Assembly: GCA_030549335.1 (NCBI GenBank)
Contig: CM060198.1
Coordinates: 48,573,353 to 48,637,352, forward strand
Reading direction: 5' to 3'
Origin: Pontederia crassipes
Taxonomy: Eukaryota; Streptophyta; Magnoliopsida; Commelinales; Pontederiaceae
DNA: 64,000 bases
Position numbers and translations under genes: made by a program. The notes beneath the pieces are model-generated. The model saw only the letters and a program-made list of their open reading frames with translations, ran no database searches and was not told where the DNA came from. Positions 1 to 64,000 of this stretch are shown one piece after another; within the stretch, counting starts at the first letter, position 1; every line of letters starts with the position of its first letter.

Positions 1-149
1 GGACCACAGTGCATCATATCTTCTGCTCCCATGTCTCTATCCATAAATAAATACCGGTTATTCATAGACTCTCTCGGACAAAGTTAGCAATTTGGTTAAC
101 ATTTAGCAGTTCCATTAGAGAATAATGATTTGATTAGAAGATACCGGTC
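1..149. other. Flanking DNA left of CACTA element A
   Basis: No gene, RNA or repeat is recognised here. The last three bases before the element (150-152, GGA) match the three bases after its right end (6795-6797). Confidence 0.5.
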
Positions 150-152
150 GGA

Positions 153-2180
153 CACTACTGGCGATTAGCGACGCCATGTAGCGCCTCAAAAATGTGTGAC
201 ACTATACAGACGCCACTAACTCCTCCATTGCGCTTCTTTAGCGTCACCAGAGTCAGACGTCACTTACCTCTTAATAGCATCTCATTAGCGTCTTCCTATC
301 TACTCAGAGAGTTGACGTTAAAAGTAGCACAATCGAGACGCTACGTAGACGTTATTTTTTTCCGCCAGGAACCTCAAATGCGCGACAGTACCTAACGCCG
401 TTATGGCGTCGACAACATTAGACGCGAAGCTAGCGTCGCATGTATGAAGATTCTAAAGCGACGCTACATGGCGTCTCAATAGAAAGAGACGCGACATTAT
501 ATATTTAAACTCTATATTATATATATTATATGTCAATCAATAAATTCATTAAATATTATATTAGTATTAATTACACATTTATCAACATATTATCAATAGT
601 ATAATATCAACGTATAGATGTATTAATTACACGATTGTATATATGTATTTTTACATGATAAGAGTGTTCCTAAATATATAATTTTTTTCCTATGTTATTT
701 ATGTTATCTATACATATAATATATATAATATCTTTTTATGTATATATCTTAATTATACGTCTTCTTAGCTATTCAACGGTCGGGTTGACGTTAACTCTCT
801 AGTGCTGTAATCGAGACGCTACGTAGATGATATTATTTCGCGCCACTATTCTTAATGCGCGACAGCACCTAGCGTCATTTTGTCGTCGACAACTTTAGAC
901 GCGACACTAGCGTCTCATGTCTGAAGACTGTGAAGCGACGCTATATAGCGTTTTAAACAAAGGAGATGCTAATGAGACGCTACTGTATATATATTTAAAC
1001 ACTATATTATATATATTATATGCCAATCAATAAATTCATTAAATATTATATTAGTATTAAGTACACGATTATAAACATATTATTAATAGCATAATATCAA
1101 CATATATATGTATTAATTACACAATTATATATATATATATGTGTGTGTGTATTTTTACATTATAAGAGTGTTCCTAAATATATAATTTTTTACCTATATT
1201 ATTTATGTTACGTATACATATAATATATATAATATCTTAATTAATTATGCATATATTATTATATACTTAATTATGGGATTACGATGGTTGATTTAGTGAG
1301 TGATATATTAGCGTCACAGTATACACACAATAGCGTCCACCTAGCGTTTAACGAGCGCCGAAGCTATTATCGATGCTATGATGACACTATGGGCGTCTCT
1401 CTAGCGTCGACGTTCGAGACGCCATATTGTTTTAGACGCTAGTTCGGCGCTACGGAGTCGCTAAATGAATCTAGCGACTCAATGACATCTGTATTGCGCC
1501 TCCTAAGCCGACTTTTTACCCGTCACTCAATCAGGCACATATTGACATATAAATACGCGTATATGCTGATACCTATATATAATAAGTGCATATATACATA
1601 TTATTATAACCTACTATGACACATATAAACAAATACACATATATATATTCACTTCGAATACGTATACATATACATGTTATCTATATATATGTGTAGACAT
1701 ATACATACACATATATATTTATAATAAATATAGACGAAACACATTGTTGTAACTTAATCTCTCACACATAGACATATATATACGCACGCATATATGACAT
1801 ATGTATATATATACACACACAATTGTGTTATATTATACACATATACATATATATTTATAATTTTGTATACATACATGATAGATTATTGGAAGAAAATAAA
1901 ATAATTGGAATGGAGCATAATGCGATGAGACGTTACATTGATAAATAAAATTACATACATGCTAAAAAATTTGAAAAAACTTTTATTGAACGTCTCAATG
2001 GCATCGCGATTTTGAGATGCTACAATAGTGCGACGCCCCGATGACGCGATGATGTCGCTACGTTTCTTAGCGACACATTAGCTTCTCTATAGCGCCGCGC
2101 TAGCCGAATTGTGACAGTTTCGGCGCCTACATGGCGTCTACGTAGTGTCTCATTATTGTGCGATACTAAAGATTACTTAA
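153..2180. repeat. Left subterminal repeat region of element A
   Basis: Clusters of GCGTC, GACGC and TAGCGAC in both orientations alternate with AT-rich stretches. A long TA-rich stretch (about 1540-1900) with TATATA/CACACA runs separates two GCGTC-rich blocks. No coding sequence is seen. By analogy with En/Spm, the short motifs are probable TNPA-binding sites. Confidence 0.8.
309..1258 (+). repeat. Tandem duplication inside the left subterminal region of A
   Basis: Two diverged copies, roughly 309-780 and 785-1258, have a period of about 482 bp. TCGAGACGCTACGTAG occurs near 331 and 813. The AT-rich halves share the same run of sub-blocks, for example AATCAATAAATTCATTAAAT in both. Element B shows only one such unit, so the duplication looks specific to A or its sublineage. 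Confidence 0.8.
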
Positions 2181-2220
2181 ATCCCTAACCCCCTTCTTCG
2201 TTTTCACTTTTTACTGTTTA

Positions 2221-2925
2221 ACATATACCCCCGACGCGGTCCGACGCCCGACCTTCGACGCGCCCCGACGCCCGACCTCCGGCGCCCGTTGCCTGACGTC
2301 CGACCTCCGACGCCCTCCACTGCTGCCTTCGGCCTTCGCCCGACGTCCGACGCCCGATGACCGCCCTCCACCGCCGCCGCCGCCCTCTGCATTCGACCGC
2401 CCTCCACCGCCGCCCTCTGCATTCGCCGCCGCCCTTCGCCGCCTCCTCCTCCTCCTCCGCCCTCCCCGATGGTTCGCCTCCGCCACGGTCCGCCCTCCCC
2501 GACGGTTCGACGCCTCCTCCTCCACCGCCGTCCGTCGCATCCTCCGCCGCGTCGTCCGTCCTCCGCTCTTCGCCTCCGCCGCCCTCCGCCTCCACCGCCG
2601 CTCGTTGCGTCCACCGCTGCCTCGTCCGCCCTTCGCCGCGTCCTCCATCCACCGCCGCCGACGTCCTCCACCGCCGCCAACGTCCTCCCCCTCCGCCCTC
2701 CCCGACGGTTCGCTGCCTCCTCCTCCACCGCCGTCTGTCGCATCCTCCGCCGCCCTCCGCCTCCACCGCCGTCCGTCGCGTCCACCGCCGCCTCGTCCGC
2801 CCTCCACCGGCGCCAACGTCCTCCACCGCCGCCAATGTCCTCCGTCGCCACTGCCCACCGCCTCCACTGCCATCTCGGCCGCCCTCCGCCCTTCGCCGAA
2901 GGTACTAGGCCGCCGCCATGTAAAT
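2221..2925. other. GC-rich CCG-repeat block of element A
   Basis: About 700 bp of extremely GC-rich, CpG-dense sequence built from degenerate units such as CCTCCACCGCCGCC and CGACGCCCGACCTCC, in an otherwise AT-rich element. Several frames are open on both strands, but they read only Arg/Gly or Pro/Ser/Arg low-complexity sequence and are almost certainly not genes. The homologous block in B (58145-58940) lies at the same place, between the 5' subterminal region and the TNP2 leader intron. That suggests a promoter or 5' leader role; this is inference. Confidence 0.75.
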
Positions 2926-2934
2926 TAAGTTAAT

Positions 2935-3485
2935 TATTAATGCATGAAGTTAAATTACGTTAATTATTCATGTTAAGTTAGGTATTACTTATTCATGTTA
3001 TTATCATGTTAAATTAAGTAGTACTTAAGTGAATTATCATCTCTTTGGATCAAGTTAGTTTTACTTATTAAGTATAATATTAAGTATCATCTCTTAGAAA
3101 TTAAGTTAAGTATTACTTAAGTTAATTATTACTTATTCATGTTATGAATTAACTTAAGTAGTACTTAAGTTAATTATCATCTCTTTGGATCAAGTTAATT
3201 AGTATTACTTATTAAGTATTACTTAAGTTAAGTTAACTTAACTTATGTTAATTGTTATCTTAACTTATGAAGTAATGTTATGAATTAAGATAACAATTAC
3301 TTATTCATGTTATGAATTAACTTAACTAGTACTTAAGTTAATTATCATCTCTTAGGATCAAGTTAATTAGTATTACTTATTAAGTATTACTTAAGTTAAG
3401 TTAACTTATGTTAATTGTTAAGTTAACTTATGAAGTAATTCATGTACTTAAGTTAAGTATTACTTATTCATGTTATGAATTAAGT
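2935..3485 (+). repeat. AT-rich tandem array in leader intron of A
   Basis: Degenerate repeats of a unit of roughly 170-175 bp, built from TTAAGTATTACTTA, TTCATGTTATGAATTAA and ATCATCTCTTAGGATCAAG. Three partial to full units lie between about 3000 and 3480. The corresponding part of B (57960-58140) is shorter and keeps only one or two units. Confidence 0.65.
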
Positions 3486-3493
3486 TAAGTATT

Positions 3494-3550
3494 ACTTGAA
3501 ACATGTGATTTTGGACTTAATTCGTAAGTTCAAAATCACACGTTTCAAGT
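3494..3550. other. 57-bp palindrome (potential hairpin) in leader intron of A
   Basis: The arms begin ACTTGAAACATGTGATTTTG and end CAAAATCACACGTTTCAAGT. They are 25 bases long, separated by about 6 bases, with two mismatched positions, one of which would be a G-U pair in RNA. It lies about 40 bp upstream of the AG splice acceptor (3589-3590) preceding the TNP2 start codon. Element B has the same structure at 57814-57870. Confidence 0.8.
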
Positions 3551-3592
3551 ACAACAAATTTCTTACTTGGCTTAATGTTCTCTGTTACAGAA

Positions 3593-3637
3593 ATGATAAA
3601 GCCACATCGTAGTTGGATTCGTCGTTGGAAGGATAAA
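3593..3637 (+). pseudogene. TNP2 transposase, 5' remnant (element A)
   Basis: After the acceptor CTGTTACAG, the ATG at 3593 opens MIKPHRSWIRRWKD, the start of a Transpos_assoc domain. Element C (MRPDRSWIQHWKD) and element B have the same start. Homology then breaks off near 3637 and the sequence matches what follows the DUF4216 stop codon in B. The entire rest of TNP2 has therefore been removed by an internal deletion. Confidence 0.85.
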
Positions 3638-3727
3638 AGTTATTCTAATGACATAAGCTTTTTACTTTTTTTAAAAGTTATATATGGTTATTTTTAATAA
3701 TAGAAGTTTCTTTCTTTTTTTTCAATC

Positions 3728-6075
3728 ATGGTTAATAGGGGTCGAGCTTCTGGGTCATCTCGCTCTTCCAGGCGTTCAATCCAGATAAGTCAGCCATCAC
3801 AACCACCAGGTAATATATTTATTGTGAGCTACTTATTTATAGTTGTTTATAATAGTTAAATTCATTTTTTAATAATATCAGTTCCTCCGCCGCCGACGGG
3901 GCACGTAGCCGGATCGTCACATAGTAGGCGATCCATTGGTGGGTCTGCTCAGCGTATCATTCCAGGTACGTGACACATTTTGGGCAATAAACAGTAGGAG
4001 ATAGAGTTTTTTAAATATTTTGCTTTTGTGACAGTTGCTCCCGTCGACGGGGAACATAGTCGGTACGTCTCGATCGCACGACCACGATCGTCATGTCACA
4101 CCAGGTTATTTTTTATATATTACTTAATTTTATGTAGGAGCCAAATTTTATGTATTTTATTGTGATGGCAGTTGCTACCCCACCGCCACCGCCGAGAATA
4201 ACAGACGCTTCACCACAATCTAGTGTTGGCGAGCGACATCTTATGCCAGGTGATATATTTATTGTTATTGACATTTCTCAATTAATTATATTAATTTTTT
4301 TTTAATAATGTCAGTTGCTACGCCGCCGATAGCACAAGCTAATGACTCAATTCATTCAGACGAGCGGACTGCTACTGATCATGCGATACACATCAATCGA
4401 GGTGAGAACATTACTGTATATCTATCAATTATCACAATTTTAATTTGGTATGACACTAATGATTTATTATGTATTAGGGCCCGTAGCTGATGTCGGACCT
4501 TCACAGCCTACCACAGCTATACCGAATGATGATTCCTCTTCGAGTGATGAAGAGGGATTACATGATAATGGAGTGGTCACTGTGAATAATATTGCTCGAT
4601 CGTAAGTTAAATAAGTTGTACAAATTTTGTTATAATTTTGGTTATCATTGAAAATTAATTCTTCTTTGTAATTGGCAGGACCACTTTCTTACCCGATAGT
4701 ACCATGCGGGATGTCAATGCTCTCGTTCTTTTCCACTTGCCGGAAGGGGCAGGATCCTAGAATGATGTCCCAATTCAAGTGCGAGATGACATCTTTCGAG
4801 CTTTTATGGGATGATCTTCTATTTGGGTTACATAATTTGATTTATATTTATTTTAAAATTACTAAGTTTTAACGTTCTATTAGTAGGAGGCAAATTAGTT
4901 TCATCCGGATCTTAGTTTAGGGACGATCCGGAGAGCTTTTGAGGAGGTCGCTGCGAAACGCCTCCGAAATCGATTATACAAGTTTCGCAAGGTCGTCACG
5001 CCCGTCGGCCTCACTTTGGAGCAGGGCATACAAAGATGCCCAAGACATATTAGACGCTCAATTTGAGAGTCCCTCTGTAGGAAGTGGTAAATATGTATAC
5101 TTTTATATTATTTTTATGAAAATTATAGTTTTTTGAAAGTGTAAGTATTTGATGTTCACAAAGGACGGATGAACGATGTCAAAGGAAGTTGGAAAAGGCA
5201 AGAGTTAACCGACTTTCGAAGCCCGAGGCCCACATCCACACAGAGGGATCGATGCGATTTGACGAGCATCGACAGCGCATGGTAATTTACATATAAATTC
5301 AATTAATCAAACTTTTGACTTATACTTATGTTATCAAATTTAAAACTTTATTTGAGGAGAAAGAAGGTGGTCCCGTAGACTTTCGTGTGGTCTATGAGGC
5401 CACGCATAAGAGCCGAAAGACAAACGACTTAGTCACGCCCACTTCTCGTAGGCTTCTGGTAAGTCTCATGATATGGTCATTTGGTTGTTGCCGTTAGTGC
5501 AATATTTTTTAAATACACAATGTTTAAATTTTTTAGGATGAGTATAATGCAAAAATGGCTGAAAAGTATGGAGATGATCTGAGTACTCAGCCACCAGATA
5601 ATGTTTCTTCGTTGGTTTAGTCATGTTTTTAATTTACATGATTCTTGATATATAATTTATATATTATATGATTTTATAATTTTTCTATTTCGTAAAGGAC
5701 CCTACTGTTTGAGAAGAGGTGGCCGGCACGACACGAGGGGGATACTTGCGTGGCCTCGGCACAGCTGCTCAGATACATAGGAGGATCGGAGGATATGCAG
5801 GTTGTGCATCTGCTCCGAGCTCATCCGCTGCACCTAATCTGACGCAGCTATCACAGCAGCTATCGCAGCAATTATCGGAGCAAATATCGTAGCAGGTGTC
5901 GCAGCAGGTGTCACAGTAGTTGTCGCAGCAGTTGTCGCAGCAGTTGGGTCTATTGCAGGCGATTCAGGGATTGATCCCGACGCAGAATCCATCCCTGCGA
6001 GGCCATGGACCGAGCACGTCTGGGTCGAACATCCGGAATGATAACAATAACTCACAAACCTATGATAAAAAATAA
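3728..6075 (+). pseudogene. TNPA-like CACTA protein, Transposase_24 family (element A)
   Basis: This is a multi-exon gene for the accessory, DNA-binding-type CACTA protein. Exon 1 (3728-3809) opens MVNRGRASGSSRSSRRS. Short exons follow at 3882-3965, 4035-4104, 4172-4249 and 4315-4401, then exons near 4478-4601, 4680-4830, 4888-5084, 5161-5280, 5355-5458, 5537-5600 and 5700-6075, each with readable GT/AG borders. The Transposase_24-like core includes GGPVDFRVVYEATHKSRKT (5356-5412). The C-terminus is a Gln/Leu array of four-residue LSQQ units followed by GLIPTQNPS. It is broken by a TGA where TGG is expected (near 5708), TAG stops at 5890 and 5917 replacing CAG, and one exon (4035-4104) whose length shifts the frame. 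It is therefore probably inactive. Confidence 0.82.
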
Positions 6076-6297
6076 ACTATGCATTTGTTACTTATAGACT
6101 TAAACATACATATAGTTTGTTAGTTCGGTTTAGTAGTTTTCGTATTCTTATGTTATATATTATGTCTATGATGATTTTATATTGTCTGTGATAATTTTAT
6201 ATTGTCTGTGATGATTTTATATTGTCTGTAATGCTTTTATATTGCCTGTGATGAATATCAATGCATTTTGAGATGCATTATAAATTGTATGGCGTGG

Positions 6298-6794
6298 AAA
6301 GGGAAAAAATGAGACTGGGACGGGTAAAAAAATGTACATGTAGCGACACTATAGCGTCTCATTGGCGTCTAAACGCATGTCGACGCTAATTTAGATATAT
6401 CGCACTTCACGCCATCTTAGCGTCTCATTGGCAACAAATGCATGATCATATTTGCGTCAATCTAGCGCCTTACTAGCGCCTAACTTAGCCGCACATGGGC
6501 GCCAGAAGGGCGTCTCAGGTCTACTGCCCCTTGCGCGTCGACTTAGCGACGCGGTCCTACTTCGCGCAGCCCCAAACATCGCGTCTTAATACCGTCGATA
6601 TAGCGTCAATATATGGCGCTAGTTGTGTCTCAACATCTTTGACTCTAGTGCGACGCCACTAGCCACCAAGTTCCAACGTCTCAATTTGGCGGCACTAGTT
6701 AGACGCGAAGGAGACTCTCTTGACAACAGAAACGTAATAGCGCCTCCCTAGCGTCTCCGACTTTGAGTCGCTAATTATCAATTTTCTTGTAGTG
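6298..6794. repeat. Right subterminal repeat region of element A
   Basis: Dense TAGCGTC, GCGTCTCA and TAGCGAC motifs run up to the terminal TTTTCTTGTAGTG (ending 6794). The inner boundary, a purine-rich stretch followed by GGGTAAAAAAATG, matches the same position in B. No genes are present. Confidence 0.85.
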
Positions 6795-7115
6795 GGATAT
6801 ATAGCGAATAGGAACTTGTTTATAAATTTAATAGACATTATTTGATAAAGATAGCGATTGAATTAGTGTATACTTATGCAATGACAAAAAATGATATATG
6901 AATATAACTTTGGATTTATTCTTATAAGCAACATAAAAGCTGTTGCATATGAGTAATCTGCAAGCATTTAGAATTAAGATTGGGAATCAAATGCATGCTT
7001 ATCAATAGTAAAAATGCATTTATTCTTACGTGAACAACAAACTCTGATTGTTCCCTAAAAAGCTTGAATAAAGACGGACATGTCCATATGTGGTAATTAA
7101 TTGTTCACCTTACTA

Positions 7116-7191
7116 GCAATTGAAATTAAATCACTAAATCCTCAATAGATACTGCAATTGAAATTAAATCACTAAATCCTCAATAGATACT
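7116..7191 (+). repeat. Perfect 38-bp tandem duplication
   Basis: Copies 7116-7153 and 7154-7191 are identical, each starting GCAATTGAAATTAAATCAC and ending TCAATAGATACT. The identity implies a recent slippage or repair event. Confidence 0.95.
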
Positions 7192-7746
7192 TAAAGTTAA
7201 TGTATATAAATTAAAACTTTATCATGGTAGAACATATCATCAAAATTTATCCATGTTTAATCTCTTTGATTCCCAATTCTAAGCAAACAAAGTCACTATA
7301 AATCAGAACTACCTCTTAAATCATTTTTTACCTGAAAGATCGATCGAAAATAATAAAATAATATAAAAATATATTCAATAATGTATTTTATGAACATGTA
7401 TTTATTAGTAATTAATATAAATAAACATATCAAAGTATAATAATACTATTAACATATTTTAATTAATAAATAAAAGAACCAAAGAATGGGTCAGACATAT
7501 TTTTTTATTTTGATCTTGAATATATAAATTAATACATAATCTCATAACTTATTGATGTAATTATTAATATTAGTCAAGACAAAGTGCTAATTAGTCGAGA
7601 CGAAGTGCTGACATCTAAATAAAATAAATAAATGTGATATTAATTTTTGTATAGAGGATAAATTGAATTTTATATATATATAAAACTGATATATAAGGAC
7701 TATATGTGAACGAGCTGAAGGAAAACAATGAGAAAATCCCCAGTCC

Positions 7747-7947
7747 ATGTCTCAAATAACGACGTTGGCCCAACAATTTCCGAGAAAATCGGACTATCTC
7801 GAGCCTCTCATAGCCGCGTCACTCTCAATCTGGCGCTCGGGCTTTGGGGGTGGTTTCTCCGTGGACAATGACACCGAAGAAAAAATAGTTGACCGACTCT
7901 ACTTTCGAATTCCACGAGGTCATTTTTTAATAGTTTATTATGTATAA
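7747..7947 (+). other. Exon-like open island, unknown origin
   Basis: A 66-codon open frame reads MSQITTLAQQFPRKSDYLEP through a Gly-rich SGFGGGFSVDNDTEEKIVD. Its base composition is clearly higher in GC than the AT-rich surroundings. I do not recognise the family. No signal peptide, promoter or partner exon is evident. It could be an exon or gene fragment carried by a degenerate element (a CACTA-like end follows at 7980), or chance. Confidence 0.2.
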
Positions 7948-7979
7948 AATGCACAATAAGTTAATTTAATAGAGATAAT

Positions 7980-8040
7980 CACTACTAGAAAATAGGAGAT
8001 AAAATAACGGTTAAAGGCAAAATAAATGTATTTGATATAA
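7980..8040 (+). mobile_element. CACTA-like terminus, unassigned
   Basis: CACTACTAGAAAATAGGAG resembles the CACTACAAGAAAAT ends of elements A and B, but the following bases (AAAATAACGGTT) lack the GCGTC motif. No partner end was found nearby, so this may be a MITE-like or unrelated terminus. Confidence 0.3.
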
Positions 8041-8594
8041 TGTATCGATGCCATTTATAGTTTTAATACTATATAGAATAAAATAAATATGTTATATATA
8101 AAATTATCCGGAAACTTTCCACCCACTTATTTGGAAGAAAAAATTAAATATTAAAAGAAAAAAATATAGTGTGCATCCTCTATAAAAAGAAAAGAAAAAT
8201 TAAAAGCAAACCTGTGATATCCATGCGTTCCTGTTCATAACCTTATTTCTTACATTTTGACTTGGTGTGCATTCTCCATGAAAAAAATAATAACAAAGAG
8301 AGACCATAGTTTTGGTTCCTTTTTGCTTCTCGCTGTCTTTGACTTGATGTGCAATCTGAAATTACATCACCGTAAAAATTAAAACAAACATGTGATATCC
8401 ATGATTTAAGACTTAGTTGTGCATTATGTCTATGTAGTATGTTGCCATATTCGTTTCAATTTCATATATATCTGAACACAAAGTTTGATGAAAATTATTT
8501 AAATATATAAAAAATGCCTTTTTAAAATATTAGAATCCGAAAATAAGTATTCTTAAATGTTCTTCTATGTTAGTTATTATTTAAAATATTTTTA

Positions 8595-8830
8595 CACTAC
8601 AAGGAAATGCCGAATAGTGACAATTAGCGTCACAAGAAACAATGACGTTAAGTCGACGCCAAATCAACACTAACTACCTCTCCATAGTACCACATTAGCG
8701 TCGTAATATGTTATGGTGAGTCAACGCTAAATATGAAGTATGCTACTTCATTGCAATTATTACGCGTGAGAATGAAAAAACGCACGGTGGATTATAGTAT
8801 TGAATTAATGTCGACAAGCGCCTATAAAGA
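8595..8830 (+). mobile_element. Truncated A-family CACTA end, copy 1
   Basis: CACTACAAGGAAATGCCG is followed by TTAGCGTCACA, CGACGCC and TTAGCGTCG, the subterminal vocabulary of elements A, B and D. No transposase and no matching opposite end are visible. It lies inside the first unit of the tandem duplication. Confidence 0.6.
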
Positions 8831-9194
8831 GATAATAGTTTTATATGAATGTGAAACAATTGAAATGAACACATTAGTTCTTTTTGCTTCTCGCATCTTT
8901 GACTTGATGTGCAATCTCTATCCTTAACATCACCAAAACAATTAAAGCAAACACGTGATATCCATGATTTAATCAATACAAGACTAAATTATAGTTCTGC
9001 ATTATGTCTATGTAGTATGCTATGCGTGTTCCATATTCGTTTCAATTTGATATATATCGGAACACATAAAGTTGATGAAAATTAATTAAATATATAGAAA
9101 ATGTCTTTTGAAAATATTAGAATTAAATATATATCGGAACACATAAGTATTCATAAATGTTCTTCTAAATTAATTATTATTCAAAATATTTTTA

Positions 9195-9366
9195 CACTAC
9201 AAGAAAACTGTCACATAGTGTCACATTAGCGTCGCATTAGCATTATGGTGAGTCAATGCTAAATATGGAGCCATAGAGATGCTACTTGGTCGCAATTATT
9301 ACGCGCGGGAATGAAAAAATGCATGGTGAATTGTAGTATTGTATTAATGTCGACAAGCGCCTATAA
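9195..9366 (+). mobile_element. Truncated A-family CACTA end, copy 2
   Basis: CACTACAAGAAAACTGTC is followed by ATTAGCGTCGCATTAGC. It lies in the second unit of the duplication and shares the flank TATTTTTACACTAC with copy 1. The CACTA fragment was therefore present before the unit was duplicated. Confidence 0.6.
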
Positions 9367-9369
9367 TAA

Positions 9370-12225
9370 TCACAATCTTTAAATAGGAGTATTAAATAAT
9401 TTGGAGGAAACCCTAAGAACCTAAGCTAAACTCTATAAAAACCCCAAAACCCACAATCTTTATTATTTCTCCCACGCGACGGCTGCAACCTAAGATGAGG
9501 AAAAAAGAACAAAACGAGGAAGAAGAAGAGGGCAAAGAGGAAGAGGACATGAACAAGGGAAAGGAGATTAACATTGAAGAACAAGATCATAAGTATGTAA
9601 AGGAAATCCAAACGCTTCTCTCCCCTCTCAATGATTTTTTGGTTGAATTGAGAGTTTCAAGAGCACCTTGTTCTTGACAGAGATTTTGATTGAGGATTGC
9701 ATAAATGAAGATTGCATGAATGAGGGTTTCATCATGTATGTTGCATAAACTATTAAATTCGTGACTATTTTGTAATAATTATCTGGATATGTTTTACTTA
9801 TCCACAAATTACAAGTAATATATGATTGGAAAGAGCTTGAAGTCTGGTTTTCACAAAAATTATTTCATATGATTTGAAGATGTATAAAAATAGTTATGAT
9901 CCAAACATCAGACTACAATTACGTTGTCTCGGGTAACAACGAGACGGAATTGTAAAACATATCATAAATTGGAAATATTGAGTTAGGGCTTGAAATTTAT
10001 TCACAAGTTAAATGTTCGTGTTATCTTTCTGTAAAAATTGAAATCAATTAAAAAGAACAAGTATAAATTAAGTTATCAATATATTAGTCTCTACTGCCAA
10101 AATACTATGCAGAGAATAGATTCTGGTAGTTATATGACTTTTTTGTGAAAAGCCCTAAATCTTGATGATGAAGGGAAATTGAATGCTATAATATGTTCTA
10201 TGATTCTTCTATGTTTAGAGATCATGCCTATCTTTTGTAATATTTTAGACTGTTTTTACTAAAGTTTTGATCTCAAAAATCAAAATTTTTGGATTAAAAG
10301 TCGAGATTCTAGGACGCTAGTACGACCGTGCCAACCCTAGGAACAGCCATGATCGAGCATATGAAATCGAGACGTTAAAAAGATTTCTGTCACGCGCATG
10401 GCCGTGACCAACTTGGTCATGACTGTGAGCGAGAGCGACAAAGCTGAAATTTGGCTAAGGCTGGGAATGGTTGTCGCTGGGCACGACCATGAAAAAATTG
10501 GGCACGACCGTGACAACACTCGGCACGGTCGTTATTATACTAGGCATGATCATGTCAATGCTGGGCATGGCCATGACATTTTTGGGCACGACAGTGACGC
10601 TGAAAAATGGCTTTTATGACTTTTTAAACCTATTTTCTTATGAATATAGGTTATGCATGATTGTATATGACAGATAGATACACGTAATGCATGCTCAGCT
10701 ATAATTATGCTAAAATATGAAGAATGATTTGTATGAATGATTGATGTATTGCAAAGCATAATGCACTTAAAGTTCAAGAATATCTTAACACTCATCAATG
10801 ATGAGAAGCAAAATCCTGCACCTATGTATGTACTTCAAGGGGACCTAAGCCCGTGAAGTAAAGTCCTGCATTTGTGTATGTGCTTCTCAGGGAACAAAGT
10901 CCCTCATAAAAAAGTGTGCATATTACCTAGAATAAAGTCAGTCACTATGATAGTATGAGTATCCTTCAGAATAAAGTCTCTCATTATTATAGTGTGTATT
11001 CCTTGGAATAAAGTCCTTCACTATTATGATGTGCGTATTTCCAAGAATGTGACCTAGCTAGTCAATGTGATAATATGATGTGATTCTCTAATTATGCTAA
11101 GATCAAAGATGTTATAAGATAAAATAAGAATAAAAGTGAAGTTTAACTTCAAAGTATCTTATAACAAAGAAAGTTAAGATGATGAAGTAAACATGGAAAG
11201 TAAAGTCCTACAATTATGTATGTACTTCAAGGGGACCTGAGATTTAGAAATAAAGTCCTACATTTGTATATGTACTTTCCAAGGAACAATGTCCCTCATT
11301 ATAAAGTGGGTGTATATAAAAGCTGATAAAGAATATAGTCCCTCACTATTATGATGTATGTGTTCCGTAGATATGACTTATGATATGGAATGAAAGTCAA
11401 GATGTTATTAGTGATAAAGATGACAAATGAAGATGATATATGAATGATCACATAATAAAGAAAGAAAAGAAGAATGAAAGAAGATCCAAATGGTTATAAA
11501 GCAATCCTGAGGAGATGTAAGTATGAAAGAAATAAAAAAGTAAGGATTAAGGAGTTATGAAAAACTCTTAGGATGTACATGACAATGAAAGTGAAATAAA
11601 ATGATAAGTTATGTCATGAATATTTATGAATGATATGAATGTATGTTTCTATTGTATGACACTTGCAGATGATGGATATGAAGTAAATATGTATGACATG
11701 ATGTTTATATTTCATGAATGTTATATGAAGAATGAATGTAAGTATGAGGTAATGTCATGTAAGGTTCATGATATAGTTCATGGCATGCATATTCATATGT
11801 TATAGTTATTATGATGATAATGCATCGTATGTAGTGTCATGTGATAGGATATCATAGAATGTATGATCTTTACATACTCTAATTGGGAAACTCTGCACTT
11901 TGGATTCATCGGGTAATCAAAATTAAGTGATGGATGATAGCTAAAGCTCATGAGGAAGTGTTGCACATGGTTAGGTTTAAATAAGTCCTTTAGTTCTATG
12001 TGAACATGAGGTTAACGATGTATTGAAGGTTCAGGCATTTGATGTTTTTCGAAGTATTGGTTATGACATGATTAATAGAAAGCATTTAATTATCATGATT
12101 TTATCTAAATTATCAATTTTTTTGCTGTTAAATGATGTATGATAAACTCATTAACTGCACGAAAATTGCCCTAAATGATCAAAACTTTTAGGGTGAATTT
12201 TAGGTCGTTGCAGCGCCGATGCTGA
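9370..12225 (+). mobile_element. Probable LTR-retrotransposon sequence (Ty3/gypsy-like LTR)
   Basis: A TATA-like CTCTATAAAAACCCC (9431-9445) precedes a leader and a short Glu/Lys-rich open frame (9495-9677). Further on come repeated GGCACGACCGTG-type motifs (10340-10600), then diverged repeats around AATAAAGTCCTTCACTATTA (10800-11360). The segment ends TTAGGTCGTTGCA, much like a gypsy LTR terminus. No gag or pol coding is seen. I could not locate a 5' boundary or target duplication, and element D begins immediately after. The assignment rests on composition and end motifs only. Confidence 0.35.
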
Positions 12226-12734
12226 TTTAGCGTCATAGCATATGTGACGCTATGTCGACGCTTATGATAGAGTCAATATGAGTCGATATGGGCGTCAGCC
12301 ACTTGCGCTTTGTTGGCGTCGACTTCAAGCGATGCTACTTAATGTCACCAAACATGCGATGCTAGGTAGACGCTAAGTAGATGCCTTACGAATTAAATAT
12401 TCCTAATTAAATATATATGTTACCTACATATGTATTCCTACACTTACCAACATATGTATTACTATATTATATGTGGCAACTACGTATATATTCGTATACT
12501 ATATGTTAGCTACATTATATGTATTACATACATATGTATTCCTATACCATATGTTACATATGTATTATTGATAAATTATTTTTATATTCTTAATCCTGGA
12601 ATTATGAGGGTTTAACTAAATGACATGATTTAGCGCCACAGTATAGACACAATGGCAGCGACATCATGCTCCAATAGTGCATATTAGCAGCACATTAGCA
12701 ACGCAAGTGTTGTCGTCGCTAATTTAGAGCAATG
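12226..12734 (+). mobile_element. CACTA element D, left part (split by C)
   Basis: TAGCGTCATAG, GACGCTATGTCGACGC and TTAGCGCCACAGTATAGACAC match the subterminal order of element A (compare 1290-1340). The exact left terminus is degraded and I cannot fix it within about 30 bp. The sequence stops at 12734 where C begins and resumes at 24570 after a duplicated ATG (12732-12734 and 24567-24569). Confidence 0.7.
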
Positions 12735-13440
12735 CATTACAAGAATTTGAGCTATTAGCTACAGATTTTAGCGACTCCATATTCCGTAGCAATATTGTCA
12801 CAGTTAGTGACAGATTAGTGACAAATTTGAAACACATTTAGTGCATCATCTCCACAAACTAAACTGACGATATAGTGACGCAATTGTGTCCACATTAACT
12901 ACGGAAATTATGGTCACTAAAATTAGTCGACGTATCATAGTCAAGCTGTAACAAATCCGTCACTATATACTGACACTAATCGGTCTCTAATTTGTCTTAG
13001 GTATGTCGCTAACAGTTACACATTTACTACATATTTGGGACACGTTTAGTGCACCGTCTTCACAAATCTAACTAATAATATAGTGACAAGTCTGTGACCA
13101 TATTAAGTACAGACATTACGGTCCCTAATGTCAGTCAGTATATTATAACTAGTCTGTCCCTAAAATCAGACACTAATTTATCTCTACTTTGTCTCAAATT
13201 TTGTTGCTAACAGTTACAAATTTACTACATATTTGAGACATTTAGTGCACCATCTCCACAAAAAATAAGATGAAAATTACGACCATTAATATAAGTTGGT
13301 ATATTGTAATAAATCTGTAACTAATTTGATCCTAAACTGTGATACTAATCTGTTTCTAATCTGTAACTGATCTGTCCTTAAATTGACACTAATGTGTCTC
13401 TATTTTGTCTCAAATTTTAACATTAAAAATTACATACTAC
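12735..13440. repeat. Left subterminal repeat region of element C
   Basis: Repeated TTAGTGACA, GTGACAAATTTG, GTGCACCATCTCCACAAA and GTCACTAA motifs in both orientations recur with a period of about 200 bp. Examples are the GTGCACC...CTCCACAA segment near 12840, 13050 and 13250. These are probable transposase-accessory binding sites. Confidence 0.75.
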
Positions 13441-14338
13441 TGACTTGCGATAATTTTTTTACAATCATTTATACTATCTACTTTAGTTATAATTTCTTTT
13501 GCTTATAATGGCTAGACGTTTGTACAACAATATTTTGGAATCGATAATTGATCATCAAAAGTGAAATGATTTTATTTTGTTATTTAACAATTGAAATAAC
13601 TCTCAAGATTTTTAAGGTTAATGTGAAAACTATAATAGAAAATTTAATAAAGTGCTTGTGTCGCACTCGAACACGATGATCATTGCTTGGGAACATGACG
13701 AACCATGTGCGGGTATTCATTGCCATCATTGGCCATGGATCTCTTACTGAATGGTGGAGATCTGCTCCGCATCCATACGTCGAAACACCTATGACTCATG
13801 TGTATTTTACCCTATATATATAATTGTTGAAGTTGGCGAATACTTCAAAACCCGTGAGCTTAGGAGAATTTGAGTATTACCCAATTACCTGTGCTGCTGG
13901 TGTACTGACAAAAGGGGGGTTCGGGGGGCAGCGCCCCCGAAGCCTAGATGGGTTTGAGCTTTGGTTTAGTCGACCCGTGTGGTGCGGATTACAATAAACT
14001 AATGAAAGTAAGAATAATTCACAATTTTTATAAGTAAATATTAAAAGAAACATTTTGCAAAAAAATATTTTATAAGTATTCATTAATGATATAATAAATT
14101 GAAAAAGTTCTAAAAAACATAATATAATTTTAAATATTTTTATGCTTATTAAGTAATAAAAAATATTTTATAAATATTATTTAATTATTAAGTATAATTT
14201 TAAAATATTTTTGTAAATAAAAAATACTTTCCCTCTTTCCTCCCAAAATTTTCCCCTTTTCCTCTTTCCCTCTTTCCCTCTTCCCCTAAAACCCTAAACG
14301 ACATTTCCCTCTTCCCTCTTCCCTTTTTCCCTCTGACA
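13441..14338. other. Gene-free AT-rich leader of element C
   Basis: No gene is recognised. It contains a short GC-rich inverted motif GGGGGCAGCGCCCCCGA (13925-13941), a form often seen in plant repeats, and a pyrimidine-rich run of CCCTCTTTCC units (14230-14335) just before the tandem repeat. Confidence 0.45.
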
Positions 14339-14424
14339 TTTTTGCTCCTCTTCGACATTTTTGGATCGAGACCTCAAAGATATTTTTGCTCCTCTTCAAC
14401 ATTTTTGGATCGAGACCTCAAAGG
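14339..14424 (+). repeat. 44-bp tandem repeat, two copies
   Basis: Copies starting at 14339 and 14383 share TTTTTGCTCCTCTTC and ATTTTTGGATCGAGACCTCA, with one or two differences. They lie at the start of the putative 5' leader of the transposase transcript. Confidence 0.9.
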
Positions 14425-14499
14425 TTCTTCAGGGCTTCAGGTGCATCATTCTTCCACTTTTCCTACTTTTTTCATTCGTTTTTTCGACATTTTATTCGT

Positions 14500-14815
14500 T
14501 TTCTTCTTTGTGCAGCCGCGGGCAAGGGCTTGTACGCGCAGGCTGCCGTCGGCGACCCCTACGTTGGTCGCCGACGCGCGCCCCAACTCCCTGTGCCCTC
14601 AAGGGCCAACCAGCGACCCCTGCCATTATTGGCAGGGTTCATCTCAGGCCACTGGGCGGGGAGCTTGGTTTCATGCCGGCGACCCTTTTTTTGTTTTCTT
14701 CTTTGTGCGGCCGGCGCGCAGGGGCCCGTACGTGCAGGCTGCCGCCGGCGACCCCTGCGTTGGTCGCCGGCGCACACCCTGACTCCCTGTGCACACAGGG
14801 GCCAACCATTTTTTT
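14500..14815. other. GC-rich duplicated block in element C leader
   Basis: Two related GC-rich segments (about 14497-14600 and 14687-14810) both contain CTTCTTTGTGC, GCAGGCTGCCG, CGGCGACCCCT and TTGGTCGCCG. Frames are open on both strands but carry no recognisable protein. The position, upstream of the TNP2 leader intron, parallels the CCG block of A and B, although the sequence is unrelated. Confidence 0.6.
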
Positions 14816-15244
14816 AGTCCTCATCCGAGTAGAGTGAATTCCCATTTTTTGGTATTGTTATCAATTATCCATGTGCTCTCCTTTTTTTCTTCTTTCTTTC
14901 CTAACTTTAGCATATAACTCTCAATGTGTACGTGAACTTGTTCTTTTATCAAAGTATTCCAAAATTATTTCTAAAGCATTGACTGAATTCTAAAATTATT
15001 TCTAGGGAACCTAAAATTTGTTTGATATGAAATCAGGATGTAACACTGATCTTCTTGTTTTAGGATGGCATCTAGTGGTTATTGCTTCTTTTGATGATTA
15101 TCAGAATCTATTCATACACATAAGCTAAAACTGGACTTGTATGCAGATTTACAACGGGTTCCTGTATCTCTGTTATAATTGTAGTTAGTTGTATAGTTTG
15201 AACAATACACTAAAATTAAAATTTCCTCTTTTTCAGCACAAAGT

Positions 15245-15520
15245 CTGCTCCTCTTTTTTTTTACTCATATTTTGCTTTTAGATTTCTGTATCAGTAATTT
15301 GAACTTTATTGGACAAACTTTGGAAATTAGAAACAGATTCATCATGACAGTTTTTCAATTAACTCCTATTCTTGGTCTGACTTAGTTCAAACATTGACAG
15401 TTGCTCCTCTTTTTTCTACTCACATTTTGCTTTTAGATTTCTGTATCATAAATTTGAACTGTATGGGACAATAGTTGTTCAATTAACCCCTGTTCTTGGT
15501 TTGATTCTTAGTTCAATTTT
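15245..15520 (+). repeat. Diverged tandem repeat in leader intron of C
   Basis: Two copies of about 150 bp (about 15248-15390 and 15405-15520) share GCTCCTCTTTTTT, CATTTTGCTTTTAGATTTCT and CAATTAACYCCTRTTCTTGG. The surrounding U-rich sequence from about 14830 to 15960 looks intronic and holds no gene. Confidence 0.7.
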
Positions 15521-15969
15521 TTTTGCACAAAGTATTAGTTTTCTGAATCTGTCTTCTAGTTTCTTGATGTCTTGGAGTGGATGATTTCTATAGAATGAAA
15601 TGGAGTTGATCTACTGAAATGTAAATGCACAGTATATGTAAAAAAATTGTACATCATAAAATCATATGCCACTGGTTGTTCCGGGGACATAAATACCATC
15701 ATAGAATCATGCTCCTTGTCAGTTTCATTTACTTATTATTTTCTAAGTATATTTCATGTTCTGTTTTGGTATAATTACATAGTTATAATTACATTGTTAC
15801 TTTTTTTTTGCTCACATTTCACTGCTCATAATAAGATTTCAGTACACAATCTTACTGACAATAATATATTTGGGCCTTTTAAAAGCATAACAATAATATA
15901 TTTGGTTGTGTCACACTTGTTATGAGAGAGGCTTATGCATATAGTCTTTCCTACATAAATTTCAGCGAG

Positions 15970-18900
15970 ATGCGACCCGATCGAAGTTGGATCCAACATT
16001 GGAAAGATGAACATGGATTTATAACAGAAAGTTTTAAAGATGGTGTTGACGAGTTCATAAAGTTTGCTTATGAACATGAAGATGTGGTTGATATTGGACG
16101 CCAAATCCTATGTCCTTGTGAAAAATGTAAAAACTTTCGATGGAAGCTCAAGTATGAAGTGCAAAAGGATTTATATCATAATGGCTTTTTAACTACTTAT
16201 GTCAATTGGACTTTGCATGGTGAGGAGCAATGGGTGGATAGTAATACAACATCTGTTGAAGTATCAAATGGATTTGAAATACAAAATCCTTATTTGGATA
16301 TGGTTAGGGATGCTGAAGTGAATCACTTAGGAAATATCAATATCCCACAGGAGGAAGAAAATCCAAATCCAATAGCTTCTAGGTTTTATCGGCTTCTTAG
16401 AGATACTGATGAACCTTTGTGGGAAGGATGCGAGAAGCATAGCACACTATCTGCTGTGGCACAATTAATGAACCTGAAGTCTGAGCATAATATGAGCGAA
16501 AACTGTTTTGATCGTATGATTGCTATTATAAAAAGTATGTTACCAATATCTGAGAAATTATCAACAAATTTTTACAAGTGCAAGAGAATGATGAAAGAGT
16601 TAGGATTAGAATATCAAAAAATTGATGCGTGTCGTAATCATTGTATGTTGTACTATAAAAAAGATAATACACTCATAAATTGTAAGTCCTGTGGTGAGCA
16701 GCGATACAAGCCGAAAAAAAATGGCAATGTCAATCAAAAGGATGTGCCTTACTCAATGCTTAGATATTTTCCTATTGTTCCAAGATTGCAAAGGCTATTT
16801 CTCTCTGAAAAAGTAGCAATGTTTATGCGTTGGCATGCTGAAGGATTGCGTGAGAATCTTTCGATGATAACACATCCATCTGATGCTGAACATGGAAGGA
16901 TTTTGATGCACGCCATCCAACATTTGCTAAGGAGTTTAGGAATGTTAGATTGGGTCTTTGCACAGATGGGTTCAATCCATTTGGTTCTTCAACAACGGCT
17001 TATTCGTGTTGGCCTGTGTTCATAACACCATATAATTTACCTCCAAGCATGTGCATGAAAAGAGAGCACATATTTTTAACAAGCATGATTCCTGGGCCTC
17101 GATCCCCGAGTAAGAGTCTAGACATCTATTTAAGGCCACTTATTGATGAGTTGAAGATTTTGTGGGATGATGGAGTCTTAACCTACGATAAGTCGACAAA
17201 ACAAAATTTTATAATGAGAGCAGCTTTGATGTGGACAATCAGCGATTTTCCAGCTTATGGAATGTTAAGTGGATGGAGCACGAAAGGAAAGCTTGCATGT
17301 CCAATATGTGGCAAGCACACAAAATCATTTTATCTAAAGAATGGCAGAAAGGTTTGTTGGTTTGATTGCCATCGAATGTTTTTTGCCTATTGAGAATTCA
17401 ATGCGTCGTGATCGTAACTCATTTAAAAAATCGACAATTGAGAATACTATGCCCGCAAAAAGAATTACAGGAATGGAGGCATTTGAGGAGGTCAACAAAC
17501 TTGAGCCCATCACCTTTGGATTGAAGGCGAATCCGTTCAAGCAAGTTGGTTTTGGAAGTGATCATAATTGGGAGAAGAGAAGTATATTTTGGAATTTGCC
17601 TTATTGGTCCTCAAACATGATTCGTCACAATTTAGATGTCATGCATGTTGAAAAGAATGTGTTTGATAACATATTTAATACTATTATGGACATAAAAGGT
17701 AAGACGAAGGACAATGCAAATTCTCGAGAGGACATGAAGCTAATATGTAAACGTCCAGAACTAAATTTGATTCACTTACATAATGGAAAGTACATCAAGC
17801 CAAAAGCAACTTATGTACTAAATAATGAAGAACAAAAGCTTGTGTTTCAATGGGTAAAAAACTTAAAATTTCCTAATGGGTATGCATCAAATATATCTCG
17901 ATGTTTTAATATTGAAACCGGAAAGATACATGGAATGAAAAGTCATGATTGTCACATTTTCATGCAAAGATTGATTCCTCTGGCCTTTAAGGATTTTTTG
18001 CCTAAGGCTGTTTGGGATACCATAATAAAATTTAGTACATTTTTTAAAGAGTTATGCACCTCTAACATTCGCAAAGAGGACATGTCATGTTTAGAATGTT
18101 CAATTGTGACATCTTTGTGCAAGGCCGAGAAGATTTTTCCACCTTCATTCTTTGATGTGATGGAGCATTTAGTCATGCATCTACCATACGAAGCAAAAGT
18201 TGGAGGACCTGTACATTATCGATGGATGTATCCGTTTGAGAGATGCATGTTGTATTTGAAAAAGAAGGCTAAAAATAAGGCTAGAATTGAGGGATCTATA
18301 TGTGAGGCACATTTTATAGAGGAAGTATCTAATTTTACTTCGTTATACTTTGAAGCAAATATTCAAAACTCAGGTTCCACGAAATGATGATGGTGGAGTC
18401 GATCTAAACAAGAAATGTTTGTCCATATTTAAATATCCATTCCACCTTATTGGAAAGGGACGTAATGTTATGTTGAATGACAATGATCTTACACTTGCGG
18501 AGAAATATGTTTTGATGAACTGACATGAGATGACGCCTTACATTGAGTGAGTACATTTGCATGAAATAATTTTACCTTTTTTTATTAAGATGTAATATTT
18601 TTTTAAACATATTATGTTTTTGGTAAAATTAGGCAATTTGAAGATTTTCAAAGACATCAAAATCCTTATATCACAGACAATCAACTCTTGCAAATTCGAG
18701 ATGAAGAATTATCTTCATGGCTAAAGTATCAAGTGAAGAATGAATTGGTGAAAGATCCATTGATCAGAGACTTTAGTTATGGACAGTTTAAAAAAGTGAC
18801 AACATATAATAGTATAGTTGTCAATGGCTATAGATTTCAGACATATGAGTATGGTCAATACAAAACCACCATGAATAGTGGAATTTGTGTTCTTGGCAAC

Positions 18901-19479
18901 TTGTACGGGGATAATGACATTGATTACTACGGGGTCATCGAAGAGATAATAGAGTTGACATATTTAGGCAAGGAAAATAAGGTCGTTGTATTACGATGTC
19001 ATTGGTTCAATCCAGAGCAAGGAGTCAAGGTTGATCCAAAGCATAATCTAGTTGAAGTTAGGCATCGATCCAGACTTCAAGGTTATGATCCATTTGTATT
19101 GGCAGAACAAGCACAACAAGTTTATTATACAAGTTATCCTTTAAAAAAAGGTCGGGATGAATGGTGGGCAGCATGCAAGGTGAGAAGTAGGCTTTTTATG
19201 AAGGAAAATATGGCTAGTGAAGCTGATATAAACATTGAAATACCTATGGATGACTACTACCAAGAGGATCCGATAATAAGGGCAATAGATATGGAGGAGG
19301 ATGGTGAAGAAAGAGTTGAATTATTTGATGCAAATGCTTCTATGGAAGAGGTGAATGTAAATGAGATAACCCATACATTAGAAGATGAAGACGATCAGTT
19401 CATTAATGATGAAGATATCATTGATAGTTGTGATGACACTAATGATGAGGAGGAATATGAATCGCTTTCAAGCGAGTAA
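15970..19479 (+). pseudogene. TNP2 transposase, Transposase_21 family (element C)
   Basis: This is the catalytic CACTA transposase. I chose the ATG at 15970 because MRPDRSWIQHWKD aligns with the starts in A and B. Domains in order: Transpos_assoc with CPCEKCKNFRW (about 16110-16140); Transposase_21/TNP2 with CKSCGEQRYKP and CTDGFNPFG (about 16955-16985), whose Asp is a likely catalytic DDE residue; CPICGKHTKSF (17298-17330); HNLDVMHVEKNVFDN; DUF4218 with RIEGSICEAHFIEEV; then, after an intron (about 18549-18632), DUF4216 with YGVIEEIIELTYLG and DEWWAACKVRSRLF, and an acidic tail. It is broken by a one-base loss near 16890, one extra T in a T-run near 17380, a shift near 18370 and an in-frame TGA at 18521. 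All are single small lesions, so it decayed recently compared with B and D. Confidence 0.9.
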
Positions 19480-19594
19480 CCTTTTATAAAATGTTACATT
19501 TTATAATTAGGTAATATGTCAATTTATGATATGCTTATATTTCATTATATATTTTTCTAACCAATTAGCTATCAACTTGCATGTATAAACAATC

Positions 19595-21258
19595 ATGGTT
19601 CTTCGAGGAAGAGGTCGTCGTACATCAGCATCTGGGTCACGGTCAAGGCCTTCTGCTCCTGTGTCACCATCATGCTCCTACATCACCAGTTGTAGATATA
19701 GCGACCCCTCCTTCTAGACGCAGTGCTACAGGATCTATTCCGACACCACCAGTCGAAGGTAAGTAAAAAATGTTTGCTATTTTTTATGCTTTACTATCGA
19801 TTCTAATTTTATTTTTCTCTAAAAGTTCCAACATCTGAAGCACCAGAAGAGAATCAGAACGTTTCTCAGCCAGGAACAATAGTCGGACAAGAGAGCTTGG
19901 AAGGTGGACCAATATACACTGGATGTGTTGGAATCAATGATCCAAAAAAATCGTAAGTAATTGTAATCATAGTTTTCAAATAAATTTATACTAACTATTG
20001 CTACACATTGTTAAATATATATAGGGTTACTTTTACACCGGACAGTATTGTGCGATATATTAGCAATCTTGTGATTGGGAGATTGCCGCCAAATGCACCA
20101 TCATGGCACAAGGTTCCGAGAGATCTTAAGGAGAGGATGTTTCATCACTTTTTGGTAAAATTTTAAAAATATGTAGTACTAATCAATATTATTTTGAATT
20201 AATATTTTTTCTTATTATAGGAGAATCATAAATTTGAGCCTGGATTAACCGAAGAAGTCATACGAAAAGTTTTTATGCATGTCGCCAAAAACCGTCTACG
20301 TGGCCAATTGTACAATTTTAGACATAAGGCGGCAAAAGCAACAAATAATAACTTTGAGTTCACCTCCTGCTGGATTAAATTGTGATGTTTGGCACTCACT
20401 TTGTGATGCATGGTACAATTTATAAAATTTCATTCAATATATACTTTTTAACATTTTATCTTTTAGATAATAAAATCTTCTTGATTTGCAGGAGTTCGGA
20501 GGATTGGAAAAAAAGATCAGTGGCAGCAAAAGGTAATCGTGCTTCAAAGCCTGAGGCTGTTTTACACACAAGAGGATCAATTCCTTTCTCAAGTCACAAG
20601 CGTCGTTTGGTAACTTTATTAAACTTTGTTATAATCTTATACATCAAAATTAAATATTTACTAACTTTATTAATCATCAATACAGGAGGCAAAAAACAAA
20701 GGTCCGATTGATTATAGAGAGGTTTATGAGTTGACGCATAAGAGCAAAAAGACAAAAAATTTTGTCACTGACTACTCTCTTAAAGTTTATGTATGTTGGT
20801 GATACATTTAATTTTTTTTCGAAGTATTTGCTTACTAACTCACTTTTATCTTATTTTAGGAGGACTATAATTCCAAAGTAATTGAAAAGTATGGTGAAAA
20901 TCCGGATACACAACCATCACTCGATGTGGAACTATGAAAAGAAGCAGGCGGAACAACCAGAGAAGGATCTCTTCATGGATTGGGTACATCGGTCTCATCT
21001 ACTGGATCAGCTACATCTGCTGGGCAAAATGGCAATGGTTCGTTCTTTTCATCATTTGTGCAGGATGGTAGGATCGATCATTTTAAGGATGTTGTCGGCG
21101 ATGTCGTGGATGACCGCATGAAGAATGCATTCGGATCATTGATGGATAGTTACTGTCAACCAGGAGGAGCATTTGAACAGATGCTCAAACGACTTTTGAT
21201 CAATTCAACGGATGATGCTGGATCGAGCACTTCATCGTCTAATATAAGAAATGATTGA
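19595..21258 (+). pseudogene. TNPA-like CACTA protein, Transposase_24 family (element C)
   Basis: Exons inferred from GT/AG borders are 19595-19758, 19826-19952, 20025-20154, 20221 to about 20395, 20492-20609, 20686-20790 and 20860-21258. Exon 1 opens MVLRGRGRRTSASGS. The Transposase_24 core includes KVPRDLKERMFHHF, FMHVAKNRLRGQLYNFRHK and IDYREVYELTHKSKKTKNF. The C-terminal part continues with SFVQDGRIDHFKDVVGD. Lesions are a frameshift near 19670 in exon 1 and a TGA at 20935 where TGG (Trp) is expected. It lacks the Gln-rich LSQQ tail of the A/B relatives. The presumed role is binding subterminal repeats and aiding transposition. Confidence 0.85.
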
Positions 21259-21426
21259 TGATTAGAGTTACTAGTTACTAAACTTGTCATCACTATTTTG
21301 GTTTGTGTTTGGAGACATGTTGAACTATTTGAATTTATATTTGAGACATTATGTTGGTTGTTATTTTGTTAAGTTAGACTTATATAATATATATTATGTA
21401 AGCATTTTGCTACTTTTGTGATGAAG
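21259..21426. other. 3' untranslated region of element C TNPA gene
   Basis: AT-rich sequence after the stop, without open frames. It runs up to the apparent start of foreign DNA near 21427. Confidence 0.45.
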
Positions 21427-21612
21427 AATGTCATTTTTATTTTGGACTACTTGGAAATGTTGATTGTGAGCCAACTGAAGAATTTAGCCTGGGAAGGGGC
21501 ATATGTGAAGGTTGCCCACTCTCTCCATATTACGAATCATTGAAGTTCTTCGCTGCTTTGGAGCAGCCTGAGGACACGGGTGAGCAGCTTATTAGTAACT
21601 ATTGAGTGCATT
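21427..21612 (+). other. Open segment of unknown origin in captured region of C
   Basis: One frame stays open for about 55 codons. It contains NVDCEPTEEFSLGRGICEGC and SPYYESLKFFAALEQPEDTG and is followed by GGTGAG-like donor sequence. The composition is more gene-like than its surroundings. I do not recognise the family. It lies directly upstream of captured ARF-GAP exons and may be another captured exon, possibly not from the same gene. Confidence 0.3.
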
Positions 21613-21749
21613 TGTGTTATTTGTCTAATGCTGTGGGATGTTGATCAGATTTGCAAGTTATATCAGTGCTTAACTCTGTTTACAAAAGGAAAACTGTGTT
21701 TTCCAGTTATTGAACATCGTAGTAATCATTTCTATTTTACATATTGTAG

Positions 21750-22192
21750 GTAAGGTCTCTAACACTTGATGTAAAAGCATGGGAGCCCTCTGTTATTAAC
21801 CTGTTTCAGTCCTTGGGTAATACATTTGCAAATTCCCTTTGGGAGGACTTATTACCATCAGCAAGTAATGGAAGGTAAGATGATGATTCTAGGTAAGAAT
21901 TATGATAAATGGGTGCACCATATTATTTATGCAACAAAAAAATGACTTTCTGGCATTCTGAAGAAAAATGTATCTAGAGAACTATGAATAAACCTTCCAA
22001 CAACAGTTAAAAATTTCTTTGCAAAATAATGGTTGTTACAAATTGCATGTAATTGTTGTATTTTAGGTAACATATAAGCTGTTATTGTTATGCAGTTTTT
22101 GTTTACTTGACAAGAAAAATGATTACATCTTTCCAAGGAAGCCCAAATTCTCTGATCCAATATCAGTGAATGAGATGTTTATTCAATCAAAG
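21750..22192 (+). pseudogene. Captured fragment of an ACAP-type ARF-GAP gene (two exons with intron)
   Basis: ARF-GAPs of this class (plant AGD1-4 type) stimulate GTP hydrolysis on ARF GTPases in vesicle trafficking. Exon 21750-21874 encodes VRSLTLDVKAWEPSV, FQSLGNTFANSLWEDLL and so on, the second half of the ARF-GAP zinc-finger domain. Exon 22096-22192 encodes DYIFPRKPKFSDPISVNEMF, the conserved stretch after it. The first exon ends in phase 2 and the second starts with the base that completes the codon, so the spliced frame is intact across the retained intron (21875-22095). Acceptor TTGTAG, donor GTAAGA, acceptor TATGCAG and donor GTATGA are all present. The CxxC zinc-ligand part and the BAR and PH domains are absent. 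It lies downstream of TNPA inside transposon C, in the same orientation, and is a transduplicated genomic fragment, not a working gene. Confidence 0.85.
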
Positions 22193-23430
22193 GTATGACA
22201 CAGGATGACTTATCTTTTCATCACTTCTGATTAAATTGGTCTTAGTGACAACCAACCTGACAAAGAAGGGAACATCATATCAGATGAGCTGAGAGAATTG
22301 AATGCACAAGAAGAGGCCTTTCTTGTGCGGTGATTTCCATCAAGGATTCTTAATTTTGGTGTAGGGGAAACTTATATTTTGCATAGGGGTTTGTATGGTC
22401 TGTACTGGTGGTGGGTTTAATTAATCCTGTAAGACCACCCTCTGGAGTTCAGTAGCAGCTTAGCTGGACATTTATAACTCAGTAAATGAGGTTTCAAATT
22501 GACTAGTTCAGTCAAGACCTCTGCTGATCAGCTCAGACTGATCCAATTCCTTAATATGAGAGTTGCAATGAAGTAGTCACCAGTAGAAACAATCAGTGAA
22601 GATTATAACACTTTTTTTTTCTGGCGGATGCATGCTACAACTTGCAATTGCTTAGGAGTGAGACTCCTGCTATCGTGACTCGCAATAATCTTTTGTTTGT
22701 ATTGCAGAAACCATTAGCTTTTACAAGGGCCAATAATCTTTTGCTGTCAGATATTCCAACCAGGATGGTACACTGATGATCTAGGCCCACGAAGTCTTCT
22801 TCCAACACAGAAAATATTGAACACACGCCGATGTGTGTTTGATGATGATGATTAAGGTACTGTCGCACATTGGAACACCATAGAATTAGCATTCGTTTTC
22901 TTTCTTAAATCATCCATTGTGATGTCTCCACTTCTTTGTTGTTTCTGCACCATCTGTACTATATCACTGGGTCATACGTACTATGATAAGGAAGTATGCA
23001 CATACTGCGTATATATATTATAAGTTTTGTACATATAAATATCCCATATACACCATCATTTGATCATCCACCACTTGCCTTGGTAGATCAGAAGGCATCT
23101 TTATAGAATACATTATACATTATACACCACCATATGTTCATCCAACCTTTACTGTAATTATTCGGTATATGAAGTAAAAGCTCAGTCACTAAATACCAAG
23201 AGCAACAAAAACTAGCATTCAGGAGTGAATCGACATTCCATGATTACTTGAATTAATTATATATATTTATCTTTTTGAAAAGATAGCATATTGTTTGCTG
23301 TAAGCAAAATGAGCACCATTTTCTATGTTTACTTGTACAGATATACATTGTCCATGGAACTGCCAATAAATTATAACATGATGACTTCTTAGATGATATG
23401 TTAGAAATGTTGCAATGATGCTCCAAAAGA
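22193..23430. other. Non-coding filler between captured fragments in C
   Basis: Looks like intron or intergenic DNA carried along with captured genes. A possible acceptor (TTGTATTGCAG, near 22706) precedes a short stretch that I cannot assign. No convincing exon is seen. Confidence 0.4.
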
Positions 23431-23434
23431 TAAG

Positions 23435-23632
23435 ATATATGTCAAACACTACTAGTTCAGACACTACTAGTTCAATAAATTATAACTGCCAATGTTGCAA
23501 TAAATTATATATGCTCTCCTTCCCAGCAGATATATGTCAAACACTACTAGTTCAGACGTCTGCAATGGTACAGAGATAGATAAGCTCATCTTGATCAGCT
23601 TTATACATATATGTCAAACACTACTAGTTCAG
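23435..23632 (+). repeat. Short direct repeats at the capture junction in C
   Basis: GTCAAACACTACTAGTTC occurs three times in a 26-bp identical core at 23435-23460, 23530-23555 and 23607-23632. A fourth partial copy CACTACTAGTTCA directly follows the first. AATAAATTATAACTGCCAA-type words are also shuffled here. The pattern looks like filler DNA made during repair, just upstream of the glycolate-oxidase exon. Confidence 0.8.
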
Positions 23633-23730
23633 GCATGCATGCAGGGATGAATGCCAGTGACTGTTGCAGCATCAGCATGCATCTCCCTGTCTTGTGTACT
23701 TTCTTCCATGCCCCCTTAAAATGGATGCAG

Positions 23731-23862
23731 ATTGGAAGGCCAGTCGCGTTCTCCTTGGCTGCTGAAGGCGAGGCTGGCGTGAGGAAGGTGCTGCAGATGT
23801 TGCGAGACGAGTTCGAGCTGACCATGGCGCTGAGCGGCTGCACCTCGCTGCAGGAGATCACA
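23731..23862 (+). pseudogene. Captured exon of glycolate oxidase ((S)-2-hydroxy-acid oxidase)
   Basis: Glycolate oxidase is the FMN-dependent peroxisomal enzyme of photorespiration that oxidises glycolate to glyoxylate. After an intact acceptor (GATGCAG), the sequence reads [29 protein letters not shown] and [14 protein letters not shown], the conserved C-terminal part of the family. Homology stops at EIT without the usual C-terminal peroxisomal targeting tripeptide. The fragment is strikingly GC-rich against the AT-rich element, in keeping with recent capture from a host exon. Only about 44 codons of a protein of roughly 370 residues are present, in the same orientation as the transposon genes, so it is not a functional enzyme gene. 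Confidence 0.9.
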
Positions 23863-24004
23863 TGCAGACTTCTATTGCTATTATGTGTTGTATATTCTTT
23901 ATAGGGTTTTTTTCGCTTACCGTCCCGAATTATGAAATGATGAACTTGATTAGTGCTTCTTTGATGATCTAGTGAGGACTTTTGTACCCAGTGTGATGTA
24001 TTCA

Positions 24005-24566
24005 TATACTCTATTTAAACTTTGTAATGAGCATTAGCTCCACTTTATCAATCGAAAAATGATATATAGATATTTTTGTTATATTGGTTATTGTATTGTC
24101 ATTTATTTCATTGTATAATTAATAATTTGATATAAACAATATTATTGTGAAAAAATTATTGTTAATTTGTGACTGGATTGGGATAGTTTTGAGACAAACG
24201 GCAAACTGTGGGGACCAATTGTGATAAAAATTAGCTACGGAATAAGGACAAATAGTCACAAAAAAAATATAATTATTTTATCGCCGTAACATTATAGTTA
24301 CTACTTAGTGACAGATTAGCTACCGATTTTATATTCTAATAATTAAGATTTGCCACAAATTAGGGACGGATTAGGGACGACAGCACACATAATTAGCTAC
24401 AAAAATAGGGACACAAATTTGTGTCGCAATCAGCGACGAGGTATTAGCTACAGATGTACTCTGTCCATAATCCGTAGCAAATCCGACGTTAATATTATTT
24501 GCGATAGTATTACCTACGGATTTATTACAGATATCTCCGTAGCTAATAGCTCAAATTCTTGTAGTG
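24005..24566. repeat. Right subterminal repeat region of element C
   Basis: AT-rich sequence grading into TTAGCTACGG, TAGTGACAGATTAGC, AGGGACGGATTAGGGACG and TCCGTAGCTAATAGCTC, ending ATTCTTGTAGTG. Motifs match the left subterminal region of C in inverted orientation. Confidence 0.8.
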
Positions 24567-24721
24567 ATGACTGCATCGATTTAGCGCTGCCTTATGTCGA
24601 CGTCATGTTGACGTCTCAATATGGCAACACCACATCAATGCTAATTAGTCGCTAACCATTCTTGCCACGAAATAACTAGATGAACATCGTGTCTTCAAAA
24701 ATAGATAAACAATAAAATTAT

Positions 24722-26408
24722 ATTGTTTCTTAGAAAATGATCAATGCAAAGTGGCTTTGGAATGGGTCAAAAAATTGAAATATTCAAACAGATATGCATC
24801 GAACATATCGTGTTGTTTCAACATGAAAATGAGAAGATACCATAGAGCCATGATTGTCATATTTTTGTGCAAAGGTTGCTTCCAATTGCCTTTAAAGAAT
24901 TTTATCAAAGGCCATTTTGGAAACATTAACAGAGTTATGTATGTACGTTAAAGAGCTTTGTACATCCACCATTCCTTACGGAGACATGTTTCGGTTAGAG
25001 TCTTCTATTGTGATTACCGTGTGCAAGGTTGAGAAGATATGTCCACCTTCTTTATTTGATGTGGTGGAGCACTTGATTATACATCTTCCATATGGAATAA
25101 AAGTTGCTGGCCCAGTTCAATATCGGTGGTGGATGTATCCTTTCGAAAGATGCATGTTATATTTGAAAAGGAAGATGAAGAATAAGGCAAAAATCGAAGG
25201 CTCCATATGTGAAGCATATTTCATTGAGGAAGTATCCAACTTCACTTCAATGTACTTTGTGCCACATATATAATCGTGACATATGCAAGTTCCAAGAAAC
25301 GATGATAGTGGTGACGGGAAAGTCAATAGAATATTTTATCAATCTTTAAGTACCCTTATCGTCTTCTTGGTAAAGGACGCAAAGTTATGTTGAGCGATAG
25401 AGATGTCACTTTAGTTGTCAATTATATCCTTGCAAATTGTAGCGAGATGAAACCGTATCATCAATAATTGACAATCTTCGAATTCAGGAAATTTGAAGAA
25501 TTAGAAATCAATCCTTTAGTTTCCAATAATGATTTGTTGACACTAAGAGATGAACATTTTTCCTCTTGGTAGAGAAGTGAAGTGAGAACATTTTTCCTCT
25601 TAGTTTCAAATGATGAATTATTGGTTTTATAATTTCTAATTATTTTTTTCCTCTTAGATTATCAATGACTCAGTGACTGATTTGAGAATTCAAAAAGTCA
25701 ATTATGGACCGCAAAAATAAGTTTGTAGTTACTATGGCGTGATAGTTAATGGATATAGACTTCATACGAAATAATATAGTCGACAACCTTCTACTATTAA
25801 TAGTGGCATATGTGTTTTGGAAAGTATGTACAGGGATAACAAGTTAGATTATTACGGCATTATAGAAGAAATCATAGAATTGTCATATTTTGGTAAATTC
25901 AATAAAGTCATAGTACTAAAATATCATTGGTTCGATCCAGAAAAGAGAGTTAGAGTCGCACAAAAGTTTAAATTTGTAGATATTAAGCCTCGATTAGGAC
26001 TACAATCATATGATCCATTCGTATTGGCTGAAAAAGTATAAGAAGTGTACTACACTAAGTATCCATCGAAAAGAACCAAGGATGAATGGTGGGTGTCATG
26101 CAAAGTGAGAAGTAGTCTATTCTTAGTAGAAACAATGGTAGTTGATTGTGAAACATCATCCATTTACAATGATGTGACTGTAGATGATTACTATCAAGAA
26201 GATCGCATGAGCAAGATGATTGATATAGTTGATAAAGTTGAGAATATTCAATATAGTTGATGACATTGAGCTAATGGAAGAGTTGACTTCAAATGACCTT
26301 TTAGAAGAGAGTGTTGACAATTTTATTGATGATGACTCGAATCAAGATTATAGCAACGCCGATGAAGATGATGAATTAGAATACGAGACAAGCAATTGTA
26401 TCACGTAG
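24722..26408 (+). pseudogene. TNP2 transposase, 3' part (element D)
   Basis: Begins in mid-gene with ALEWVKKLKYSNRYASNIS and continues through VEKICPPSLFDVVEHLIIHL, RWWMYPFERCMLYLKRK and IEGSICEAYFIEEVSNFTS (DUF4218). After a degraded intron region, DUF4216 follows with YYGIIEEIIELSYFG and DEWWVSCKVRSSLFL, then an acidic Asp/Glu tail ending at 26408. The N-terminal Transpos_assoc and catalytic Asp regions are missing. There are many stops and frameshifts, including TAA at 26039-26041 in the middle of DUF4216. It is a dead fragment. Confidence 0.85.
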
Positions 26409-26459
26409 TTGTTTTAACAAATTTAAATTTTTTTCACTATGTTTCTAATTTTTTTATGC

Positions 26460-28725
26460 ATGGTTACACGAGGTCGAGCTTCAGGTGTGTCCCACTCTTC
26501 CAGGCGCTCCCTATGAGTGATGCGAGTCGACTACCTGGTGATATATTTATTATGTAGTTTATTTATATTTGAATAATTGGTACTAATTAGTAACATTTTT
26601 TTTATGGTGACAATTGCTCCATTGTGGACGGGGCACATAGCCGGATCATCACATAATTGGATGTCTCGATTTCATGATGATGATCGACATATCACCACAA
26701 GTTATTTATTGTGTATCTAATAAATTTAAATATGTGCAAAAATTTTAACTATTTTTTTAATGGTGACAGTAGCTCCGCTGTCGATAGGGCACATAGCATG
26801 ACCGTCGCATAGTAGGCAGTCCATTGGTGGATCGTCTCGATCGCATGACTCCGATCGACATGTCATCGTGTATTTAATAAATTTAAGTACATGTAAATGT
26901 TTTAACTATTTTTTATGGTGTCAGTTGCTACGCTTTCGTCGAGACCGATGGATGCTTCTCCACATTCCAGCGTCCATTCCACACAACCACGCGCCAACGA
27001 CCGACATATTACGCTAGGTGATATATTTATTAGTATTTTATTTATAATTGTCATGTAATTATATTAATAATTTCTTATTTGAATGATTGTCACTTGCGCC
27101 GCCGCCGATGGAACACGCAGTTGGATCGACATATTTTGACGAGCGGACTACCATGGATCATGCAGCATTAGATATCAAACTGGGTACGAACTTTACTGCT
27201 GATATATGAACTATCATTAGTTTAATATTATAGTACACTAACGATTCGTTATGTACAAGGGCTTGTCGATCATGTCGGACCCTTTCAGCCTACTCCAACT
27301 ACAGCGGACGATAATTCCACTTCGAAAGAAAAAGAGGGATTTCACGATAATGGGATGGTCACCATGAACAACATTGTTCGTCCGTAAGTCAAATAATTTC
27401 TATAATTTATTTATAGTTTTTCTTATAAACGTAAAAATGATTTTTTCGTAAAATATAGGACACTTTCACACCCGCTTCTATCATGTAGGATGTTAGTGCT
27501 CTTGTCCTTTTTCACTTGCCGGAAGGGTCAGGATCGTGGAAAGATGTCCCAATTCAAGTGCGGAATGACATCATTCTGTCATTTACTATATGATCTTTTT
27601 TTGCATTAGATATTTTATTTTATATTAATTTTAAATTACTAACATCTATAATATTTTTTAGAAAGCAAATTAATTTCATCCAGATCTAAATTTAGGAATG
27701 ATCCGGAGAGCATTTGAGGAGGTGGCTACGAAATGTCTCAGAAATTGGCTATATAAGTTTTGCAAAGCTGCTACGTCCACCGACCTCACTTTGGAGCAAG
27801 GCATACAAAGATGTCGATACATATTAGGCATCCAATTTGGGAGACATCATGTAAGAGGTGGTAAGTTTGCATTTGAACTGATTTGATATAGGATGGATGA
27901 AGAATGGCAAAAAAGTCTAAAAGGAAAAAGTTAACAGACTTTCGAAGCCCGAGGCACACATCCACACAGGCGGCTCCATTCTATTTGACGAGCATCGAAT
28001 TCGATACAAAATAGAATAATTAAACTTTTATCTTATACTTATTTTATAAATTTGAAACTTTGCATAGGAAGAAAAACAAGGTGGTACTATAAACTTTCGC
28101 ACGGTCTACGAGGCCACATATAAAAGCAGAAAGACCAATGACTTGGTCATGCCCACTGCTGGTAGAGTTCTAGTAAGTATCATTACATGTTCACTTGGTT
28201 ATTCACATTAGCTTAAATGACTTTTCAAATATGCAATATTCAATTTTTTTTAGAATGTGTATAATCAAAATGGTCGAGAAGTACAGAGATGATCCTATTA
28301 CTCAACCACTACGTAACATATCTCCAAAATGATTCACATTTTAACATTATAACACTTTGTATGTTTATATGTTTTTTCTATGTTATATAATTTATATGAT
28401 TTACAATGTTATATATAATTTGTCTATTTTGTAAAGGGCATTATTGTTTGGGAGGAGGTTGCCGGTACGACACGAGGAGGATACCTATGTGGCATCAGCA
28501 CATTTGCTCAGTTTCTTAGGAGGAGCGGAGGATATGCAGTGGCTAATTTGCTCCGAGTTCATCACGTTGGACAGCATCGAGAACTCATCTCGGCAGAGCT
28601 AGTCAGCAGCTTCCTCAACATTTGACTCCCACCAGCCAAATACTCAGTCCCCATAAGGCCAAAGATCGAGTACGTCGACGTCGAATGTCAAGAATGACAA
28701 TGACGATGATAATGATTTAGGATAG
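26460..28725 (+). pseudogene. TNPA-like CACTA protein, Transposase_24 family (element D)
   Basis: The ATG at 26460 opens MVTRGRASGVSHSSRRS, homologous to the A and B genes. Short N-terminal exons follow, among them two GHIAGSSH-type copies (26609- and 26768-), then the core exon with FEEVATKCLRNWLYKFCK and LTLEQGIQRC (27700-27860), the THIHTGGSI motif (27958-27985) and TYKSRKTNDLVMPTAG (28117-28165). The C-terminal exon (about 28440-28725) lacks the LSQQ array present in A and B. Stops and frameshifts are scattered through it. Confidence 0.78.
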
Positions 28726-28899
28726 ATACTTTTGTATTGTGTATCTTTGATATATTTTATTATAATGTGTGATATCATTTTGTTTTCTTATTAACTCTTT
28801 TGTGATGGTTGTTACTACTTTTCTTTGATATTATTGTTATCAATGTGAAGAATGCATTATATAGGCATTCTATAATTTGTATGGTGTGAGAAGGGAACA

Positions 28900-29223
28900 A
28901 AACGGCAAGAATTGGGCAAAATTATTCGAATATAATGTCTCCTTAACGTTGCATTAGCGATGCAATTTGATTAGATGCTATTTTAGATATATCGCAACTA
29001 GCATCACGTTAGCGTTTAAAGCTTTGGCGTCACCTTAGCATCGCAATATAGATGAAACACGACATCACATTAGCGTCACATTAACGTCTAAGTAGTGTGA
29101 CATTAAGCAGAAGTTTAGTGCCACCTTAGTGTTTAAGTAACGTCGCACTGTTCAGCGCCAACTTAGCGTCGAGTTAGCGATGCCCTCAAACTCCTCGCAA
29201 GGACACTTGTGGTGCTAGTAGTG
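28900..29223. repeat. Right subterminal repeat region of element D
   Basis: TTAGCGTTTAAAG, TTAGCGTCACATTAACGTC and CTTAGCGTCGAGTTAGCGA motifs run up to the CACTA-type end. Confidence 0.75.
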
Positions 29224-29337
29224 TGATATTAGATTCAATGTATTAAATAAATGAATGAATGAAATAAAAATGTGAAAAAGGTAAGTCATTTACTTCTTAT
29301 TTTCCCTACTTTCATGTTCTTATCATAGAACAAATCC

Positions 29338-29525
29338 TAGTTAAGACTAAAGAGAGATCATATTTTTAGGTGAAAGTGAAACAATTAAAATTAACAAATT
29401 AATTTCCTTTTGCTTCTCACGCCCCTGTCCATAACCTTCTTTCTTAACTTCAACTTGGTGTGCATTCTCTATCATTCACATCACCAAAAAAAAATTAAAG
29501 AAAAATGTGTGATATCCATCGAGTT
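29338..29525 (+). repeat. Dispersed repeat, third copy of the 8.3-9.4 kb family
   Basis: GTGAAACAATTAAAATTAAC, CTTTTGCTTCTCACGC, CTTGGTGTGCATTCTC and GTGTGATATCCAT align in order with 8200-8290 and 8830-8960. It lies directly outside the right end of element D. Confidence 0.6.
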
Positions 29526-29651
29526 ACATGTGAAACGAGAAAAACCTAGTAAACCTCCTTTAAAGGATAAAGTACAAGGTGAATGGGTAATATACAACAT
29601 AGCAAAATGATATATGCTTCTTTTTTATTTATAGTAATATTTCAAGAAAGG

Positions 29652-29652
<1 letters not shown>

Positions 29653-29750
<98 letters not shown>
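29653..29750 (+). repeat. Compound microsatellite (TTA)n-(ACT)10
   Basis: About 22 TTA units (29653-29720) switch abruptly to ten ACT units (29721-29750). Confidence 0.97.
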
Positions 29751-31775
29751 GAAACATATCTTTAGCTACGAAAAGTATTTATGATATGTTTCAAAATTTT
29801 CAAATAAGATCAAGTAAACTCTAACATGAAAATATCTTAAGTGAGCAATGCTTGTGAAGTTCAAATAAGTTTTACGTAATATTGATATGTGATAATGACA
29901 TGTGTATTTTGATATTGTTAAACTCCACGTGTTCATTGGCCATGCTGGTTGAAGAAGACGTTCGATATACCTAATACCTTTGGGGCATATAAAGTGTGTC
30001 TTTGCCCTTTGAGGGCTCCTCTGCGTACACATATTGACTTATGTTATGGGTTGCATATTCGAGACTCATAATTGTGAAGCTCTGCTTAGTTGTATGACAC
30101 GTGATCATGTTGGGACATGCATCGACCCATTACATGCTCTACGTATCCGAGACTTATGAATGTGGAGCTCTACTTAAATGTATGACATATGATCATGAAG
30201 GGATATGTATGCTTTATGTATCCGAGACTCAATAGAGGGATACATATTGACTCATGATATACTCTACATATTCGAGACTCATGATTGTGAAGCTCTACTT
30301 AATTGACACATGATCATGGAGGGATACATATTGACCATGTTGAGTGTAATGTCACGTGTGGAGTTTAATTATGAATATAATAATATCTTGAATGTTATAT
30401 GGGTTATGCTTTAAATGTTTTCTCATATGAAAAAATATGGTTATTTAAATGTTACATGCATTTATATTGTTCCCCTATGTTGTACTTTTATTCCACTCAA
30501 TGAGCAAATAAGTATTGATCATATTACTCTAGTTGATTTTTTTCAGATAATCTTAAGTCCTCGAGTTAAGTGGACTCGAAGCTGACTTTTGATACATATA
30601 AAAGAGGTCGTCGTTGAAGCAGTTTTATTTCCCTTCACTTTTGTTTCTGAAAGCATGCATGTATTATATAAACATAGATGATGAAATAAATTTTGATAGA
30701 AATAATACGTGAGGTGATATCACACTTAATATTTGGAGCGCTATATGTTTGGTAGCATGGGAAATAATAATGATGACATCATGTGAATGATATATTTTAT
30801 AGTTTCTTATTAAACTTTATGAATATAATTGTATTTATTATTTGTACATGTAAGTAACATTCAGTTAAACAAGTGAGGAGGTTATGAAAATTTTATTTTA
30901 AAATAGTTAAATAAGTTTAGAGTTGCAATAATTAGGATTAGAATTAGTCACGGGATTAGATGTGACAATAGTGGTTGCCTTGTGCTTGAGCCTAGTCCCC
31001 CATCATTCACGAATTATTATTATTGATGTTGTTATTGATGGCTTGCCTTGGTCTTCCCTCATTGGCCTATATGAAAGTATCATGAAGTTTTCCTTAATTG
31101 ATTGAGCTCTCCCTATTGTATTGGATAAGATCAAACACCAAATTTAATCAAAGTCAATTGAATCAAATCCAATGAAATTCTATAGATCATTGTCATTTGG
31201 ATATATTGGCATAAGATTGGATGATGTTGTCCTATTAATTATTAGATTGTTATTGGCCAATGACCATTGATTATTGAATTGAAATCATTAATAAAACATT
31301 AGCTTGTTGAAATATTGTTAACTAATCAATTGGTATTGATATTGAATAGTGTTTCAACCTTGACATCGACATATTGATCCATTAATTATTGCATTGCATC
31401 ACCTTATTTTCTCAATTGTTCTCCTATTGATTCGATCATTGAATAATATTGATTATGGTTAGATCCTACATATTGAGTATTTTTATACTCATGAATTTTC
31501 TTTGCATCTAGATCCATGCAGGTGATAGGACTATAGAGGATGGTATTGTTGGTGGCTCTACTCAGTGACAGACAGATGTTACACATAGCCTAGATCGCAT
31601 TGTTTACCTTTATCTATTTTATCTACTTTGGATATTTTGAATTATCAATTGTTATTATTGAAGTATTTTCACATTTTATAGATTATATTTAAAGAATTTA
31701 TTTTATGTAAAATTGTGAAGCATATTTGGGGTGACTCTAAACATGTGTTAGTCACTTGAGTCTCAGGGCATTACA
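29751..31775 (+). mobile_element. Probable 5' LTR of a Ty3/gypsy-like element, plus orientation
   Basis: The segment ends CAGGGCATTACA (31775), a typical gypsy LTR terminus. It is followed by AGGTATTAGAAGC (31778-31790), a degraded match to the initiator-tRNA-Met primer-binding site. Inside are three to four diverged repeats of about 100 bp around GATACATATTGACTCATG and ATTCGAGACTCATGATTGTG (30027-30340). The 5' boundary is unclear; an inverted repeat GAAACATAT...ATATGTTTC (29751-29793) lies at the presumed start, next to the microsatellite. Confidence 0.45.
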
Positions 31776-31790
31776 AAAGGTATTAGAAGC
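31776..31790 (+). promoter_or_regulatory. Primer-binding-site-like sequence
   Basis: GGTATTAGAAGC resembles the plant retroelement consensus TGGTATCAGAGC, complementary to initiator tRNA-Met, and follows directly after the LTR-like end ATTACA. Confidence 0.4.
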
Positions 31791-34152
31791 TAAGGAGAGG
31801 CCTGATTATATGCCTAAACATATTATAGAATAGATAGAGTAGTCGGTTCTAAGGAGAGTCTCAGGTCACTTGACTCTAAACATGCCTGATTAATCATCTC
31901 TAAATAGATAGAATAGAGCTCATGTACAACTATGATATCCCTAACTTAATCAGGCATGATTAGATGTATAAATGTGATGCTATGTTATATCATTAATAAG
32001 TATATGAAGGATGTGTTAAGGCATAAGCTTTATTAACTATTGAAACACGAAAAAGTGTCGAAAATGTGCTTAAGGCATGAAAATGTGATCTTCAGAATAT
32101 GGGGATTTGAAAAAACAAATTCCCTTGTTCGTATATGTCAAATAATTCAAAAAGTGATTTATAACAATTGTTAGGAGGCCTTAGTTAGGTAAAACATAGA
32201 CACAAAATCAAATAATTTGTAAAATCACAATTTTTGTTCTTTGGACAAAAGAATTAGATTTTGATTCCTTGGTTATTTATTTTTATAAATATTTTTTTTA
32301 ATACAAATGGGGGGATAGTATCTTATTTACATGTAATGTCTTAAGTATGTGAATAAATAAATAAATAATTGGAAAATGCAAAATCATTTACTTAGGGGAA
32401 TATTGAGGGTATTTTAGGAAGAAACTTACTCACATACTTAAAGTCGGTTTTCTGTTCCCTTATGTTTTACCACTTCTTTTCACCTCTCCACTTGCCCCAT
32501 CCGAAGCCTAAGAGAAAGAAGAGAACCATCTACTAGTGGTGAAGAAATTGGAGAAAGAAAAATGACTTAGAGTTTTAACTTGTTGGTATGTTCATACTTG
32601 ATTCTCTTTTGATTCAATTACATAATCTCATAATTAGAGTTTCACTGAACCTCTCTCATCTTGTTCATTCTCGAATCTTAGATTATCATGGAGTAAAACC
32701 CATGTTATTCATGAGCAAGAATAACCCTAGACATGTTCAATTTGTTCTTGAAACTTTAGTTACACATGTGTATACCTTTGGATGGTACAAAAATTATGAA
32801 ATTGACTTGATTGATGCTCTTTGAGTCGACTTTAATTATGCTCAAGTTAATCAAATGTATGTAGAGAAAGCTATATTATCTTCTTTAAGGTGCTATCATT
32901 ATGTCCGTCGAAACTCATATTCAATTTTGTAAATATAAATGTATTAAATTCAATATGTCATGGATTTATGTGATAATTGAGGATCGTATACTGATGTTAT
33001 GTTTCATTTACAATTGGAATCACTTGAAATAATATGTATGGTGGAAGTTATAGAGATTTTACCGAACCTCACTCAGTCTGCCAGAATGAAACATAAGGTG
33101 GATTATGTTAATATTTGTTAAATTTATTGTGCTCATTCCAGAGAGATATAAATTCAAGAAATTTTATGATTTGCACCCTAGGAAATGTACTATTATAGAA
33201 AATTGAAAGTATTAGAACATGCATTGTTTACTATTTAATATAAATGCTAAAAGTAAGGCCACTCAGTATACCAGAACATAGAAAAAACATGAAAGTTAGG
33301 CTGAATGTCGATTTTCTTGAGAACAAACCATAATATAATCTGTCATTTGAAATGATGTCATTTGGATATGGATTTTACTTTACTATATATGCAATCTGTT
33401 ATAATATTAGGCCAACCCTTGTGATAAATAATTACTTAGGTGATAAGAGTTAATGCAATAGTGCCATCTAACCTATATAATTATTTATACATCATATATG
33501 ATATGATACTGTTGAGAACGCAGTAGTAATGTGTTCCTTATTAATTTTTTGTATAAGATTAGAAGAGTAAAGTATGGGAAAAAGAAAACGAAACTTTTTG
33601 TTAGCACTTATAGTTTAGTTAGTTTATCTTACTTTATGTATTCACCTCTTATGAATTCAGTGTGACATTGATTGTTATATGTTTCCATTCTTATGAAATG
33701 TATATATGAATGATTATTTGGTTGTGCATTTGAAAAGTATATATGATATATCATAGATGTATTTTATAAAATTGAATCCTATTCCATTTAAATGAGTATT
33801 TGATATGATTTATTTTCTAATATTCAAGATATAATTGTTATATGATGAATCATGTATATGCATATGTCTGTATCATGGAGCTAAGTTCTACATCACTGAT
33901 CACAATGGGAGTCACCTCTAGAATTCAATCTATCATTATGTTTCCTCAGAAATGAGATGAGAAAAGATGGAACTAAGTGTCGGTGCTACATCGTGAGAAA
34001 TCATGGTGGGAGCCACATCTATAATATATGTGGGACACCTATGGAAGTCATCTATCGTTTTTTGGTCTATTTCTTAAAAATGGAATGAAATAAGATGCAG
34101 CTAAGTGTGGTGCAGAGTTAAGTGTTGTATCGTGAGAAATCATGATGGGAGC
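31791..34152. other. Unresolved retroelement-like sequence
   Basis: AT-rich sequence with no gag or pol domain. A leader-like stretch (32440-32590) resembles LTR R/U5 sequence. About three diverged repeats of roughly 110 bp around GCTACATCGTGAGAAATCATG and GGGAGCCAC lie at 33877-34150, stopping abruptly where the next LTR begins. Confidence 0.35.
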
Positions 34153-35079
34153 AAATGCGTTGAATTTATAACAATAAAATTGCTATCAAGTGCACTAGTC
34201 GTATCAAGTAATAAAGTAGAGAGTAGAGTGACAAACTCACGAGGAACTAGTTTAACCTAATATATCCCAATAATCTACTAAGAGAAGAAAATAGTTTCGT
34301 GATAAAAACAAAAAATTAAAGCTTCAAGAAACTAAATAACAGAAAATAAAATAAAATGGTGTTGAGCATTAAGATTTATGGATAATTAATGTAAAGATAA
34401 ACGTGGATAATCCTCTATTATAGTTGAGTTATAACAGTAAATAATAATATCAATTCTGTCGAGAGTACCTAAAGTATTGACCTCTTAAGACGAGTAAACC
34501 AAACCACCTTACTTCTAATAAAACTAACAACCGCAGATGATGAGTCAATTATTAATCTAGACAGAATAAAAGTACCCACAAATCTAGACAGAATAATAGA
34601 CCGCACAAAATCCGGCACAAACGACGAGTTACCGGACACGGTTTATGAATGCTTCAATTTAAAAGTAAAAGATCAGTTATCAAAGTAATAATAATTCTTG
34701 AAACTAATCACTCAACATACAGATTTGTAATCCAATCTCGAAAATCAAATTACTTATCAAAAGGCAATGAACTCAGCATGTGTAATCAAAAGAAATCAAA
34801 AAAATAAATTAACTCAACTAATAATAGGTTCAAACAATTTTCCTTCTTGAAAAGAATATAAAAATACTATTACAAAAATAATAAACTATAAGAACTAGAT
34901 AAAAGAGAATCCAAACATATGATAGAAGAATAATTTGCAGCCTTTCGGACCTTTGGACCATTGCACAACACAAACGATGAGTTACTGTGCAATCTTCTCC
35001 TTCAGTTGATCTTCAAGGTTCAAAACTCCTTCTCTGCAATAAGGCACAAATTCTCAGGTCTCAAGCACTCAACCACCAC
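34153..35079 (-). mobile_element. Partial LTR copy, tandem to the next LTR
   Basis: Corresponds to the 3' 927 bp (minus-strand sense) of the LTR at 35080-36706. Both contain AAGTGCACTAGTC, ATCAAGTAATAAAGTA, CACGAGGAACTA, TAAAGATAAACGTG and ACGACGAGTT-type words in order. It is joined to the full LTR without spacer at ACCACCAC|TGATGCG. Confidence 0.8.
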
Positions 35080-36706
35080 TGATGCGTAGAATTTGTAACA
35101 AATAAATTTGCTAGCAAGTGCACTAGTCATATCAAGTAATAAAGTAAAGAGTAGAGTGTGAAACCCACGAGGAACTAATTAAATTTAATCTATCCTACTA
35201 ATCTACTAAGAGAAGAAAAGGGTGTTGTGATATGAAACCAAAAAATTAAAGGTGCAGAAAATAAATGATAAGCAAAATAAACGAAATTGGTGTTGGGTTT
35301 TAAGAATTATGGATGGTTAATGTAAAGATAAACGTGTATGATCCTTTATAATGGTTGAGTTATAATAGTAAATAATAACTTCAATTCTTATGACGGATTA
35401 GGAGTACCTAAAGTATTGACCTATCAAGACGAGTAAACCAAACTACCTTAATTTCTAATGAAATGAATAACCACAAATGACAAGTCCATTATTAATTTTA
35501 TAGAGAATTAAAATGTATGAGTATGTATCTCCTACACTATTATTCACCCATAAATCTGCACAGAATAATAGACCGCACGAAATTTGGCACCAACATCGAG
35601 TTACCGAACACGCATTATGTATGCTTCAACTTGAAAGTAAAAGATCAATCATCAAAGCAATAATAATTCCTGAAACTAATCACTCCTCATACAGGTTTGT
35701 AGTCTGATCTCATATATCAAATTACTTATCAAAAGGCAATGAACTCAGCATTCATAATAAAAAGAAATCAAAAAGATAAATTAACTCAACTAATAATAAG
35801 GTTAAAACAGTTTTCCTTCCTGAAAAGAATATAAAATCTCTATTACAGGAATAATAAACTGTAATAATTAGGTAAACAACATCCAAATAAAAGATAGAAG
35901 AAGAATTCTTAGCCTTCGGAACCTCTGGACCGTTGCATAGCATGAACGACGAGTTGCTGCAATCTTCTCCTTCGATTGATCTTCAAGTCTTGAAATTCAG
36001 CCTCTGCAATATGACACGGCTTCCAGGTCTCAAGCACCACCATGCACACCTTTTTTTGTCTCCTAGGGCCTTTATTTATAGCCTACAGGGATCCCAAGAA
36101 TTTTCGTAGAGTTTCGATTTGATTCGAAGTCTTTTCATGTTAAAACAAATAAATTTGGAATAGACTTTGATATATCTTTAAAACTATCCAAAACTCTTCA
36201 AATATGAGTAAATATATTTCCTAATCATCCCTGAGGTTAGGATAAAGTCTGGGTTCAATCTGGACTTAAAATTCTCAAGAAAAGTCGAAGAAATTTCAAA
36301 AACAATCTTTGTAATAGCCTATAACATGATTTAACAGCCCTTACAATGTCCAAATCGAAGTAGGAATGAAATGGGCATTTTAACAGGCCGTAATAGGCTA
36401 TTGATGCTCCTACTGTTATAACCGTTACGATCATATAACGTCTCTTTGTATTCAATTCAGTCCTGACAGCCTTCACTAATTTGCACTTTTTGACTCTATT
36501 TTAACTCCGATTTGAGTGCCATTTATTTTTGTGAATTCCTGACTCAATTCTCTTAATTTTTTTTTTACAATAAAACACATATTTTGGGTAGATTTCCATT
36601 TTTATAAAATTAACTAAACTAAAATTAGAAAATATATGCTATATGAAAAAGAATCGAAATGTGATTAAATGCATGGCTAATTAGATGTTATATTTTGCAT
36701 GCATCA
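35080..36706 (-). mobile_element. LTR of a Ty3/gypsy-type element, minus orientation
   Basis: On the minus strand the segment starts TGATGCATGC and ends CTACGCATCA, matching inverted termini. It is directly preceded by a polypurine tract AGCTTGGGGGAG (36709-36720) and by TGCTTGAGGACAGGCATG, the configuration seen before the 3' LTR of many plant gypsy elements. A TATA-like CTATAAATAAAGG (minus strand, near 36070-36082) would serve as the LTR promoter. No coding region is recognisable upstream, so this is a remnant. Confidence 0.7.
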
Positions 36707-36720
36707 AACTCCCCCAAGCT

Positions 36721-38427
36721 TAGATACATGCCTGTCCTCAAGCAATGTTCAAAGCAAAATTCCAACCAAAGTGGTTAATCATTGCTTCCACCCTGTCACT
36801 CAACTACTCTTCTTAGCACTAAGTTTTATACATACATCGCCTAAGTGTCTCACCACTTTCCATAATAACCCGACTTTGTGAAATTTCTGAATGAAATAAA
36901 TTTTTAAACTCCTCCAAATTATTCTAAATGATAAGAAAATAATTCTTGAAAAATAAAAATATCAATGTTGAATGTACAAGTGTAACATGAGCTTTTATTC
37001 ATTTATTACTTTTATATTTATTTATTGAGAAACCTTTCATCATTCACTCATTTTTTTCACTACTTTTTTTTCACTGATTTGGTACTCATGTGCTTCTCCA
37101 TATTGCGCAAGGTGGTCTATGTAATGGACTTTCGATCGACGGATCTCAGAGCAGTTATCCTTATGTCGCCAAGCAAGAATTCCCTACAGATTTAATTATC
37201 CAAACACACCAAGGTTCCGATTTTTTGTACCTCATACTTTTTGGGGCTCCACTAACCCTCTTTTATATATGATGACAATTTTATATCTATTTGTTTATTA
37301 GTAAGCTCAGCTACACTTGAATGTTCAATAGAGATATAATTATTATCAATGTAACATATATAATATAATAAAAACTTTGAGCATGAAAAGGACTTGTCAT
37401 CAAACATTCAAAGTTTCACTAAATAACTTTCTTCAAACCAATTACCCAACACGAAGATGATAAATGATAAAATAATAATGCTTCAAATTTTGTTAATTAA
37501 TAGGATGTCCTTGAATAATGCTTGAAAAATAAGTAAATACTATGACATAAGAAAATAAGATGCAATTTTCAATTATGAAAAACATTTTTTTCTGATTTTT
37601 TTTGTAATATGAAATGCAAGCAAATATGCAAATAAAACATGAAGAGAATGTATACTTGCAATGCAATATAAAAAGATGGACATGATGTATGAAATTGCAA
37701 ACACCCCATGCTTGAACTCAATACTGTCCCCAGTGTTGGAAATCAAATCCCGTAGGAGAAAATATATGATAATGAAAAATATAAACGTAGAAAAAGAAAC
37801 GAAACAACCTGATTTGTCTCGACTCAATAGATGTTGAAGCTGTAAGAAAAAGTCATGAAGCATTCATAGTGTCCTTGGCTAATAGAAATTTGGGAGTCTT
37901 GGTTTCCTTCTTTTCTTCAACTTTGAGGAGGCAATTTTGTTTTTCTGTCTTTCTTCCTCTTCTTTTCTTCTTCTCTCTCTTTTTTTTTGTATTCTTCCAT
38001 GTCGTTACGGGTCGTGAAGGGCATCTAACGGTCCATGAGGTAATGTTAACGGGTTGTATTGAATAGCTCATGGGCCTTTTGTGTAATTTAACGGGTCATG
38101 GTAACTTGCTCACAGTTAGCGAAAGTTTCTCAGAGGGCATAATATGCCATTGATGCCCGTGATAGAAAATCGACTGCGAATCTCTAAAAGAACATGGGCC
38201 ATGATCTGAAAGTCACGATCCGTAAGCAATCGCCTCCTTCATAGCCGATAGATTCGCCAGCGTTGTTGTGAACTCCGTATCATGTACCTGCAAAAAATAA
38301 TTTGACGAGAGAAAATATGAGACGTTACATGCTAGTTACGGGCCGTGATATACGACTTTGGTGTTAGGGTCGTAACATGAAAGTGTAACGAGTCATATGG
38401 TTTTGGCGTTAGATGCATATTATATTC
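36721..38427. other. Non-coding retroelement remnant
   Basis: No pol domains are seen. On the minus strand, GGGGACAGTATTGAGTTCAA with GCATGGGGTGTT (37703-37738) is a second, degraded copy of the motif that precedes polypurine tracts in such elements. Repeated ACGGGTCGTG-like words occur at 38008-38360. Confidence 0.4.
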
Positions 38428-38726
38428 TATAAATTAAGGTAACCAAAATTACCATTATTGGTAATTATTATATTTTCAAGATTTATATAATATTTGTGAT
38501 GTTATATTAATTTATTTAAATCTCATTCACTTTTAAAATTTTGCTTCTTTTATGTATTTCCATTTATTTTTCCTATTGTTTATTACTCCATATTGATTCT
38601 TTTTTCTTTTCTTTTTTTCCCATCGTCGCTCTTATCTTTTTTTTCAAATTTATTCATTTTCTAATTACTGATTATATTTAAAAACTTAATACTTACTCAA
38701 TTATAATTATAATTATTATTATTATT

Positions 38727-38819
<93 letters not shown>

Positions 38820-39062
38820 GTGGTAAGCATATTAATGTATTTTATCCAAATCACTCAAATACTATGCAGTAATTCATCTATTCAATAACTATTTTCTCTC
38901 CTTATTAATTATCTTCCTATATTTATTTTCCCTTTCTATTTTTGTTTTTTAACCTCTAATTACTTCTTTCCTTAATTTATACTTTTGAAAAAAAAACTCC
39001 TCCCATTTTTTTTAACTTCTTTTCATTTTAAATTATATTTATTTAAAAACATGCATCGAATT
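38428..39062 (+). repeat. Direct repeat, copy 1 (downstream of O-methyltransferase gene)
   Basis: Matches 41463-42008 in order: ATTATATTCTATAAATT, CCAAAATTACCATTATTGGT, TTTGTGATGTTATATTAATT, CTTCTTTTATGTATTT, and ending TTTAAAAACATGCATCGAA. This copy contains a long ATC microsatellite. Flanks differ, and no TG/CA ends or target duplication were identified. Confidence 0.85.
38727..38816 (+). repeat. (ATC)30 microsatellite
   Basis: Ninety bases of uninterrupted ATC preceded by several ATT units. The second copy of the enclosing repeat has only CTTATTATTAATATAATCC at this point. Confidence 0.98.
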
Positions 39063-39921
39063 TTTTTTATTTTTTCTTAATTAATCTTCTAATCATTTTT
39101 TTTATTTCTCTATTGTATCTATTCCAGATGTTATATTTTATTTTTTCATGATAAAAATATAATTCTTATATATGTAATATGAGATATCATACATACATAT
39201 AAATTTAATTAATATGAAAAATATAATTACATAATATAAATATAATGCTCAAAAGTATATGAAATAAAATGAAAATAAAGATAGTGAAAATGGAAATAAA
39301 TTACTATATAAAAAAAACGAAAGTGAAAGTTTTGCATATGTTTATTATCATTGAACTTGTTCATAATTTTTTATGAGCTATTTTTTAAAATTTTGAAAAC
39401 TTCTTTATATGTATATTACAATATATTACATTAATTTAATATGTCTTTAATCTCATGTTGTACAAAATTGGCTGGGAGTCCATCAAATAGAAAAAGAGAG
39501 AAAAATATAAAAGTAATGATATATTAAATTAATATAAATTGGGTGGAAGATGAACCGTCAAAGGAATATATTGATAATATTTAAAGTTTAAAAAAAAAGA
39601 GATCGTCAGTTAAGGAGAAAGATATCTTGGGTGGAAGATGAAGAGAGGAGAGACATCCAAAACTTATGAAGGATAAAATTGTCACTCTGAAGTGGTATTA
39701 AGATTGTGACAAGTGGAGCACCCTTAGTAGGATGTATCTTTAGCCCCTCCAAATGACTGTTCTCGAAGTGAATGATTGACTTTCGTCATTCACAATTACT
39801 TATCAATAACTTACGTTTAACAATATCACTTATATTCTTTTCTTGAGATAAGAAAAACAGAAAAAAAATCTCAAGATTAGTAGGATTAATACTAAATGAT
39901 AAGCACACCTTTGAGTCCAGC
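39063..39921. other. AT-rich intergenic sequence
   Basis: No gene or recognisable repeat structure is seen; the tail belongs to the 3' flank of the O-methyltransferase gene. Confidence 0.5.
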
Positions 39922-39927
39922 TTTATT
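39922..39927 (-). terminator. Poly(A) signal AATAAA of the O-methyltransferase gene
   Basis: TTTATT on the plus strand reads AATAAA on the minus strand, about 90 bases after the stop codon at 40016. Position and match are plausible but weak evidence alone in AT-rich DNA. Confidence 0.45.
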
Positions 39928-40015
39928 TTTAAAAATATTAAAGGAGTACACACACGTTGGTATATATTATTGACGTCGTTATACATGCATATATATAAAT
40001 ATATATATGAATATT

Positions 40016-43000
40016 TTAAGGAAAGACTTCGATAAGGCACAAGAAATCATCCACGATGGGGGTCATCTTGTATCCTCTAGTGAAACCTGCTCCAACAAAG
40101 ATGTCTGTCCATTCTTTTTCTGTTCGTTCTTTGCCTCCGGTGAGTGTCATCATCGACATGTCCATCGTCAGCTGGTTCTGCACCACCATCTCGCTTGCGT
40201 CCACGGCGAACTTCATCACCATCTCCACAATCATCAGTTTCCCTCCGTCTGCTTCCACTGGAATGGCCTTTTTGCACTGCCTCAGTATCTTTATGCACTC
40301 CTCATCTTCATAATCGTGCAGAACGTTCTGCATGCATTGCACCCATTTGATTTGAGGATCATTCTATCAATATATGTACGTATCATTGATCATAAAAAAA
40401 ATAATTTTACGGTATAGAAAATTTTTATATCAATTACTAAACATAATAATATTCAGAAGTTTTGGAAATAGTAAATATAATTTCTTATCATCAATAATTC
40501 TCTAAATAATTAGTAAATAAAGATATAAAAGAATAAAAAAATATGTAAAGTCGCTTGATACAAGTATTTTACGAAAATTGCATGATACACTCATTAAAAA
40601 TACTAGTTTACATGTGGTGTATTTCTTCCCCATAATATTTTTATTGTCTTTTGGGAAATTATTTTTTTATTTCATCAGTAGATAAAAGGCTAGAAATAAC
40701 TTTTATGATATATATTATGATTGTACTGAAAAGGCTAGAAATGTTAAAGGTGAAATTAATTTTATCACGTTAAAGATTTAGTATTCATATGTCGTTTAGT
40801 CTCACTTTTATTTCATTATTTCATCTATTGATCAATCTAACATTCTAAAATACTTCCACAGTTGGGCCATACAAGTATAAAGCTTGTTTCATAAGCCCAA
40901 AAATATGTTGAGCTTTCTTTTTTTAACTTTTAATTATAAGATATTATTTTGTTCATTGACCTTGACCTATAAAATTAATACGAACCCATTATTATACATT
41001 AGTAATATTGTTTAGCGTTACGTAATAAATAATAGTTAATATTTATTCTAGCAACCCAACCCAATATGCTCTTCTCAAGGAAAACTTTATGAGTTTCTGT
41101 TCCAACAATATTTCTATTATGCATTGTAGTTTATATTTTTTTATGTTACAAATAAGGTTCCTAAGAAAAATACAAAATGAATAATAGATATGGTACATTA
41201 TGACCTACTTAAAATTTTGAGCCATTAATTTCTTCAAAAGTTTCCAAAAATCCTAAATGGAAATTGATTGGTAACACACTTTAATATACAAACTCTAATT
41301 TGAAAAGATGGATTGGCAGTCGGATAAATCAATCGGATTAGTCCGAATTTTTTTAAAATAATATTATTTATATTAGTAAAATATATAAATCATAATTAAT
41401 ATACAATATAATATATCATACTACTATAATAATAAATTAATATAAAACTATTATTAATTATATTCTATAAATTCAGCTAACCAAAATTACCATTATTGGT
41501 AATTATTGTATTTTCAATATTTATATACTATTTGTGATGTTATATTAATTTATTTAAATGTCATTCACTTTTTAAAATTTTGCTTCTTTTATGTATTTTC
41601 ATTTATTTTTCTATTGTTTATTACCCCATATTGATTCTTTTTTATTTCTTTTTTCCCATCATTGCTCCTTTCCTTTTTTTTCAAATTTTTTTCTAGTTAC
41701 TGATTATATTTAAAAACTTAATACTTACTCAAATACTATTCTTATTATTAATATAATCCTAATGGTAAGCATATTAATGTATTTATCCAAATCACTCAAA
41801 TACTATCCATTAATCATTCCTCTTTTCAATTACTATTTTCTCTCCTTATAAATTATCTTCCTATATTTATTTTCACCTTTCTATTTTTGTTTTTTAACCT
41901 CTAATTACTTCTTTCCTTAATTTATACTTTTTTAAAAAACAAATTACCTCCCATTTTTTTTAACTTCTTTTCATTTTAAATTGAATTTATTTAAAAACAT
42001 GCATCGAACTAGTTCTTGGCCGGTCCATTTCAGTTTTTTTTCAATTCAATCAGATTTTTTTCGATTTAATACCTAAAATAATTTTGAAGTCAAATTGAAT
42101 CAGACCAAGCATCGGTTCATGATTGAATCGGTTAATCTGATCGGTCCGATCAGATTTTAATGACATTGTGGATAATAAATCATTTCATCCACTTCATTTT
42201 TTAAGTATGCACTGGCTTAAAATTTGTAAAAGCATGAAGAAAAGAGAAAAACATCCTCTTCTTATTCTCTACTTAATTTATATATTTCTTTATCAAATAA
42301 AATTTAGAGAATCATCCTCAAATTTTTAAATATTTAACCTATCTTTTTGTCATATTTCCCATGATTGTGAAAAGTATAATTTTTAAAATCAAGTTATGAT
42401 CATTATTATCTGTGTAGATTTAATTACTTTTTTTTGTAGACTGTAGATTGCCACAATCTTGCTTAATTAGTTGACAATTAGGTTGAAGATCCAACTTATA
42501 AGTAAATACATATATATATCTGAATTTTAATTTTAACAATTCAAATATTTACAAGTTATTTATTTTGGCGTTATTATATAATAAATTAAGTATAACTTTT
42601 TACTTCCACCCATTAATTTTCGGGTCCTAGATTCCCCCTGCCGTAAAGAGAGTAGTCATTGTATAATTATTTCACTTTCTCTTATCAAAGTTCCAATTAT
42701 GGAAAACATACCTAATTTAATATAATTTAATGGCGTTTGTCCAACTTGATCCAGCTTATGGCGCCCGCCAAACTCTGACTATACACACATATATATCTAA
42801 GTATAGAGGGGCAGACCCACCTTAGAGTGTGGGTCACCGTCATAATTTTTAGTTTTTTATTACTTTATATATTAAAGTATAAATTTTATATTAAAAATTA
42901 AATCTCAACCATTTTAAGTAAGTTTAATGTTTTTGTTAGCTTTGAAGTAGTGGATTCTTCTCTTTTACATGAGTTCCGAGTTCAAACCTGGTTCTACTTT

Positions 43001-44165
43001 TTTGTTTTTCTCGGTTCATCCCCGTGATTAAACTTTTTTGTCGGTTCATCTATAAAATGTTCTAAAAATATTTTATTTAAATAAATCACAATATCGAAAC
43101 CTCCTTTAGGTAATTTGATCTTGCGAAAGTTAGATAAAAAGAAATGATAATTTAAAATCATAAATTTGATGACACTAGTAATATATTTTAACGACGACCA
43201 AAGAAATTGTGTACGTATCGAAAAAAAGAAAAAGTATACAGATGGACGAGTTCGATTGATGAGGAAAGATATATATATATATGTATGTACGATTTAAAAC
43301 ATATCATTTCCTGGAAGAGTTTACGTACCTTTAGCACGAGGGCATCAGCTTGTGGAATGTGTTCAAACATGTTGCCAGCTACATACGCCACACGCCCGGC
43401 GCCATTCGTCGCCGGACGTGCACGCTGCTCCGCCACTACGTGAGGGAGATCCAATACGGTGCAGTCGAGGTGTGGGAAGGCCTCCGAGATGGCCCGAGCC
43501 AGTGAGCCGTTGCCCCCGCCGACGTCCACCAGCGACCGCGCGCCGGCCAGGACATGCCTGCACTTGGCGAGCACCTCCGCCGCGATCAGCTCCGCGTCGT
43601 GCGAGATCCCAGCGTTGAACGCCTCGTTCAGCTCGGGGTTCCTCCCAGCGTACTCCCACAGAGTCATCCCGGTAGCGGCGTGGAACGGCGTCGCCGACTG
43701 CTGTTGCTGCGGGGATGCCTCGCGGAACCACGCGCTTAAGTGGAAGAAGGCCAGCACCATTGACGGGTGTAGACCCGCCACGAAAGAAGAGTTGCTGGGG
43801 CCGGTCAGGTGAGAGGAGACCGGCGTGAGGACGTAGCCTTCGACAGCGCTGGTGGTGGTTCGTTTCGCGAAGTAGCCCTCGTGCTCGAGCATGCGCATGA
43901 GGCGGGAGAGGCATTGCGTGCGCGCCGGCGGGATCCCAAGTTCCGTGACCAGCTCCTGGAGCGTCACGGGACGGCCGCCCTTGCGTCGGAGGGCGTCGGG
44001 GATGCCAAGGTCGACGGCGCACTTGAAGGTCAAGGAACGGACGAATGCCATGGAGGTGTTAACGACATGGGAGTGGGATCTGAACAACAAAGGCGGCGCC
44101 AACACCTCTTCGGCGCCGGTGGCTTCCTCCACGTTTGTACTTTGAAGAGACGACGGGGGCGCCAT
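40016..44165 (-). CDS. SAM-dependent O-methyltransferase (plant type, two exons)
   Basis: This enzyme transfers a methyl group from S-adenosylmethionine to a hydroxyl of a small phenolic or related metabolite in the cytosol. It belongs to the COMT-like class that includes resveratrol, flavonoid and similar O-methyltransferases; the substrate cannot be told from sequence. Exon 1 is 44165-43329 (279 codons) and exon 2 is 40327-40016. The intron of about 3.0 kb has GTACGT/GCAG borders in phase 0 and joins ALVLK to NVLHDYEDEEC. The product is 382 residues, normal to slightly long. The N-terminal dimerisation domain covers roughly residues 25-125. The SAM-binding motif LVDVGGGNG is at 212-220, GNMFEHIP at 264-271, the probable catalytic His in LHD at 283, and MMTLTGGKERTEKEW at 338-352. 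Exon 1 is GC-rich, monocot-like; the intron is AT-rich and holds repeats. No stop or frameshift is seen, so it is probably functional. Confidence 0.9.
41463..42008 (+). repeat. Direct repeat, copy 2 (inside the O-methyltransferase intron)
   Basis: Second copy of the 38428-39062 repeat, lacking the ATC expansion. It is flanked by GTCCGA-rich sequence (GATTAGTCCGAATTTT at about 41337; GATCGGTCCGATCAGATTTT at 42138), which may be the ends of a small inserted element about 0.8 kb long. Confidence 0.8.
42900..43060 (+). mobile_element. Possible tRNA-derived SINE in the intron
   Basis: GAGTTCAAACCTGG (42977-42991) resembles an RNA polymerase III B box. TAGCTTTGAAGTAGTGG, about 40 bases upstream, could be a poor A box. 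No A-rich tail or target duplication is defined, so this is weak. Confidence 0.2.
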
Positions 44166-44237
44166 TATAATTTTTGTTCCACAAGTAGCAACTAATGGGA
44201 GAAAAATAGCGATGTTGTGGAGTGTGATCCCGTTCCC

Positions 44238-44247
44238 GTATATATAA
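44238..44247 (-). promoter_or_regulatory. TATA box of the O-methyltransferase gene
   Basis: The minus strand reads GCTTATATATACGGG, about 75 bases upstream of the ATG at 44165. That would place transcription start near 44210 and give a 5' leader of about 45 bases. Confidence 0.65.
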
Positions 44248-44279
44248 GCTAAAGGACCACAGGTGTAACACCAGTTTCC

Positions 44280-44761
44280 AAAAAAAAAAAAAAAAAAACT
44301 GAACGGTCGGCCGACCTTTGACTTCTTCCATTTTGTCTTTTCTGCTTTGTCCCCGCTCCCTATATCCTTCTCCTTTTGTCTTATTCTTTTTTATTTTTTC
44401 CCCTGCCATCTCTTTCCTCCCCTTCCGCCGAGCTCCCCCAATGGCCAAGCTCCGGCCGCTGAATCTATTTCATCACTTAGGCGGGGGAGGCAAACGGTCT
44501 GACTCCTCCCACTCTATATGAGGTCCGACTCTCTTTCCTTCTTCCTTTTGTTTTTTCTCCTTCTCGTTTCCACCCTCACGTCGTTTTCTTTTTCTCTAAC
44601 GCACTGGCAACAGAGAGCGAGAGGGTGGCGTCGACGAACGACTTGGACGCAGACAACGCGAAAGGGAGCGCAAGGAGCGAATGAGTCTAGTGACGAACCA
44701 CAGCGAGGACGAATCCCAACGTCATAGGCTTCAAGGTGTGTGTGCTCCGAGATATTTAACA
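44280..44761. other. Upstream region of the O-methyltransferase gene
   Basis: A 19-base A tract (44280-44298) is followed by a pyrimidine-rich stretch (44320-44440) and a GC-richer part with small open frames (44450-44727) lacking any recognised domain. It is bounded on the far side by the solo LTR. Confidence 0.45.
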
Positions 44762-44766
44762 TAGGT

Positions 44767-47051
44767 CGTAACACTCTCAAATCGTACTTCGCCACGTGAC
44801 AGAATATATTTCGGGAACGTTACGGATCATCTTTACATGTACATCATGTTGATCGAAAATAAGACTTTGACTGATCAACTCAACATCGATAAAAACGAAA
44901 GACCTAATCTTCATTAAATAACAAAAAGAGCATGACATCTTAGTATGCGAAAGACTGATAAAAAACTTCATGTGAGTTCAAAGAAAAACTAGTACATCAA
45001 ACTAAAAGACTCAAGATACCCATGTACAGCCACCTACGAGCTCGATTTGTCACCGTTGACCACCATCATCATTAAGACCTTAGCCTGCATTTAAGAACAT
45101 GCAAAGGAGAAACCTCCTTATGAGTTTTACGACTCAGTATGAAAGTAAAATAGAAATAATCATAAGATCATGATACTAGACAAGAATTATAAAGACATTA
45201 TTATCATCATAAAAAAGGAAAATAAACATCATCATGATATAAGTAAAGAATTTTTGTAACGTGTCATATGGATAGAAGATCACTAAGATCATAAGAAATC
45301 AATAGATCAAGCTGTCATTTTCTTGGAATCAAAAGATCGAGATAGATCATAGTAAATCATCATTAAGTGGCAAGCGCCAATTATCATAATTATGAGGTCA
45401 TCATCATATAAAGAATCAGGAGAAATCATCGTATGAGCATAGATAATCATGAAGTTAATCATCTTTTTTAGTTCATATTAATAATAGATCAAGAGATCAT
45501 GGAAAGGTCATCATAGAAGTGACATGAGCCACTAATCATCATGAAGGGATTTCATTATTAATATGCTTCATCTTTTTCATCATCTTATTATTCATCTTTG
45601 ACTTATAGTAGGATATATTTCAACCCACGGAGAGGCCTATCTCAACTCGTCCATCATCATCATCATAACTGCCAGAGCCAGCCCATAATTGACCGTAGTC
45701 AGCCCATTACTGATCATCACCAGTCTATCATAAAAAAGAGCTCTCCATTTAGCATTTTTCATCTTTTATCTTGCAACTTTTAATTTATCTTTATTAGGAC
45801 ATAAAGATCATGATCAAAATTTGGTCATCATAGGAAAAGATTAATACATCATAATGATCAAGAGTCTTAATCATCATCATCATTATATAAGACATAATCA
45901 GAACTAAAAGATAGGATCATGGAGAGAAATCAGATGCACGTTAAAATCTTAATCATCATCATAAATAGATCAACATTGATGGATATGAATAGATGTCACC
46001 AACGATATGATTAGATCTAAATCGATTCATTATAATAAGAGTCATAAGATCACGATCATGTAGTAAAGGCATAATCACATGAATCAGGGGCCTAAACATC
46101 ATGGAATCATCATAATTGGTATCGGAACCTGGGTCGAGTCACGCAGAACCCGGGCCGAGTTCGTCAGACATCTTTCTCGAAAAAACAAGATTAAACCCGG
46201 GCCGAGCTCGGGTCACACCCGGGCCGAGTCGGGTCATCGTCAAGTTGGGACAGCCATCGCGCCCGACTTCTTCATCGTGGGTGGAACTCGGCCCAGGTCA
46301 TCATCAACTCTGGCCAGGTTCGTGCTATTGCAGAGCTCGAAGAGCACGGCAATGGCGGATCCGGACCGAGTTCACAGAACTCGGTCCGAGTTTGGACCTG
46401 CTCGGGCCGGGTTAAGGTCAACCCGGACCGGGTCCTCTTACGCAGAATCTACGCAGACGCGCAGTGTGTGTTCTGATCATCTTTTTCGGCGATGGTCGGC
46501 ATCAAACATCATCATACGACATCATACTATAACTAGGGATTAACTAGAATATGCTTCAAGTCTAAAATCATGATTCTAGGAAGAATCTACCATAGTTCCA
46601 TACCTTGTGAAGTTTTCATTGAAACCCCACGTCCTTTCTCTTCTTTTTCATGTTCTTCCTCTTCCTCTTCCTCTTCCTCTTTCTCTTCTTTATTCCGATC
46701 GTTCCCCTCTGTCCAGGCTCGTCGTCCACGTGCGTCGTTGTCCAAATCCTTCCAGCAAGTCTCCGGTTGGCGGCGGTGGATCATGGACGAGAAGGAACGG
46801 AAAAGACGCACGAGCGGGAGAGCAATTAGGGCCGGCTTGTAGGAAAAATAGGGGGCTGGTTCGTTGGCTTGGCCTCATATTTATAGGAGAGGAAAATCTG
46901 AGTTGTTATTGGAATATATTTCCCCTGATTTGTTTTCATCTTATCTTTTGATTTGATTTTATATTTCTCCTTTCTTTATCTCCGCCTATTTAGATTTTAT
47001 TCTTTCCTCTTTTATCTTTTTTTTTTCTTTTAAAATCCCTCGGGCGTTACA
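44767..47051 (-). mobile_element. Solo LTR of a Ty3/gypsy-type retrotransposon
   Basis: On the minus strand the segment starts TGTAACGCCCGAGGGATT and ends TTGAGAGTGTTACG, classic gypsy LTR termini (the last base pair CG replaces CA). The 5-bp target duplication TAGGT flanks it at 44762-44766 and 47052-47056. A TATA-like CCTATAAATATGAGG lies near 46875-46886 on the minus strand, about 170 bp from the LTR start. A GC-rich zone (46130-46450) has repeated GGGCCGAGT and ACCCGGACCGGG words. No internal domain remains, so two LTRs have probably recombined. Confidence 0.85.
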
Positions 47052-47056
47052 TAGGT

Positions 47057-48802
47057 CGTGTTCTAGATGAAATGAGCATGCTGGACGAAGCCATGAACCG
47101 TACTTCTTATGATTTCATCTATCGAACGAAGCTTTGCATGTCCTACTCTATGACCTTCATGTTTGGTCAAATGGATTGCATGATAAAAACATATGAACTT
47201 GTTTCGAAATCTTTTGTCTTAAGATGCATGCTTAGTACTATACCTGCATAGTTTAGACATTAAATGCTCTATAGACTCATATTCGCAATGTTATTAACTT
47301 AGTCATACTGCACCGGCGATCATAAGAGAAAAACAAAATGTAACAGAACTCGGCAAGGCAGAATCCAGCTCGGGTCCTATCTCATCAAACCGAATTCCAT
47401 CGAGCTCGACCCGGGTCCGCCATGGACGACTCTCGACGACTCTGATCTTTATGTAAAGAATGATGATGACTCATCTCCACCTTTCACAAAGAATGATCAT
47501 GACCTTTATGAACTTTATGATGAATGATTATGAACCATGATGAGATGAGTACAAATGACAAGAAATGACGATCACACCCCTTTGGTCGGTCGATATGATG
47601 ACGACGGGCATCCACTCCCCTCTGGACAATCCCAAATGAGCCAAGGGTGGGTGACCCTTGATTTTTGGGCATCCGTTGTGTGGATCAGAAGATTTGACCT
47701 TTTCATTCCACCCCAGATTTGAACAAGCTTTCGTCCACTTGATTTAAAGTAAATGAAACAAACTTTAAGAAGATGTTTGGGAGTGATGCTCTCTACAGGC
47801 TTGATCAGTCTATGGATAAAGATAGGTCTATGTATGATGGGGGAAGTTGTTACATCCTCGCAATAGGCACTTCTTCATGGGTTACGATTTGCTCTGTCTA
47901 GGTGGGTGTTTCTCCCATACAGATGTTTCTGCCTAGCGCGAAGTCATGCACTTTTTGTCCGAAGGAACTGGCCATGGCACTGATCACCCATTGGCCCATG
48001 ATGGCCTAGATAACCACACCTCACAGTGCATGCAATGATATTCCCTTAAAGAATGAAGAACTCTTCTAATGTATGAAGTATGAAAGTGTGAAAGTATGAA
48101 AGCTTGCAAGTATGTAAGTACGAAGGATGAACACGACAACGAATGCGCAAAAGAATCAAACGAAGACTGAAAGTATGAAAGTGAAAGATAAGCACGACAA
48201 CGAATACGTAAAGGAATCAGTGAAAGAAAAGAAAAAGGCATGAAACTATGTTTTCCCTCGAGTGATCTGATTCTACTATGTTCCACTCTCCCATTTTCTG
48301 ACGGGATAAATCTATGATGATTTTACTACGAAGTTTACATGTCCTCCTTATGCCACTTTTCAATTGGATCCGATCTATGACTTTAACTCACTCTTATATT
48401 GATTATGTGTTCTTTTTATGTTATATTCTGACGAAACTGACCTATAATTTATATGAACTCACGCTTAGTTTTATGCTAACGGTTGACCTTGATCCCTATA
48501 TGATTCCCACGGGTGCGTGATGGCATTTCGCGATATTTTGATGCGTGTACGACAGTTTCGACGAAGGTGGCATCTGCATATGGTCATGATCGAGTATAGT
48601 CAGAGCCGTTTACTTTTACGCTATATTGGTTGGTGTATCTTTGCAGATGGGACCTACCGAGTCCTGGTGGATGGGCCAGAGTCATTTCTACATCTAGTTT
48701 AGTAGTTTATTTTTGAGTCGTCACCTTTTGGGATGGATGGCTTTACCTTTTTGGCTTCCGCACCATGATTAGTAATGAGACTATTCCTCATACTAAGTCA
48801 CC
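47057..48802. other. Unresolved repeat-like sequence between solo LTR and LINE
   Basis: No gene is recognised. AACTCGGC, AGCTCGGGTCC and GACCCGGGTCCG words (47345-47420) resemble the GC-rich zone of the neighbouring solo LTR. AAGTATGAAAGTGTGAAAG-type short repeats occur at 48070-48190. It is probably degraded gypsy-type DNA. Confidence 0.35.
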
Positions 48803-48829
48803 TTTTTTTTTTTTTGAAAGAAAGTTCAT

Positions 48830-51195
48830 TCAACCATTGATATAGCAACGTGAGTTGTCAAAGTACAAAAATTGGAGGGCTTTTGAAGGGGGATGACCAT
48901 CCCAAAAGGAGTCGTGCGATAAATGACGTGCGTAATAAGTAAAAAAATGGGCTACCGAGTTCTCTTTCCTATTACAATGTGAGATCTTATAAAGTGTAAA
49001 AGAGGGAAGCTTTTGATGTCTTTGGCAATGTGTCGAATGCTCCAGGGCGGCTCCATGGAGCCATTGATGGTGCTGACGAGAGACTGAGAGTCCGATTCGA
49101 TATGAATGTTCGGGATACCTCTTTGAGTGCAACATTTGATGCCTTCCAACATGGCCCACGCTTCTGCTTCAAGAGCATTCCGACATCGTTTCATCATTGC
49201 ACCTGCAACCAAAAAGAGAGATTGTGAGAGCGACATATAAACCCTAATCCTCTTGGTTCCCCACAACCCACAAAAGGACCATCAGTATTCAATTTAGTCC
49301 ACCCCACAAGAGGGGGCTCCCATCGGGTCAAAGAAGGGCCATGGGGGAGAAATGCCTCAGGAACCTGGCAAGTAGCATAATCATCATATGTGGACAAAAC
49401 TCTCTGCCAAACTGACTCTGTGGTTGCCATCTTGGAATTAAACACAACAACATTTTTAGCACAACACAGCCCCCAGAAACAAACAACAATAAAGGATCTC
49501 AACTTTAGTTTTAAACTAGGAATCAAATCAGGCCCCTCATTTAGCCAGGAGCCAACGAACCAACAAGGAAACGGTTCAAAATTAAACTTGAGCTCGGCTT
49601 GGGCAATGGACCATAAATGAATAGAAAGGGGACAATTAAAGAATAAATGGTTGACAGTTTCAATATGAGTTCCACAAAATTTGCAAGAAGGATTAAGCGT
49701 TGGAACAAAACACAAAAGAATGTCAGTAGTGGGAAGTCGCTAGTGCAGCAGCTTCCATAGAAAAATTTCAATTTTTGGAGCGATACTGAGCTGCCACAGG
49801 AGGTTCCAAGAAGGCAGTGTAGACTGAGGTTGGTTCCAAGAAGGCCGTCCAAGCAGAGTCAGTGATAAAAAGGTTGTCCACAATGAATCTATACACAGAG
49901 GAACACCATGGGTATCCATTACCCAAAGCTAGGAATCATCACAAGCAGTATCAGGCAGATAAATAGAAAGAATGCAATTAATCAATTATGGTCCAAACAT
50001 CTAAGTAAGCAAAGCAGAGTTCCAACAGTTATCATTGTTAAGATCATTTACCATTAAGTTGGGAAGAGAGAGGCTGACATTTATATATGTGGGCTTCCAA
50101 GCAAGAGGCATAGGAAACATTTAAGGATCATTAAAAACATAGGTGCTTTTCCCATCCCCAATCTAGGTAATGATGTCAAGTTTAATGTTGTTTAGGGTAG
50201 ACATTATGGCTCTCTAGCACCAGGCAGAGTTATGGTAGGAGGACAGGGACCAAGGGTGGACATCTCCATATTTTTTGTTGACAAGTTGTACCCATGGAGT
50301 ATTCTTATTGTTTAAAAGGTCTAAAGCTCTTTTGGCAAGCAGGGAAGTGCGGATATGCTTAAGGTTCTTAATTCCTATCCCCCCATAGAGTTTGGGCAGC
50401 TAGACAGTTTCCTAGTTTAAAAGGTGTGTGCCATGCTTACCCCCACCAAGACTCCAAAAGAAGGATCTGTTATATTTTTCAATAGCATCAATGACACCAT
50501 TAGCAATGAAAGAGGAGCTAAAAGCGTAGACAGGAATCGAGTTTATCACAGATTAATGAGAATAGCTTTACCAGCTTGGTTAAGAAGGATCTGCTTCCGT
50601 CCAGACAATCTCTTAGTGAATTTATCCATAATTAATCTTTGTGATTTAGCAGGAATGTATTTATAAGAGATATGGATGCCAAGATAAGTGAAAGGGAAGG
50701 ATCCCACTCTAAAGTTGAGAATGTTAAGACTAGCATTCTTCCTGACGATGGCCAGCTTTGGGGGGAAGTAAATTTCAGATTTGGAATGGTTTACTTTTTT
50801 ATTGGTCAAATTTTCATAAGCTGTAAAGATTTTGTTTAAGATGGTACAGTTTGGTTTGGTGGCTGCAATGCAAATGAGGGGGTCATTAGCAAACATAAGA
50901 TGGCTTAATTTGAAAGTGTTTATAAAGTAAGGGATCAGAGCACCAGTATTAACTTGATGATTCATGAGAGTGGTAAGGACCTGAGAGACCAGGATAAATA
51001 AATATGGGGAAATAGGATCACCCTCCCTAACCTCTCTATGACTGGTGAATGGATGAGAAATAGAACCATTAATGTTGCAGGTGAAAGTAGGGGACTTAAT
51101 GCAAGTAAGAATCCATGATATAAAGGTTGGGGGAAGTTCATTTTCCTCAGAATGGCCTCAACAGCACTCCAAGAGACTCCGTCAAAAGTTTTTTC
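48830..51195 (-). pseudogene. LINE ORF2, C-terminal half (RT, zf-RVT, RNase H)
   Basis: It resumes at 51195 with EKTFDGVSW, completing the RT motif begun before element B. REGDPISPYLF follows in a shifted frame. The active-site box reads LMFANDPL where LMFADDLL is usual, so one catalytic Asp is Asn. The thumb region includes TYLGIHISYK. A zf-RVT motif CKFCGTHIETVNHLFFNC lies near 49630-49690. An RVT_3-type RNase H has KLNTDGPF, LEAEAWAMLEG and HIESDSQSL, its acidic residues being readable. Several frameshifts and stops break it. The element cannot encode an active enzyme. Confidence 0.88.
51193..51195. repeat. Target-site duplication of element B (left copy, TTC)
   Basis: Identical to 60566-60568. 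On the LINE coding strand it is the GAA codon of KVDMEK. Confidence 0.9.
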
Positions 51196-51670
51196 CACTA
51201 CAAGAAAATGGGTGATTAGCGACCCAACATAAGCGACGCTAGGGTGGCGCTATTACGTCTCCGTGGTGAAGTGCATCTCATTCGCGTCTAGCTAGCGCCA
51301 CAAAATTGGGACGCTGCATATCGATGGCTACTGGCGTCGCAATAGAGTCAAAGGAAATGAGACGCTACTAGCGCCACGTGTTGACGCTATCTCGACTTTA
51401 TTAAGATGCGTGGTTTGCAGCTGTGCGTAGAAGACATGCATCGCTAAGTCGATGCGCAAGGGGCACTACGTATGAGGCACGATTCTGATGCCCATGAGTC
51501 GTTACGCTGGGTGTTAGGAAGGCGCTGAAGTGACGCAATATGATGGTGTACGCATCGCCAATGTGACGCGACTATGGCGCTAAGGATGATATATTTAATT
51601 TAGCGTCGACAGGCATTGCGACGCGAATGGTACGCTATGGAGTTGCTACTTGCAGATTTTTTACCCATTG
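51196..51670. repeat. 3' subterminal repeat region of element B
   Basis: TTAGCGACCC, AAGCGACGCTAGGGTGGCGC and GACGCTACTAGCGCC motifs from the CACTA end to about 51660, homologous to 6300-6794 of A. Confidence 0.85.
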
Positions 51671-51917
51671 AATCCTCATTTTTCCCCTTCCCAGACCATA
51701 CAATTATATAATGCATATAAAAATGCATTGATATTCATCACAAACAATATAAAAGCATCACAGGAAGTATAAGAGCATCGCATGCAATATAAAAGCATCA
51801 CAGGCATAATATTTAACATAAGAATACGAAAAGTTATAAACCGAACTAACAAACTATATGTATATCTAAATCTATAAGTAACAAAAGCATTGTTTGTATT
51901 CATGGGTTGTTTCTATC

Positions 51918-54091
51918 CTAGGTTTGGAAGTTATTGTTATCATTCCGGACATTCGACCCAAACGTGCTCGGTCCATGGCCTCGTGGGGATGGATTCTGCG
52001 TCGGGATCAATCCCTTAATCACCTGCAATAGCAGAGCCAACTGCTGCGATAACTGCTCCGACACTTGCCGCGATATCTGCTCCGATAACTGCTGCGATAG
52101 CTGCTGTGATAGCTGTGTCACATCAGGTGCAGCGGATGAGCTCGCAGCAGATGGACCGCCTGCATATCCTCCAATCCTCTTAAGTATTTAAGCGGCTATG
52201 CCGAGGTCACGCAAGTACCCCCTCGTGTCGTGCCAGTCACCTCCTCCCAAACAGCAAGGTCCTCTACGAAATAGAAAAATCATACAATCATATAATATAT
52301 AAATTATATATCAAGAAACACAAATTAAAAACATGACAAAACTAATGAAAAAATATTACCTGGTGGCTGAGTACTCAGATCATCTCCATACTTTTAGCCA
52401 TTTTCGCATTATAATCATCCTATAAAATTTAAACATTCTGTATTTAAAAAATAGTGCACTAACGACAACAACCAAATGACCATGTCATAACTTAGAAGCC
52501 TACGAGCAGTGGGCGTGACTAGGTCATTTGTCTTCCGACTCTTATGCGTGGCCTCAGAAACCACACGAAAGTCTACGGGACCGCCTTCTTTCTCCTCCTA
52601 CAATAAAGTTTCAAATTTGATAACATAAGTATAAGTGAAAAGTTTGATAAATTAAATATATATATAAATTACCATGCGTCGTCGATGCTCGTCAAATCGC
52701 ATCGACCCCCCTGTGTGGATGTGGGCCTCGGACTTCGAAAGACGGTAAACTCTTGCCTTGTTCGACTTGCTTTGCCATCGTTCATCCGTCCTTTATGAAC
52801 ATCAAATACTTACACTTTCAAAAACTATAATTTTAATAAAAATAATTTAAAAATAAACATACTTACCACTTTCTACAAAGGGACTTCCAAACCGAGCGCC
52901 TAATATGCCTTGGGCATCTTTGTATGCTCTGCTCTAAAGTGAGGCCGGCGGACGTGACGACCTTGCGAAACTTGTATAATCGATTTCGGAGGTGTTTCGT
53001 AGAAACCTCCTCAAAAGTTCTCCGGATCGTCCCTAAACTAAGATCCGGATGAAACTGATTTGCCTCCTACAAATAGAAGTAAAAAGCTTAGTAATTTTAA
53101 AATAAATGTAAATCAAATTATGTAACCCAAATAGAAGTTCGTGCAGTAAAGGCTCGAAAGATATCATCCCGCACTTGAATTGGGACATCTCTCCAAGATC
53201 CTGCCCCTTCCGGCAAGTGGAAAAGAACAAGAGCACTGACATCCCACACGGTACTAACGGGTATGAAAGTGGTCCTGCTAATTACAAAGAAAAAAATTAA
53301 TTTTCAATGATAACAAAAAATATAACAAAATTTGTACAACTTATTTAACTTACGGTCGAGCAATATTATTCACAGTGACCACTCCATTATCGTGTAACAC
53401 ATCTTCATCACTCGAAGAGGAATCATCATCCGGTACAGCTGGGGTAGGCTGTGAAGGTCTGACATCATCTACGGGCCATAATACATAATAAATCATTAGT
53501 GTCATACCAAATTAAAGTTGCGATAATTCATAGATGTACAGTAACATTCTCACCTCGATTGATGTGTACCGTAGCATGATTAGTGGCAGTCCGCTCGTCT
53601 GAATGTATTGAGCCAGCTGCTTGTGCTATCGACGGCGTAGCAACTGACATTATTAAAAAATAATTAATATAATTAATTAAAAAATATCAATAACAATAAA
53701 TATATCACCTGACGTAAGATGTCATTCGCCAACGCTAGAATGTGGTGAAGCGTCTGGTATTTTCGTCGGTGACGGTGGGGTAGCAACTGTCATCATAAGA
53801 AAATACATAAAATTTTGCTCCTATTTAAAATTGTATATCGCCTACAATGTGTCACATACCTGGAGTGATACGCAGAACAGACCCATCAATGGATCACCTA
53901 CTATGTGACGATCCGGCTACGTTCCCCGTCGGCGGCGAAGGAACTGATATTATTAAAAAATAAAATTAACTATTATAATCAACTATAAATAAGCAGCTGA
54001 CAATAATTATATTAACTGGTGGTTGTGATGTCTGACTCATCTGGAGTGAACGCTTGGAAGAGCGAGATGACCCAGATGCTCGACCCCTCAT
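51918..54091 (-). pseudogene. TNPA-like CACTA protein, Transposase_24 family (element B)
   Basis: The ATG at 54091 gives MRGRASGSSRSSKRS. Short exons follow (about 53945-53863 and 53789-53710, among others), then the exon with the dispersed core: FEEVSTKHLRNRLYKF near 53010-52965, a THIHTGGSMRFDEH motif near 52725-52680, and a PVDFRVVSEATHKSRKTND motif near 52595-52535. The last exon ends with LSQQLSQQLSEQISRQVSEQ-type repeats, GLIPTQNPSPRGHGPS and a stop at 51918. It has one fewer GHVAGSSH-type short exon than A and fewer LSQQ units. Some lesions are visible (TAG near 52396 and elsewhere), but the C-terminal 67 codons are open. Confidence 0.8.
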
Positions 54092-54192
54092 TTTATGACT
54101 AAAAAAAAGAAAGAAGCTTCTCTTATTATCAGTAACCATATATAACCTAAAAAAGAACTAAAAAGCTTAAGTCATTATAATAACTATGGGAT

Positions 54193-57100
54193 TCATTCGC
54201 TTGTTTCGTATTCTGATTCATTTTCATCATCTTCATCATCGTCGCTATAATCTTGGTTTGAGTCATCGTCAAGGAAATTATCAAAGTTCACATCCAAGAG
54301 GTCATTTGAATTGAACTCTTCCATTGGCTCAGCATCATCGACCAATTGAGAATTCTCAGCTCCATCGGCCACATCAATCGTCTCATTCACTCTATCTTCT
54401 TGATGGTAATCGTCCATGGGCACATCGTTGTGTACGGATGATGTTTCATTGTCGTCTATCATTGTTTCTGCTAAGAATAGTCTACTCCTCACCTTGCATG
54501 ATGCCCACCATTCATCATTGATTCTTTTCGATGGATACTTAGTGTAGTACACTTGTTGTACTTGTTCTGCCAATACGAATGGATCGTATGACTAAAGTCT
54601 CGACCGAGGATTAATATCCACCAATTTAAACTCTTGATCGATCCGAACTCTTTTCTCTGGATCGAACCACCAACATTTTAGCACCACGATTTTGTTAGAT
54701 TTTCCCAAATAAGACAATTCTAGGATGTCTTCTATAACATCGTAGTAATCAAAGTCGTTGCCCCCGTACATGCTTCCTAGAACACATACGTCGCTATTGA
54801 TAGTTGAATGTTGTCGGTTATATTCTTCTGTATGGAAATGAAATCCATTGACTATGACGCCACAGTAGCTAAGAACTTGCTTCTTCGGGTCATGACCAAG
54901 ATCTCGTATTTTGTTCTCTATGATTGAGCCATTAATAACCTACAAGAAGATTAACTAAAAACTTTATTAAAAGTTACAAACTTATAACAATTAAGAACAA
55001 GCTGAAAGATTTCTCACTTCACATCTCAACCAATCGGCAAAATGTTCGTCTCGTAGTTTCAATAACTCATCATTTGAAACTAACAGATTGATTTCTCGCT
55101 GTAATTCTTCGAATCTCCTGAATTCATAGTTTTCAATTAATGCAATCATATGTCAACAATTAACTTTAAATTATATAACAAATTAGAACAAATTGTCTTA
55201 CTCGAGATATGGCGTCACTTCGCTATAATTTGCAAGAACATAATTCTCAATGGCGGTGAGATCTCTGTCATTCAAGATAACTTTACATCCTGTACCAAGA
55301 AGTCGACATGGGTACTTGAAAATGGATAGAATATTAATTTCAACTTCTCCTTCACCACCATCATCTTTTCTTGGAACTTGGGTGTGTCGTAATTGTATGT
55401 GTGGCTCAAAGTATTTTGAAGTGAAGTTTAACACCTCCTCAATGAAATATGCTTCACATATGGAGACTTCAATTTTGCCGTATTCTTCGGCTTCCTTTTA
55501 AAATATAACATGCACCTTTCGAAAGGATACATCCATCGATACTTAACTGGACCCACAATTTTTTTTTATATGGTAGATGTACAATCAAATGTTCCATCAC
55601 ATCAAAGAAAGAAGGTGGAAATATCTTCTCAGTCTTGCACACAGTAATCACAATAGAAGCCTCTAACTGAGAGATGTCTTCTTTCCGAACGATGGATGTA
55701 CAAAGCTCTTTAAAGAACATAGAAAATTCTGTTAAAACCTCCCAGATGACCTTTGGCAAAAGTTCTTTAAAGGCAATTGGAAGCAGCCTTTGCATAAAAA
55801 TATGACAGTCATGACTCTTCATCCCATGTATCTTCCCATTGTCCAAGTTAAAACAACGAGATATGTTTGATACATATCTGTCGGGAAATTTCAATTGCTT
55901 TACCCATTCGAAAATCACTTTTCCTTGATCATTGCTCAAAACATAAGTAGCTTTTGGCTTTTCGCATTTACCATTTTGAAGATGAATGATATTTAACTCT
56001 AGTCTTTTGCATATTAATTTCATGTCTTCGTGAGCCTGTATGCTATCTTTTATTCTTCCTTTAACATCCATAATAGTGTTGAAGATGTTGTCAAATACGT
56101 TCTTCTCCACATGCATGACGTCCAAGTTATGACGTACCAAGTTTGAAGACCAGTAAGGAAACTCCCAAAAAATACTTCTTTTCTTCCAATTATGTTCACT
56201 TTCAAATCCAATTTGCTTGTAACTACCAACCTTCAGTACGAATGAGACTTCACTAAGCTTGTTTACTTGCTTTGGCAATTCTTGTCCCGTCAAATGAGTT
56301 AGAGACAAAGTGTTCTATGATGTATTCTTTTTAAATGAGTTTCGATCACGACACATCGAATTCTCCAATGGCAAAAATATCCTATGACAATCAAACCAAC
56401 AAACTTTTCTACAGTTTTTCAAATAAAATGATTTCGTATTCTTTCCACATATGGGACAAGTAAGTTTTCCTTTTGTGCTCCAACCACACAACATTCTATA
56501 TGCCGAAAAATCACTTATGGTCCACATTAATGCGGCTCTCATAATGAAATTTTGCTTTTTAGATTTGTCATAGGTAATCACGACATCCTCCCACAACATT
56601 TTGAGTTCATCAATCAAAGGTCATAAGTAAACATCTAAACTTTTATTAGGAGATCGAGGACCCGGGATCATACAGGTAAACAATATATTCTCTCATCTCA
56701 TGCTTGCAGGCAAATTATAAGGTGTCACAAAAATTGGCCAACATGAATAAGCAGTACTTGATGAGCCAAATGGGTTGAAGCCATCGGTGCAAAATCCTAA
56801 TCTAACATTGCGTGATTCTGCAGAAAAAGTCGGATGAAGTGCATCAAATCATCTCCATGCCTCCGCATCCGAAGGATGTGTAATTGAATTTTGATCTTCA
56901 CGTGCCCCTTCTCTATGCCACCTCATAATGATGCAGTTTTTTTAGAAAGAAATAGTCATTGTAATATTGGAACAATCGTAAAGTATCTAAATATTGCATT
57001 TGTCACATTTTTGTTTGAACTTTGGAAATTCTTTTTCGGCTTGAATCTGGGCTCGCCACAAATAGAACAACTCATAAGTGAGTTGTTTTCCTTGTAGTAC

Positions 57101-57771
57101 AACATGCAATGATTGTGGCATGCATCAATCTTCTAATATTCCAACCCTAAATCTCTTATCAACCATTTGCACTTGTAAAAATGTCTCGGTAATTTCTCTG
57201 AAGCTGGAAGCATACTCTTAATAATGGCAAGCATCCAGTCAAAACAACTTTCGCTCATATTAAATTCTGATTTTAAGTTCATTAGTTGTACCACTGCAGA
57301 AAGTGTAGTTTGCTTCACGCATCCATCCCATAAAGGTTCATCTGCTTCTTCGAGAAGATTATAAAACTTAGAAGCCGAAGTATTCGGGTCTTCTTCAGTC
57401 AATGTTTCATCAACATTTTCTCCTAACATTGCATCTCGTATCATATCCCTGTACGGATTGCTCGAGTCGCCCACAATGGTATCTACATTACTTGTTTCTT
57501 TAGCCCATCTTTCTTCGCCATGAAAGAACCAATTGGTGTATATTAGTAAGAAATCGTTGTAATATAAATCCTTCTGCACATCATATCATACTTTTCACTG
57601 ATAACATTTGCACTTCCGGCATGGACATAAGATTTTGCCATATGAAGAAGCAACACCTTCATTTTGATATGCCACATTAATGAATTCATCAACACCATTC
57701 TTATATTCTTTAGTTATGACGCCATGTTAATCCTTCCAACGACGAATTCAACTACGATCTGGCTTTATCAT
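54193..57771 (-). pseudogene. TNP2 transposase, Transposase_21 family (element B)
   Basis: The ATG at 57771 opens MIKPDRS and then hits TGA where TGG (Trp) is expected. Readable blocks follow: YTNWFFHGEERW (about 57530), LPRHFYKCKWLIRDLGLEY, CTDGFNPFGSS (about 56800-56765, putative catalytic Asp), TCPICGKNTKSF (56450), HNLDVMHVEKNVFDN (about 56130-56085), GMKSHDCHIFMQRLLP, DUF4218 remnants, VPRKDDGGEGEVE and, after an intron, DUF4216 and the acidic tail ending at 54193. Many stops and shifts are present, including after LGLEY and in the IPGPRSPNKSLDVYL stretch, so it is more decayed than the C copy. Confidence 0.88.
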
Positions 57772-57813
57772 TTCTGTAACGGACAACATTAAGCCATATG
57801 TCAATAAATTCGT

Positions 57814-57870
57814 GTACTTAAAATGTGTGATTTTGAACTTACGAAGTCCAAAATCACATGTTTCAAGTAC
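57814..57870. other. 57-bp palindrome in leader intron of B
   Basis: Same position and length as 3494-3550 of A. GTACTTAAAATGTGTGATTT pairs imperfectly with AAATCACATGTTTCAAGTAC. It lies about 40 bp from the TNP2 start on the minus strand. Confidence 0.75.
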
Positions 57871-58144
57871 TTCATCGTCAAATCATAATCTCATTTTATC
57901 ACCAAGAATGTGGAAGTACATCCTTAGTAAAATTTATGAGAACATGGTTAAAAAGAGGTTCTAGAATTATGAAAAAAAAGTTTAACTTAACATGCATTAT
58001 TAACTTAGTACACCCTTAGTAACTAACTTAACAACAATAGTTTCAAGTAATTAAGTAGTATTTAACTTAACATGCATTAGTTCATAACTTTCAAGTAATT
58101 AAGTAATATTTAACTTCATGCATTAATAATTAACTTAACATGGT

Positions 58145-58940
58145 GGCGGGCTAGTACCTTCTTAATCGGTGAGGGATGGCGGCAGACGGCGATGGAGGAA
58201 GGCGGTGGGCGACGGGCGACAGAGGAGCACAGTCGACGGACGGACGAGGCAGAGGGAGGAGGAGGAGGAGACAACGGTGGAGGCGGACGTCAGCACGGTG
58301 GCGGAGGGCGGTGGAGGAGGAGGAGGCGGCGGTGGAGGGCGGACGAGGCGGAGGGAGGAGGAGGAGACAACGGTGGAGGCGGATGTCGGCACGATGGCGG
58401 AGGGCAATGGAGGAGGAGGAGGCGGCGGTGGAGGGCGGACTAGGCGGAGGGAGGAGGAGACGGCGGTACGGCGGAGGCAGACGTCGGCGCGATGGCGGAG
58501 GGCGGTGGAGGAGGAGGAGGAGGCGGCGGTGGAGGGCGGCGGAGGGGCACGGTGGAGGTGGCGGAGGTGCACGGTGGAGTAGGCGGAGGGGCAAGGTGGA
58601 GTAGGCGGAGGCGGAGGGCGGACGTCGGAGGAGGAGGCAGTGGAGGCGGAGGGTGGCAGAGGGGCGTAGTGGAGGAGGAGGCGGCGGTGGAGGCGGAGGG
58701 CGACGGAGGCGGACGTCGGCGCAGTGGAGGAGGCGGAGGAGGAGGAGGGCGGCGGAGGCAGAGGCAGCGAAGGCAGAGACGGAGGAGGCTGAAGGCGTCG
58801 GCAGTGGAGGGTGGCGGAGGCATCGGGCATCGAGCGTCAGAGGAGTCGATCGTCGATGTTGGGCGTCAGGCGTCGGAGGAGTCAATCATCGACGTCGGAC
58901 GTCTGGCGTCGGAGGTCGGGCATTGGGCGATTGAAGGTAA
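58145..58940. other. GC-rich CCG-repeat block of element B
   Basis: Homologous to 2221-2925 of A in inverted orientation; GGAGGAGGAGG, GGTGGAGGCGG and GTCGGACGTC units dominate. Long frames are open on both strands but read only low-complexity sequence. It lies between the 5' subterminal repeats and the TNP2 leader intron. Confidence 0.75.
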
Positions 58941-58984
58941 AACAGTAATAGTGAAAATGAATAAGAGGGGTTAAGGATTTAAGT

Positions 58985-60565
58985 AAATTTTTTGGCGTCT
59001 CCCCAGGACGCGACGTTACGTAGACGCAATGTAGGCGCCGCTTCCACCAAAATTCGGCTAGTGCGACACTATGGAGAAGCTAATGTGTTGCTAAGCTAAT
59101 GTAGCGACACCATTAGCATCGTAGGGGCGTCGCCATAGATTTAGTGTCTCACAAATGCGACTCCTGTGCGATGCTAGTTAAAAGTCTTTTTTAAATTTTC
59201 TAGTATGTATGTAATTTTATTTATCAATATAGCATCTCATCGTATTGTGCCCCGTTCCAATTGTTTTATTTCCTTTCGACAATCTATCATGTATGTATAT
59301 AAAATTATAAATCTATATGTATATGTGTCTATAACAAAATTGTGTGTGTATATATATGTATATGTAATATAGGCGTATGTATATGTCTACATGTGGGAGA
59401 TTAAGTATTATAAATCTATCATGTATGTATGTCTATATGTATTATAAATATATAAGTGTATGCATATGTCTATACATGTGCGAGTCATATATACATAACA
59501 TGTATATGTGTACGTATTCGAAGTGAATATATGTGTTTATGTTTATATGTGTGAGATTAAGTGATAATAATATGTATATATGTACTTATTATATATAAGT
59601 ATAAGTATATACGCGTATTTATATGTATATATGTGCCCGATTAAAAGAGGGGGATAAAAAGTCAGCTAAGGAGGCGCAATACAGACGCTATTGAGTCGCT
59701 AGGTACTTTTAGCGATCCCGTAGCACTGAACTAGCGTCTAAAACTTTGTCGCGTCTCAAGTTGGTGACGCTACAGAGAGGCCAATAGTGTCACCATAGCG
59801 TCGACATCATCGGCGGCTATAGTTAGACGCTAAGTGGACGCTATTGAGTCTCCATGGTGATGCTAAAATGGAATAATTTGTAGCAAATCACTCTCTTAAT
59901 TCAACCACCTTAATTTCATGATTAAGTAGCATAATTAAGATATTATATATATTGTATGTATAGATAACATAAATAATATAGGTAATAAATTTTATATTTA
60001 GGAACACTCCTATCATGTAAAAATACATATATATATAATCGTGTAATACATATATATAATATGGGTAATCATGTAGGAATACATATATATGTTGATAATA
60101 CTAATACAACATTTAATTAATTTATTGATTAACATATAGTATATATAATATATAGGGTTTAAATATAAAACAAATAGCGATATAAATATAGATAACTTAT
60201 GAGGAGTTGCCAACAATCACATTCACGTCTACATAGCGTCGCCTAAGGTTGTGATGCCATATAGCGTCGCTTTAGAGCCGCATGGTTTGCGATGCGAGAT
60301 TCGCGTCGATTGTGATCGACGCGAGAACGACGCTAGGTTCTGTCGTGCATTTTCACTCCGTGGTGCGCAATAATAGCGTCTATGTAGCATCTCCATTGCG
60401 CCAGTGTCTATTTCATGAATAGCTAAGAACACGCTAGAGAGAGGCAAATAGCGTATCGTTGTTGTGATGCAAAGTGGACGCCATAAAGGTGCTAGTGGCA
60501 TCTATGTAGCGTCACCTCTTATGCGATGCTATTTTGCGTCGCTAAGTGCCTATTTTCTTGTAGTG
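58985..60565. repeat. 5' subterminal repeat region of element B
   Basis: GCGTC/GACGC-rich stretches (58990-59200, 59680-59870, 60220-60565) alternate with TA-rich blocks, the same order as 153-2180 of A inverted. The unit duplicated in A is single here. Confidence 0.85.
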
Positions 60566-62306
60566 TTCCATGTCAACTTTAAGCAGCAGGAATTTCCTCC
60601 TACCCCTGACAATAGAGTGTGTAATCTCCTGGGCAACAATAATGTTATCCTGGATAGATCGCTTAGGAATGAAGGTTGATTGACATTGGTCAATTAGAGT
60701 TTCCAAAGTTGGCCTGAGTCTTTGTGCCAGGACCTTAGATGTAATCCTATAAAGGACATTACAGAGGGAGATTGGTCTAGAATCAGACACCTTGGTAGGA
60801 AATTCTTTTTTAGGTATGAAGATAAGAGAAGTGTGGGCCTAGTCTTTGGGAATAGAGTGAGTAGTGAGAGCCTTTCTAATGTGTTAGCAGATATCAGGAC
60901 CAATGATGTCCCAATAGTTCCTATAGAATTTCACAGTGAAACCATCAGGGCCAGAAGCCTTTCCTGAGCACATGCTCCGGAGGTTGTCTTTAATTTCATC
61001 ATCAGTAATTGGGGAGGTCAAGCTTCCCCACCAGGAGTGGCTGAGTTTGGGGAGGACAGGCCAAGTAGAGGGATTAGTAATGAGAGACTCAAGTCTCCAT
61101 AGGTCTTGATAGTGTTTGACAAAATAGTTATTAATTAGAAGGTCATCCTGGAGAAGCTGACCCTCAGTGGTTGTGATAGAGTGGATGTGGTTGTGCTTTG
61201 TTCTTACAATACTAGGCATATGGAAAAATTTAATGTTTTTGTCCCCATGCTTAAGCTAGTTTGCTCTTGACTTAGTCCACTATTTGATACTAATCTGCCT
61301 AAGATAAGCTAGATGCCTGCAATAGGAAGCCCTGAGGCCCTGAGAGTAAGCAACTCTTGATCTGTGAGGCCAGAAGTCTCATCCTTAAATTCCAGGAAAG
61401 AAATAATCTCCTGGACCTCCTTAGCTTTATCCTCTAACCTACCTAGTTCATGCTTATTCCAATTGATGGTCTGTTGTTTAATGTGTGCTAAGGTGCTACT
61501 AAGGACATCATGTGTTGGGTGAAGGGTCCACACACGCTTGACAATTTCTCTAGGCTCATCGTATTCAAACCAAAAAGCTTCATACTTGAAAGATCTAGGT
61601 TTCCTAAGGAGGTTATCAGTATTCATGAGGAGAGGGGAGTGATCTCAGGCCATACGGGGAGGAGTGAGAAGAGAGGTGACAGGGTAAGACATGAGCTAGT
61701 GGTTGTTTACTAATAGACAATCAAGCCTGCATAAAATTCTGGCATTTCCAGAATGGTTATTGCACCAAATGTATCTGTTCCCATGGGGATTAATGTCTAT
61801 AAGCCCATGAGTGTTGATGAGATTCCTAAGGGCTAGAATTGATCTTGTTAGCTTAAATGGTGATCCCCCACCCCCCTTTTATCATTTTGATCGATTAAAG
61901 AATTAAAATCACCAATGATAGCCCATGGAATATCAACAATGTTAAGATTACATAATTGAGATTAGATATTCATGCGAACAACGGGAAGAGTACTCGCGTA
62001 AATACATGATAAGAGAAAAAGAAATGTTATTGTGTGTCACCACGATATGCATTAAGACAAGGAAAGGTGTCACCTGGATGTCCGATCTACGCCAAGCAAC
62101 AAGAATGCCACCCGAAGCCCTGATGCCAACTTGAAAATGCCAGTCCAAGGCGCGGCCTAATCGACGGATGACCCGCTCGGAATCATGGTGATTTGTGTCT
62201 TTAAGAGGACCAGAATGTCAGGGTTGAACTTCTTCAGCATCTCCGAGAGGCGGTCCCTAACTTTGCTTCGGGCCGCCCCGCTATAGTTCCAGCTAATGAT
62301 CTTCAT
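60566..62306 (-). pseudogene. LINE ORF2, N-terminal half (endonuclease, RT first half)
   Basis: The ATG at 62306 opens MKIISWNYSGAARSKVRDR, an AP-endonuclease (exo_endo_phos) start. DWHFQVGIRASGGILVAWRR, PWAIIGDFNSLIDQ and RLDCLLVN follow in different frames. The linker and RT fingers include CSGKASGPDGFTVKFYRNYW (about 60970-60910), DSRPISLCNVLYRITSKVLA, STFIPKRSIQDNIIVAQE and finally KVDME at the element B junction. Frameshifts and stops separate these blocks, so ORF2 was already decaying or decayed after insertion. Confidence 0.88.
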
Positions 62307-62634
62307 TTGACCCTGCACTCGGGGAAGAGGAAGCGTCGTCCTGTTAAGATAGAGATAAACGTGAGCCTACAGGCGAGGGTGGGGTGATTTTCTTACCTCG
62401 AGGGGGCCTTTTGGGAACATCAGTTGGTCGCGCAGGCGTAGCACGACGCCTTTGGGGAGACGGCAGAGGCTTCAGCTGCTGACATGAGAGGAGATCAGCG
62501 ACCATGGCCTCGTCCTCAGAGGTTGCGGCGGAGGCTTCCCCGCTTTCCCGCGGTGGTAAAGTGAAGCATGATAGCACATGCTGAACTATGTTTTGATGTT
62601 GATCTTGCAGATCTAAGGTGGATGAGGCACCCTC

Positions 62635-63911
62635 CTAAGGATATCGCAGCTGGGGTGGATCGTAGGAGGCTGGAGAGATGGAGGCGGAGGAGCCGGTAGA
62701 AACCCTAAGGGGGTGTCCTTGGAAGAATCGCACTGGGTATTGTGAGGCAAGCCGCTGCCTCCGTACCAGACCACACGTGATGTTCATCCGAAGCGTCCAC
62801 ATGGGTGAGACTAGAGCCATGGGATGGGATCGAGACGCACGAGCCGTGGTCCATGTGGGTGTTATTGGAGCCGTTTGGTAGGGCGGAACCGACCGTTGCC
62901 CAGTGGAGCAGCAACTGTGCAATCTAGTACCAATGGTGTATGATCCGCCAGTCACCGGCACATCCGTCCCAGGGGCGTTGAGGTCGGGGAGCGCCGCCTG
63001 CGCCGGCGACGGAGCAGGCGCAGACAGTCGCGGGGTTCCTTGGTTCGGACGGCGTTGCGAGCTGGACGACGGAGCTTGTAACCACGGACCAAATAGGAGG
63101 ACGGGCCTGGCCTGCGACGGAGACGATACCGCAGAATGTGTAGTGCAAGCCTCCAGGCGGTGGCCAGGAATGCCGCACTTAAAGCAGAGGACTGGTAACC
63201 CTTCATACATAACACGCTGAAAGAACCTTTTACCTTCGGGATTACAGACCCAAATGCCCTGCTTCGCCGGGTGGGATCGGTCCAGGTCGATGCAGATGCG
63301 TGCATAATCGCAATCATCCTGAAGATCATAAATACACAGTGGTACGCTGATCTGCTTGGTGATGAAAATGACAGCGTTCACGCTCCGTAGCTCGAAAGGG
63401 AGGCTAGGGAGTCGGATCCAACATGGTGCAGACGATATGAGTTCCTCCTCTGGCCAGAAGAACAAACATGGAATGGAGATGTTGATGATATGACCAACCG
63501 CCGATACCAGGGACCGCCGGTAATAACCTGCATGCGATGGAAGTTTCCCACCTAGATTATTCGCAATGGGGCCAAAAGCTTCCAGATGATTGGGAGCTCG
63601 CGGCGAAGGATGTTCACAGAGTGGTCGTCGCCAGTGAATCTAGCAATAAGACAGAGTTGTAGATCCTCCGCTTGGCAGAGGACATCTTCGATCGGGATTT
63701 CCACCTCATCCATGACAGCCTCTTTTATGCAGCGCATTTGATTCAGCGACATGGCCGATGGCCCGCGGCCGCGTGGATTTTTCCTGACAATATTCGCCCG
63801 TGACGATCTATTTGAGCCGATCAGAGCTGGGGCAATGATAGGGTTTTCCAAGGAGGAAGGGAGGGGGAGGGGGAGGGGGTACGAGGTTGAGGTGAGTGGG
63901 TCTTTAGGCAT
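62635..63911 (-). pseudogene. LINE ORF1, DUF4283 plus CCHC zinc knuckle (gag-like)
   Basis: This is an RNA-binding protein of plant L1 elements. The ATG at 63911 opens MPKDPLTSTSYPLPLPLPSS. The DUF4283 region contains LCLIARFTGDDHSVNILRRE, GGPWYRR in a second frame and EEELISSAPCWIRLPSLPFE. A zinc knuckle CFKCGIPGHRLEAC (CX2CX4HX4C) lies near 63190-63150, then a Pro/Ser-rich tail. The frame is broken after WKLLAPLRII (stop at 63552) and again before the EEELIS block. Confidence 0.85.
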
Positions 63912-64000
63912 GGTGACGCGGTCACGGGTTCCAGGCGGAAGAGTCCAGCGGGAGGGGAAGGGAGGAGGGTGGGATGCAAGGGAGGGGGAGGGGGAGGAGA

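Follow-up and report, generated by a model that had tools for sequence, protein, structure and literature searches.

We analysed a 64,000-nucleotide window of the 1.13-Gb Pontederia crassipes genome (contig C16:48573353-48637352). It contains a CACTA transposon, here called element C, with host-derived segments between its transposase region and its right end. The element is laid out as follows:

12735-24566, plus strand: CACTA element C (11,832 bp), with the inverted terminal sequence CAYTACAAGAATTTGAGCTATTAGCTAC at both ends
15883-19476, plus strand: tnp2-type transposase region, with Transpos_assoc, Transposase_21, DUF4218 and DUF4216 in that order
19600-21258, plus strand: region named TNPA in a preliminary description; three open reading frames tested, without Pfam match
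21259-21651, plus strand: sequence present at many places with the element family; origin unassigned
21652-22226, plus strand: captured ARF-GAP segment (575 bp), with two exons, their intron and flanking intron sequence
21750-21874 and 22096-22192, plus strand: ARF-GAP exons, separated by the intron 21875-22095
22224-23631, plus strand: third captured segment, gene unnamed, 79-89% identical to C25:3421034-3422495
23629-23903, plus strand: captured glycolate-oxidase segment, its last exon (from 23731) truncated
23904-24566, plus strand: right subterminal region and terminal inverted repeat

Element C is flanked by a 3-bp target duplication, ATG, at 12732-12734 and 24567-24569. Its right end reads CACTACAAGAATTTGAGC, its left end carries one change from the CACTA terminal repeat (CATTA), and several relatives read CACTA. 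Identical 3-bp flanks were found in 7 of 8 elements tested, C among them; the L066 element has the sole mismatch (CTG/CTA). A genome search for the 25-base end sequence, allowing 2 mismatches at most, gave 141 forward and 144 reverse matches, and 0 and 0 for the reversed control. In Pfam, the transposase region matches Transpos_assoc (E 4.3e-17), Transposase_21 (E 1.1e-72; the tnp2-type transposase of the CACTA or En/Spm superfamily), DUF4218 (E 1.1e-39) and DUF4216 (E 7.4e-20). Since these domains, read without introns, fall in several different reading frames, the frame appears interrupted and C can probably no longer make its own transposase. The name TNPA is that of the preliminary description and found no confirmation, none of the three open reading frames tested there having a Pfam match at E 0.01. 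The very high diversity of TNPA stretches among copies (0.29 and 0.19) probably reflects gaps and misalignment and was excluded from use.

Other parts of the window also hold CACTA sequence. A second element, in minus orientation, occupies 51196-60565; it has the ends CACTACAAGAAAAT and is flanked by TTC at either side, and its transposase region and that of C are, over part of their length, 71% alike. Another CACTA element, cut by the window edge so that its left part is missing, has its right end at 6794; it shares blocks with the 51196-60565 element that are 68-87% alike, and GC-rich tandem arrays (2227-2871 and 58241-58915) lie at corresponding places in these two elements. Directly to the right of C, and in the same orientation, is a CACTA-like remnant (24736-28563). 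Perfect trinucleotide arrays (TTA x23, TAC x10 and ATC x30) occur at 29653-29750 and 38727-38816.

The preliminary description had reported two ARF-GAP exons with their intron and intact, phase-consistent splice sites, and we found AG/GT at all four splice sites of the two exons and an open frame across the splice. The first exon matches Pfam ArfGap (tested as 21750-21875) at E 1.3e-4 and 22.5 bits, below the curated cut-off of 28.7, the exon being short, and the second exon alone gave no Pfam match. With the introns counted in, the whole segment and C11:3439317-3439891 are 94.6% identical across 576 aligned bases; a paralogous locus on C8 is 79% alike. Around the matching part, one strand of the C11 locus encodes PH (E 3.7e-8), ArfGap (E 9.1e-22) and ankyrin (E 1.9e-14) domains, together with a weak BAR match (E 0.003, below cut-off), and a second upstream open reading frame gave none. 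Since PH, ArfGap and ankyrin exons share one strand, we read C11 as a host ARF-GAP gene, presumably of the ACAP/AGD type, and as the candidate parent of the captured piece. Because the introns of the element align to those of this gene (93-95% identity in the alignment), the captured material, judged by its introns, is genomic DNA and not mRNA, as had been proposed.

The reported glycolate-oxidase exon is likewise present: 23731-23865 matches FMN_dh in Pfam (E 1.4e-13) and solved plant glycolate oxidases (best E 1.3e-19). Its position, like that of the ARF-GAP piece, is downstream of the transposase region and before the right end, and both pieces share the transposase's strand, as first described. 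The segment consists of 23629-23869 joined to 23870-23903, the latter coming from 285 bases further downstream in the parent-type gene. Compared with the C15 gene (L064), the first part is 86% identical to positions 3313-3567 and the second 91% identical to positions 3852-3884. By eye, the parent frame continues past 3567 to a stop codon, and this end of the exon is absent in C. The C15 and C16 glycolate-oxidase genes form a pair of candidate parents, up to 93% identical to the pieces in related elements. The piece in C is just 84-86% like them, which makes neither of them the sure donor. The preliminary description had suggested looking for the parent loci in the same genome, and the search there yielded candidates for both pieces.

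The two glycolate-oxidase genes are 94.3% alike, and stretches with ArfGap genes on C13/C14, C6/C5, C10/C9 and C12/C11 are 88 to 97% alike. Since the contigs pair up in this way, the plant looks like a tetraploid.

The cargo had been placed at 21427-23862 and ascribed to two unrelated host genes. Both gene pieces are there, with candidate parents, but 21427-21651 is not ARF-GAP, the glycolate-oxidase segment runs on to 23903, and the 1.4-kb third segment had been missed. The C25 match of this segment falls into three blocks of 88.8, 89.3 and 79.3% identity, and when the wider C25 locus was used as query, the element copies among the matches listed aligned to the captured part only. Since the two are 79-89% alike and no gene was identified, the C25 locus may be a relative of the donor and not the donor itself. 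Its four plus-strand open reading frames gave no Pfam match up to E 10. A minus-strand frame matched Pmp3 at E 0.06, under the cut-off, and we did not accept it as naming the gene; a distantly similar C14 locus (78% over 223 bases, outside the captured part) had no clear coding pattern by eye. At the left edge of the cargo as first placed, 21427-21651 also occurs near elements that have no listed ARF-GAP piece (best 40 of 123 candidates). We considered 21402-21605 as a further captured exon, for which Pfam gave nothing and the best PDB match had E 0.57. In a protein search with a 39-residue query from this stretch, 2 of 60 matches listed were full-length; since the others were partial or stop-bearing, we claim no exon here. 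L071 was rejected as its parent, as it has transposase sequence of the element.

The presence of exons would fit remnants of ordinary host genes hit by a CACTA insertion, and nothing beyond it points that way. The segments lie inside CACTA ends flanked by the ATG duplication. They recur at dozens of places, in the same type of element in the copies read, and the multi-exon genes exist elsewhere in the genome. We therefore regard this origin as having a negligible chance of being right.

The preliminary description treated the capture as a property of C. We found at least 40 ARF-GAP loci (best 40 of 70 candidates), which leaves at least 38 places after removal of the C11 parent and the C8 paralogue. 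Among these, at least 36 have glycolate oxidase, at least 29 have the third segment and at least 28 have both within 6 kb. Of the two places with no listed glycolate-oxidase match, one, C12:84862854 (L035), does hold glycolate oxidase when read. Full-length matches to the 801-base query, among those listed, have 97-98% identity to C. By these matches, the cargo is not peculiar to C and belongs to a family of dozens of copies. Five of the cargo-bearing places lie on C2 (9482187, 9540665, 9610742, 9663817 and 9715257), at intervals of about 51 to 70 kb, a spacing that would fit tandem duplication of a large block containing the element. In the related element L032, an open stretch at 2770-2964, which is absent from C, is possibly a further captured gene; it weakly resembles the start of a response-regulator receiver domain, which we did not adopt, the best PDB match (CheY) having E 0.47 and Pfam giving none.

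The two gene pieces had also been treated as arriving together, and the breakpoints suggest otherwise. Glycolate oxidase forms one block (parent positions 2718-3884) in 2 of 16 elements tested, L066 and L067. The joint 3567/3852 is present in C and in 13 of 13 others fetched (L031-L036, L038-L043 and L070); because of this common joint, these 14 elements appear to share one deletion that followed one capture. L066 and L072, which between them span the C13 element from end to end, and the 4 kb read of L067 showed neither the captured part of ARF-GAP nor the third segment. One L072 stretch of 102 bases is 74% identical to sequence of the ARF-GAP locus beyond the captured part and was not counted. 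Since ARF-GAP was found only in elements with the glycolate-oxidase deletion, among the elements read, the distribution most simply suggests that glycolate oxidase was captured once, before ARF-GAP. This reading rests on the joint and not on a tree: our unrooted right-end tree of 16 elements does not set L066 and L067 apart as a basal branch and places them weakly (support up to 38 around them).

The extents of the pieces are nested. L031-L034 have ARF-GAP parts of parent positions 3588-5453, of which C has just 4110-4684, and their glycolate oxidase starts from parent position 2972. The parts in L035, L036, L041 and L042 are shorter. In C's group, ARF-GAP covers about 4087/4110-4684 and glycolate oxidase 3313-3567, with the third segment between them. 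The right-end tree separates C, L038, L039, L040 and L043 from the other 11 elements with support 91. L070 falls outside this three-segment group (support 91) and has the third segment, including about 320 bases missing from C, and the same joint between third segment and glycolate oxidase, without ARF-GAP. On the left, its joint falls within the third segment, where an internal deletion would put it. Such a deletion, or recombination, may account for L070; alternatively, the third segment may have preceded ARF-GAP in one branch. Because of L070, the step placed last is unsure, and elements may have exchanged pieces instead.

Together, these findings suggest that C is a copy of a CACTA family that took up host DNA stepwise and then multiplied, with a cargo most likely without protein function; we put the probability of this reading at roughly 0.88. 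Intron-bearing internal sequence that matches host genes elsewhere in the genome, as C has, is what is termed transduplication. A glycolate-oxidase fragment of about 1.17 kb would have been placed beside the right subterminal region first. A deletion would next have removed part of it, and an ARF-GAP fragment no longer than about 1.9 kb would have joined it on the upstream side. On the branch leading to C, the two pieces would have lost further sequence and a third genomic segment would have been placed between them; amplification of the composite would have produced dozens of copies. The captures may have come about by aberrant excision from neighbouring elements or by template switching during repair, and the joints printed, with at most a few shared bases, do not discriminate between capture mechanisms. 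The close abutment of the segments at these joints would also suit a composite gathered by other mobile elements, such as Helitrons, and taken up ready-made by the CACTA family. We hold this to be very unlikely, given the nested subsets with shared joints inside CACTA elements, as seen among the elements read, a minority of the places listed.

Returning to the cargo of the stepwise reading, we looked for signs of function. The ARF-GAP exons of 20 copies (C and L010-L028) have 20 variable sites, of which 9 are at first, 6 at second and 5 at third codon positions. Since this is the spread expected without selection, these sequences give no sign of selection on the ARF-GAP piece at the protein level. 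Variable sites number 20 of 222 in the exons versus 48 of 353 in the introns, and 7 of 8 exon changes from the parent to the majority sequence are at third codon positions. The lower exon variation and the third-position excess could hint at constraint, which the parent's own constraint may explain. Splice dinucleotides are intact at all four sites in 26 of the 29 distinct ARF-GAP copies; after splicing, 23 copies have an open frame and 6 a broken one. These counts derive from 31 rows (28 and 25 positive), two of which, L038 and L039, are the same as L010 and L011; L041 was left out of the alignment for its short match. Element C shares exact 21-mers with the parent genes (149 with the C11 ARF-GAP locus, 22 with C15 and 46 with C16), and a control stretch of transposase shares 0 with C11 and 0 with C15. 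Because of these shared 21-mers, small-RNA crosstalk between cargo and parents is physically possible. Being passenger DNA with its splice sites preserved and with stretches of 21-24 bases that match the parents perfectly, the cargo could enter chimeric transcripts by splicing or give rise to small RNAs.

A rival reading is that the cargo is expressed and acts, with fusion transcripts or small RNAs lowering or altering the parental ARF-GAP and glycolate-oxidase genes. The kept splice sites, the open frames and the shared 21-mers are compatible with this, as is the soybean element Tgm-Express1, which is reported to give chimeric spliced transcripts (PMC1947982). On the other side stand the spread of exon variants over codon positions, the broken frames and the glycolate-oxidase piece without the end of its last exon, and we consider an active cargo unlikely. 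With candidate parents, longer pieces and trimmed copies all present in one genome, it is possible to follow the captures one after another, in their order and their breakpoints. That this is a transposase-bearing CACTA family with stepwise cargo and a readable stratigraphy, whose at least 38 copies jointly influence the parents through small RNAs or chimeric transcripts, is a more ambitious claim and a more doubtful one still. If such small RNAs or fusion transcripts exist, the family would allow the effects of cargo on two genes, one of photorespiration and one of membrane traffic, to be tested in nature.

The capture had been thought possibly undescribed. Among the papers found on CACTA with glycolate oxidase or ARF GTPase-activating protein, no title or abstract opening concerned such a capture, and the pairing of these two genes may be unreported in the literature covered. 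One of these papers, about a maize kinase and grain yield (PMC7033126), contains both terms. Multi-gene, intron-bearing capture by CACTA elements is of a kind already published in soybean, wheat and maize.

Among the systems described, Tgm-Express1 is like C in being a CACTA element with exons and introns of several unrelated host genes and usable splice sites; it is reported to carry exonic and intronic pieces of five genes and to give chimeric transcripts (PMC1947982). Tgm-Express1 is 5.7 kb long, lies in an intron and has transcripts shown, whereas C is 11.8 kb long, has transposase domains and is known from its sequence alone. For wheat chromosome 3B, a study reports 140 CACTA-mediated captures and 17 genes that exon shuffling may have produced (PMC4290129). 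Those elements resemble the C family in their captured genes, in the presence of one capture in several copies and in some exon shuffling, although other families and genes are involved. In Chenopodium, CACTA elements also carry captured host gene fragments, which are described in the 5' region (PMC8978399), whereas C has its cargo downstream of the transposase region, ahead of the right end. In maize, Pack-CACTA elements frequently combine DNA of several loci (PMC8903248), and a review presents a capture model of neighbouring insertions and aberrant excision (PMC13317346). Pack-CACTA and other Pack-TYPE elements of Arabidopsis, rice and maize share with C the CACTA ends around captured gene DNA; they are described as non-autonomous and are sorted by the absence of transposase matches (PMC8903248, PMC13317346), whereas C keeps its transposase domains and so falls outside Pack-CACTA as a class without transposase sequence.
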